The notes below the pieces were generated by a model. It was not told the origin of the DNA, made no database searches, and saw only the letters and a program-made list of their open reading frames with translations. Both the position numbers and the translations under genes were made by a program. 64,000 nt of DNA from Cymodocea nodosa (Eukaryota > Streptophyta > Magnoliopsida > Alismatales > Cymodoceaceae), in contig CM072342.1 of the NCBI GenBank assembly GCA_036874045.1, forward strand, positions 5,354,501-5,418,500, in the 5' to 3' direction. Positions 1 to 64,000 of this stretch are shown piece by piece; the first letter of the stretch is position 1, and the number at the start of each line of letters is the position of its first letter.

Positions 1-2591
1 ATAAAATGTTAACTGACGTAAGCTTTATTTATATGATGGTAATGCCAAATCATTAAAAGAAGAAATGGCAACATCATCAAAAATGATTTCTCTACGGTGC
101 TTCCAAATTTGCCATGCAGTAATAGCTACTAGGTACTTGATAAAATTTTTCCTATATTCCTTCCCAGTATATCTGATGGAGTGAAGGAACCAACCTTTCC
201 AATGGTGCATCTGAAGATTAATATCGAGTATTTGAGCCATCCATCTACAAATAAAAGTGCTAAAGGTGCAATTGAAGAGGGTGTGATCCAAGGTTTCTTC
301 AGCCTACTCACAAAAAGAAGCACATTGAATCCCACATTTTTTACGCAGATCTTCGGTAGGAACAACCTTGTGGAAAATTTGCCAAACGAAGAACATGACT
401 TTTGATGGAGTATTAACGGTTGCGGGAGGCATGTAAAGACTTTTTAGCCTCCTGCTTGTGTCAAACCGTCTGCCAAGCTAAATGTACGTTGAAATTGCCA
501 TGAACATCAAGACTCCAAAGAGTAAGTGCGTGTGTGGGGATCAAGAGTGAAGAGATAACCAAATTTGAGCCAAGCATCGCTAAGATCACGCCAAATATAA
601 GAAGTGCTAAAATACCGCTGAATTTGAGAAAGATTTCCATAGATATCTGCAACGGTAGAAGCCCGAATACCTTAGTAGTTAAGGAGCCGCCAGATACATT
701 TGAGCTTTAAAGTGAGACAAACATCCTTTATCGATCTAACACCAAGACCACCTTCCTCAATGGGGTGGGCGATTTTGTGCCAACTTATCCAATGAAAACA
801 TTTTCCTTTATTATCCTTCCACAGAAATCTAGCACACATGCTCTACCAATAGAAGCAATAATACCAGAAGAAATTCTGGTCGCACTCAAGATATGGATGG
901 CCACGTTGGAAAGGACATGTTTAATAAGAGATACGGTTTTACAGCTTACAGAGGAACTCATCATAATATTTTATTTTAAGCTGCCCTTTAAACATAAAAC
1001 AGCTCAAATAAATAAATGGCCAAGAACCGTGTTTGCATTCAAGTTAAATTTGGAGTCGGAGAATACGGCTAGAAGACGCCCTTTTGGAAACCATGAAATT
1101 CCTTTTATCCAGATTAATTTGCTGGCTAGTTGAGCGTTGATAATCAACCAAAATTTTCTTGATGCGATTAATCATGGAGGACCTGCCATTTATGAATAAC
1201 AAGGTGTCATTTGCATAGTGAATATGGGAGAACTTAAGGCTGTGGTTTTGAGAAGAATATAGGTGGGAGAGTCATGAAGCTTCATAAGACCTCTAGCCAT
1301 ATAAGCTCATCAACCAAAATAAAAAAGTAGGGAGAGATTGGACCTCCTTGCCTAAGGCCACAAGAAGGAAGAAAGAAGCCAGTGGAGGCTCCATGAATCA
1401 AAATGGAGGTGGAGTTTTGTTCGATGCATCTAGTGATGATCTCAAGGGAATCGGCATCAAAACCAAATTTTTGACGAATATGATAAAGAGCTTTCCATTC
1501 TAATCCATCAAAAGCTTTGGCCATATCAAGATTAACCACCATGTTACCTCCTCTGAAGTCATTATCAATGTACTGCATGAGCTCTTATGTCAAGGCAATA
1601 TTATCTATAATAGTTCGGCCTTTAACAAAAGCACCTTGAACAAGAGAAATAAGTTTAGGCATAAGGGAGGCAAGCTTCATGGCTAAGATCTTTGCAATGC
1701 ATTTATAGCAAACATTGCAAAGACTAATAGGTCTAAAGTCTTTGAACTCCATGGGATGTTGTTTCTTGGAGATGAGACTAATAAAGGTAGATTTCCAACA
1801 TCTATTTAGTTGAGCTCCTTTGAAGAAATGTTGTATGGTAGTACAAACATCTTTCCCAATGAGTTGCCAACAATGTTTGTAAAACTCTATCGTGAACCCA
1901 TCCAAACCAAAGGCCTTGCTTGGAGCAAGACCGAAGACAACGTCTCTAATCTCATCATCTGAAGGAATTCTTTTGAAATCATTATTATCCAAAGAGGTGA
2001 CTAGAGTAGGAATGCAATCTAGGATATCAGCATTAACATCACAGCCTTTAGAGGAGAGTAGATTCTAGAAGAAAGGCATACCATCAGATCTGAAATTTTG
2101 AATCAAATGGTTGTAATTTTTTGTGAGAAGCATAGGTAAGAAATTGTTTGACGACCTCAAACAAATAAAATTGTGAAAAAATTTAGTATTTCTGTCCCCA
2201 TCATTAATCCAATTATTATGAAATTTTTGGTGAAAATAAATGAATCGATGGTAAGCATTAACCTTGAAATCATGCTTCAACTTTTTCAACATAGCAATAT
2301 CATCTTCTATTTTTTGACTAACAATTTTGTTCTCTAAAGAAGCGATATCCTACAACAAAGCTTATTTAGAGGAAAAGATGTTACTAGAGGTTTTAATGTT
2401 CCAACACTTTAGTTGCTTCTTAAGAGCGACTAACTTAGCACTTAAATTGTCAATAGGATTAGCAAAATAAATACTAGTCCAGTTTTTATGAACCACATTA
2501 TCAAAATTTGCATGGGTAAGCCACATGTCTTGGAATGGAAAAGGGGAAGGACCCTAATTCAAGGAAATTAGAGTGCTCCAATCTAGAGCGT
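1..2591 (-). mobile_element. L1-clade LINE, ORF2 relic (RT to C-terminal zinc-binding region)
   Basis: The minus strand reads as the ORF2 of a plant L1 LINE. Reverse transcriptase blocks are visible: PSKAFGLDGFTIEFYK and FRPISLCNVCYK (about 1690-1940), DMAKAFDGLEW and GLRQGGPISPYFF (about 1340-1530). The zinc-binding (zf-RVT) tail with AWQIWKHRR lies at about 25-365. The catalytic box reads YAND instead of the usual YADD/FADD (1206-1217). The reading frame changes near 1580 and has several stops, so the copy is dead. The endonuclease part is absent: the LINE stops at 2591, exactly where an LTR of another element begins, and its 3' end lies beyond the window start. The family call is secure from the RT blocks; the 5' boundary is inferred from the junction. 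Confidence 0.85.
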
Positions 2592-2848
2592 TGTCACGAT
2601 CTAGTGGAGACCAATGCCATAGTGTCAAGTAGAAGGGTGGAAAAGAAGAAACCGAGGAAGGAGGGAATGAATCTTATTGATAGAGGTGGAGTTAATTAGA
2701 ATAAAATAGGCTAGAGTTACCCGAGCTATTCCACACCAAAGATAGACCCCTCATGGGGTTTAAGTACATCTCAACAACAACTAAGTATGACTAGCTACCT
2801 TAATTGGTGATTTGGTAATCAACCAATTATAGGTGGCTTTATTCAACA
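2592..2848 (-). repeat. Probable chromovirus 3' LTR
   Basis: On the plus strand the stretch begins TGTCAC at the LINE junction and could end ...CAACA near 2848, as an LTR would with TG/CA ends. It lies directly after the chromodomain of the chromovirus fragment. I see no convincing polypurine tract beside the inner edge, so the inner limit is uncertain. Confidence 0.4.
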
Positions 2849-3498
2849 AGTGCAGTAACTAGCTAATGGTGTTTGGCTAGTTACTAAAAAAGCTCATCCT
2901 GTGGCACATCTAGATAGTAAGTGATGAACTCATGGTAATTGACCCATGTTGCCTCCTCTTCAGAATATCCGTGTCGCTATATGAGTAGTTGTGGAAATGG
3001 GCACCCCTCAATGTTGATAAGGTAACGTTGTTAGATTTTTGTGGGTTGTAATTCTTCAGTAGCCAACATTGGCAATGGCTCAATTGTTTTTGGAGGATGA
3101 TTGAGCTAGTGGTGTTGCTTCAATTGTGACACATGAAAAACAAGGTGAAGCTTGGCGTTGGTTGGGAGCTAGAGTTTGTAGGCAACTTCACCTATCTTTT
3201 GAATGATGGAGTATGACCCAAAGAACTTTGGCTGCGATTTTGGAGTCTCTTTGTGCATTGAGGTCTATTGATAAGGATGAAATTTGAGGTAGACCTTGTC
3301 CCCCACATTAAAGGATTTTTCTCTATGATGTTGATCCTTTAATTGTTTCATTTGATTCTATGCCTTAAGGAGATGCTCCCGTAACATTTGTAGGACAAAA
3401 TCTCTATTTTGATTTGCATTGCGACCTCCATGTGGCACACTATTCCTAGTACATAAGAGAGGACTATGGGAGGTGGTGTTCCATAGAGGGCTTCATAT

Positions 3499-3957
3499 TT
3501 TTTAAAAAAACTTCTTTTTTTCTCTCCAAGAGTATCGATGAAGATGATAACATATGAGTCTCAATGGACACTCAAAGGTATATACCAGGAGTATCTAAAG
3601 ACGTGAAAGCTTGTAGGAGGTCTTGTTAGACCCCAACATAGTAGATTTCTCCAAGAATCGCGTATTTTATCTCGTAGAGATTCCCAAATAGTTGGAGGTA
3701 CCCTAAGTGGCCCCATCCACCAACTTGATTGAAATTATTGACTGAGGCAAGGCCCGCAATGTTGGCATGTGAATTGGGTAAATGGTGCACACACCTACAA
3801 CTTACTAACGCTTGAGTAGAGCTAACACTACTACTCATAGGCATTACACGAGAACTTCTCAGATGGTCACCCATCCTGGTTCTACTCTCACCCAAACATA
3901 GTTAACTTTAGATTTCTTACAGGAATGGGCGCTTGATAGTAGGTGTAAATGCACCTC
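3499..3957 (-). mobile_element. 5S-rRNA-headed SINE-like retroposon
   Basis: Read on the minus strand, the insertion opens with GAGGTGC at 3957-3951 and then follows plant 5S rRNA from its first bases for about 115 nt without an obvious gap. It then has an unrelated body of about 340 nt and ends in an A-rich tail (about 3499-3520). A 16-bp direct repeat with one mismatch flanks it (3483-3498 and 3958-3973). These are the marks of target-primed retroposition: a defined 5' end, a tail and a long target duplication. It splits the chromovirus fragment. What is known: 5S-derived SINEs (SINE3) occur in animals, and Cassandra LTR elements in plants carry a 5S segment. Here the 5S start coincides with the element edge, which fits a SINE or a retroposed pol III transcript better than an LTR. 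The comparison uses 5S sequence from memory. Confidence 0.65.
3865..3907 (-). promoter_or_regulatory. 5S-type internal pol III promoter (A box to C box)
   Basis: Within the 5S-like head, the A-box region AGTTAACTATGTTTGGGT (3907-3890) and the C-box AGGATGGGTGACC (3877-3865) match the 5S rRNA internal control region in order and spacing. The C box matches the plant 5S consensus exactly. It would be the promoter of the SINE-like unit. Activity is not shown. Confidence 0.6.
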
Positions 3958-4084
3958 ATAAAGGGCTTCATATGGGGTGAACTTTGTGGAGCAGTAGTGT
4001 TGTATGAATATTTCGTCCATGGTAGCCACATGTTTGGTTAGTTTGATTTTGCTAAAGATACAAAGTAATTCCTGAGCAAGACTT

Positions 4085-6180
4085 AAATTAATTAAATTTA
4101 TTTGTTTATTTTACTATAAGTGCACAACATCTGTTGTAAAAAAGTGCAAGTATAGGTCGAACCATAGAGAGTAATTAAAATTAGTTTTTAGATTACTTTT
4201 AGTTAGTGACAATGTTTTAATATTAAGTCTCTCACTTCATTGAGTTATTACTTAACTTAATAGATAAGTTTGTAGAATTAAGCTCACTATAATTGTTTAC
4301 ACTTAAATTTAGCTAACCATTGGACGATCTCAAAGAATGTAAACAACTTTATACTTTATGATTGTTACTTATCTTAGATTTAACAATAAATAGATTTAGC
4401 ATCTAAATGATCTTAAATAACAATCAGTCAAGACACAATTTTTGAGATTAAAACTAACTAGTTTCAAAATAAAGTCATATAGTTTCATACTGAAATGAAA
4501 AGTAAATATACAACATTTGACAATCATGAGTAAATAATTCAAACACAAACAATACATAAACAAAATATAGTATATATATAAATATAAACATTAATGTTAA
4601 TATTCCTTAAGGTGGATGATAGATGAATGACAATGTTCTCTATTGAAAATCAACAACCTCCAACCCTATATGTGACATAGTTATATCTTTGATAAATTAA
4701 TTACTTACTATCAAACACTCCTCTCCCTATAAGATTACGAACCTAAACTTTTGTAAGGTAATCTCCCCTTTGGCAAATTGACATCAATTCGACACTAAGG
4801 CTAAAAGCTTTGGTCCTATTGAGAGATGATTCGGTGCTTGATGAAGAAACATTCCCTTCCTGTGATGCAATCACTCCTCTATAGTAATTGTCAATCATTG
4901 CGATTTAATTATAATCGACTTGACTTTGGAAATATCTCCACAAACCTTCAATGAATGGACGATGGTAGTAGGAGGATATCTCAAGGAACATCTGATGTTT
5001 TCTATAGTGAAGCTCTCTCTCCCCCTTTCTCTCGATTTCTTTCGATCTTTTTATATTTCTTTTCACTAACAACTATTGGTGCCAAAAATGAATGGTTGGA
5101 TTTTTCTTTCTTGTGCATCAATGGTTGTAATCTCTTCTTCATTCCACGATAATGATCATGAGTGTGAATCATGCAATGTGGGTTTTCGATACAATTCCTG
5201 TAACTACTCATAATCCCATATTAAATAAAATAACTAGTTCGTAGAGTTAACATAACTCAATAGACTAATTCTGTTGGATTAATCCCTAACTCAATAGATT
5301 AGCTTTGTTAAGTTATGCAATAACTTAACAAACTCAGTTTGGTCCTACAATTTAGTAGAATAAACATATAATAAAACAAATTATGAAAATAACACGTGTA
5401 CTACATAGGTGTAAACAATATTTAATAATATTTTTAAGATTTAGATGCTCTAATTAATCTCTTAGTGCTAGAAAAACAAATCCAAGTGCTCATAAACTTA
5501 AGACATACACTACATTCAAAAGTTAGAATTACATATCGATTATAACATTCCTTTTCTTGCTTTGAATATACTTGATTTTGATAGACAAATGAAGTTGAAT
5601 CAGTTGTCCCTCTCCATACTCGCTTATGAGTGTTGCACTTCTTTTTGTACTATTGATATTCTAATTATGAAGCTTTGCATTTCTTTTATAATGTTCTTCC
5701 ATGTTGTGAACACACTCACATCATGATAACGTGCACTATGAACATGTATTGTGATTCTTAAGTTAATGAGTACGTACGACGAACATTTATTTCATTTCCT
5801 TAATAACCCTTAAATTCACGAAGTCATGCGTGTGAAGAAAAGATAACTATTTAGATAACTCCATGAACTAACTTTGTTGAGTTAAAGATTAACTCAACAG
5901 AGTGACTTTGACACTCAAATATTAACTTAATGAATTAACGTCATTGAGTTAATAGATAACTCAATGGACTAGCTTAATGCTTCTAAACCATAACTCTATA
6001 GACTTAATTGAGTTAATAGATAACTAAACAAACTAACTTCATTGAGTTAATAAATAACTCAATGAACCTACATAAGTTTATTTTTACTTGCTTTATGGAG
6101 TTACCGTATAACTCAACGAACTAACTTTGTTGAGTTAACACTTAGGCATTTTCTAGAATCTTATTATTTTTCATATTAAC
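4085..6180 (-). mobile_element. Athila/Tat-like LTR retroelement relic (LTR part joined to leader part)
   Basis: About 4090-5400 is related to the LTR at 54135-55977: both have the GCAAGTAYAGGTCGA block, then the run of sites around the ATCACTCCTC block. About 5440-6180 is instead related to the leader at 59960-60560. In the larger element these two parts lie over 4 kb apart with gag between them, so this copy is an internally shortened derivative or a recombinant. It holds many TAACTCAA/TTGAGTTA palindromic half-sites. It is an old, eroded fossil with no coding capacity. Confidence 0.55.
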
Positions 6181-6704
6181 TTATTACTACTCCATTAAAT
6201 ACATATAACTTGATAACCTTCAAACATGCTATCATTAATGCAATCAAACATCATTCAATTCATTCACAATAATAGGATTTCATCATGAGAATATATATAT
6301 TTATATGATTTCAATTTACCGCAAATTCACTGTCATATAAATTACAAATATATTTTCAAACATGTATTTATATATCTATGTTTCAATTTACAAAGAATTC
6401 AGTCTTTACATATTACAAAATACATTTATTCTCCTTTCTTCAATTCTTCAACTTCTTTCTAAAGCTTTACCAATTGTGCTATATAATCCATAGCTAATAA
6501 AGATGCTCTAGAAGGTTCAGCAACAATAGTAGTAATAATGGCAGAAATAGCTTCTTGAACTCTATAATTTCTGTATTCCTTCGTAGAAATGGTTCTTGAT
6601 CTAATCCTCTTTCATGGCCATTTCGTGAAGTCTATGCCCTCAACTATTAGTAATGATATCTGCAAGAAATTTATTCAAGAATGTGAAATCTGCTAAAGAA
6701 ACAA
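6181..6704 (-). other. AT-rich stretch with an unidentified coding-like relic
   Basis: About 6430-6690 reads on the minus strand like degraded protein code: blocks such as FLADIITNS, HRLHEMAMKED, HFYEGIQ and, in a shifted frame, AMDYIAQLVKL and KEVEELKKGE. Several stops and at least one frame change interrupt it. The charged end suggests a coiled coil. I do not recognise the family. The rest (6181-6430) is AT-rich with nothing I can name. Confidence 0.35.
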
Positions 6705-7814
6705 ATATGAAACATTGAAGACAGCAAAGCTATTGCAACCCTTGCCAATGCTACAAAGGGGATGGGAGGACATAAGTATGGATTTTATAGAAAGATTATC
6801 ACCCTCTAAAGGGAAAACTAACATCTGGGTAATAGTGGATAGATTCATCAAATATTAATACTTCATAACTCTTAAACACCCTTATATAGCAAGGGACTTA
6901 GTCCAGCTCTTTGTGGAGCAAATAATAAGACTCCATGGTATGCCCAAATCCAAAGTAAGTGATAGGGACTTGATTTACACTAGTGAATTTTGGAAGGAGA
7001 TGATTAAACTCTAGGGGTCTAAGCTGTGTTTATCAACTACATATCATCCCCAAACAAATGGTCAAATTGAGGTCCCCAAAAGATCGTTAGAGACTTATCT
7101 TCATTGTTTTACCTTTCAACAACTAAAAGGATGGTCTTACTAGTTACCATGGGTAGAATTTTCTTACATCTCCTCTTAGCATTCAGCAACAAAAATGACT
7201 CATTTCAAGGCACTATATGGATATCCCTTGCCCATAATCATGACATATATTCCAAGGATGGCTAAATTTAAGGCCATCAACCAAGAACTACAGAGCACAG
7301 ACGAAATTCTAAAACAATTATTGGACAATTTGCACCAAGTACAATAAAGAATGAGAGATGCAATCAACAAGAACAAAAGAGACTATACTTATAATGTAAG
7401 GGATCTAGTGTTCCTAAAGCTATAGCCATACAACCAAAAATCAGTACGAGGGAGGATCAACCAAAAATTAGCACCAAGATATCACAATCCCTTCGAAGTG
7501 TTAGAAGTAATCAGTAAAGTGGCATACCAATTAAAGCTACCACATGGATCAAACATACATCTAGTGTTTCACATGTCACAACTCAAGAAGAAATTGGGAT
7601 CATCTAAGAAATAATCCCTCCTTAGGTGTTGATTTGTAAAATTCTACTAGAAAAGAGTCAATGGGCATTCTCTTGAGGTGCCTAAAGAAGAAGGGTGGCA
7701 TGGTGACAATTGAAGTCCTTATTCAATGGAGGAAGGTCAATGATGAATCATCATCATGGGAGGATTATCAAGAGATTATCAACAAGTATCCAAATCTTAA
7801 ATTAGTAGGGGAGA
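6705..7814 (+). mobile_element. Ty3/gypsy chromovirus pol fragment (integrase and chromodomain)
   Basis: The plus strand encodes an integrase core ([27 protein letters not shown]), its C-terminal region (RDLVFLKL, VAYQLKLPHGS, VFHMSQLKKK) and a chromodomain-like end (VLIQWRKV, SWEDYQEIINKYPNL, near 7710-7800). It runs into the LTR at 7815. It is a fossil broken in several places, and its gag, protease and RT do not lie upstream. Family placement as a chromovirus rests on the chromodomain after integrase. Confidence 0.75.
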
Positions 7815-8054
7815 TGTTAGAGTTGAGTTTTGTAAACTCACGGTTCAGATGATTTGAGAGTGTTAGTATTTAATGTTGTTTGTTTAACTAGGGCATCTTT
7901 TTGAAAATCAGATTGTGAAGGTATAGAACACCATTGTAACGAGAGGACCTACACCTCAAACAGCAAGAGTATTAATCTCATTTCACCATAGTGTTACCAT
8001 GCCAAAAATCTCATTATAGTCTCTAATCTCACTTCTAGAGACTAGAAGCTATCA
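7815..8054 (+). repeat. Chromovirus LTR shared by two element halves
   Basis: This 240-bp stretch starts TGTTAG after a purine-rich GTAGGGGAGA and ends ...ATCA. It is followed at 8058 by TGGTATTAGAGT, a close match to the TGGTATCAGAGC primer-binding site (initiator Met tRNA) of many plant Ty3 and Ty1 elements. So both LTR edges are supported: a polypurine tract on the left and a primer-binding site on the right. Confidence 0.65.
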
Positions 8055-10663
8055 ACCTGGTATTAGAGTGAAGCGATTTGGTGAACTAGAGAATGGTAGT
8101 GACTAACGAGCTTCACTTGGTGGAGCTAATGCAGAGGTTAGAAGGAAGACTTCCAAGCATCAAAGGGATAGGATCCCGACTATCAACTATGGAGAAGAAA
8201 TTGGATTCGTTAAGGCATGGGTCGAATGTTTACACGGAACAACAAGGAATGGGAGAAAGGGAGATGTTAGAAAGCTCAAGTTGAGGAAATCAAAGGACTC
8301 TAGGGCTACCTTACCTCGATTTTCCAACATTTGATGGAACTTTAGATGTAGAGGAATGGTGCCAAACCACAACCCAATTATTAGCCTTTTACCAAATTGA
8401 TATAGAGTAGTGGGTGATGGTGGTAGTGATCAACTTGTAGGGTAGTGCGTAGAAATGGTTTCAAGGGTTCAATGTGGAATAGGAGATTCGATCTTGGGGA
8501 GAGTTTGCGAAAGTCATTATCATGCAGTTCGATGAGGACCCTACCATCAACTACGAGGAAGAGATGTTCAAGCTGCAACAAGAGACTACAGTGGTGGAAT
8601 ACCTAAATAGATTCAACGATTTGTCAACTCGAGCTCCCAAAATGTCGAAACACACAAGGGTAGCAGCCTTTTTGGCCAAGTTAAGGGATAACATTAGGGT
8701 GGAGGTGAAAGGTACCCAACCATCAATAATGACCATGGTGATTTCACTAGCGAAGATACAAGAATCGTGGTGTGAAGCACATGCTAAGATTTGGGGATGG
8801 CCAAAGAATTGGAAGTTGAGGACCATGACTAGATGAACACTTCCAAGGAAAGAGACAAGACAAGGAACACAATCCACCATTCTAAGCCAAAAACTTGGGG
8901 AGTAAGCCAAAAAGACAAGACTATGGAAGGTTAATTGGCTTTCACTAAAGGAGGAATAGTGGTGATGCAAACTAGGGCTATGTTATTAGTGCGATGAGAA
9001 ATTCTCTCACAACCAAAAGTGTAAGAATAAGCGCATATTTGAAGGAGTGGGAAGTAGTGGACCTAGAAAATCCAAGGATCTCAATACACATGTTGATAGG
9101 AGAGACTCAACTCGAGACAATTTGGCTAAAAGGGCAATGTGTCGGTTCAATGATAATAGTACTATTGGATCTAGATAGTGCTTACAATTTCGTAAGCTTG
9201 AATTTTGCAAAAAGAAGTACATTGAAGGCAGACCCTTAAAAGGGTCTAAGAGTCATGTTGGCATCTGGGGGGTACACCAAGTGTGATAAAATTATTATCG
9301 AGTTACAAATGAAGGTGGAAGGAGTTGGTATAGTGCTTAATGTATATGTAGTACCAATTATTGGAAGCAACTTGATCATTGGAGTCTAGTGGCTAAGACC
9401 ATGCGATAAGGTAATGAATTTTCAAAATATGAATTGCAAATTCAAATTGAATGGGAAGAAAATTAGGTGGTAGGGAAGGTCAGTGGATGACTTGCAATGG
9501 GTAGAGGCCAACAATTTAATGAAGAAAAAGAGTATTGCTTATATGGCATTGGTGTGTGTAACAAAAGAAGAAATAGAAGGAAGGCATCACCAAGAATATC
9601 GAAGTGAGATTTCAACACTACTATAGAAATTCAAAACTCTATTTGATGAATCCAAGGGATCACTTGTACAAAGGTCTGTCACCCATAGAATTGAGCTAAA
9701 AGACCTGATGAAAGTAGTGGAAATGAAGTACTATAGGTACACCTACTTCCAAAAGAATGAGATCAAAAAATAGATCAAAGAATATATAGCAAACCAGTAG
9801 GTATGACCAAGCACCAATCCATTTTCATCACCTATTATATTGATAAAGAAAAAGACAATAGTTGGAGGATGTGTGTAGATTATACGATGTTAAACAAAAA
9901 TACCATTAAGAATAAATATCCAATGCCAATCATCGTCAACTTATTAGACGAATTGGGGCAAGCGAAATGGTTATTTAAGGTTGACCTTAGGGTAGGATAT
10001 CACTAGATAAACATGGTAGAAAATGATATATAAAAAATAGCATTTTGAACTCATGATGGCCATTATGAGTTCACTATTATACCTTTTGGGCTCCACAACG
10101 CCCCAACAACATTTCAGGCAATTATGAATGATCTTTTTAGGCCATATCTGAGAAGGTTTATTTTAGTATTCTTTGATGATATTTTGATTTACAGTCTTAG
10201 CTTTGAAACCCACCTAGAACATTTAGAAAATGCATTGGAAATTCTAGTGAATAACAAACTATATGCAAAAAAATCTAAGTGCTTATTTGTCACTCAAATA
10301 GTAGGGTATCTAGGACACGTTATTGGACCTAAGGGTCTATCCATGGAGGAGAAAAAGATAAGGGTAGTTGTGGAGCATCCTATTCCAATGAATGTAAAAG
10401 ACCTGAGAGGATTCTTGAGCCTATCCAAATATTATAGAAGGTTCATAAAGAATTATGGAAAATTAGTTCAACCTTTGAATGAAGCATTAAAGAAACAAGG
10501 ATCCAAGTGGAATGATAAGATGCAGTTAACTTTTGAGGAGTTGAAGGCAACATCAAATGTTTCATTGGCATGGGTTAATGGTACCTTCAACTTCTCAAAA
10601 GCTGACTGCATTTCACCATTTCACTTGAATCCTTGTTTTTTTAATACTTCATTTAGAGGTTGA
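8055..10663 (+). mobile_element. Ty3/gypsy element: gag, protease and RT relic
   Basis: After the primer-binding site at 8058 comes a gag-like region (about 8090-8840, with TTVVEYLNRFNDL), then a protease-like region (about 9060-9470, VLLDLDSAYNFVS), and a reverse transcriptase (about 9800-10480) with WRMCVDYTMLNKNTIKNKYPMP and the catalytic FDDILIYS. It stops near the start of RNase H at about 10530-10660. Integrase does not follow; the only nearby integrase lies on the other side of the LTR. It is a fossil with many breaks. Confidence 0.8.
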
Positions 10664-11381
10664 ACTAATTTTCCATAATTCTTTATGAACCTTTTGTATT
10701 ATTTGAATAGGCCCAAAAATCCTCTTAGGTATTTCACATTCATTGGAATAGGCCACTCCATTACCCTTTTCTATCGCATCCCCAACCTTGCAAATCTGTG
10801 ATGGGTTGAAATCTATTTTTTTAGTAAAATATGAATGACATTCCATGGTTGTGGGTTGTTCCTAATATTTTCTTCCTAACTATCAACCAATCATCTAAGG
10901 GGGGATTGGGAAAATAGGAGAGCTTGTTATTAGGGGGAGCTCCTCACTTGAAGGAGTTGCTCAATGAAAGGGGATTTTGGGAACTACAAATGAATAAGCT
11001 GAGATCATCACTTCAACAGATCATGATAGGGAGGAAGGGGCAAACCCTAAAGCTCGAAGGAATGATGATTTGCTTTTAGGATGGGTGGCAATCTATGGGA
11101 CAACAAAAAATGGGTCTTCGAATGAGCAAGCGACAAGCCTTTGAGCAATTGAGATGCAAACTCAGAGAGGGTTTTCGAGAGGCTTGCAGTTAACCTTCAA
11201 ACGATTAAGGTCAAGAAAGTTAACAAGGTGAAGGAAAGTGAATGTTACATAAGATAGAAAGTGTAACTTTTATTTTCTTGATTTTCACCAACTTTCTTTC
11301 TCACACTTTCATGTGCACAAATCAAAGTGAAAGAAAAGAAACATCAAAAAGAAAAATAAGACCTTAGTTGGGAGATACTAC
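10664..11381. other. No identifiable gene
   Basis: The stretch joins the retroelement to the broken oxidoreductase copy. A 65-codon minus-strand frame (10649-10846) contains IFGPIQIIQKVHKELWKI but matches no family I can name. From about 11230 to 11381 the DNA resembles the 3' flank seen downstream of the other oxidoreductase copies. Confidence 0.4.
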
Positions 11382-11986
11382 TTATCCACCATAGGGACAA
11401 TTGAACAACCTTTTTTCTCAATGGAAATAATCACTACATCAAGAACCAACTGGATTTTCCTACTGATGGTTGGCTATCTCTTATCAGGGATGTTTGTAAC
11501 AAGCCTAGAGAACTCTCCCACCATGCAAACCTCTTGAGGAAGATCTATATTGACAACATGTTTGCTAAGCATTGACTCCCAACTTGTCAATTTCTCTTTC
11601 AATCCAACATTGGAAGCAAAGGAGAAAGAAGCACAACTCTCTTCAAATGGAAGAATGAAATCTATCAGGTGTAGAGTTCCTCTTGTTCTTGTGACACACA
11701 AGTCCATTTTCACATAATCGAAGAATGAGCAATGGAAAGTTGTTGTTCTTCCACCTTCCCATATCTAAGAGGAACCACATGACAATATGACCCCTGCATC
11801 GTTAGTAACAGGATTTGGAAATGTTGTCACCACCTTTGGCAACTCAAAATCAGTAGCTCATAGAATTGACCTAATGCAATACCAACCAACATCACCAAGA
11901 GCCCCAAGAGAATCAAGATCTAGCTTTACATGAATGTCATTATTAAGAAAATTTGAATCTCTCGGAAGTGAAAATGTGTTGTGTAC
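11382..11986 (-). pseudogene. Copy C exon 2
   Basis: The exon follows a TTTTGTAG acceptor and reads VHNTF, then DLDSLGALGDVGWYCIRSI before the first stop. The tail keeps LPQEVCMVGEFSRLVTNI, followed by a deletion relative to copies A and B. The aligned stop is TAA at 11384-11382. Confidence 0.85.
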
Positions 11987-13499
11987 CTACAAAACAATAT
12001 GCTAAAATATATCTTGGATTACAGTACAAGAACACCTACTGTGTTAACTAAAGACATTGTCTATGTGAGATACAAACTAGGATAATCACGTTGTTACATA
12101 AACATGGTGGATATAAAAAAGAGAAGAATTTAGTAATTGAGTTGAGATCAACAATTGAGTTATCAAGTTGACTGAGTCCAATATCAGCATGGTCTGTTAA
12201 GTAATCATCCAAAAAAAATGATAATTATTGGAGTCCATCCATGTGAATGAAATGCTTGATCTACTAAGTCAAATTAAAAAAGTGACCAATAGAATAGTTG
12301 ATGATCCATTTTGTCAACATTTAGAAAATAACATACTATTGACCACATTAACCAATTTTATAAATCTTCAAGATAAAAAGATATATTCCATCCATGAGTA
12401 GCTCTATTTTAGCCTAAAATTGAAACAACTATAATTTTCTAATTTTTTATATTGATTATATTTTTTCTATACTCAAACCCAATATTTATGTCCTCATAAA
12501 CCTTATAAAAGTGCAATTGAAATGCTCCACCTACTTATTTCAAAGTTCCATAAAAAGCATATTAGAGAAACAAGGATTTATCATTATCTATTTGTCCAAA
12601 AAGACTGGCACAAGTATTTGGAATTTTTCATTATTATCCTAGTATTCATGTTCATGATGTGTGATGTGGATAGGTAATATTTCAAATAATGTTATACTAG
12701 AAGTATATTATCATCCAGAGAAAGAAGAATATTATTCATCACATGCAATGCATCAATCACGTTTAGGGACAGTACCTAAGAATGCAAATCACCATAGTTG
12801 TCCTATATTTTCATATTTTTCTAAAGAGGTCATTTTTCCTAAAGATGGCTCTAGGAAGCTTTCCTTGAGATGTCTATGTATCCTTTCATAGATATATCAG
12901 AGGTTACAAGTAAATATATGGATTTTAAGATTAAATGATTATAAAAATATGGTAAACATTTTATTTGAATTGAACAAGTATTGATTCTTGATCAAAATGC
13001 CTTAAAATTGACCAATTTTTGTTAAATTTCAACCATTGAATTTTAAATAAAAAATCTTAATGAATATAACTTAGATTATGTTAAAATTATAACTGATAAA
13101 AAGCTTAATGAATATAACTTAGGTTATGTTAAAATTGTAATTGATTGTGTACAACATAATTATTTTTCATAGTTTGCAAATACAATTCAAAATTGATTAA
13201 GTAATTTAAGCCTACACTAATAACAACAACAATCAGAGCCATAATTTCACTATGTGTCAACCACATGAATTCTTTTATTTCAAGTATTTTTCTAATTTGA
13301 TTAAGTAATTTAATTCTACAATGACAACAATTTGTGTTATAATCCCATTACATAAGGTTAGCCACATGAATTTACATTCCATATACTCAATTTTTAACTT
13401 AATCTAAATCCTTTGAACTCTAAAATATCTCTCTATAATTTTAATTAAGAACTAATTCTTCATTTACTTACATCAACTAAAACTATTATTAGCTAATAG

Positions 13500-14230
13500 C
13501 ATAGACTAAGTTATTTCTCCTTAAATTTCCTTGGTTATTTTATTCATAACCAAAACAAACAAATATAAACTTAGAGAAGACCATTGCTATAAATTTACGT
13601 TTGATTGACATTTTCTAATTCCTCTTCATATAATTTTAACAATAGTAACTACTCTTCCATACATATCTTTTACGATATCAATATATCTAATGGATACTTT
13701 TTTTTGATAATAAGTTTCTATGTATTCAATCATAAGTTTTTTCTAAATCAATGAAAACTATATAAAGGTTTTTTTCCCTAAAATTTTCTATTAGTTGTTT
13801 AAGTAAATAAATAGTTTTTATTATTGGCCTACCTAGCATAAACCCATATTAACTTTCTATGATTTTACTTACATGCCTTAGTTTTTACCCAATTAACTTT
13901 TTGCATAATTTTATAGTATAACTTAGTAACTTAATACCATGATAATTATTACAATTTTGAATGTTTCCCTTATTCTTAAATATAGATATTAAAGAACTCT
14001 TTCTCCAATCATCTAACATCTTCTTTGTCTTTAAAATTATATTAAAAAGATTCATTAACCACTTAATCCCTACTTCACACATACACTTCCATACTTCAAT
14101 ATGAATACCATCTAATTTAATAGTTTTTTAATGACTTCTTCCACTTTCAAATTACTAATTCTTCTAAAATATCTATTGTTTATATTCTTTATACTGTTAC
14201 CCAAATCTTATATGTAAGAGTTTCCTAGGA
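13500..14230 (-). mobile_element. RTE-clade LINE reverse transcriptase relic in copy C intron
   Basis: Minus-strand frames give LDDWRKSSLISIFKNKGNIQ and NCNNYHGIKLLSYT, the fingerprint of plant RTE-type LINEs, and further down shifted remnants of the YEKAYDRVPR and GLHQGSxLSPYLF regions. Many stops and frame changes show it is long dead. The same relic is recognisable in copy A's intron, so it was there before those two genes separated. Confidence 0.7.
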
Positions 14231-15017
14231 TTGATTCATCAAAAAGTTTACCAAGATACAGACACGATATATTTTTCATTTCACTAAAACTTTATCTTTC
14301 TGTCTTTAATAAACATGACTTAGATATCTAAATTATCCTTCTCTAGCTTTAGCTAATTTATATATTCTATTTTTACTTTAGAAACGAAGCCCTTAGTTTT
14401 ATAGAAATTAAAAAGATTTTAAACACTACAGAAACATCTGTCATCTTTAGAAATACACATACTTCGACAGTGTGGAACAGAAAGATAGAGATTACCATCC
14501 TGAGTTATCCAAAACGAGTGGCATCAGACAAGATCTCCTTCATCTTGGCCGTCCTTGGATGATGCATCCACATGGTCCCATCCATGAACTGAACACCGTG
14601 CTTGTCGAACGCCTCGACAATCTTATCAAAATCCTCCACACACAGAGCAACCGGCTTCTCCAGCAGCAAGTGCTTCTTCCTCTCTGCGGCGGCAACCGCC
14701 CACTTGACGTGAAGGCTGGTGGGGAGGGGCATGTACACGACCTCGACGGAAGGGTCATCTAGCAGCTCCTCGTAGCTGCCGTGGACCCTGACGGACTCCG
14801 GGAGGCAGTTATCGGCCTTGAAGCGCTGGGCTTTCTCGATCGAGCGGCTGGCGATGGCAACTAGAGCAGCGTTTGGGGTGAGCTCGATGGCTCAGGCGAG
14901 CTTCCAGGCAATCTCGGCGCAACCCATGATACCGAACTTGACAAGGGTTTCCACCATTGCGCCCTCTTTTCCCTTCCTCTCCTTCCCACCGTCGTCTCTC
15001 TTTCTGTGTGGTTGACG

Positions 15018-15448
15018 GCGGTGGCCGCTCAACTGCCGCGTTATAACATGATTAATTTAGATCGACCAATCGAGTCATCGATCACCTGTTCCGTCATGAG
15101 TTATAATCACGAAAGGTCCCCTCAATGGATAAACCTAGACCGTTCATTGATAGATGGATGAATAGATTTGGTTGCAACGTGCATAAAAAAGAAGAAGAAG
15201 TAAATATATGAAACATAAAAGTGTGTCTAGCTTTAGAGAATCTCTTCAGATATTATTGTAATTAATTAAATAATAATAATTTATGATATAATTTATTCTA
15301 CATTAAAATTTCAATTTAAGTTGTGTTTTATTTATTATATATATTATTTTTCAATAGAGCAAATTCCACAGTCATGCATGCTTAATAAATGTTCTAAGTG
15401 AAAGGAAAGAAATTTCATGGAGGAAGAACAAGACCTCGGGTGCGAGAT
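15018..15448. other. Spacer between copy C and copy B
   Basis: This is the 5' flank of copy C and the 3' flank of copy B, 491 bp from start codon to stop codon. The part just below 15448 resembles the DNA downstream of copy A. A GTTATAAC near 15040 could be a TATA-like element for copy C, but support is weak. I see no other gene. Confidence 0.5.
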
Positions 15449-16075
15449 CTACTCATCCGCCACAGGGACAGTCGAACAACCCTTTTTCTCGATGGAAATC
15501 TTCACTGCATCAAGAACCAGCTGAGTTTTCCTACTGATGGTTGGCCATTTCTTCTCAGGTATCCCAGCACCATTCTTGATGTTTGTAACAAGCCTAGAGA
15601 ATTCTCCCACCATGTAGGCCTCCTGAGGAAGATCCAACTTGACATGATGTTTGCTAGGCAGTGGCTCCCAACCAGTGTGTAGCTCTGTAAATCCTACATC
15701 AGTACCAAAGGAGAAAGCAGTAGAACTCTCTTCAAACGGGATAACGAAATCTCCCAGGTGCAAAGTTCCTCTTGTTCCTGTGACGCACAGCTCCATTGTC
15801 ATGTGATCGATGAATGAGCAATGGAAAGTTGCCAATCTTCCATCTTCCCATATCAGAGAGGAACCACATGACAGTATGACCCCCGCATCATTAGTAACAG
15901 TATTTGGAAATGCTGTCACTGCTTTCGGCAACTCAAAATCAGCAGCCCACAGAATCGACCTAATGCAATACCAACCAGTATCACCTAGTGCCCCAAGAGA
16001 ATCAAGATCTGGCTTCACACGAATGTTATTTTTAAGAAAATCTGAATCTGCTGCAAATGAAAACATGCTGCGTAC
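15449..16075 (-). CDS. Copy B exon 2
   Basis: The exon follows a TTTTGCAG acceptor (intron AG at 16077-16076) and begins V-R-S-M-F-S-F. It ends ...VPVADE with TGA. Its 627-bp length and in-phase junction (phase 0) match copy A exactly. The residues K175, D186 and W189 of the family are kept. Confidence 0.88.
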   Translation of the reverse strand, partial: VRSMFSFAADSDFLKNNIRVKPDLDSLGALGDTGWYCIRSILWAADFELPKAVTAFPNTVTNDAGVILSCGSSLIWEDGRLATFHCSFIDHMTMELCVTGTRGTLHLGDFVIPFEESSTAFSFGTDVGFTELHTGWEPLPSKHHVKLDLPQEAYMVGEFSRLVTNIKNGAGIPEKKWPTISRKTQLVLDAVKISIEKKGCSTVPVADE

Positions 16076-19000
16076 CTGCAAAACCATATGAGAAATTACA
16101 TCTTGGATTACAATGATCTACAATTACAGTTCAAGGTCATCTACTATATAGCAACTGTTATCTAACTGAATGCAGGGCCTGTGGGTGAGACAAACCAGGA
16201 TAAACACAAAGTTAGACATGTCGGACATAAAAAAGAGAAGAATTCAGTAATTGTAATTTAAAAGATCAGCAAATGAGTTATCAAGTTAGCTGAGCTCAAT
16301 ATCAGGGTGGTCCATCAAGTAATGATCTAGAAAGAGTGATCATTACTAGAGTCTGTCCATGAGAATGAAATGTTTGATCTACTACGTCAAACTAAAAACG
16401 CCACCAATAGAAAAGTCGATGATCCACTTTGTCAAAATTTAGAAAATAGCATACTACTGATCACATTAACCAGTTTTATAAATCTTCAAGATAAAAATAT
16501 ATATTCCGTTTATGAGTAGCTCTATTTCAGACTAAAACTGAAACAACCGTAATAATCTAATTTTTTATATCGATTATATTTTGTCTATACTCGAACCCAA
16601 TACTTATTTCCTCATAAACCTTATAAAAATGCAATTGTAATGTTCTAGCGGCTTCCTTCAAAGTTCCATAATTACTGATATTCAGACAAGAATATCTACC
16701 ACCAAATTAACGACTCTTGTGAAACCTATCTCATTGTTTAATCAATTTTGACCAATCAACCCATCTATCCGATCATCTTGTGGTTATATTTAGGTGTTTT
16801 CTGATCACCTTGGCCCAATCCACGCCTTCTTGTCAATTAAACAAGAATTCATCTAGGCATATTTTTATTTTTCCTAACCTTCATAAGTAGTCTTTCCCTT
16901 AACACATGACTTCTGTTATATTTGATTCCCCCCTAGATGTGTTCCCGAGGAACGAATAAGTTTAGGAAACCTAGTTCCAAACCAATCTGAGGTTTGTTAT
17001 GGTCAGATCTGTCCACCACTTAGGCTTTCTTCTCTCATTTTGCCTACATTTAGCACTTACCTTTATGTTTATATTTCCATTGTTGTGCTTAAACTCACAT
17101 GTTGAAATGTTCATTTACACCCTTACTTGCAGTACATGAGTATATGTTTGTTGATATTGCATTGTCATGCCATTTATATGCTCATGCATCATCTTTGCAT
17201 TTTCTTTTATTCTAAATCAGGGAAAGGTAAGTAAAGGAGAGTGCATGCATCATGAGTGTATTGCTTTAATCTAAATTAAAGTTAAGGTAAGTGAGGTAAG
17301 TACATACATCATGTACAGTATGCTAGGGTCATCATGGGAAAATCTTTTATTTCCGTTAAACTCATGCATTTCACATGTCATGCATCATGTTTATTTAGAT
17401 AATGTGTTCTTATATATGATTTATTTGTTTGTTTTGGGTTCTCACCTATTAAGATTAGACCCGTTTAGTCTAGACTCATTTAAGGTTCATTTCCACTAAA
17501 CACATAAGTGTGAATGTATTATATAACTATTCTTTTAAGCTTCTTGTTTCTTTCTTCTATTATGAGCCTAAAGGCCCATTTGTTGTTGAGCTCAGTCCAA
17601 CCCCTCTTATACTTCCTATTTTATATTTACGTGTACTTGCATCTACACACCTAGCACTTATTAGACCACCTAAAAGGTCTACCATTGGTTGGGCGTATAA
17701 GGTGTTTAACACTTTTCTTATGCATACCTAGAAAACTTACTTGGACGCTTTGGTTAAGTTAGCTAATATTATCCCCACTAGAGCATAAATATCACTTTGT
17801 ATGTATTTTGATGAATCATTTAGGATTTTCCTAGTTTTTTCCTAAATAGACTAAGTGACAACTCCAAGACAATCACTCATTTCCTATCCCTCTTAGTCAA
17901 GACTGCTTGAGTAGAAATGGCGTGAGAGATAAGAAAGCTCACAAGGGTGGATGTGCATCGAGTCAGCCCACTTTGTCGACAACAATGTCACAACTATGTT
18001 ATTTCTAATTAGATGAGTGATTATTTAGGTTATTAGATATCTATATAATTAGTGTGACATATGTAGACATGCAGTTGGGTTAAGCCAACATGATCTAGCA
18101 TGATTTAACCATGCTATTAATTAACACAACCCAATTTTTTGAATCATGTCAACTACTATGTTGGAAGATTGGGTCATACATACAGGTTGGCACAACTCAA
18201 TTTGTTTGAGTCAACCATTATCATGGTCATGGGTTAGTAGGCAAGCCATTTTGTTGGGAAAAAAATTATCATCAACACATACCCAAGACGTAAACCTGCA
18301 ACTTATGAGTTGTGAAGGTGCTTTTAAACTAGTAGAGCATGATATGAATAATGCCTAGACATGAAATGAATCGTGTCGAGCTAACATAACACGACCCATT
18401 AACAACTCTGGACATACAACACCATTGATTTTATGATCCCATTAACTCCTAAATTGGAATCAAAAGCAATGTTAGAGAAGATAAGAGAGGGAAACCCTAG
18501 AGATCTCCACCAATGCATCACCCCATACAACCTCATGCTGGTTGCCTAGGAGAGAAACCCAAAATCTCCACCAACGCATCACCCCATACAACCTCATACT
18601 AGCCGTCTTAGACCTTACCAATAACCAAGCCACCCCCATCCACCTTCAGCCTTTTCCCATCCTTCTTCAAGCTGATGCTTCATGTCTTTAATATTATAAT
18701 CCATAATGTGGACTATGACAATATTAAACAATAAAAATGGATCTATTTAGTCAACATTGTCAAATAAAAGGCATAAATAAGAGTATATATCAAACATATA
18801 GAACAAATAACACCATGCCTTCAGTATTCCCAACCATTGATTTCAGCTAAGAGGCTCTATAAACCTTGCTTTGACCATATACCCTTCAAGTTGGGAAGTG
18901 CTTGGTATGGGAATGGTGGAACACACTTGGTCTAAGCAGGTGGAGGGAATGCTTTTAGAAGGTTTGCTTCTAAGTCTAAATGGTCAAAACATCAAACAGT

Positions 19001-21609
19001 GAAATGGAAATCTCAACTCAAATCTAAACACAGTTTATACAAAGAAAGTTGCCTTGAAACTGTTCAACTAATTGATAAAAAAGAAGTGCATTTCTCCCTA
19101 TCAAGTGAGGAAAAAGAAAAGAGGTAGAAAATAAAAGTGAATTAGGTTCTCTCATGGAGTATGAAGAACCATTTTAGTGTCATGATCAAAGGAACTCTAG
19201 CTGAAGCTTGGAGATACCAATACCTCTCATTTTCACAAGTGCACAAGTAATAGACTAAGAATTAATAGCATCTCTTGCATGCAAATTCAAGACTCATATT
19301 TTGATGGCTCTATGGTCCATCAAATATTGCAGATCACTTCAAAAATTTATTTGCACCCCCCCACACCCCCCTAGAAGATCTCACTAGTGTTTATTATAGC
19401 TTGTCTGCTGTTTCAAAAGAAGATAGATTCAAGCTGATTGAATCCTTTTCAAGAGAGGACATTAAAAAAACTTATGCGGCAATTAGCAAGGTAGAAGAGT
19501 CCTAACTCCAGACAGCTTCCCTGTGGCTTTCTTCAACAGTTTTTTTGACTATCAGTAATGATCTATTAACAACTTTAGGAGAATGAGTTTTGGGAGGAAA
19601 ACTTGAGGTATGACTATATCAACAATTTGTTTGTTGTTCTCATTCCCAAGGTTTTTAGGGTGGAAGAAATTTCTCAATTCAAGCTCATCAACTTAATGAA
19701 CTCAATGAAGATAATCACCAAGTTACAGTTTCAAGTCATGGATTAATTCCTTTAACTTGTCCAAACAGCTTTCATGAAGAATAGAAGCTTCTTGGACGGG
19801 TTCATCACAACACAAGAAGCTTTGAAGAACTATCATAGCAAGGGGAAGTCTGGGGTGGTATGTAAAATTGATTTCAAGAAGGTCTTCAAAAATCTAGTTG
19901 AAATTTCTCGCCTAAAGTTCTTTGGTTGTGTAAATGTCCATATAAGTGCATTGGTTAGGTGAAAATTGTGCTTTGTATGGCTTCTGTGTCTGTTCTAATA
20001 AACGGCATTGCACCTTGTTCGGGAACCCATGGAGTGCCAAAGATCCTACTATAGCTTGCAATCTTCCTTCATTATGTTTGGAAACTAAGGTGTAGAATAA
20101 TTTTCCCACAATTAAGGCTGTGCTTGTTTGACACTGTTTTTAACTTCAACTTGTGACAAGGGATAGGAACAGTAATTTAAAAAGAAAAAAACACATTTGA
20201 TCCTAAACTTGGAGCTGAAGCAGTGTGATAACTTTTAACACTAACGTAAATTATTTTCTTCCCTCGTTCAAGTACAACTTTTTCCCATACCTAAACCCAA
20301 GAGTCGCTTTAAACTTGCATATATTTTAATGTATAATGATAATTAATTATGTAATAATAATAATATATAATTATAATTAATGATAATAATAAATAAATTT
20401 TATCAAATTAAAGTTATTTATAATTATTATACATACATTACTGCTCTAATAAATAAACACCACTTCTGAACCTCTACTCTTCTTTACTAAAATTGTTAAG
20501 AATCAAGTATAACTATAGTGTCACTTTTCAATAGATAAGTAGATCACTTCAAATTTGAGGATGTATACTAATTAATGTGGTACTTGCATAGTTGGATGTT
20601 CATGTAAGATTGATTATCTATCAAAATAATCTTGCGTTTTCAAATTGTGCTTCTTTTGTATCACTAAAAATTCAAAATCAATGAATCTCCTTTCCAAAAA
20701 AAAAAGTATTATACATTTTTCACTAGTGTATTTATCTTCATAAATAATCAAATCAGTTACAGTTTTAGAAATCTATGATTTCAATTTTCAAAAAAAGTAT
20801 TATAATGGAGTAAAATGGCGAACCTATAAATCATGATTTTACTCAAAAGTGAGGTTTTATAAAACAGAATTACACGGGTCCCTTCCTGATGAAAATTATA
20901 CTATCGAAATTCTCTCTACATCATTCTCGTTCACTAGCAGTCACTTTTTTAGAACAATTTTTTACATATAATTAAATAAAAAGATTTTAGATTAAAAATC
21001 ATGGTTGGAAACTTCAATAGATACGAAACGACATTTAGTTGCTATTATTTTTAAATAAAATAAAAAATCAAACACTGCGGAAACATCCGTCGTCTTTAGT
21101 AATACACATAATACTTGAACAGTGTGGAACAGAAAGATGGAGATTACCGCCTTGAGCTTTCCAAAACGTGAGGCATCGGACAAGACCTCCTCCATCATGG
21201 CCGTCCTTGGGTGATGCATGCCCATGGTCCCGTCCATGAACTGAACGCCGTTCTTGTCGCACGCCTCGACGATCTTATCAAAATCCTCCACACACAGAGC
21301 AACCGGCTTCTCCAGCAGCAAGTGCTTCTTCCTCTCTGCGGCGGCAACCGCCCACTTGACGTGAAGGCTGGTGGGGAGGGGCATGTACACGACCTCGACG
21401 GAAGGGTCATCTAGCAGCTCCTCGTAGCTGCCGTGGACCCTGACGGACTCCGGGAGGCAGTTATCGGCCTTGAAGCGCTGGGCTTTCTCGATCGAGCGAC
21501 TGGCGATGGCAACGAGAGTAGCGTTCTGGGCGAGCCGGATGGCCCGGGAGTTCTTCCGGGCAATCCTGGCGCAACCCATGATACCGAACTGAACGGGGTT
21601 TTCCACCAT
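15449..21609 (-). CDS. Gfo/Idh/MocA family oxidoreductase, copy B
   Basis: A two-exon gene: exon 1 21609-21148 (154 codons), intron 21147-16076 (GT...AG, about 5.1 kb), exon 2 16075-15449 (208 codons plus stop), 362 residues in all, the usual family size. The N-terminal Rossmann part has the dinucleotide-binding GIMGCARIA and the EKP motif at residues 100-102 that holds the nicotinamide. Exon 2 has RVKPDLDSLGALGDTGWY, the family's substrate-domain signature. The family resembles plant At4g09670; it is a predicted NAD(P)-dependent oxidoreductase, probably cytosolic (no signal peptide), substrate unknown. Odd: residue 130 is Gly where copies A and C and the Arabidopsis protein have Trp (GTMG for GTMW). 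The intron holds an L1 relic and LTR-like debris. No stop breaks the exons, so it may be active. Confidence 0.88.
16880..17865 (+). repeat. LTR-like retroelement remnant in copy B intron
   Basis: The stretch has the look of a plant Ty3/gypsy LTR: a GGTTGGGCGTATAAGGTGTT block near 17685 and an AAGTGACAACTCCAAG block at about 17850, which recalls the TGGCGACTCC primer-site region of Tat-type elements. No coding part is attached. It is a fossil; limits and family are tentative. Confidence 0.35.
17866..18840. repeat. Non-coding repeats in copy B intron
   Basis: About 18050-18410 carries AACACGACCC-type words common in dispersed plant repeats. A roughly 64-bp tandem duplication sits at about 18486-18611, each unit with CATCACCCCATACAACCTCA. 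I see no gene. Confidence 0.45.
18840..20000 (+). mobile_element. L1-type LINE reverse transcriptase relic in copy B intron
   Basis: Plus-strand frames show the RT region around NRSFLDGFITTQEAL and KGKSGVVCKIDFKKVF (19774-19910), which matches the blocks before and at the first catalytic Asp of L1 LINE RTs. Upstream, degraded frames give TPDSFPVAFFN, the DGFPxxFF block. It is truncated and full of stops, and lies opposite to the host gene. Confidence 0.7.
20001..21147. other. Remaining copy B intron near the donor
   Basis: AT-rich DNA with runs such as AATAATAATAATA at about 20340-20400. The last 120 bp next to exon 1 match the equivalent intron ends of copies A and C. No coding sequence is evident. 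Confidence 0.5.
21148..21609 (-). CDS. Copy B exon 1
   Basis: It opens at ATG 21609-21607 and ends GCG just before the donor GTAATC at 21147. It is GC-rich, unlike its surroundings. The tract 21272-21498 is identical to copy C 14620-14846 over 227 bp. Confidence 0.88.
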
Positions 21610-21624
21610 TGCGCTCTCTTCCCC

Positions 21625-21662
21625 TCCTCTCCTCTCCTCTCCTCTCCTCTCTCTCTCCCTCT
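21625..21662 (-). repeat. CT/GA-rich microsatellite in copy B 5' leader
   Basis: A CCTCT pentamer repeated about six times, then CT repeats, lies 16-53 bp upstream of the copy B start codon. The A and C leaders are pyrimidine-rich here too but lack the regular pentamer. GA/CT runs are common in plant 5' leaders. Confidence 0.7.
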
Positions 21663-21842
21663 GTCTGTATGGTTATGGCGGTAGCCACTCACTCACTGCT
21701 TCGCTTATCTTTTTCCTTTTCTTCGCCACGAGTTTTTTTGCGGTAGATATCATCTTACGTCCACCAAACAATCATTTCCAAGTCTATCGGGAGTCACAAC
21801 CATGGACGCTCCCCTCAACGGTTAAGATGGGACGTGGGACCC

Positions 21843-22330
21843 TTTTTTTTTTTTTTAAAACTAGGTAGCTTACATTAAATATAAAAATCTCCAATGTGTC
21901 AGTCTCAGACGAACAGAATAATTTACAGGTTTATATCAAGCAAAATCAAATAAAGGAAAATAAATACAACTAAGACAGGTGGCAAACATTAGATATTGTC
22001 TTTCACGACAGGTTCATCTCTTCGTCAACACATATTTAAGTCAACAGGACTAATAAGAGTATTACCAGCGATATTTTGACTCTGATGAGCTTCCCATTTT
22101 GCATAAGAATTTTTTAATAAATTTACACTTGTGTTTGCATCAAAATTTTCTAACTGAAAGATAGATAAGTTAACCAACCTTTCGAATTCTGGAGAAGATA
22201 TTCTTAATTGGACAGCCAAAAATGTTATTATTACGTTTAATCCGACAACACCAAATAAAAGCAATCAAGAATTGATACCAACCCACCTAATATTGGTGGG
22301 AAAAGCAATTAAAATCAGAGCTGAAAATAT
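21843..22330 (-). mobile_element. 5'-truncated LINE 3' end with poly-A tail
   Basis: On the minus strand the DNA ends in a 14-base A run (T run 21843-21856), preceded by degraded frames like the C-terminal region of L1 ORF2 (WYQFLIAFIWCCRIKRNN). This fits a short, 5'-truncated LINE inserted upstream of copy B. A target duplication is not clear. Left limit is firm, right limit approximate. Confidence 0.5.
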
Positions 22331-24239
22331 AAAAGAGGAAATCATCATCATCATTTTTTCTATATCTTTGATTAATAATTACGTAAATTTAAATCTTTCT
22401 CACGATGTCTATGTCTTTCTTTACTTTATTTAATTTCTTCGATATTAATTAATTCCTTTTTTTAATTGGTGCATTTTTTATATCTTAAAGGTATTGTGAC
22501 CAAATCACTTCAGTTAACTTTTTTGTTCTTAATTTTAATTAATGCAATTCTTAGTCTATTACCACTTATTTATCCAAGCATACATATTCTAAACAACACT
22601 AGCTTTTTAAATATGAGTATACTTTATAGCACATTCTGAGTTATTAAGTATAGTTGGGCTATGAGTAGATGTACATATTTCAATAGAGTATATAATAAGT
22701 TCGTTAGGAAAATCAATTTGTATTCATGCTCATGGACAATGGAAGTCAAGACGAAATTATAAACAATATTATTTATCGGATTAAAATAATATATTAAAAT
22801 TATAGAATATTTTATTTCACTGAGGTCAAACTGGCATAACACGATATGATTAACATTTAACCTCTCTTTGTGCATTTAAAAAATAAGGAAAAGAAAAATT
22901 TAAAATTTTTTTTCCTGATTTTCTTCACGTTTATACATTGATTTTTTACCATTTTCTTCTCCTCAATATAATGCACTTTTTCTATATGTTGTCAATTCGA
23001 TCTTTGAATCTTCTAATTATCTCTTGGAAGTGTTCTTAGTTGTTTAAAGTAGTCGATCCATAAAGTCATGATACAATTTTCTATGCTACACGTATTTATC
23101 TGTCATTATTTTTTAAATTTCAATTTTCATTATTTTCCTTTAAGTACATAAATATTCAAATTTCAATTTCAATTATTTTTTGTCTGATGCAAACAATAAA
23201 AAAATGATGAAATTGAAATTAATTTCTATCATTTTTTATTTTCGACATCTTCTTCATTTTCCTTTTTCTCTATTTCTACGTCGATGAACAGATCCTTATA
23301 GTATACTTATGCACTAATATGAATGTACCAGCAAGATAATAAAATGCAATAAAAGAAAATATAAAAACATAAAAGTGTCTCTAGCTTTAGAGAATCTCTT
23401 TAGATTTTCTTGTAATTAATATTTAAAAATTTAAATTTAAGTATATAATTAATTAATTTATGGTATATTAAAATTTAAATTTAAATTGAGTTTCATTTTT
23501 AACTGCCATTGATTTTTTATGATGAAAGCAAAAGCAAAGATATCTCTACTAGAAATAGATTTTTTTTAATTTGATTTTATTTTCATTAGTATTATTTTTA
23601 ACAAAGATTGATGACATAAACTTTATTAACTTAACAAATTCTTATTTTCTTTTGCTTATACACTACAATCAGATTGTTTGATTAGTTTCTGATTTAAAAA
23701 ATAACATTATGTTATGCATCCTTTTATTAGAGATGAAACAAGATCCAATTTAGTCTTATTAATTTGTCATGTAAATTTATGATATGAATCATTTCTGGTC
23801 TATTATGTACATTTTTGGTTAGTGCACTAGGGGAAAGTTTAGGTAAATGAAAATTAGGAAACTTTTTTTTTTCGTGTGTTAGGTATTAGTCAAAAAATGG
23901 AAATATCTTCCTTACTTTTCTAGTTTATGTACCTAGAAAATAGTGTAAAAATGTTGAAAAGGAAAATGGTAGAAAATTTTTCTTTATTTTCTAGGTATTT
24001 ATGCAACGAACATTTTTTCTATTAGATTCCATCATTTTCCTCGATATAAAAGACATCTTCTCCCACCATTTTCCATTGTTTTCTCGTCCCTTTACCACTA
24101 AATCCAATGAAAAAAAAAAATTCAACTGACTACTCATGCTCAACGAATCCCAACCACCTTGTAAATCCCCTTGTGAATTTGAGAAGCTCCTGTCAAATCT
24201 CAACAAGAATATCATCCTGACAACTACAAATCCCAACTG
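22331..24239. other. AT-rich stretch, no gene seen
   Basis: Very AT-rich DNA with short frames that look like noise. GTTAGTGCACT at about 23820 resembles the GCACTAAC words near 29905-31797, so this may be the outer edge of a large transposon relic, but the link is weak. Confidence 0.4.
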
Positions 24240-24240
24240 G

Positions 24241-24545
24241 ATCATCCTAACTACAAGTGTTGTCAACCAAATGTGAGTAGCCTTGGCGTAAATCCCTTAT
24301 CAAATCCTGACTACAAGTGTTGTCGACCAAATGTGAGTAGTCTTGGCATAAATCCCTTATCAAATCCTGAGTGCAAATCTCTCTATGTTGTTGACCAAAT
24401 CTGAGTAGCCTTGACATAAATCCCTTACCAAATCTTGACTACATCATCTATGTTGGAATCCCAAATCCAAGAACCTTTCAATGAAAAACACTTACCAATC
24501 CTGACTACATCATCCCAAGGGCATCATTTGTGTTGCTGACCAAAT
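24241..24545. repeat. 60-bp minisatellite
   Basis: Two 60-bp units (24241-24300, 24301-24360) are close copies, each with CTACAAGTGTTGT and GTAAATCCCTTAT-like blocks. A third copy with a small insertion follows to about 24430, and weaker ones to about 24545. No coding role is evident. Confidence 0.8.
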
Positions 24546-27470
24546 CCAAGAAGTTGTTTCTTGTTGTTTTTCTAGTAGGTACAAAGCTTACTAATGTTTA
24601 TAGGTACTAATGTATGCATTTTCAGTTAGTAAAACATTGTTTGTCTTAGTCAATTTCATGTTTGCTTGTCTCTAAATACTTGGTGTGTGTGGGGGGAGGA
24701 GGGGGGGGGACTTTAGAGGAGGAGAGAGGTTAGTGCTTAAGGAAAGGAAAAGGATGAATTTTTGACATATAAAAATTAAATTTTACCTTTATTTCCCCTT
24801 CCTTTCTGACCTCCCCCATTTGATTTTGCTACCTGAATTCTTCCAGCACTCTACCTACCACTACTTGACCTACATTGTGGTCAACTAGATCTTCTGGTGC
24901 TTGAGAGCAATTCCAACAAGACCGATGCTCTTGATGTCATCTCAACCTCCATTGTGCTTAGCCTACTCTTTCAAATAGATCTTCCCTACTCCACTATTCT
25001 ATGTGACGTCTCTTAACAGATCTCTACTACTCTTTTGCTATGCGTCACTTGGTCAACTTGCACTTTCGAAGCTCTTGACTGCCTCTAAAGCTCTCAACTA
25101 CTCCTGAAGCTCCTTTGTTGATAGTCCTTTGGATCTCCCCAAACCTTTGATCAAAGTTCTTATTGACAGTCCTCCAAATCTTCCCCAAACCCTTAATCAA
25201 TATCAAGTTGACGATCATCCAAATCGTCCCAAAAGGTGCCTTGTTCCAATCACCTATCCTTATTTGTCCTTATGATTGTGCTTTGTTATTGATATTTCTT
25301 TCCAATTGTCTCCATGTTTGTCTGCAACTGGTTGGTATTTTTTTCACATCTTGTAAGGAAGTGATCTTCTATAATACCCTATGCTTGCATTTATTTTTTT
25401 TTAGAACTATAGTATATTAACAACCTTATACTTTGATTTTATTAATAAAGGTTGACAAATTAGCTATTTATATATGGTATTCTGATATGTAATATATTAA
25501 ACATTATTGTAATTTTCTATGATCTTATTCTGATCTGTGGTATAATAGAAAAATTTCTTAGCTTGTAAAATAGAAACACCCTTTTGCTTGTAAGATAGAA
25601 GCTTATACTATAATTTTTTGTGATACTATTCTGATCTACAATATAATAGATGTTCATTGAGATGGCCTAGATATCAAACTAAGCTTGTTGTTAATATGAT
25701 AAACGCATCAACATTTTCTACTTATGTTACTAGTAGTCTTTTTTTGCTCAATATAAAGGCTTCACTTGATTTTATAAAGGCTAAATAGAGAGATGCACTA
25801 TCCATCAAAAAACTACAAAACCATAAAGTTGAATATAGTTATATTGATATTTCACTTGATTGATTGGAAGGAACTTCCCAATCCAAGTAAAAATAATACT
25901 ATCATTTTCTAAAAAATAAATTTTGCCCGTGGACTAACAAATAAAAGACTTCTAAATACGCATGAGGTTGAATAGTTGACTCATTTTAATCTTGAAATTG
26001 ATGAGGTGACATGACACAATCTTCAATCAATGAGGTGACATGACAGAATCTTCAACCTTTATTCATTTTTTATGTATTTAATGTATATATATACTTACTG
26101 TTTCTTTCCTTAACGTTACCTATCTTGATTGGGCAAGGTTCTTATTTCATCTTTAGAAACCTGCCAAAATCTTGGGCAAAAATTTGAGGTTATGAAGTTT
26201 TTGATAGTCTTCTGTCTACCCACATGTATTATAGAACTTGCAGTGGATCATTTCTGCTTACGAAGAGAGTTTCAAGTCTACTTCTCTTGTTCAGTTCTTA
26301 GAAATGATGTCCAAAGTTGCTTGAGTTAGTCAAACAAACATTTTCGACAATTCTTGTACATTTCCCCCAAAGTTTGGAATAAAACTAGAATTTTGTCTTA
26401 TTGTGCAGATAACTGATTCTCACTTGCTTTTGCCTTGTTTGATGAAATATGGATAACACGTGATTGAAAATAGGACATTCCTATTGAGCGTTTAATCAAA
26501 TTCCATTGATTTGACCTTTATAATAAATGCATGAGGTTTTCTACCATATAATGGTTGACACTAGAATACTGTAATGGAAAGGGTGAATTGGTGGGATTTA
26601 AATTTGTTGGTATTACTCTATCTTCCAAAGCAATTATTTTTTCAAATTGGTTTGAGCTTGGGATCTTATATGATCAAAAATTTTGAGATGACAAATTTGT
26701 TGATGGTCGTCTGCCCATCCATATGTATTTATTATAAAACATAGCAGTAGTTGAACTGACTTTCAAATAATTAGTACTTTTGTTATGATTAATTTATTTG
26801 TTTATATATGCATGCCATTGTTTTGATTATTGTATGACTGTTTTGATTATATATGATTGATTTAGCATTGTATTAAACATTTTGTTGCTTTCTCTATGTT
26901 ATATCACAATTTTTTCTATCCCCTTACTAGATTTGTGTATTTGCATGGAAATAATTTTGTTGATGCCATGTATTTATATTTGTTGTGTTGTAGAATATAG
27001 CTACTTCTAATACAGTAAAGAGTAATGGAAGATGAAGTTATATGACTTAGAATGTTAATGTAGATGTATTCTTCTTAGATGTTTTGCTAGAAGTATTAAA
27101 TAAAGAAAACAAAAAACTCAAGATGGAAATATAAAAGGGAATACTTAGAATGAAATAGTAAAAAAATGCAATAATAGAAGAAATGCATATATTACAAAAA
27201 AAGAAAGTAAAAAGTCACTTAAAAACAGAAAACAAATCTATCACAACTACTCTAAAATTGCAAATCAGAGTGGATGGAGTTGAAATTTTATACAAATATA
27301 TACTAACATAGATGAAGAGATATGGAAGAAGTTCATTAAGATTTGATTTATATTTACATACTTTAAGCATGTTAGATTATGTAATATAGATTTATTAATT
27401 TATTTTTTTTATAAGCACATCTAAAGTGTGAAAGCTGTAAAAGAAAATTATGTTTGATTTATGAACAATT
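24546..27470. other. No identifiable gene; possible transposon 5' flank
   Basis: CT-rich DNA (24800-25150) and AT-rich DNA follow. 24637-24690 resembles 31810-31860 in the same orientation (a TTTCATGTTT-bearing block), which could mean a duplication across the Harbinger relic. No domain is recognisable. Confidence 0.4.
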
Positions 27471-27479
27471 GTAGCTAAT

Positions 27480-29720
27480 TTTTAAAGGTAATATGACTAA
27501 TGGAAATATGTCTAGACAAGTAGAAGAGGAAAAAGTCGTATCAAACACTCAAGTTCTAGATACACACATTGTAGACATTATGTAGGATAAAATGGACATA
27601 GATTTTGACATTCCCCCTAGTTCTAGAGGAAATACACAAGTCCCAATGAAGCAAAGGAGAAAGGAAAAGTGAGCGCATCCTTATGCAAAATCTCAACAAA
27701 TGATAGCAAAATGTTTGAAAGATTTATGAAATTTTTTTCTTATTCTATGTGAAAAAGATAATGTTAATGGTGAAGTACATAATGAACAAATGAAAGGCAT
27801 GGTTGACATACAAAGGAAAATGTTGATATGTAAATTGCAATCTCAACCTTGTTTAGATGAAGTCATTGCAGCATTACTTAAGATTGAATATTTGTCTATG
27901 ACTGACCAAGATAAAGCTACTTAGTTATTCCAAAAGCAAGAATTATATAAAATATTTGTGACTATACTGAAAGAAACGCAACATGGATAGTTAAAGTTGC
28001 ACATAAGATTGATGGGGGAAACATGGTTGTATTAGATGTGAAGGAGAAAAATGGTTTAACTGTTTTGTGTTGTGTTAGATGTTTTATGCCATGTACTTTT
28101 TGTTTGGACTTGAAATGTGGAATGATTTTATGACATATGCTTGTTTGTCATATTTTAATATGTTGTATTAAATGTGAAATGATTTTATGTAGTATGTTTG
28201 TTTCTATATGACCTAATATATTTGAAATTGAAGTTGATATTGTCTTTCTTTGTGCTATATTATTTTGTAGGTGACGATGAATTCTGAAGAGAAATTTCTC
28301 AATCTAGTGAATGAGAATTTGATGTTATTTCAAGAAGAGGAGGAACAGGCTAGAAGAAGGTGAAGACGTCTATTTGATTTTTATAATATTTTAGCAAAGG
28401 TTGCAAGTACAAGTTATATTTATAATAAAGAATGAGCAGAATATATAAGAAGATTACTAGATCCTTCTCAACCACATCAAGCTTACAATTGTCAAAGATT
28501 TATAAAATGAGCCAAAGTGTTTTCCTTAATTTTTGTGATTTAATAAGGAAGAAAGGAGTCACTACAAGTACCAACAATATCAATGTAGAGGAGAAGTTTA
28601 CCATGTTCTTTGTGATAGTTGGGTAAAGGTACAAAGTAATTACAAATTGATTTAGTCATTCAAGTTGGATAGTTAGTAAATACTTTAATGAAGTCTTGAA
28701 TGTTATATTACGACTAAATTGTGTGCTTTTAGCAAGAATTTCCTTTGAAATACTAAGTCGAATTTGAGATGACCCAAATGTATACTCATATTTTAAGGTA
28801 CTTAATTACTTTTGTAGTTTCTTTACTTTTAACATTATTTTAATCAATATTAAATGATATTTAATGTTTACAGAATTGCATTGGAGCTATTGGTGATACT
28901 CATATCAAAGCAACTATTGATAGGTAAGAAATAACAAGATTCAAGAATAGGAAAGGTGAATTGTCAACAAATGTAATGGTAACATGTAATTTTGACATGG
29001 AATTTACATATATTTTAGTTAGTTGGAAAGGATTAGTAGTTGATGCTCATATCCTCCAAGATGCTATTAGTAGATTTAACAGTTTCCAAGTTCTACTAGG
29101 TAAATATGTTTAGTATATTATGAAATTATAAATACATTTGCATACTAATATTTGTTTTATACAGGTAAGTTTTACTTAGTAGATGTTGGATATCCTAATC
29201 GACTAAATTATATTTTCTATTTCAATGTGTATAATACCATTTGTCTGATTATGTTAATGATAGAATTCTTGGTAATATTATAGAAAACTTCAAATATAAA
29301 CATTCACAATTGAGTACAGTCATTAAGTACACATTTGGAGTTGTGAAATATCATTTTTCAATCTTATGAGGTAAGATGTCATATCTATACGAAACACAAG
29401 TGAAGATTGTCATCGTATGTCTTTTACTTCGCAATTTCATTTGTAAGACTGATAAAGAAGATTTACTTGAATATCTACAATATAAGTTAGAATAGTTAAA
29501 TATTATTGATGATATATAATCAATTGAAGAGGTATATATAGAAAGAAATGTACAAGTTAAAATTACTTAAGAACAAAGAAAATAATTAGCAGATAAGATG
29601 TGTAAAAATATGATAATAGCAAAAACTCAATGAGGGATGGAAGAATTGTTTGATATTATGTATCATTGTAATATTTGAATTGATATGAAGTTGAGATGTA
29701 TTTATACTTTTCAAATATCA
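27480..29720 (+). mobile_element. PIF/Harbinger DNA transposon relic 1 (both ORFs)
   Basis: Two degraded genes lie in the order usual for plant PIF/Harbinger elements. 27490-27990 is the C-terminal part of the Myb/SANT-like partner protein (LQSQPCLDEVIAALLKI). 28275-29670 is the DDE transposase: N-terminal region, then GAIGDTHIKAT (first Asp, about 28880-28915), DAHILQDAIS (second Asp, about 29040-29070), and KFYLVDVGYPNRL. The usual catalytic Glu of the ERTFG box reads Lys (VIKYTFGVVKY). Stops and frame shifts are frequent. A solo LTR lies just downstream at 30033. Confidence 0.8.
28875..29480 (+). pseudogene. Harbinger 1 transposase DDE core
   Basis: This carries the RNase H-like nuclease region of the ALP1-like transposase. 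The order GDTHIKAT, RFKNRKGELSTNVM, CNFDMEFTYIL, DAHILQDAIS, KFYLVDVGYPNR follows the family. Short spacers inside look like decayed introns. It would bind and cut the element ends, but with a Lys at the Glu site and several stops it is inactive. Confidence 0.75.
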
Positions 29721-30032
29721 TTTGTAATAATTGGAAGGATTCTTTGTGACAGTTTAGACAAATGTAGCATTTATTTCATTATTATTATTTTACTTCTAAA
29801 ATATTAAAATAAAGAGTGATGTATCAAACATGTTATCACATATTAGATAGTGTTTTACAATATATTCCTTTGATTTGCTTCTTTCCGTCATTTCATTTCT
29901 ATCATGCACTAACTTCTATTTTGACTTTACATTAGTATTTTCCATTGTGTACTAACCCCCTTGTTTGAATTTTCTATTTTCTTTCTATTTGAATTTTCAT
30001 TTTTCTTTCCATCAATATTTTCTATTATGCAC

Positions 30033-31792
30033 TGTTTAGAATAAAAAAATGCATAATATTAATGGTTAATTACATAATATTTAGTTTATCATATGAAAAT
30101 TAAGCTATTATGTTACAAATATATGATTACATGTCTTAATTACAGAATATGCAGAATTTCAAAGAATTAGCGTTAATTAAGTATTAAAAACTTGAAAGCC
30201 TAGTATGTGTAGTTTTATATAAGTTTACGAAAGCTTGTAAAGTTACTAAGGTAAGTTTACGGAACCTCGTAAAGTTAGGAATTATTTCACACATTAATTT
30301 TTTAAATGATTAAGAATTACTTTTTTTACATATCAAGTATTAAATGTTATATGAATATGTACTTGTTTTACTAAATTACAGAACTGAACAAGTCCATTGA
30401 GTTAAGCTTAACTCAATAAGGTTAGTCTGTTAAGTTAAGAGTTAAGTCAATATAGTAAGTTTGTTGAGTTACACTAAATCCACGGACTAGTTATTTTCTA
30501 ATATTCAACTATAAGCAGTTGTAGGAAAAGGAAATTTGAAGGAAACTACGTCGCATAAACCATGCCATGATCTAAATCATGGACAGAAGAAGTAATCACT
30601 AATGTTGATACAAAGGAAAAAGATTCAACCAATCATGCAAAAGTAGTTATTACTAAAAGAAATATAAAAGGAAAAGAGAAAGAACGAAGAAGTGGATAGA
30701 GAACTGTGTTAGTAAACGTTGGACGTTCCTTGAATTTACACCATAACCACTAATCACCAACTATCAGAAGTCTGTGAGGATACTTTCTAGATGTCGAGTC
30801 GATTTCAAGCCAAACACGGTGATTGACAATCACTGTGAGGAGTGATCACATTGTAAGAAAGAATGTCATTTTCACTAAGCACCAAATCATCTCTCAGGAG
30901 ACAATAAAGCTTCTAGCCTTGGTTTCAAGTTGATGCCGCTATACTGAAGAGAAGATCAACTTATAAAAGTCTCGATTCGTAATTTTATAGGGAGAGGAGC
31001 ACGTGACAATAAGTGATTAAGTTTTCAATGATGCAACTATGTCGCATGTAATAATGAAAGTTCTTACTATCAATAGAGAATTTTACCTTTCACTTTTCAT
31101 TCATCTTCAGGAACATATTACAACAAAAACTCATTATCTGTTTTTATATTTACCAAATCTGTGTTGTATCGTTTATTTTGTATATTCATTATTGTTAGTA
31201 TTGTAAATATTGTTGAATGTTTTATGTTTATTTCATTCTAGAAAATAGAAAATCGTATTACTGATTATTGAAACCAGTTCGTGTTCAATTCTAAAATCCT
31301 GATTTATATATTTACTATTTGAAATATCTGAATATTAATGCTAATTAATGATAAATATCGTATAAACTAACATTAAAAGCTTAATTGATGTTGTTTACAT
31401 TCTGTGAAACCACCTAATGGTTGGTCGTATTCCTTTGTGTACAATAATTTTAATTTGAAGTTACTAGTAAAGCTCATTAAGTTAACTTAACTCCACGAAG
31501 ATAGTTGTTGAGATAACTGTAACTTAATGAACTAAGTCTATTGAGTTAGTAGTAATTCAACGGAGTGAGTAATTCAAAACACAAAAACATTTGGTTGTAA
31601 AAATTTAAATAGTCTGAAATTTTTACTCATTCTCTATGAGATCAACCTGTATTTGCATATTTATGCAATAAATACTATGCACTTGTAGTTAATTACAAAT
31701 TGAATTTAATATCTTATTCGTAAAAATTATTTGTTTACCTCTAAAAGAAAATATAAACATATATTTAATTAAACATCAACAAACCAAGCATG
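30033..31792 (+). mobile_element. Solo LTR, Athila/Tat-like family, with 5-bp target duplication
   Basis: A 1760-bp LTR starts TGTTTAGAAT and ends ...CAAGCA. TGCAC flanks it on both sides (30028-30032 and 31793-31797), the 5-bp target duplication of an LTR element. The sequence is the plus-strand counterpart of the LTR at 54135-55977. No internal region remains, so it is a solo LTR left by recombination between two LTRs. Many differences from the other copy suggest considerable age. Confidence 0.85.
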
Positions 31793-33035
31793 CACTAACA
31801 AGCCCTTGATTTTTCTGTCTTGGTTGATTTCATGTTTTGTATTTCTATGACTAATCTAAGCTAGTGGAGACTTAGATGCTGTATTGTTTATAAACATTGC
31901 AATTATAGCAAGAGTTCCCCCATAAGAAGCTACACGTTTCGATTGAAGGATATGTCAAGTCAAAAGGGTTTGATAATCAAATTCTGTAAAGTTTGTAAAT
32001 TGTAGATTGTAATTAAGTTGTATTGGGTCTTGGTGAAATATAAAATTGTTAACTATCATATATTATTTGTGTAAACAAGATACATGTATCTATTGTAAAA
32101 AGCAACATAAATTTTAGACATTTGATTGTTTGGAAACTCATTTTATAGTTTGTACCTTTCACATGATGGAAAACATGTATCAACTTATCACAAGCCAGTT
32201 CCAATTACATTCACTATTTTGAAAATTGAATCAGTGGTTGAACTAATTGACCTAGTGAATTGGCCAGTTGGAGCAATTGGTTATGGGTTTAATTGGTTTG
32301 TTATATATTATTTTTATTATTTTAAATTTTATTTTACTAGAACATTGTTCTGTTTAATATATAATTTCAAAATCAAATCAATGGAATAACTATTTGAAGA
32401 TGCATCTAATGGATCCATTCATTAAATGATTAAATGATCACCATATCAATAAGTGAATTGTAGGATAGATTGTTAGCTTTGCCTTCACTTACAATACATG
32501 ACAATATATAAAAATTTTTGTTCTTTCCACCTGCAAACATTTCTATTGCAACTGCAAAGATCACAATTTGTGATTTTTATTATCATTTTTATTATATAGG
32601 CATGTGAAGATATTTATTTCATCTAGTGCATTTTCGTCCACTAACTTTTTAATAATGGTTATCATTGAAAGGATCACCTTTTCACCGACTTGAAACTACT
32701 TTATGTTTTCACCAATTACTTGTGAGGTAAATTTGTAATAAAGATCAATAAATTATATGCCAAATTTGCATTGTAGAATTCCATTGTTGAATTTTTGTTA
32801 AATGGCATTTGAATAGTGGTACTACTAATGATGTGGTTAACGATCCAAGTATTTTGTCTTCTATTTCTAAATATAATTATAACAATTCTATTGTTGTAGG
32901 AAATGATAAGCATCTTGTTGTTACGTTAGTGGAAAACTTGATTAACTTTATATGTTGATAAGTGCATAATAAGTTTTTTTGTCAATCTTAGTTACTTGTG
33001 AGGTATTTTGTTTATGCAAAGAAAACATTTGTAGA
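31793..33035. other. No identifiable gene
   Basis: AT-rich DNA. A 87-codon frame (32126-32389) overlaps a repeat-like stretch of GGTTGAACTAATTGACC type and is probably not a gene. The block 31810-31860 resembles 24637-24690. Confidence 0.4.
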
Positions 33036-35570
33036 CAATGATAGAAAATGGTGCCCACGAAAAGAATGTTACATCAAGGAAAAATTCTATATGGAATTAG
33101 AAAGATGATGAAATGATCCTAGCTCTCCTTTGTGATGATATTAATTAAGTAAATGCCCAAACACCTGACGACAATATTAGAGTGGAAATATGGAATGAAG
33201 TAATCAATGATTACAATATTAAAACAAATGTTAGGTTTGAGAAAAAAATATTGATAGTAGTCTAAAGACATGGCAGCAAATGTATAAAAATTATAGTATG
33301 ATCGTCAATCAAAGTGGATGAGGATGAAATTATGTAAATGGTCATACATTTGTTCTTGATGAATCTAGGAAGAATTTGTGAATGTGACTTTAATTATTAT
33401 GATACATATGTTTGTCTCTTATTTTACATATACTTGATTTCATACTCATTATATTTCTTCTTAATTTGTAGTCATCTTGAATGTTCCACCTTAAAAGGAA
33501 AGCCTTGTACAATATATGAGTAATTGAAGTTGATTTTTAAGATGAGTGTTGTTGGAGGAGGAATAACTATAGTACCTATGGACTTTCATGAGACTAAAAC
33601 TGTTAATTTGAATGATGACATATCTTCATTAAGTAACTTCAATAACATCACATGTCTAATATCATCTAGTGATAATATGTCAACACCACCATTACAAAAG
33701 CTAGATTCTAAAAAAAAGTAGAAGTGAGTTTGTCCTCATGCAAAATCATTTGAGAAGATGACAACATCAATTAAAGATATAGAAATAGACATGAAGGAAT
33801 TTTTACAAGAATATAAGGACTGTAACAAAACTAGAATGCAAATAATGAAACATATTACCAAAGTTGAGGAAGAAAGAAATAGATTCTTAAGACTCTGGTA
33901 CAATGAAGAAAGAAATGAATTAGACATTATTCCTTCATTGCTTGAACTAAGTGACCTAGAGCAAGATGAAGTATATAATGCAATAATGTTATTAGAAAAT
34001 CATCAAAAATGAAGAATATTTTTAGGTTTACCTTTGGAGATAAGACTCACTTGGCTAAGACATAATCTGAAATGAAGAATGTTGTTGTTGTTAAGTAGTA
34101 AACATTGTTATTATTACTGAAGATATTATTATTATGAATGTTGTTGACTATTATGTATGTTGTCGATGTTAATGATGTACCAAATGGTATTTTATAATGT
34201 TTAATGTTATGTATGTTGATGTTGTATCAAATATTATTATTATGTTCTTATGTGGATTGTTATTGTCATCATCTGATGTAAATGTTATTGTTTATCTCCT
34301 TTTTTTGTAAGTTTTTTTACTTACTTTTGAAAGCACTCATGGAAGAGGAAGAGGAAGAGGCAGAACAAGAACAAATACTCATGTACTTGATGAAAGTATA
34401 GAAAGTCATTTCTACTTTTGCAAGTAGTGTGAATTATGTTGCAAGGAGTACTTCTAGAATATACAACAAAGAAAGACAAGAATACATTACCATGTTATTA
34501 AATCTATCTTTACTTAATCATGTATATAATTGTAGGAAAATTTATAAGATGAGTCAACATGTATTCTTCCATTTTTGTAGTTTTTTTGAGACATGAAGGA
34601 GTAGCGCAAGATAGAAGATGTATGAATGTAGAAGAAAATGTAGCAATATTTTTAATTACAATTAGACAAAATCAGAGATATGATGTAACTACTAAACGTT
34701 TTCCTTAATTTGGTTGGACAATTAGCATATATTTCAATGAAATGTTGAATGTAATATTGAAAGTAAGATATAAACTATTGGCTAAGCAAGAATCATCAAC
34801 TTCAACACAAATTCAGAATGATCGCCACATTTATCCTTATTTCAAGATGAGTTAATGTTATATTTCAATGTCTTTTTTAGGCATTTAGACACATTATTAT
34901 GTATATTCTTTTTTCTTTTAGGATTTCATTAGAGCAATTGATGGTACTCATGTCAAAACTATAATTTATGGTGAAGAAACTACATGTTAGAGGAATAAAA
35001 AAGGTGAATTATCATTGAATGTATTGGCAATATATAATTTTGATATAAAAATTGTTTATGTCCTTAGTCAATGGGAAGTATCAGGAGTTAATGCTCTATT
35101 CTTCAATATGCACTTTCTCGATGTAATGCTTTTAAGGTTCCATTAGGTATAATGCTAATAAAAATAATGAAAATACGTGTGTATAGTAGAAATTACAAAA
35201 TTAATGTTTTTAACATTATATTCAAAATTTTTGTATAAATTACAAGTAAATATTGCTTTACGAATGCTGGTTTTCCTAATAGGCTAAAATTTATTACATC
35301 ATTTCAAGGTGTAAGATATCACTTGAATAACTAAAATGCTTATAAACTTCTAATGAATGTAATTGAAAATTTCAATTATTAGCATTTACAATTAAAGACA
35401 TTAATTAAACATACATTTGAAATAATCAAATATATATTCTTAATTTTACGAAGTTATATGTCATTTATTTTTAAAACATAGGAAAATATTATATTAGTAT
35501 GTTTTTTAGTTCACAATTTTATTTAAAAAGTAGGCAAAGTAGATTTACTTGAAAACCTTCAATAAGAATT
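33036..35570 (+). mobile_element. PIF/Harbinger DNA transposon relic 2 (both ORFs)
   Basis: 33040-34012 is the Myb/SANT-like partner protein: a degraded DNA-binding part, then an acidic linker (VNLNDDISSLSNF) and a C-terminal coiled part ending LSDLEQDEVYNAIMLLENHQ. After a GTT/ATT-rich spacer (about 34080-34300) comes the transposase (34330-35570), starting RSTSRIYNKERQEYI and continuing into eroded DDE blocks (NALSRCNAFKVPLG-like). Several stops and frame changes break it. The relic ends where an sHSP fragment begins near 35590. Its partner protein closely resembles that of relic 4, so the two are one family. Confidence 0.8.
33758..34012 (+). pseudogene. Harbinger 2 partner protein, C-terminal part
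   Basis: An open stretch of 84 codons rich in charged residues, with IEIDMKEFLQEYKDCNKTRM and a helical DLEQDEVYNAIMLLE end typical of the element's Myb/SANT-like protein, which helps the transposase reach DNA and the nucleus. The counterpart in relic 4 lies at about 53430-53720 on the minus strand. Confidence 0.65.
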
Positions 35571-35587
35571 AGAAAGAATGTCATATG

Positions 35588-35825
35588 ATATTTGTGCTCT
35601 ATCGTAGTTATCCGAGAGTTGCAACGATGGTTGGAGGAGGAAGTTAAATATGTCGTCCATGGTTCCATGGGGTGGTGGTTGAAGGGCTTTTGACCCTTTC
35701 TCCTGGGCCATCTTTGGACCCCTTCGACGCCACCACTGATGTTTTGCCATGGGACCACCTCAAATGGAGGTTGGGGGAGCACGACGGTATGACCACCATC
35801 ACTTGGACCAACGTTGACCGAAAAA
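35588..35825 (+). pseudogene. Truncated small heat-shock protein N-terminus
   Basis: The DNA matches 41968-42180, the leader and N-terminal part of the sHSP pseudogene. It reads SSMVPWGGG, then RAFDPFSW and DPFDATTDVLPWDHL in changing frames, and stops after the TNVD codons, before the alpha-crystallin domain. It has a CGA to TGA change and an extra base. It keeps 13 bp that the longer copy lacks. It sits at the edge of Harbinger relic 2. Confidence 0.75.
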
Positions 35826-36139
35826 AGACCTAAAAAGAATAAACACTCAATAAAATAAATGAGTATTTTATAGTGTGAAAATCCACTTATATAGGTAGTA
35901 CTTGTGTTTTATGATCCTTACCAATTTAGGGTTGTATATTTGTGTTTAAGTAATCTATGGGTTGTGCGATGATTTTGTAATTGAAGTAATATTTGATTTT
36001 GTTAGTGAAATCAACTATGATATACAATGAATTTTAGTAGGTATCTTAACTTTATAATATTAAAGACATATATTTCACGTATCTTTTTATAAACGTAATT
36101 TCTTTTCTAATACTATGGTGATATTTTCAGAATGTGGCA
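35826..36139. other. No identifiable gene
   Basis: AT-rich DNA between the sHSP fragment and the copia scrap. I see no domain or repeat. Confidence 0.4.
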
Positions 36140-36380
36140 CTTGGCAACTCACTTATAAACAAAATACTATTGCATAGTCTATCGTGGAAATGAAATAAAA
36201 AGCTTTAGATGCCACCATAAGTGAGATTGTTTGGCTTCGTGATTTGTTGACAGATCTAAATGTATTACAAATTCAACCAATTTGTTCTACATGTTTTAAA
36301 GACATTCCTAATAAAAACATAATTTGCAAGAAGAATGTGCATATGCAAGTAAAAGCATATTGGTTCAACTTCAACGTATC
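36140..36380 (+). mobile_element. Ty1/copia RNase H fragment
   Basis: The plus strand reads QNTIA, SIVEMK, ALDATISEIVWLRDLL and KAYWF, which follows the copia RNase H end (TVARSSxEAEYxA, ACEIIWLRxLL, HIExDxHF). It is a short fossil scrap with no LTR in sight. Confidence 0.55.
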
Positions 36381-37075
36381 ACACACATGTATGCACATAT
36401 TACACACCAGTGTGCGTCAATTTGATCACTAGTAGTAGAAACTAGAGAAGGTAGAACATCTGAAAGAATGTGCACTATGTCATGGTCAACCAACACAGCA
36501 ACCTCATTAATGAAGTTCAATTTTAGTATAGAAGTCCTAATGTCCATCCACTCTGACAAGATAGTAACCTCATTGTCAACAATCCCACCCTTCACGAGTA
36601 TACAAATCATATTATGCTTGTTTACCACTGTAAACTTTAATATGGTACTGAAAAGGATCCATACGGTCTTCAATATGTAACTTTTACATATCTTTTCATA
36701 CGGTGTTGAGTATTTCAGTCTCCTTTCCTTGCAACAAACTAAACATGACTGATATATATGCTCCTATTCAGAAATGCTAAAGATACAATATATTAACACG
36801 CAAACAACATATGCATGGATTATTAGATACCAACAATATCATTTATTTTCATAAACTAAAGATGTGCAAAGCTGAATTACTTGAAAACTCTTGAAACATA
36901 TCACTTCGATGCATTAAAATGTCTACTTTTTTGCATTAGCGTCCTATTGGAGTTATCAAGTATAAAGCGCCAAATGAGCAAATTCTGCAGTCATGCTTAA
37001 ATGTCAATGAAAAAAAAGAGTAAGAGGAAAGAAAAGAAATTTGAAGAAGGAAAAACAAGACCTTGGGTGCGAGAT
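36381..37075. other. 3' flank of copy A, no gene seen
   Basis: Two antisense short frames near 36370-36680 do not resemble a known family. The last 120 bp next to 37076 match the region downstream of copy B. No canonical AATAAA is obvious in that part. Confidence 0.4.
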
Positions 37076-37702
37076 CTACTTATCCTCCACATGAACAGTT
37101 GAAAAGCCCTTTTCCTTAATGGAAATCATCACTGCATCAAGAACCAACTGGGTTTTCCTACTGATGGTTGGCCATTTCTTCTCAGGCATAGCAGCACCAT
37201 CCCTGATGTTTGTAACAAGCCTAGAGAACTCTCCCACCATGCAGACCTCCTGAGGAAGATCCGTGTTGGCAACATGTTTGCTAGGCATTGGCTCCCAACC
37301 TGTCAATTTCTCTTTAAATCCAACATTGGAAGCAAAGGAGAAAGAAGCACAACTCTCTTCAAACGGAAGAATGAAATCTGTCAGGTGTAGAGTTCCTCTT
37401 GTTCCTGTGACACACAAGTCCATCGTCACGTGACCGAAGAATGAGCAATGGAAAGTTGCCGCTCTTCCATCTTCCCATATCAGAGAGGAACCACACGACA
37501 GTAAGACCCCCGCATCGTTAGTAACAGGATTTGGAAATGCTGTCACCGCCTTTGGCAACTCAAAATCAGTAGTCCACAGAATCGACCTAATGCAATACCA
37601 GCCAAGATCACCAAGAGCCCCAAGAGAATCAAGATCTGGCTTTACACGAATGCCATTGTTGAGAAAATGTGAATCTCCCGGAAGTGAAAATGTGCTGTGT
37701 AC
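37076..37702 (-). CDS. Copy A exon 2
   Basis: It follows a TTTTGCAG acceptor (37705-37703) and begins VHSTFSLPGD. It ends ...STVHVEDK with a TAA stop. It carries the C-terminal alpha/beta domain and the LPQEVCMVGEFSRLV helix of the family. Confidence 0.92.
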   Translation of the reverse strand, partial: VHSTFSLPGDSHFLNNGIRVKPDLDSLGALGDLGWYCIRSILWTTDFELPKAVTAFPNPVTNDAGVLLSCGSSLIWEDGRAATFHCSFFGHVTMDLCVTGTRGTLHLTDFILPFEESCASFSFASNVGFKEKLTGWEPMPSKHVANTDLPQEVCMVGEFSRLVTNIRDGAAMPEKKWPTISRKTQLVLDAVMISIKEKGFSTVHVEDK

Positions 37703-40700
37703 CTGCAAAACAATATGCTAAAATGCATTAGTATAAGGTCACCAACTGTGTTAACTGAATACATTATCTGTGTGAGAGACAAACCAGGATAATCACATAG
37801 TTACATAGTCATGACAAACATCAAAAAGAGAAGAATTTAGTAATTGAGTTTAGATCAGCAAACGAGTTATCAAGTTGACTGCGCCCAATATCAAGGTGGT
37901 CCGTCAAGTAATCATCTAGAAAAAATGATTATTACTGAAGTCTGCCCTGACTGTCCATGTGAATGAAATGTTTGATCTACTACGTCAAATTTAAAAGGCG
38001 ACCTACAGAATAGAAGATGATCCACTTTGTCAAAATTTAGAAAATGACATACTACTGATCACATTAACCAGTTTTATAAATCTTCTAAGATAAAAGATAT
38101 ATTCGGTCCATGAGTGGTTATTCTGAAATGTAACAAGTACTGAATCTGAAACATTGGTTATAAGCCAGATTACTACCGAATACATCTTTCTATCTGAGCT
38201 GTCATTTTCTAGATTTATGCTGAAGTAGAGTTGCTTCAGATTCAAGATAAAAAGATATATTCTGTAATAATCTGGTAATATTCCGATTTATGCTCTACTT
38301 CAGCATAAATCTGAAACAACTGTAATATTCTTATTTTTGATATTGGTTATATTTTTTCTATAATTGAACCCAATGCTTATTTCTCACAGACCTTATAAAA
38401 GTGCTACTGATTAGAGAACGAATTATCAGTATAACTGATAAGAAACCTTATAGAAATGTTCCAGCCGCTTCTTTCAAGTTTCACAAAAAACCAAATTAGA
38501 GAACCAAAGATTTATCATTATCTATTTGTCCAAAAAGACTGGCACAAGTATTTGGAGTTTTCATTATTTTCCTAGTACTCATGTTCATGATGTGTGACGT
38601 GCACAGGCAATATTTCAAATAATGTTGTTATACTGGAAATATATTATCAACCAGAAAACGAAGAATATTATTCATCACATGCAATGCATGCATCAATCAC
38701 GTTCAGGGACGGTATCTTAGAATGCAAATCACCATAGTTGTCCTACATTTTCATATTTTTCTAAAGAGGTTATTTTTCCTAAAGATGCCTTTAGAAACTT
38801 TCCTTGAGATGGTTCCATATCCTTTCTTAAATGACGGAGGACCGCCACATGAGCTTATCGACGAAGGCGACGTCCCCACTCCACACAGCATGATGCATGC
38901 AGAGGGAGCGGAAACGCCATCCGAAGAGGAAGAGGAAGCTGAACGGACACTCTTTATTTATCGCCAAGGATCTGCTCGTCTGCACCTCCGAAGGGTTGTC
39001 TCACCACGATCACTCCAAAAATTAATTAACGTTAATGCACCCCTCCACGCATGACCAAGCACCCTTTTTATACTTACACATACATCCTATCATTTCATTG
39101 TGCGATCAACCTTATTTTTTCTTGTTGACATTATTGTGTCTTTGCTTGCTGGATTTCAAGTCTCTTTGCCGGTGGATTCCAATGACGCCTTGGTAAATTT
39201 CAGGGTGATTACATCATGCAGTCCGTGGATTCTGACATAATCATCTATAATATATATCATCTTTTCATCATCTATATACCTCTTCTTCCATCTTCTAACA
39301 TTCTACTTCATCAATAAATATGAGAGTGCACAAGAAATTTTATGGATTTTAAGATTAAATGATTATATAGAAATATGGTGAAAATTTTATGGTAAAGTAT
39401 TGACTCTTTATCAAATTGCCTTAAAATTGACCGATTTTTGTTAAATTTCAACCTTTGAATTTTAAATTAAAAATCTTAATCGATATAACTTAGATTAAGT
39501 TAAAATTATAATAGATAATAGAGTATACAATAGATTAACTAATTCTATAATTAGTTTTTATGTTTTTTAAAAGATAATTATGAAATAAGAGGTACCTCTA
39601 GGAAAGCTTCAACTCTATGAATACCTTTCGATTTTTTAAACAGAAAAACTTCCAATCATTATATCAGTTAATGTGTAAAACAACATAATTACTTATTTTG
39701 CAAATACAATTCAAAATTAATGATATAAGTAATTTAAGCCTACAATGAATAACAATAGAGTCATAATTTCATTATGTGTGTCAGTCACGTGAATTCTTTT
39801 GTTTCAATTTGTGTCGTAATTCCACCGTGCAAGGTCAACCGCAAGAATCTGTCTTCCGTATATCTCTCTGTAATCTTGATTAACAATTAATTCTTGATTT
39901 ACTTACATCAACTAAAACTGTCATCAGCAAATAACACAGATTAAAGTATTTTTTCTTAAATTTTCTTGGTTATTTCATCCATGATCAAAACGAACAGATA
40001 TAAACTTAGAGAAGATTGATGCTATAAATTTATGTCTAATTGACATTTTCTAATTTCTTTTCATATAATTTTAATACTAGTAATTACTTTTTCATATATA
40101 TCTTTTATGATATAGTAAGTTTTTTTTTAACCAATGAAAACTACATGGTGATCTTTTTTCTCTAAAATTTCCTATTAGTTATTTAAGTAAACAAATAGTT
40201 TCCATTTTGGCTTAGTTGGCATAAACCTATGTTAAATTTCTATGATTTTAGTTATATGCCTTAGGGGAGGTTTGTTTCAATCAGAATTCTTAGAAAAGGA
40301 ATTCCGATCGACATACTTGTTTGCACTAACCAAAATTCAAGGAAAGGAATTTTTATCTTTTCTTTCTATAAAATTGCATCAATCCTGTCTTTCCTTTTTC
40401 TTTTCGACCTTCACCCTTGAGAAACTCTTTCCACTAAATGCACAACAACATAAAAACCTAGTAATTAGTCTTTACTTAATTACCTTTTCACATAATTTTA
40501 CAGTATAACTTACTTGTTAACTTAATATCACGGTAATTATATTAAAAAGATTTGTTAATCTCTACTTCATCTATAGACTTTCATACTTCAATATGAATAC
40601 CATCTGATTTAATAAATTTTTCAAATTCATTTTCTTAATGACTTCTTCTACTTTCAAACAACTAATTCTTCCAAAATAATTACTATATCATATATTTTTC

Positions 40701-40913
40701 ATTTCATTTTCTTTTCCTAAAACTCCATCTTATCTTCTTTGTCTTTGACACACATGACTTAGATATCTAAATTTTCCTTCTCTAGTTTAGCTAATTTATA
40801 TACACTATGTTTGTTTTTAGAAACGGAGCCCTTGGTTCTATAGAAATTTAAATAATAAAAAAAACACTAGAGAAACGTCAGTCATCTTTAGATATTTAAG
40901 TACTTGGACAGTG

Positions 40914-40967
<54 letters not shown>

Positions 40968-41430
40968 CCGTCCTGAGTTCTCCAAAACGAGAGGCATCGG
41001 ACAAGATCTCCTTCATCTTGGCCGTCCTTGGATGATGCATCCACATGGTCCCGTCCATGAACTGAACTCCGTTCCTGTCGCACGCCTCGACGATCTTATC
41101 GAAATCCTCCACGCACAGAGCGACCGGCTTCTCCAGCAGCACGTGCTTCTTCTTCTCTGCGGCGGCAACCGCCCACCTGACGTGAAGGCTGGTGGGGAGG
41201 GGTATGTACACGGCCTCAACGGAAGGGTCATCTAGCAGCTCCTCGTAGCTGCCGTGGACCCTGACGTAGTCCGGGAGGCAGTTATCGGCCTTGAAGCGCT
41301 GGGCTTTCTCGATCGAGCGGCTGGCAATGGCAACGAGAGCAGCGTTTGGGGTGAGCTCGATGGCTCGGGCGAGCTTCCTAGCAATCTCGGCGCAACCCAT
41401 GATACCGAACTTGACGAGGGTTTCCGCCAT
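37076..41430 (-). CDS. Gfo/Idh/MocA family oxidoreductase, copy A
   Basis: A two-exon gene: exon 1 41430-40969 (154 codons), intron 40968-37703 (about 3.3 kb), exon 2 37702-37076 (208 codons plus stop), 362 residues. Rossmann dinucleotide motif GIMGCAEIA at 9-17, LLEKPVAL with Glu-Lys-Pro at 100-102, MDGTMWMHHPRT around 126-136, and RVKPDLDSLGALGDLGWY in exon 2 with K175 and D186. This is the plant At4g09670-type family: predicted NAD(P)-dependent sugar-type oxidoreductase, no signal peptide, substrate unknown. All family motifs are intact, so this is the best candidate for an active copy. It is head to head with an sHSP pseudogene 596 bp away. The start ATG matches B and C. The intron contains an RTE LINE relic, a 500-bp insertion and a CT microsatellite at the donor. 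Confidence 0.92.
38104..38312. repeat. Local inverted duplication in copy A intron
   Basis: 38211-38230 and 38293-38312 are a perfect 20-bp inverted repeat (62-bp loop). Copies B and C have only one version of this stretch and lack the extra roughly 190 bp. Parts of the neighbouring AGATATATTC block are also doubled, as expected from template switching. Confidence 0.75.
38825..39340. other. 500-bp stretch in copy A intron absent from copy C
   Basis: Copy A and C introns align up to about 38825 and again from about 39340. The middle, about 510 bp, is only in A. 38836-39050 is much richer in GC than the intron around it and is open on the plus strand, with an acidic TPSEEEEEAERTLF run. I do not recognise a protein family. 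It may be an insertion, or a piece lost from C. Confidence 0.5.
39900..40650 (-). mobile_element. RTE-clade LINE relic in copy A intron
   Basis: The stretch matches the copy C intron relic at 13500-14230, including the CTTCATACTTCAATATGAA block and neighbouring parts, but has lost more of the coding part: the DDWRKS region is missing. A 90-codon plus-strand frame at 40242-40508 sits in a piece unique to copy A and looks fortuitous. Confidence 0.6.
40919..40964 (-). repeat. GA/CT microsatellite at copy A splice donor
   Basis: About 23 GA units. On the gene strand the TC run starts at intron position +5, directly after GTAA. Copies B and C have only TCTC there. Run-on translation of the repeat gives a Ser-Leu string that is not part of the protein. 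Confidence 0.95.
40969..41430 (-). CDS. Copy A exon 1
   Basis: It runs from ATG at 41430 to ACG at 40969, before the donor GTAATC. It is GC-rich. It differs from B and C at about eleven or twelve positions in the 227-bp tract that those two share. Confidence 0.92.
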
Positions 41431-42026
41431 TGCGCTCGCTTTCCCCCTCTGATCTCCTTCCCCCAGTCGACTCTCCCTCTTTCTGTGTGCCTAATAGCAG
41501 TGGCCGCTCACCGCTAACTACTTCGTTTATTTATTCGTTGTTCCGTCCACTTCTGACACGAGTTTGCGTATTGAGTTCTGTTGATAACATTATTTTAGAT
41601 CGACTGACCTTAGTCTCAATTTGTTTGCAATAACTCTCACAGCTTTCAACACAAACTCTCGCACAAAGAATTTAAAGTTAGGTTAAAAAATCCATTAGAT
41701 TATGTTAGACGTGTTATGTTTATCATTCACTTTATTATAAAAAATAAAATATTAGATTAAATGCAGCTCAAAATTTAAAACATCATCACTGTATTAAAAA
41801 AAAGCCGACAAGGATATATTCCATCAGCGTTATAAAAAAAAAAAGGGGATATATTCCATCCTAGTCTCGTCGACCGTGTGGAAACGAAGCCAGCACTCAC
41901 AGGCAACTGACGTGGCAAACACTTGTAAGAGCTCCTCCTCCATTGATTCCTTGCCCACAAGCATCTATTTGTGTTCTGTCGTAGTTATCGGAGAGTTGCA
42001 GCAGTGGTAGGAGGAGGAAGTTAAAG
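41431..42026. promoter_or_regulatory. Shared intergenic region between copy A and the sHSP pseudogene
   Basis: 596 bp separate two divergent start codons, so the promoters of both genes must lie here. Upstream of copy A an AATAAATAAA word (about 41527-41537) could act as a TATA-like box. I looked for paired GAA/TTC heat-shock elements in front of the sHSP and found no clear set. Support for any single site is weak. Confidence 0.4.
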
Positions 42027-42571
42027 ATGTCTTCCATGGTTCCATGGGGTGGTGGTCGAAGGGCTTTCGACCCTTTCTCCTGGGCCGTCTTGGACCCCTT
42101 CGACGCCACCACCGGGACCACCTCAGATGGAGGTTGGGCGAGCGCGACGGTACGGCAGGCATCGCTCTGACCAACGTCGACTGGACGGAGACGTCAAGCG
42201 CCCACATATTCCGGGCAGACCTTCCAGGTCAATTTCGATATATACCAGCTTTTTGCTTTCGTCGTAGGCATATGTATATGTTAAGCATTGTTTGCAGGGG
42301 TGAGGAGGGACGAGGTGAGGGTGCACGTTGAGGATGGCAACATACTGCAGATAAGTGGGGAGAGGACGAGAGAGGAGAAGACGGACACGGACACATGGCA
42401 CCGAGTGGAGAGGCGACGTGGGAGCTTTCTCCGCGGGTTCAGGCTGCCGGAGAACGCCGACGTGGATGCCGTGCAGGGCTCCTGGACAACGGAGTGCTCA
42501 CAGTGTCCGTGTCCAAGAAAGGAGAGCCGGAGAAGCCTGCACGCGACACCAGGGTCATCGGCACCATGTAG
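42027..42571 (+). pseudogene. Small heat-shock protein (class I-like) pseudogene
   Basis: The N-terminus MSSMVPWGGGRRAFDPFSW and DPFDATT is followed, in another frame, by ALTNVDWTET and HIFRADLPG. A 70-bp GT...AG intron (42228-42297, phase 1) follows, then the alpha-crystallin domain: DEVRVHVEDGNILQISGER, WHRVERRRGSFLRGFRLPE. The tail LDNGVLTVSVSKKGEPEKP is again shifted. The stop would be TAG at 42569. Two frame breaks: a 13-bp deletion near 42113, seen by comparison with 35588-35825, and one base lost near 42480. sHSPs of this kind are ATP-independent chaperones that form oligomers in the cytosol under heat. This copy probably makes no full protein. Confidence 0.85.
42228..42297 (+). other. 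Intron of the sHSP pseudogene
   Basis: CCAG|GTCAAT at the left and TTTGCAG|GGGTG at the right give a phase 1 intron that restores ADLPG-VRRDEV. A second relic at 43157 has the same junctions around a diverged intron. Most class I sHSP genes lack introns, so this is unusual. Confidence 0.7.
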
Positions 42572-43156
42572 TATTCTGTACATCATCTTGTCGGCATCAT
42601 GTAGCCTGTACTCTACACGAGAACTCGTGTCGTATACAGTGTGTTTGTGCGTGGATTGGGTCGTGGTGACGTAGGTAAGACTGGTGTGTGATGAGTCGTA
42701 CGTGCTTGAGAATATCCGTATGTCCGACCGACTTCTTGAACCACAGGATTCGCTTCACCGCCGACAAGAGTTCAAACCGTGGGTTTTGCCATGTGTTAGC
42801 ACACTTTATTCACTGCGAGTGTGAGATCAGAATTGTTGCAGCTGTGCCGTATCATTGCCTAACATTAGCTAGAACAGTAAAAGGGATTAATTATTCTCAA
42901 CTGGAGTTTACCCTGATCCCTGCATGGGCATACTGATTGGCAAAAGCTGATGGGGTTGGCTACAGAAACCACCACTGTGTGAATGGCTTGTAGGTTACTT
43001 TTTTTTTCTTTTTTTTTTATATTAAATTTAAAAATAATTACATCATAAAATCCCATAATAAATAATTTAATTTATTGTTAAATAGGACATTAATGAAAAA
43101 AAAGATTGTTAACAAAATAAAATAAAAATATATTTGTAGATAATCAACCATCTTTT
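42572..43156. other. sHSP 3' flank, no gene seen
   Basis: The sequence is moderately GC-rich to about 42960, as expected for an old 3' untranslated region and flank. Then it becomes AT-rich. I see no coding feature. Confidence 0.4.
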
Positions 43157-43258
43157 TCCGACCGGACATTCCAGGTTGATTAATTTCGTCTTGCTGTTGT
43201 TGCACGCATATATTTATATATATGTGCGTGTGTTGGTGTGCAGGGGTGAGGAGGTAAT
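43157..43258 (+). pseudogene. sHSP exon-junction relic with intron
   Basis: TTCCGACCGGACATTCCAG (F-R-P-D-I-P-G) is followed by an intron-like stretch of about 64 bp ending GGTGTGCAG, and then GGGTGAGGAGG, the start of sHSP exon 2. The match to 42209-42308 is clear at both junctions. It is cut off by a MITE after 43258. Confidence 0.7.
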
Positions 43259-43261
43259 TTA

Positions 43262-43774
43262 AGAGACATTTGTGTATTTAGAAAATGTTAGAAAACATTG
43301 AAAAGGAATATGATGAAAAAAAATTTATTATTTTTTAGGTATTTGTATATTAGATAGATTTTATCATTTTTTCTTTATATATAAGAAATTTTTTTTTTCA
43401 TTTTTTAACATTTTGATTTCTAAAACTAATGAAAAAAAAAAAAAAAAAAAAATGAATTATCATATAATATATTAGCAATATATAATTTTGATATGAAGAT
43501 GAGAATTAATGTTACAGAGATATATGTAGAATAAATTTTATTATTATCTAACTTATAGATAAATATAAAAAATATTTAATTTATCAATTTCAATATTTTC
43601 TATTTTATACATAAACATACATATTTTACATTCTATGATTTTATATTATATGTACAAATATATGTATTTTAAATTCTGTCATTTTTTATTAATTTCTGTT
43701 ATTTTCTTTTTCATTATTTTTTATAATATTTTATAATTTTCTTTTCACATTTTTCTAAATACACAAATATCCTT
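43262..43774. mobile_element. PIF/Harbinger-type MITE, 513 bp
   Basis: The ends are inverted repeats: AGAGACATTTGTGTATTTAG on the left; on the right, read from the other strand, AAGGATATTTGTGTATTTAG. TTA flanks it on both sides (43259-43261 and 43775-43777), the three-base target duplication of PIF/Harbinger. It has no coding part; the inside is AT-rich with an A20 run near 43433. The ends resemble that of Harbinger relic 3 at 45831 (AGGTTTATTTGTGCA), so a related transposase may have moved it. Confidence 0.75.
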
Positions 43775-43777
43775 TTA

Positions 43778-45827
43778 TTTAGTGTCGACAGCCGTCGTCA
43801 GGGTTGCTTCTGTGCGCCACCAGGCATGGACTCTCGTCAGGTGCTCACCTCACCATCGGCAGTAGCGCATACTAATTCCAGTGTGGTCCTGTGAATTGTG
43901 ATTGTTGTACCAGATATATCTCTAGATGACGAAGTGGCTTCCTGGTTTTGTTTAACGTTTTCAAAGGGATCTTTGGAGGAAGAAGAAGATGCCGATGAGA
44001 AGAACTTATAACTAACGGAGGAAATGGTTTCCATGCAATCAACCAATAATGACAGTCTCGCACATCGTTAGAATGGGAATTGAACCTCAGCTTAGTTGCG
44101 TTACTTTCATACATCGTTAATTGGCTTTGATTTGAAATCTTATATCATATCAGAATAAGTTTACGTGTATCTGCTCATAACTACTTGTAGGTATGGTAAA
44201 TTACTACGCTGAATGATTTCCCATACTTGTTGTTAATTGACTTTTGGTTAAAATTTCATAATAACTGTTATTTTCTTCTCTTTTGAAGAATTCAAGCCTT
44301 GTGATTTGTTCAAGGCATTGGAAATCTTTGAGGATCCAATGAAGAAGAAAGCAGTCTTTACAACTGTCAATAGGAATACAATTTTAACAACGCAAATTGA
44401 GTTTGAGTAAATACAAAAAGTTAGAGAAAATAATAGAAAGTGACCTCTTTACCATTCTTGGTGGGTGATGAAAGACATCAAGGGGTACTACTACGCAACG
44501 CTCACCTTCAAAGGAGCTTCTTTCACATTATTCGTTGAAATAGCTGTCCTAACGTTTGATAAGAGGTATGTTGTTTCCGATTTGAAGCTAGAGGTTGTGA
44601 AGAGGTCTCACCGTGAGCCTCCTCAATGAGGGTTCTGCACTTGTCGTAACGGGTGCCATGGTTGCTTTGCAAACAGGCAGAAGAGGAAACCCTACCGTGC
44701 AAAGGGTGAGTGAGGAAGGCAGACAACACTTTACCACGCTTTCTCAAGGGAAAAGGAGAGAAAGTTGAAAAACAATAACCTAGAAAAGCGATGAACTATT
44801 TTCCTTTACTTTGCAAGTGCACAAACACTTGAAAAGTTATAAATTTTCCTTTCATCGCTTTATTCATGTACAAATCCTTTATATTTCCTTATCGTCTTGT
44901 ATAATGAATGAAGAAGTCTTTTATTATTTTTTTGTTGATGTTTATGTGGTGCTTGTTACAGCCATTCTTGAATTTCTCTTTATCTGACCATTAAAAAGCG
45001 TAAACATTGGGATTAGCTAGCTAGCAAAGGTTCTTGGGCATCCATTATTGGCTATTAAGTTGTAGGGTTAGCATTAGTGGTGATGGAGGTGAGTGTTATA
45101 TCGTTGAAACTTTAACTTTACAATTAATTAATAATAAACGAAAGAATTTATCATATATATATAAAGTTCAGTCTTATCCCTACTTTTATCAAAGCAGGAC
45201 TTTTTTAATATTTTTCTTAACTCCTCGTTTATGGTTTATTTATATGCCTATGATTATCTAAGAGTAGATATACGTAAATTAACTTTAATACCATATTGAA
45301 ATACTAACTAAAAATAAATCGACGACAAGTAAAAGAGTTCATCTTATATAAAGTTTAATCTTACCTTTATTTTTATTAATGCTAAACTTTTTAACACATT
45401 TCTTTTACATTTCCTCTTCTTCTCTTTTCTTTTAGTTTCTTAAGAGAAAGTTAGAAAGAAAAAAAAATTAAAAGAAATTTTAAATTTTAATTCATTTGTG
45501 TACGGTAGAATTAAAATGTGAAGTTCATAAAACATTCCAACCTTTCCATGCCCCCTTTGCTCCTTCCGATAGTTGACCGCCACCCTTAGAAATCCCTCGC
45601 CTCACTCCCCTATCCTCTAATCCAGTACTTGTTTGCATATGGTGCTCGTTCGTAGGTCTTGCATTGGTGATCGATAAAACTTTTTCTCCTCGTCGATGAA
45701 AATGTTGAGGGAGAAGAGAGTAAGGAAAAACATTTGCAAATTTGAGATTCAAATCATGGAGAAGATAGAGAGCACTGAGCATATTGTAGAATTCTTGCAC
45801 CCATAAGCTTAAAACAAATATTAACCT
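43778..45827. other. No identifiable gene
   Basis: 43790-44120 is less AT-rich, with antisense frames (for example 43837-44046) that I cannot assign. A spaced 11-bp inverted repeat AAAGCGATGAA/TTCATCGCTTT lies at 44785-44795 and 44851-44861. 45540-45790 also has an antisense frame with no recognisable domain. The rest is AT-rich. Confidence 0.4.
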
Positions 45828-45830
45828 TTA

Positions 45831-48560
45831 AGGTTTATTTGTGCATAGAATTAAAATTCTTACAAAATTAAAATTCTATAGAATTAAATAAAAATAGAAT
45901 TTAAAATTTAAATATTTGTATACATTTAAGAATTGTACAGAAATTAAAATTCAGATATTTGTGCATATGATAGAATTAGACAGAATTGAAATTTATATTT
46001 ATTTATGATAATAATGTAATATAATTATTTAAAATTAATTCATTAATTAGGTGATTACTTAATAAATTAAAATAATTAGTAAAAATATAATTTATTTATT
46101 TATTTATTATATTAATCAATTAACATGTCATATAATGATATCATTAGATCTTCATATATCATTTATCAATAATCTTATCTAACAAATATTAATAACAAAA
46201 TTCAAATATTCAAATAAAAGTTAATAATGGAATCAATACAAATACATAAATAAGAAATCATCTACAACCATTCAATATTGTAGTCATGATGTTTTCATGG
46301 AATTTATTAGCTATTTTCTTCCTTTGTTATTAACTACATCTTGAGTGCTAATAATATTAACTACATCTTCTTGTTATTCTATATTCTCAAAGTCTTATGA
46401 ACTAAAAAATATGTTAAAATAATTTTTATTTGAATTTTGAAAGGAAAAGATATATATCCTCGTAATATTGTAAATTGATGTTTGACTACTTCAAATGTAC
46501 CATCCTCAACTATGAATGTTTGTAGTTAAAGTTTTCAACTACATTAATTAGCCATCAATTTACTTCATATTCTAATAGGTGATATCGAACACCTCAAAAT
46601 AGACGTATAAACTTAGGTCTATTTAAAAATCCAACATCAACTAAGTAAAATTTATCTACATGTAATTAAATTAATTTTGCATAACAAATGAAGCTTATAT
46701 AGATCATAAATATCATACTTAGTGGAACAACTAAACCATTAGATTCACTTATTACATTTTCAAGGAGTAGAAAATCAATAGTCGACCATTTCCATCTACT
46801 AAGAATGTAAGTAAATTTTATATCAAAATTGCAAGCAACTAAAATGTTTTGTGACAATTCACCTTTCTTTTTCCTAAATTGTGCATTCTCCTTTTCATGA
46901 ATTATAACCTTAATATGTATAGCATCAATAACACATATACAATCCTATTTACACTAAAAACTAATATAATTATAATGTAAATGAATAACATCAAAAAAGC
47001 CTTTGTAAAATAAAGGGTGAAGTGTTTACCTTGAATTATAGATAAACATTTAAATCATTTCAAATTCAAGTGTGTAGTGAAATCATGTTTAGCTAAAAGC
47101 ATAGCACCTATTTTTAATATAACATTAATCATTTCATTGAAATACATATTGATAGTCTATACTAAGTGATGAAAATACTCTTTAGTTAACTCATATCTTT
47201 GATTTTATTCAACTATCACTAAAAAAATTACAAGTTTTTCCTGTATAGTCATATTTCTACCATTTGATATTACTTTTATATATCTTAATAAACTACAAAA
47301 TTTAGAGAAAACATATTAACTTATTTAATAGATTTTCTTGCAATTGTATTTTTGATAAAATAATGAAGGATCTAGTAATATTTGTATATACTTTGTTCCT
47401 TCTTTATTGTATATACAAGCAGTAGATGCTTCAATTCCACTTACGCCAATTTCACATAGGAATTGCTATATTACCATTATCAACTTTCTTTTTTTCTTTC
47501 TTTAATCTTCCTCCTTGTTAATAATCAATATAGAAGACTTCATAACTTCTTGTTCATACATCTATACATGTAGAGAATATGAGCATATGAATAATAAGAC
47601 ATAAAACATAATAATAGACATAATACATAAAACACATAACACATATAACATTATCAATAACGTAAATTAATTAAGTCTATTCATACCACAACCACCATAA
47701 TGGAAAAAAAACATATCAAATTAAAATTATCTATTACAACATGAAAGACAAACGAAATTAGAAATGTTCATATGATAAACACCCTAATTCAAAAAAATAA
47801 CACATCAATTCAAGTTAAACTTCAACACAAAGTTCTCCTATTATTTGATAGACGCTTAAATTGATTTCTCTTTGATTCAATCTCTAATAACTACATTGCC
47901 TTATATTTTTGTTCTTCTATAAGATTTGAAAGTTAAAGCAAATTGTCATTGCATTGTTTTCTTTATGTTCTTTTCTTTCTAAATAAGCTATCTTCCTCTC
48001 TATATAAGTCATCTTCTTCTCTTGCACATCTACCTTCTTCTATTGCACTAAAACAATCTTTTCTTGAACTTTTGTCATATATCCTATGAAAACCATATTT
48101 TTCTCTTACACATTTACCATCTTCTCTTGCATTAAAGTCATATTCTCTTATACTTCTATCATATACTTTGTAAAAGTCATCTTCTTCATATTTTCTTCTA
48201 TATCCTCACTAAAGTAATTCATAAGTAATACATTAACATCTTTCATTGTAGTTGTCATAAGTTATGATTCAACATATAGACATTGATGTTTTCCTTTCTT
48301 GCATAAGTCTATATCATTCAAGGATGGAGATTGTGCTTGAATTTCAAGCTTAAATTCAAAAGGATTTTGACTAAGCAATATGTTTTCAATGTCATTTGTG
48401 TCTTCATTCAAGTTAATAGTTACTACAAGATTTGATGTATTGATTATATTTGACCCTATTACAATATTTCCTTTGAATAGTATTTGAAGTTGATCAAATA
48501 TTAGATATGTCTTTCCCTTGTATTGTGCATACTCTAAATGAATCTATTAAATATATATAT
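45831..48560 (-). mobile_element. PIF/Harbinger DNA transposon relic 3 (both ORFs)
   Basis: The left end is AGGTTTATTTGTGCATAG preceded by TTA (45828-45830). Transposase blocks on the minus strand occupy about 46440-47470: ELSQNILVACNFDIKFTYIL (about 46800-46870) and, near 46500, IVEDGTFEVVK in place of the ERTFG box, so the Glu seems kept. About 47860-48540 is the partner protein, with NLNEDTNDIENILLSQNPFE and then a long charged region in which short units like KMVNVQEKN repeat, probably a coiled coil. Many stops and frame changes. The right end is not found. Confidence 0.75.
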
Positions 48561-51322
48561 ATATATGTAGAACTTATATAATTATCAGATGTTAAATAAA
48601 CTTTGTATGGAACTAAACTAATCATAACAAAATCATCTCAAACTTCTTTCAAAAAATCAGTATATCCATGAACATAATCTTATCTCTACTTAGTTTATGT
48701 ATTAATCTTGGTATAAATTTTGTACATTTATCTACATATTTTGCATTCAACTATCAATATTTTTTTTGCATATTACTTCTTGTATCTTTGTTGTACTTGT
48801 CTATTACTTTCTTCTATGTTTCTAATTGTATCTTTTTGTCAAGAGTTTTACTATTTTTCTCTTTAATGGTTTCACACAAATAGATGAATATCATTTCATC
48901 TGCTCGAACACTTCAATTGAAATAAGTTCTTATATTATCTTTTTGCTTATCAAAGCTTGTCATTTTCTAGGAATGCACATTTTAACAAAATGCAAATAAT
49001 AGGAATATGTGAACATTATTACTTAAATGAAAGCAAAGAACCTTAATATATTATTACTTGAATAACTTTAATAAAAAATCATACAAATCAATATATATTT
49101 AAAACTTCGTAACTATGGCCAAAACAATATAACTGGTATTAGTGAATCTGATGCTGCAGGCTAGAACTAAGCTAGAGAATAATAATGGAACCTTATCACT
49201 TACATCACTATCACAAAATGTGTATCACAAAACAGCATGAAAAGGCACCACAGAGAGCAACAACAACAATATGTATACTGAGGAATGAGACCTTTAAAAC
49301 ATGCAAAAGCATATTATACAAAAATCACAATCTGCAAAAATCTCTATTTATTTTTGCTTAGCAGAACAATTAGCCAATGCCTACCGCTCAATTGAACGTT
49401 CCCCTCTTACAATTAAGCTAGGAAAACAAAATGTGAGATTTTCGACTTAAAGACTTGACAGGCGATATCAAAAAATTCCAAAGACTTCAAACGTGAAAAC
49501 ATACTTATTGTTGTCAACCGCCACTTTTAATGCCAATAATACTAACACCAGGAAGTTCTACTCTTAACAGCATAGTAATACCTAGATTCTGCAGCATCCA
49601 TTTTCGGTAACCATTTTATACATGTGTTTAAAGCAATTGCTACTTTTCATTATTTTGAAATTTCCATTAAGTTCATTCTAATTGCATTCTAAATACTTAG
49701 CTATGATGAAATGCCTCCAATAAATTATAAAAATAAAAACACAGAAATGCACCTTGCTTAGCATATTCCAAAAACTTCTGCATGCAATTTTGGAGAAAAA
49801 TTTAAAATGAATGAAAGGAGTGAATAGAAAATTCTTTCTCCACCATAAATATTTAAGTTGGTTTTGTCTAATAATCTCATAAACAAAACAATGTCTGTTT
49901 TCATGGTACATATAACAACTGAGATGTGTGTGTGTTTTGGTGGGTGCATAATAGATTCATTATGTTATATAGATCCTAATCTTTGACCCACTATTTATAT
50001 GTGCTCTCCTCCTAACCCTTACAAAATCTCTATTTATTTTTGCTCAGCAGAACTTCTACTATGTTCTTCCAAAAATGAGAATATTTTTTAACTTATTTCA
50101 TATTGTATTGTCACTCATCTACCTTGACATTTTCATCTCTGTTGTACTAATTTTTTGCAAAATATGCCCATAAATACCAAGCAATAAAAAAATGGAAGTC
50201 ACATATATTAATATGAAACAAACAAACCTGACCTTGTTTTATGACATCCTCCATTACTAACTATATCTCTTCATTCTTCATCCTTTCAAAATGGTACCAA
50301 AATTGTCAGATTTTAGAAAAGAGAAATTAAAGAGAGGGAACACCATCCTTTCTATGTTGCTACTTCTGTTTCTATGTCCTTGTTTCCAGGATTGAAGCTA
50401 AATTCAATCACCAAATATTTTTATAAGTTATTTTTCTCATTTTACAAGAACTTCACAAAACACATGCTTATTAGAAGGTGCCAAGGTCCCTCGGCAATGT
50501 CGTCCAATGAATTATTTTCTTCTGATTTTTAAGATATAGGTATATAGGACTTTTTCTACTAATTTACTTATATAATACATTAATAACAAGAAATACTAAT
50601 GAATCGATGAAATTTAAATATAAGTAATACTAATACATTGATATGAGTTCACTTTTTATGACATCTTAAGAAAAAAGAAAGTAGATTATCAACTGTAATT
50701 TTATAAATCTAAATCTAATGTTTTTTACATGTTCTGTGTCAATTAAATCTTCTATATACTGATTGCAATTGATTCTTGAGCTACTAGGATTCTTACAAAA
50801 GATGAACTCATAAACTAAAGTAACATCTTAAACTTAACATTGGTTTCTCTTATGAGTTCCATTACATCTTGATTTACAAACATAACAACCATGTAATTCC
50901 AAATAAATACCATCTAATTTTAACCAAAAATGATATGATTTTAACCAAAATCTATTTGATTTGAAGAAAAAAAGTCAAATTAAATGGGTTTCTGGAATGC
51001 CCTTTTATATTCAAGGTAGGGCATTTCAAAGGTAATGCATTTAACTGGAATCGATATAATTGAGCTATTTTATTAAATGTAGATGAGTTTAACGTAGAAA
51101 CTTACCTAAAATGGCCGAAAATGTCAAAAGCCCCAAATTCTTCCTCCTCTTCCCTCGACAACCCACCAAAGCACACATGCTAGAGCTTGCCAATAAACTA
51201 CAACTTGAGAGGAGTTTGATTCCACCTATGACCAGAGTAAATGCATGAGCGAATGATTAAGCGAAAGTACAATCTTGTTCTTTCAAGTGTCAACAAAAAT
51301 AATTTGTAGACTTTTTTCCTTA
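48561..51322. other. No identifiable gene
   Basis: AT-rich DNA with scattered short frames. A 31-bp direct repeat with one mismatch lies at 49337-49367 and 50023-50053. I found no RNA gene, domain or terminal repeat here. Confidence 0.45.
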
Positions 51323-54010
51323 AGGTTCATTTGTGCACTCAAAAAAGCTCAAAAAGAAAATAACAAAAGATAACAAAAATTTAAAAGAAAATTAAAGTGT
51401 TTGTATACATAACATAAAATGACAAAATGTAAAATACATATGTTTGTGCACAGAACAAAAAATAATGGAATATGTCTTACGTGTATTTATTTACATAATA
51501 TAAAATAATAGAAAATTATTTTATATAATAAATATATTTATTCATTGAATAGAAAATGTTCAAATTAATAAATTAAATATTACAACAAATTATCAACAAG
51601 ATAGAGAATGATAACATTTTCCATATATAATATAAGATAATAAAGTTATTTTTATCTATGGTTTCAACAAATAATACATTTCATACTTCTCTAGTAGTCG
51701 ACATATCTCTCATAATATTATTGTATATTGTATCAACAATTTGTTTTCTATAATCTTGTCTTGATTCAATAGTAGTAGATGCGTCTTCTTTTGTAAAAGA
51801 TTATTGAATATTATCATTTGACATTTCTTGTAATTCTTGTTAAAGGTCTCTAAGTAAATCTGCTTTGTTACTTTCTAAATAAAATTATGAACTAGGAAAC
51901 ATGCTAATACAATCTTGCCCTATGTTTCAAAAGGAAATAGCATATAACATCGTAAATTGAGAATCAATATTTAATTACTTCAAATGTACACTCAATTACT
52001 ATCCTTAATTGTGAATGCTTATAATTCAAAATTTCAATTGAATTTACTAGAAGTTTATAAGTATTGTAGTCATTCAAATGATATCTTATACCTCAAAATA
52101 GTGTAATAAATTCCAATCTATTAGGAAAACCAACATCTCCTAAGTAAAATTTATCTGCCAAGTTTTGAATATAATGTTAGAAAAATTATTACATATTATA
52201 CATAAGTATTTCCATCCTTTTTAATAGCATCATACTTGGTGGAACCTTAAAAGCATTACATCAAGTAAGTGCATCTTCAAGGATACAAGCATCAACTATC
52301 GATCATTCCCATCCACTAAGGACAAAAACAATTTCTATATCAAAATTACATGATGCTAATACATCTTGTGACAGTTCACCTTTTCTATCCCTCCAACATG
52401 TAGTTTCTTCACTAGAAATTGTGGCTTTGACATATGTACCATCAATTGCTTCAATGCAATCTTATAGAAAAAGAATATACATAATAATGTGTCAATACTA
52501 AAGAAGACACTGTAATAAAACAATGACTCACCTTGAAATATGGATAAACTTGGCAATCATTCTTAATCTATGCTAAAGTTGATGATTTTTGCTTGGCTAG
52601 TAATTTATTTCCTACTTTCAATATTGCATTCAATATTTCATTGAAGTATGTACTAATTGTCTAACCAAGTTGATGAAAGCACTTAGTGGTTATACCATAT
52701 CCTTGATTTTGTCTAATTGTAACTAAAAATATTGTCACATTTTCTTCCACATTCATACATCTACTATCTTGCACTACTCCACATTTTAAAAAATTGTAAA
52801 AGTGAAAGAATATTTGCTAACTTATTCTATAAATTTTCCTACAGTTATATACTTCATTAGGTAAATATGAATCTAATAATATAATGATGTATTGTTGTCT
52901 TGCTCTATTGTAAATTCTAGAAGTACTCCTTGTAACATAATTCTTAGTACTTGCAAAAGTAGTTATAAATTTCCATAGTTTCATTAGGTACATAAGTATT
53001 TGTTCTTGTTCTATCTCTTTCTCTTCCATGAGTGCTTTCAAAACCTTCATGTTTTTAGTTGTATCCATTTGTAGTAAGTAAAAATACCTACAAAAAAGAA
53101 GATAAATAATAACATTTACATCAGTTGTTTACAATATCAATGCACATTAAACAACAACATTCATTGCCTAACAACAACATCATCAAATTGAACAACAAGT
53201 ACAATATCCCATTAAACAACAACAATAACATCTGATTAAACAATAACATTAGGTTAAATAACAACATCCACTACTTAACAACAACATCAGATTAAATAAC
53301 ATCCACTGCATAACAACAATAACATAAGATTAAACAACCTAACAACAAGTACAATGTCACATTAAACAACAACAATATTCTTCTTTTCAAAATATGTCTT
53401 AGCCAATTGAGTCTCATGTCTTGAGGTAAACCTAAAAATATTCTTCATTTTGAGTATTTTCTAATAATGTCATTGCATTATATACTTCATCTTAATGTAA
53501 GTTAGTTCAAGCAATGAAGGAATAATGTTTAATTCATTTCTTTCTTCATTGCATTGTTCTCTTAAGAATCAATTTGTTTCTTCCTCAACTTGGAGAATAC
53601 ATTCCATTATCTACATTCTAGTTCTATTACATTCCTTATATTCCTATATAAATTCATTCATATCTATTTTCATATCTTTAACTGATGTTACTATTTTTTT
53701 AGATGATTCTACATGAGGAGGAGCTTGCTTCTACTTCTTTCTTAGATCAATTTTTTATGACGGTGGTATTAGCTAATCATCACTAGATAATATTAGACAT
53801 GTCAAGCTACTCATTGGAGATATGTCATCATTCAAATTAACAATATTCTCATGATAGTCTTGAGGTACAGCGTTTGTTCCTCCTCCAACAATAGTCATCT
53901 CAAATATCATCTTTAACTGTTCACATATAGCACAAGACATTCCGTTCAAGTTGGCACATTTAGGATGACTCGGCAAATTAAGAAGAAATATAATGAGTAT
54001 GAAATTTGGT
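51323..54010 (-). mobile_element. PIF/Harbinger DNA transposon relic 4 (both ORFs)
   Basis: The left end AGGTTCATTTGTGCAC is preceded by TTA (51320-51322). The transposase is on the minus strand: 53068-52817 starts RSTSRIYNRARQQYI (as in relic 2), then EAIDGTYVKAT (first Asp), RDRKGELSQDVLASCNFDIE and DACILEDALT (second Asp), DVGFPNRLEF and IVIECTFEVIKY (Glu kept), down to about 51750. An AAC-rich spacer (53100-53380) separates it from the partner protein (53430-53990), with EMTIVGGGTNAVPQDYHEN and VNLNDDISPMSS. Stops interrupt both. The element seems cut near 54010-54130 beside an LTR. Confidence 0.8.
53100..53380. repeat. AAC-rich spacer between the two Harbinger ORFs
   Basis: Blocks of AACAACAAC with short linkers such as CATTAAACAAC run for about 280 bp. 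The same spacer, on the other strand and less regular (GTTGTTGTTGTT, ATTATTATT), lies between the two ORFs of relic 2 at 34080-34280. Confidence 0.75.
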
Positions 54011-54134
54011 ACATATAAAGTAAAAAAAGCACATGCATCTGTAAACCCCTATGAGAAAAGGTGTAGGAAAAAATTTACATTTCGCTTACACCCTGTTTGG
54101 GTTTTCCCAGTACTACACTAGAAAAACTTAGATT

Positions 54135-55977
54135 TGTTACTTCTATTTTTACTTAGTTAATTTATCTTTATGTATATTCTTTCTTTTAGAAGTAAACAAA
54201 CAACATTTAATACAATTTAGATATTAATTTCAATTTGTACTTTAACTGCAAGTGCACAGTGTCTATTGTATCAGTGTGCAAGTACAGGTCGATCCCACAG
54301 GGAATTGATGACGAATTTAAGAAATGTTTGATTGTGAACAATTCAAATTTATATTCAATAAGCACTCCGTTGAGTTACAGTTAAATCAACGTTGAGTTAC
54401 AGTTAAATCAACGGACTAAGTTCGTTTAGTTATGGCTAACTCAACGGACTATCCTCGTGGACTTAAGTTAACTCCACGAGCCTATCTCTTCTTTATAATA
54501 CTGCTATTTACAAAGGAATTCGGCCAACCATTGGGCGATTCCACAGATTGTAAATAACATCAATTAAACTTTTTAATGCTAGTTAACATTGGATTTATCA
54601 TTAAGCAATACTAACATTCATATGATTCAAATAGTAACCATTAAAATCTTTAAGTTGTTCTGTACAAACCAATTTTAGTAAACTGTAAAATTAAAACTAA
54701 CATAAAACAATCATAAAACTGATACAGATAACATTAATCACAATACAACACAAACAATACAACCCTCAAATACAACATACAAACAAAGATAAATTGTTTT
54801 TGGTATTTTTTTTTTTGATGTAATGGGCGAAAGGTGAAATGTAAAGTAATCTCACTTGACAGTAAATACTTCCGACACTACTTGCAACGCGATTACACCA
54901 CTGAAAATTAAACCACTTACAATTCTATCTCCTCTCCCTATAGAATCGCGAGTCCAGAATTGCAAGATGATCTCCTCTTTAGCATACAGGCATCAACCCG
55001 AAGCCAAGGCTAAAAGCTTTACGATCTCCTCAAATATGAGTCAGCGCTTGGTGAAAATGTCTTCCATTCCCGTGACGCGATCACTCCTCACAGTGGCTGT
55101 CAAGCACTGTGTTTGGCTCGGAATCGACCCGGCATCAGGCAAGTATCCTCACAGACCTCCGATGATTGGTGATTATGGTGGTGATAACGATGGTTGGTGT
55201 GATACTTCGGAGAATTGTTGATATTGTCTGTAGAAAGTTCGGTGCTCCTCCTCTGTATACACTGGCCGTCAATCGATCACACAAACTTCTTTTTTTCTTC
55301 TTTTCTTTTATATTTCTTCCGTAGTAACTGCTTCTACTTGAATGACCGGTAGGATTTCCTTCCTTCAGATCAACGGCGATGATTTCTTTCTCCCTATGCG
55401 ATTGAATTCCTGTGTGATACGTGCAAACGTGGTTTTTCCTTCCAACTGTTTGTTCTTGCAACCGGTACAGTGGCATTTTAGAAAATATATAGTCCGTGGA
55501 GTTACAAATAACTCAACAGACTTTCTTCGTTGATTTAACTATAAAACACATGCAAAAAATAACAACTTAAGTTTATAACGCTAACCTAACACGTTACCTT
55601 AATGTTCAATATAGCAATTCAACGCGTACAGTTATACTAACTTAACGAGTTATAACTTAAGTAAATCTACTAGATCTCAACACGTGTACATTTGGAAATA
55701 AAATATTCTCTCTAAACATAACTGTTCGGTAATTTAAACATAACTATCCGAAATATCAGAAAATTCGGATACTTAAGAATTTCACAACCAACAACTTACC
55801 GACAGTCCATAAATGTACTAAATTAACATTAATTCCCCAAAATTAAGCAGATTCTTCAATTAAAGCATATAATAGTGCAATTATAACATAATGGTTTAAT
55901 TCTCATATGATAAACTAAATATTATGCAATTAACCATCATTTAACCGTTAATAATATGCACTTTTTCATTCTAAACA
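54135..55977 (-). mobile_element. Athila/Tat-like LTR (3' LTR of the gag/F-box element)
   Basis: A 1843-bp LTR; on the minus strand it starts TGTTTAGAAT and ends ...AGTAACA, with TGTT/AACA as matching ends. Directly before the start lies GGTATGGGGAAAG (55978-55990), the polypurine tract expected at a 3' LTR. The solo LTR at 30033-31792 is a relative. It holds TAACTCAACG palindromic half-sites (54360-54480, 55480-55660). As an LTR it should carry the element's promoter. Confidence 0.8.
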
Positions 55978-57418
55978 CTTTCCCCATACCTAAAAATACT
56001 AGTCCCTTAGCAAACTAAGATCTAATTAATTGCTCCTCCTCTGTATTTCACAAAACACTTGTATCTTTTCAGAACATTATATGTTTTTTTTTTTTTTTTT
56101 GTACTTTAAAAGTTAATTTGACAAGCTTGAATCTTATAAGAGCTTTCTAATGTACCCATGTAACGAGCTTTCAATCAACAATCCCAGATCTGATCAGAAT
56201 CTTAGGTTGCCAGATTTTCGGAGTCCTTTTTTAGGTCAACAATCCTTACATACCTATCTGCTCAAGTATAAAAGGCTCGTGATCAAACAAGTCAATAAAC
56301 TCTCAAAGTCTTTTTTTTAAAAAAAAAAAAAACAAATGCTCACACAAAACAAAGCATTAATCACATACTGTATATGCACGTATTTCATTAATACAGATGT
56401 AGTAAAACACCAATCTCATATAATCCTACTTCTATCATTTACTAAAAATATGAATCCATAACAATAAGCTCATACTTTATCTGTAGTTTAATAAGATCTA
56501 CACATAAATTATTCTACAAGTTCAACCAGTCAAAGTAAATGTATCTTTCATCATATGTATTTCATTTAATCTAGAATTCACATCTCAGCTCCTTCAGGAC
56601 TTCAGATAATTTTCTGATTAAGCATTAAATATTCTCATTTCATTTTAAAATCGTGAAACTGTTAAACTCATGAAATTCAGAAAAATCATAAGATACTATA
56701 TCTAGAGTTACATAAATAATAAATTCTATAGCATCTTCTATAGCCTTCTAACTATAACATTCAAGTAGTTTATAAAAATTTTACAGTCTCAATTATCGAA
56801 TAGTTACAGCAAGTTCATAAAAATTTTCAATTTCCTCAAAACTTTACAGTACCATTTTAATTCCTTTAATTAACAAACTTACATAGCTGTTACTTTAATT
56901 ACCTCCCCCCCATACCTACATTTTGCATTGTCCTCAATGTAAAAGATTTGACAATAAGTACAGTAATTATAGCAGGCATGAATAAAGTTTTGTTTGATTT
57001 AAAATTCAGGATAAGTAATTGGTTACATAGCTTGTTCCATTTGTATCTCTTTCTGCATATTCCGATTTTTGATTCTGAAAAACTTTTCATTCCCAGATAA
57101 ATACAAAATATAAAACAAAATAATATTTAACAGATATTAATAAATCAGTGTCTTGTTTGGAACCCAGGCTTCTATGCCTTTGGTGGCTCATAAGCAAGCC
57201 AGTTGGTTTCCCAAAACAAATACCAACAAACTGGATTGATATTTTGTTTTATTTGTTTTTTTTTTTATAAAATGAACATGAAAAACTACAAAATTCCTTC
57301 TTTTTTTTCTTTTTCTTTTTTTTTTAAAAATAAATGCAGAATACAAACGTTAAACACACAAAATCACAGTTTAAGAACATAATTGAAAAGTAGAAACAAA
57401 TGGAATAAATGTATCAAT
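55978..57418 (-). other. 3' untranslated region of the gag/F-box element
   Basis: Between the F-box region and the LTR the DNA has long T runs (56088, 57250-57330) and two purine tracts on the minus strand: GTAGGTATGGGGGGGAGG (56901-56920), next to CATTGAGGACAATG, which often follows the coding part of Athila/Tat elements, and GGTATGGGGAAAG at the LTR. No coding sequence is evident. Confidence 0.6.
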
Positions 57419-58475
57419 CTAAGCAAACTTTTTAGGCATAGTTCTTCTTGCTATTAATTCTGTTTTAATGCAGTTCTTGTTCCTTTTTAATTTGTAAACA
57501 TGCAATATATTATAAATTCCAAATACGAGTGTATTACCATTAATGATATGTAATGCAGAAAGGGATCCTTTTTGGTTCCAAGGTAATGTAGTAGTTTCTA
57601 TTTCTACATCTATTTCAATATACTCCTCTTCCCACTTCCATTCATTCATGTCTTCCATAATCCATATTTGAAATTTCATCAGTTCATCCCACCATCTTAT
57701 CAGACATAAAGTAGGATCATCTTCTTCATTATACCACATTCCTATTTGAATTTCATTAAATTCTGCATATGGTGGTTTAGCTATTTCACTCGGTATAGGT
57801 AAAATTTCTATATAATCAGATCCATATGCTAATGATATCTCCGTGACTAAATAGATATATCCATCAAGTATGACATGTGTTTAGTTAATTAATGATTTTT
57901 GTCCTAGATATATTATAATGTTTTCATTCCAAGATCTATTCAGAAAATTATACACTTAAGTGTAAATCTTTACCCCAATTTCATGTCGGTCTCCAATAAT
58001 ATAATTTTTCAGGAATTATAGAATTTTTATCAGAAAATATTAAAGCTGACCCACAATTTACAGTTGGTGCTTCAAATCTATTAGGTCTTCCTATATTCCA
58101 TTCTTCTCCTGTTATAGGATTTCTTATCAAAATAACAGGTAATGATAAACTTGCATACCTTGGTCTCGTCTTGTATATGATTAATCCTTCATCTATCCCC
58201 ATAATATGACTCATTCCTTCTAATGCATTGGGTGGAATTCCAGTAGTTTCTTCCATAGCCAGATATTCATGGGTATTTGAACTACGATTAAATGACCTCC
58301 ATATGAATCCATCTCTAATCTTAGTCATTTTTGCAACTTGTAGTCCCTGAAAATATTTTTCTTCAATACAGTCTTTAATTTCCTTTGATACACAACACAG
58401 CCTACACAAATCTTTAGCTGACAAGTTACTTAGTATTTCCCTTTGTGCATCCAACGGTAATTGCATTAATTCCAT
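57419..58475 (-). pseudogene. Captured F-box protein gene inside the retroelement
   Basis: The minus strand from ATG 58475 encodes an F-box (QLPLDAQREILSNLSAKDLC, then RLCCVSKEIKDCIEEKYF) and then a segment like the F-box-associated domain of plant F-box proteins (GIDEGLIIYKTR, VILIRNPITGEEWNIGRPN). A likely C-terminal part (57739-57419) is rich in acidic residues and ends LHVYKLKRNKN. F-box proteins are the substrate-binding parts of SCF ubiquitin ligases. It lies after gag and before the polypurine tract and 3' LTR, all in the same direction, where pol is expected. It is not one open frame over its full length, so it is probably no longer functional. The host origin is inferred; no intron is seen. 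Confidence 0.7.
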
Positions 58476-58668
58476 TTGTCGATTCTGTAAAACACAAATA
58501 AAAATTTAGCAGAGACAAAAAAAAAATTAACATAACTACTGCACACCCTCGTGGAGTTAAGGCATAACTCAACGGACTAAGTTCATTAAGTTAAAAATTA
58601 ACTCTACGATACTATTAACTACAAATAAAACATATATAGATACAGATAGTTGCTTCTGATATGCTGCT

Positions 58669-59946
58669 TCATTCAACTGCCCTCTCAGAAGAGGTATCAA
58701 TTTCATTAACCGTTCTATTGACAGGATTGGGTATAGCTTGAATTGGCAATCCTCCAGTAGGTCTAACTTCCATTGGTTCCTTCTGTCTAAGTGATATATT
58801 TCTATTCTGATTTTGAATTGCAGCATTTCCAAATATAAATTCTAGACGATTGTTTACTTGTTGGATTATCTTTTCTAATTTCTCTATTCTAGCTCCTTGT
58901 TCAATTAATACTTCATAACTTATGTTCTTCTCATTTATATTTTCTCTTCCCTGGAAATTGTTGTTTCTCCAAGATAAATTCGGGTGATTTCTCCAATTAG
59001 GATTATAACAATTTCCCAAGTTATCTCTCTGGTTTCTAGCATAAATAATATCTAAGTCATTTATGTTTGTATTCTTTTCTGCTAGCTTTTGATTTAAAGA
59101 TAACTCTTCTATTTTCTTTGTTAATTCATTTAATTTCACCTCAAGCATAGTATTGGAATCTATTTCATGCATTCCTCTTAGCAATAATCTTTTATCTATA
59201 ATAGCTTCAACTAGATTTTCCCACTGTGTAGTTCTTTTTGCAAAATTTTCTAAATATGTCCATGCTTCTTCACTACATAATTTTAAAAATCCATTTTGAC
59301 AAGTAGATTCTAATAAAGATTTCGTTGAAACATCTATGCCTTCCTATATTATGCCTATTAATTGTGCTTTACTCATTACATGATGTGGACATTGAGTGAG
59401 TAAATCTTTAAATCTTTCAAAATATTTCCAAAATGATTCACCCTATTTTTGGCTACACATTAATATTTCTTTCTTCTTTTTAATCGTTTGATGTGTTGGA
59501 TAGTATTTCTCCAAAAAAACAGAGCAAAATTCAGTCCATGTAGAAATTGAATCAGGCGACAGAGTATATAACAATCTCTTAGCTGTATCTTTTAAAGCAA
59601 AAGGGATATATCTAAGTTTAATAGCATCTATACTCATGTTCGGCATTCTCATCATTTGACAAACTTCGTTAAATTCTCTAAGGAAATAATAGGCATCCTC
59701 TCTTTCTAATCCATGAAAATGTGGCAATTGACTAATATAATTAGATTTCAATTCAAACCTATCTCCCTCAAAGTTTGGCAATCGAATACATGAAGGTTCA
59801 TCAATTAATTCAGGATACAGAATCTCTCCTAATGGTTTTTCTACTGGAGCAGTCATCTCTACATTCTCTTTTAAAGAAAGGTTAGCTACACCCCAAAGAA
59901 TTTCGTTAAAGTTCAGTTCAGAAAATTTTTCAGTACTCCTCTGCAA
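58669..59946 (-). mobile_element. Athila/Tat-like gag
   Basis: The gag reads ILYPELIDEPSCIRLPNFEG, YYFLREFNEVCQ, ALKDTAKRLLYTL and STWTEFCSVFLEKYYPTHQT, the retrotransposon gag domain of the Athila/Tat group. The later half has a coiled part (LNELTKKIEELSLNQKLAEK) and CYNPNWRNHPNLSWRNN, also typical. Gag forms the particle that holds element RNA. It is a fossil with about one or two breaks. Unlike a whole element, it is followed by an F-box gene rather than protease and RT. Confidence 0.85.
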
Positions 59947-59959
59947 TGAAAATTCCTAG

Positions 59960-60560
59960 GTAGGTGTTCTTACTAATCGTTTAGTGCTTAAAGAACGAGT
60001 CCATGTGCTCAAAAACAAATAGCAGAAGATTAATTACATACCAGTTTCAAGCTTTCTATTCTATAAATATTTGTTGTCGGATGAAGGTTGAATCAACTGC
60101 TTCTCCTTCCAGTTCCACCAACGCTTTCTCCTTTCTTTTAAAAGTGCTGATAACTCGTAAACAACATTCTGTTTCATATATATACTATGCATCCATAAAG
60201 TGAATAAATCTCGTTGCAAGAATGTGGCTTGCAACGTGCATCGTGGTTCCTGTTTATATGGGTACGTGTACCACTACTAATTTCAAATTTTGGTAACCGC
60301 TAAACCGACGAAATTTCATTTGTGGTTAAAAGAATAACTGTTCTGCTTAATCCATGAACTAACCTCGTTGAGTTACAGATTACACAACAGAACACAGTCG
60401 GTTACTGTTGCTAACTCCATGGACTAACTTCGTTGAGTTATAGATAACTCAACAGAGTGACCTTATATTATATTACTGACCTCGTTGAGTTACGGTTAAC
60501 TCAACGGACTTACTTCGTTGAGTTAACACTTGGCAACATCTAAGTTTTACTCTCGTAAGT
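59960..60560 (-). mobile_element. Leader region upstream of gag with palindromic motif array
   Basis: The region is upstream of gag on the minus strand and is related to 5440-6180. 60350-60530 is packed with TAACTCAAC and GTTGAGTTA half-sites in alternating orientation, for example 60497-60506 and 60516-60525. I do not find the LTR end and primer-binding site expected just before gag, so the 5' LTR is missing or altered. Confidence 0.55.
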
Positions 60561-60569
60561 TTTCTATTC

Positions 60570-60965
60570 TATTTTTTTTTTTTACCGGTTTAACCGATAC
60601 TGTGCTTCGGTCAGACCTAAATATTTTTTATTTTATTTTTTTTCTTTCGATTGAACCGATACTATGTTTCAATAAAACCAATATTTTTTTCTGAAAATTA
60701 ATATACAATTTTTTTTCCGGTTTAACCGATACTACGCTTCGGTCATACCTAAATCATTTTTTTTTTAATTTTCCGGTTTAATCGATGCTACGCTTCGGTC
60801 AGACCTAAATATTTTTTATTTTTTTTATTTTTTACTTTTCAATCGATTGGACCGATACTATGTTTCGGTCAAACCAATATTTTTTTTCTAAAAATTAATA
60901 TACAATTTTTTTTAATGTTCCGGTCATACCAATGGATCTAGTCGGTAGAATCGATACTATTTTTA
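60570..60965. repeat. Tandem repeat, about 189-bp unit
   Basis: Two units begin at about 60584 and 60773. Each holds CCGGTTTAAYCGATRCT, GCTTCGGTCAGACCTAAAT and CGATTGRACCGATACTATGT separated by T-rich linkers. It lies between the pol end of one element and the leader of the other. Confidence 0.7.
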
Positions 60966-60990
60966 TGTTTTATATATATTTTTAATGTTT

Positions 60991-61010
60991 ATATATATAT
61001 ATATATATAT
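60991..61010. repeat. AT microsatellite
   Basis: Ten AT units just below the end of the pol region. Confidence 0.9.
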
Positions 61011-61032
61011 GAACATAAAAACTGATTTCTTA

Positions 61033-64000
61033 CTAAGTAAAGCACAAGTAGTCATCTACTTTGACTTCTTCTATAATTCCAAAGGAGCTTTTTGGTGTTT
61101 TAAGAATAGGTTTAAGTCTTTGTCCATTTACTTTAAATATATTCTGATTTTTAGGATTTTCAATTTCAATAGCTCCATAAGGATAAACATTTCGAACTAT
61201 GTAAGGTCCTGCCCATCTAGATCTTAATTTTCCTAGATGGTTATGGAGTCTAGCCATATAAAGATATACTTCTTGTTCTATTTCAAAGCTTTTAGGAATA
61301 ATTTTTCTATCATACTAGAATTTAATTTTCTCTTTTTCTCTTACAGTCTTCGAATAAGCTTCATTTCTAAATTCTTCTAATTCAATTAGTTGCATTTTCC
61401 TATTTTTCGCAGCTTGATTTAAATTAGTGTTCATAGTTTTTAATGCCCAATAAGCTTTATGTTCTATTTCAGTAGGTAAATGACAACTTTTTCCATATAC
61501 TAGCCTAAAAGGTGACATACCTAAGCTCGTTTTATAAGTAGTTCTATAAGCCCAAAGTGCATCTTTCAATCTATTAGTCCAATATGTTCTAGTAGGATTT
61601 ACTACTTTTTCCAAGATTAATTTAATTTGTTTGTTTGCGCTTTCTACTTGTCCACTTGTTTGCGGATGATATGATGTTGCAATTTTGTGGTTTACTCCAT
61701 ATTTCTTCATTAAGGCTTCAAGGTGCTTGAATTATAGGAGTTGAAATTAAGCTAGTCTTAAGTTTGAAAAATACTTCCTTGCAATTTTTATCAAAGTTAA
61801 ATGGAACATTTTTTAATAGATTAGTTAAAGGTCTAGCTATCTTGCTAAAGTCTTTAATAAATCTTCTATAAAAACCAGCATGTCCTCGAAATGATCTAAT
61901 ATCTTTTACTGATTTAGGTTCTGGAAGATTAGAAATTACTTCTATTTTAGCTTTATCTACTTCCAACCCTTTTTTATAAACAACATGCACTAAGACTATT
62001 CCTTGTTTAATCATGAAGTGACATTTTTCCCAATTTAAAACTAGATTTTTTTCCACACAACGTTTTAATATTTAGTCTAAATTGCTTAAACACACTTCAT
62101 ATGAGTTACCATATATAGTACAATCATCCATAAATATTTCTAAAAATTCATTAGTCATTCTAGTAAATATGCCCTACACACACCTTTGAAAGGTAGCTGA
62201 CACATTGCATAATCTGAATGGCATTCTTTTAAAAGCATAAGTTCCATTAGGACAGGTGAAAGTTGTTTTCTCTTGATCCTCTAATGCTACTGCAATTTGA
62301 TTTTACCCCAAATACCTGTCTAGGAAATAAAAATATTCTTGTCCTGCTAATCTTTCCAGCATTTGATCTATAAGAGGTAAGGGAAAATGATATTTCCTAG
62401 TCACAACATTCGGCTTTCTATATTCTATACATACTCTCCAGCCTGATTGAATTCTAGTAGGTATCAAGTTTTGACTTTCATTCCTAATAACTGTTAATCT
62501 TGATTTCTTAGGAACTACATGGATTGGACTAACCCACGAGCTATCAGAAATCGGATAAATTATATCATTATCTAACCATTTAACTATTTCCTTCCTGACT
62601 ACTTCTTTAAGGTTTGGATTTAATCTCCTCTCAGGAATTCTAACAAGTTTAGCATTCTCTTCTAAATATATGTGGTGACAGCATAAAGTTGAACTTAACC
62701 CTTTTATATCAGTCATAGTCCATCCTATTGCTTCCTTATAACTTTTTACTATATCTTTTAATTTAGCTATTTGATCCTCTTTTAACTCTGAAGTAATAAT
62801 GATTGGACAGGTCCGTTTATCTTTCAGAAATATATAGGTTAATTCAGGAGGTAAAGGTTTTAATTCTAAATGCTGCCCATCAGAAGCTAGAGCTCCTAAT
62901 TGAACATCATCATTTTTTAAATTAATTTCTCCTTGATCTCCTTCTATATTTATGCTTTCACTTTCTTCTAAAGTTTCAGAATTGATTTGCCTATTTAATT
63001 CTTCTTGAATTACATCATCTAACATATCTCCTTCATCCTCTAAAAAGTCTATGGTATGTAAGGACATTTCTAACTCCTCAAACCTTTCTGGTTTGAAAAT
63101 ATTTAATTGAGTATCCTTATTACCATATGCTAACTTCATTACTCCAGTTTTACAATTTATAGCAGCCCCTGATGTTGCTAAAAATGGCCTTCCCAAAATT
63201 AAAGATGTATCACTATTTTTATGCTTAATTTGTTGGGAATCCAAAATTACAATATTAATAGGATATATAAAATTCTTGATTTTAATTAAGACATCCTCTA
63301 TTTTTCCTCTAGGGAATCTTATACTTCTATCAGCTAATTGAATAACCGTACTAGTAGTAGTTAAGCCTTCTAATCCTAAGGATGTAAATATATCACTTGG
63401 CATAACATTTATACATGCACCTAAGTCTATTAAGGTTCTTTCTAGAATGGTATTTCCTATGGTGCATGATATAACAGGGATTCCAGGATCAGATAACTTT
63501 TTAGGAATCTGTGGCAAAAATAGGGAACTACTTTGCTCAACTAAAAAGACCTTTCTAAGAACTTTTCGCTCTCTTTTCTTAGTACACCAATCCTTCAGAA
63601 ATTTAGCACAAGATGGCATATTCTACAATAGATCTAACAAAGGAATGTTAACTTGTACTTTTTCAAAAATTTCTCTGATTTTTTCTTGTTTTTCAGGAAT
63701 TGTTTGTTGTAATCTTTCAGGATAGGGTGCTAAAGATTTTGATTTCAAAGACTCTTTTTCTTTCAGTTGATTTGTTTGATCATTTTTAGCTTCAATTGCA
63801 GATTCAGATTGTTCTTTAGTGATTTCTAGATTTTCAGCTATTACATTTTCATTATCATTTTGATTTTTACTCTTGTCCACCTTCATATCATTTTCATTTT
63901 GAGTTCTTGGTGGTATATCAGTTCCAGATCTTAATGTTACACATACATCTTCCAGATTTTCATTATTTTCATGATGTTTTTGTATATAATTTTCGTGATT
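61033..64000 (-). mobile_element. Athila/Tat-like Ty3/gypsy pol (protease, RT, integrase), runs off window
   Basis: On the minus strand, in order: the end of gag/spacer (VTLRSGTDIPP; LAPYPERLQQTIPEKQEK, about 63640-64000), a protease-like domain (LIDLGACINVMPSDIF and ILGRPFLATSGAAINCKTG, about 63130-63440), reverse transcriptase (WRVCIEYRKPN, FPLPLIDQMLERLAGQEYF near 62310-62450, and the RT end near 61850-61950), and integrase ([40 protein letters not shown], then AGPYIVRNVYPYGAIEIENP to 61033). These are hallmarks of the Athila/Tat lineages. RNase H seems largely missing. It is a fossil with a few breaks and no 3' LTR directly after it. Confidence 0.88.

Follow-up and report, generated by a model that had tools for sequence, protein, structure and literature searches.

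Within an old, decayed Ty3/gypsy retrotransposon, the 64-kb window (the whole stretch of DNA that was analysed) carries an insertion of 458 nt on the minus strand, from 3956 to 3499. Read in that direction, it comprises a full-length head derived from 5S rRNA, in which the A box, the IE and the C box lie (3836–3956), a body of 325 nt (3511–3835), a run of seven T (T7, 3504–3510) and, as read from the junction sequence, a tail of five to six A (3498–3503). It is enclosed by two 17-nt direct repeats that differ at one position, one at the 5S (5′) end (3957–3973), inside a frame that we read as gypsy integrase, and one at the tail (3′) end (3482–3498), which shares position 3498 with the tail. 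The first base of the head directly abuts the copy at 3957–3973. An earlier note on this DNA had described 16-bp flanking repeats with one mismatch, and this was borne out, their length being 16 or 17 nt according to how the one A common to repeat and tail is counted.

These flanking repeats are the only pair starting in 3001–4500 that lies 100–1000 nt apart and is identical at 16 or more of 17 positions; the whole window holds 130 such pairs among 57,154,034, mostly clustered elsewhere. When the element and one repeat copy were removed, a minus-strand frame read STKFTPYEALYGTPPP across the junction (STKFTPYEALY joined to GTPPP), which we read as part of a Ty3/gypsy integrase. An uninterrupted reading is found at 61515 (minus strand), at the presumed matching place of a gypsy frame, and the sole difference between the repeats falls, as we read it, in a Leu codon, where it is silent. 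The downstream flank, which was the target of the insertion (3172–3480, minus strand), belongs to the integrase C-terminal region of a decayed pol: its piece 3172–3264 scores 29.7 bits against Pfam SH3_Tf2-1, whose cut-off is 30 (E 7e-7), and stops and a frame change follow downstream of the junction. Pfam gave no match for the flank piece 3268–3357 or for the fragment 61315–61731, so the gypsy label of these two is our own reading. Because omitting the insert restores an integrase-like frame, we conclude that the sequence is an insertion with a target-site duplication.

The head (3956–3836) aligns with positions 1–120 of the 120-position Rfam model RF00001 at 31.3 bits, short of the gathering score of 38 (E-value of 0.00025 in 901 bases and 0.017 over the whole window). 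This full-length match agrees with the proposal that the insertion begins at the first bases of 5S rRNA, with the correction that the 5S part starts at 3956 rather than 3957. Against an assumed plant 5S sequence, 83 of 120 positions were identical and the alignment score was 86, far above that of 500 shuffles (mean −33, sd 9.7, maximum −2). An assumed human 5S sequence gave 70/120 identities and a score of 18, and the difference between the two scores, both obtained with assumed references, relates the head to plant-type 5S. The label 'plant' is based on this 5S type together with the overall appearance of the window. Even its weakest part, the first 45 nt (26/45 identical), was equalled at one of 127,910 ungapped positions on both strands, which is the element itself.

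The A and C boxes are in place, as had been claimed: measured against the published Cassandra patterns (PMC7215508; this and the other papers are cited from parts of their text), box C fits exactly, box A has one mismatch, and the two lie 18 nt apart. With the reference and the box limits assumed, the promoter boxes of the head keep 32 of 39 sites against 51 of 81 elsewhere (Fisher p 0.037). CpG sites, also judged against the assumed plant 5S, were kept at 5 of 12 positions versus 78 of 108 other sites. The fold predicted for the 5S part does not stand out from those of shuffled sequences (z −1.16, 22/200 as good), and that of the entire stretch 3505–3956 is modest (z −2.24, 1/100 as good).

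Counted from the 5S start, the first 446 nt are free of TTTT; the first such run is T7 (3510–3504), a probable Pol III terminator and the sole run of at least four T in the 458-nt element. In this AT-rich window, segments of 446 nt lacking TTTT numbered 69 of 1272 on the minus strand and 44 of 1272 on the plus strand, and a first TTTT lay 441–452 nt downstream of 264 of 63,300 minus-strand starts and 214 of 63,300 plus-strand starts. Markov simulations were free of TTTT in 1.1% of cases with the composition of the window and in 18% with that of the element, which leaves the position of the run as the main argument for a terminator. The A-rich tail that had been described is present as A5–6, but the element ends in T7 followed by this short tail and not in a plain A-rich tract; a run of seven A (3515–3521), within the body, ends 4 nt before T7.

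Beyond the 5S part, Rfam gave nothing in 3300–4200 up to an E-value of 1, and the body, like the element as a whole, has no second copy within the 64-kb window. A blastn search with 3483–3973 found no match among plasmids or among phages. In viral contigs, a plant-5S DNA pattern and one body pattern each had 0 matches. A 16-base body pattern occurred in nine viral contigs and was taken as chance, BLAST of the element giving only a 16–18-nt seed in all nine.

Other features of the window were recorded alongside the element. No Rfam match reached its gathering score anywhere in the window. Besides the 5S head, four matches were obtained up to an E-value of 5: three weak ones and a snoR71-like stretch (59375–59481, plus strand; 36 bits, gathering score 40), whose E-value of 0.0015 over the window is better than that of the 5S head and which overlaps the end of a gag-like frame (59443–59955, minus strand). 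A dispersed repeat of about 1 kb is present at 4315–5378, 30345–31774 and 54156–55185, with copies 67–69% alike; one of them adjoins the 5S element. At 10356–10772, a palindrome-like foldback aligns along its whole length with its own reverse complement, at about 82%, and overlaps a reverse transcriptase frame (10049–10663, plus strand). Repeated exon-like blocks, 74–87% alike, occupy 11322–21718 and 37027–41539. They seem to represent several tandem copies, or remnants, of a gene for an oxidoreductase, since the block at 20992–21672 (minus strand), the sole one scanned, matches Pfam GFO_IDH_MocA.

The anatomy of the insertion makes it very probable that it arose by retroposition of a Pol III transcript. 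The likeliest explanation, which we hold with moderate confidence, is a retroposon of the SINE type whose head derives from 5S rRNA and whose target was the decayed Ty3/gypsy element. In such a retroposon, the internal 5S boxes would be recognised and would set the start of Pol III at base 1 of the 5S part; the enzyme would then read through the body, which has no run of four T at which transcription would stop, until it terminated at T7. The RNA would then gain a short A-tail and be inserted by a LINE, most probably one from the L1 clade, through target-primed reverse transcription, an event of the kind that leaves the 16–17 bp duplication seen here. Among the LINEs of flowering plants the L1 clade is the predominant one, and its members presumably recognise poly(A), according to the part of PMC3747384 covered. 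In the window, no LINE with the same 3′ end as the element was found. At a distance of 1.4 kb, at 1588–2064 on the minus strand, lies a reverse transcriptase fragment that resembles plant LINEs; its match to Pfam RVT_1 (E 2.8e-5) stays under the cut-off. The cut site, read on the plus strand, is CTTCATAT/GGGG. L1 target sites are T-rich, and the site here differs from them; this difference counts against the SINE reading, as do the Rfam score below gathering, the single copy in the window, the shortness of the A-tail, the unremarkable fold of the 5S part and the lack of a LINE with a shared 3′ end. The SINE architecture that the earlier note had proposed is supported by its start at 5S +1, its boxes, the lack of T4 before the end, the A-tail, the 16–17 bp duplication and the restored empty site, with the restriction that one copy represents it.

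Several other origins were weighed. A DNA transposon, a MITE or an unrelated rearrangement that carried a 5S pseudogene by chance has nothing specific in its favour, and the long duplication, the restored frame, junctions that coincide with the A-tail and with 5S +1, and the lack of terminal inverted repeats (the longest match between the element ends is 4 nt) make it highly improbable. A Cassandra element or solo LTR would account for the 5S-like sequence and for its boxes, A with one mismatch and C, which lie 18 nt apart as published. Cassandra target duplications, however, are about 5 bp long, the figure also given in the earlier note, against 16–17 bp here, and the element has no TG...CA ends; the two signs of Cassandra that the earlier note had named are therefore both missing at this copy. 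The 5S part is moreover terminal here, a position that it never takes in Cassandra LTRs according to the text of PMC10853983 covered, and we give this origin practically no weight. The earlier note had also offered a Pol III transcript of Cassandra that a LINE had mobilised. Cassandra transcription begins in the 5S of the 5′ LTR (PMC10886601), and a retroposed Cassandra RNA would likewise start at or near 5S +1. The element lacks the Met primer-binding site TGGTATCAGAGC (best match with 5 of 12 mismatches, shuffles averaging 4.1), a copy of its 18-nt head at the tail (best in the rest of the element 8/18 mismatches, shuffles averaging 7.5) and an LTR-like internal repeat (half-against-half score 21; shuffles, mean 17.4, maximum 27). 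The mobilised transcript is on these grounds, which concern the sequence of the element itself, disfavoured and appears very unlikely.

The main rival to a plant SINE with a 5S head is a one-off retroposed chimera, in which a variant 5S rRNA gene or pseudogene was read through into spacer or adjoining DNA and the transcript was inserted once by a LINE. It predicts the same anatomy (5S +1 start, T-run end, A-tail and duplication), and the lack of a second copy in 64 kb is consistent with it. What tells against it is the age of the 5S divergence relative to that of the insertion. The 5S part differs from the assumed plant 5S reference at 37 of 120 sites and the repeats differ at 1 of 17, a disparity that favours an already diverged family of 5S-headed SINEs over a fresh 5S transcript. 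Had the divergence of the 5S part built up after insertion, the probability of at most 1 of 16 repeat positions differing at that per-site rate would be 0.022 if one copy drifted and 0.00014 if both did. The non-CpG rate gives 0.039 and 0.0005, and the promoter-box rate 0.19 and 0.016. The comparison is weakened by these milder rates, which raise the probabilities, and by the repeats having no CpG while the CpG sites of the 5S part decayed; it is also biased in that repeats are recognisable only when little diverged, and it depends on an assumed 5S reference and assumed box limits.

Since the repeats differ far less than the 5S part and the boxes are better kept, we conclude, with moderate confidence, that the source had probably already diverged from 5S while it was using the promoter. 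A source of this kind, diverging from 5S with its promoter kept, would probably be a propagating family. A fresh read-through should resemble cellular 5S, and the 5S part was probably well diverged when inserted; a diverged 5S pseudogene is nevertheless a possible one-off source, and the milder age comparisons are compatible with a single event. We accordingly hold the one-off chimera to be distinctly less probable than not, though well ahead of the Cassandra readings. That the element, of which the window has one copy, belongs to an amplified family of 5S-headed SINEs seems more likely than not, given a divergence that appears older than the insertion.

One review, in the part covered, describes plant SINEs as tRNA-derived, and a partner LINE is known for few plant SINEs (PMC3747384). 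Animals have SINEs with a 5S head (PMC10886601, PMC3747384), and there the use of the 5S promoter by SINEs is also named as known (PMC10853983), and 5S-related SINEs have been reported from Aspergillus (PMC5063351). In the tabulated rows of PMC3747384 that were covered, the 5S-headed entries are from vertebrates, and the plant entries give tail and LINE partner. No plant 5S SINE was found among the literature matches listed, which consist of titles and abstract openings and include few subscription papers.

A tRNA-derived SINE was considered for the present element and rejected. Such SINEs may carry a 3′ Angio-domain of 37 bp, though not all plant SINEs do. With assumed patterns, a B box is absent (best site with 4 of 11 mismatches, shuffles averaging 3.2). 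The assumed tRNA A-box pattern is matched with 1 mismatch at element position 235, which lies in the body and not in the head, and ARAGORN found 0 tRNA genes in the window.

Two proposals exist for the origin of the Cassandra 5S module: insertion of a SINE3 into an LTR (PMC10886601) and proximity to 5S arrays (PMC10853983). In the present element, 5S sequence can be recognised from base 1 onwards and extends past the core of roughly 70 bp common to Cassandras. We consider it possible, but unlikely, that the element represents a plant lineage of 5S-headed SINEs that arose independently of Cassandra and belongs to the type from which Cassandra is supposed to have received its 5S module through insertion into an LTR. 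A plant 5S SINE would be the donor type for the SINE3-into-LTR proposal and would make that proposal testable; if the element is a one-off, it is a modest curiosity.

Compared with known systems, the element shares with tRNA-derived plant SINEs such as Au, p-SINE and TS (PMC3747384 and PMC9033089) a short, non-coding build, a Pol III head, a tail ending in T or A and, probably, mobilisation by a LINE, but it has a 5S head and no tRNA-type B box. With the Cassandra TRIM, a plant retrotransposon whose LTRs contain 5S, it has in common a plant 5S-derived Pol III promoter with boxes A and C 18 nt apart; it differs in the lack of LTRs and of a primer-binding site, in the terminal position of the 5S part and in the 16–17 bp duplication. 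The SINE3 and other 5S-headed SINEs likewise combine a 5S head at the first base of the element with an internal Pol III promoter, an unrelated body and a LINE-type insertion signature. Judged from its sequence, the element would also resemble them in its predicted promoter boxes, which are kept, in having no premature terminator, in its T-run/A-tail end and in a duplication longer than 5 bp. It is set apart from them by a plant-type 5S, a body without a match and an end of T7 followed by A5–6.
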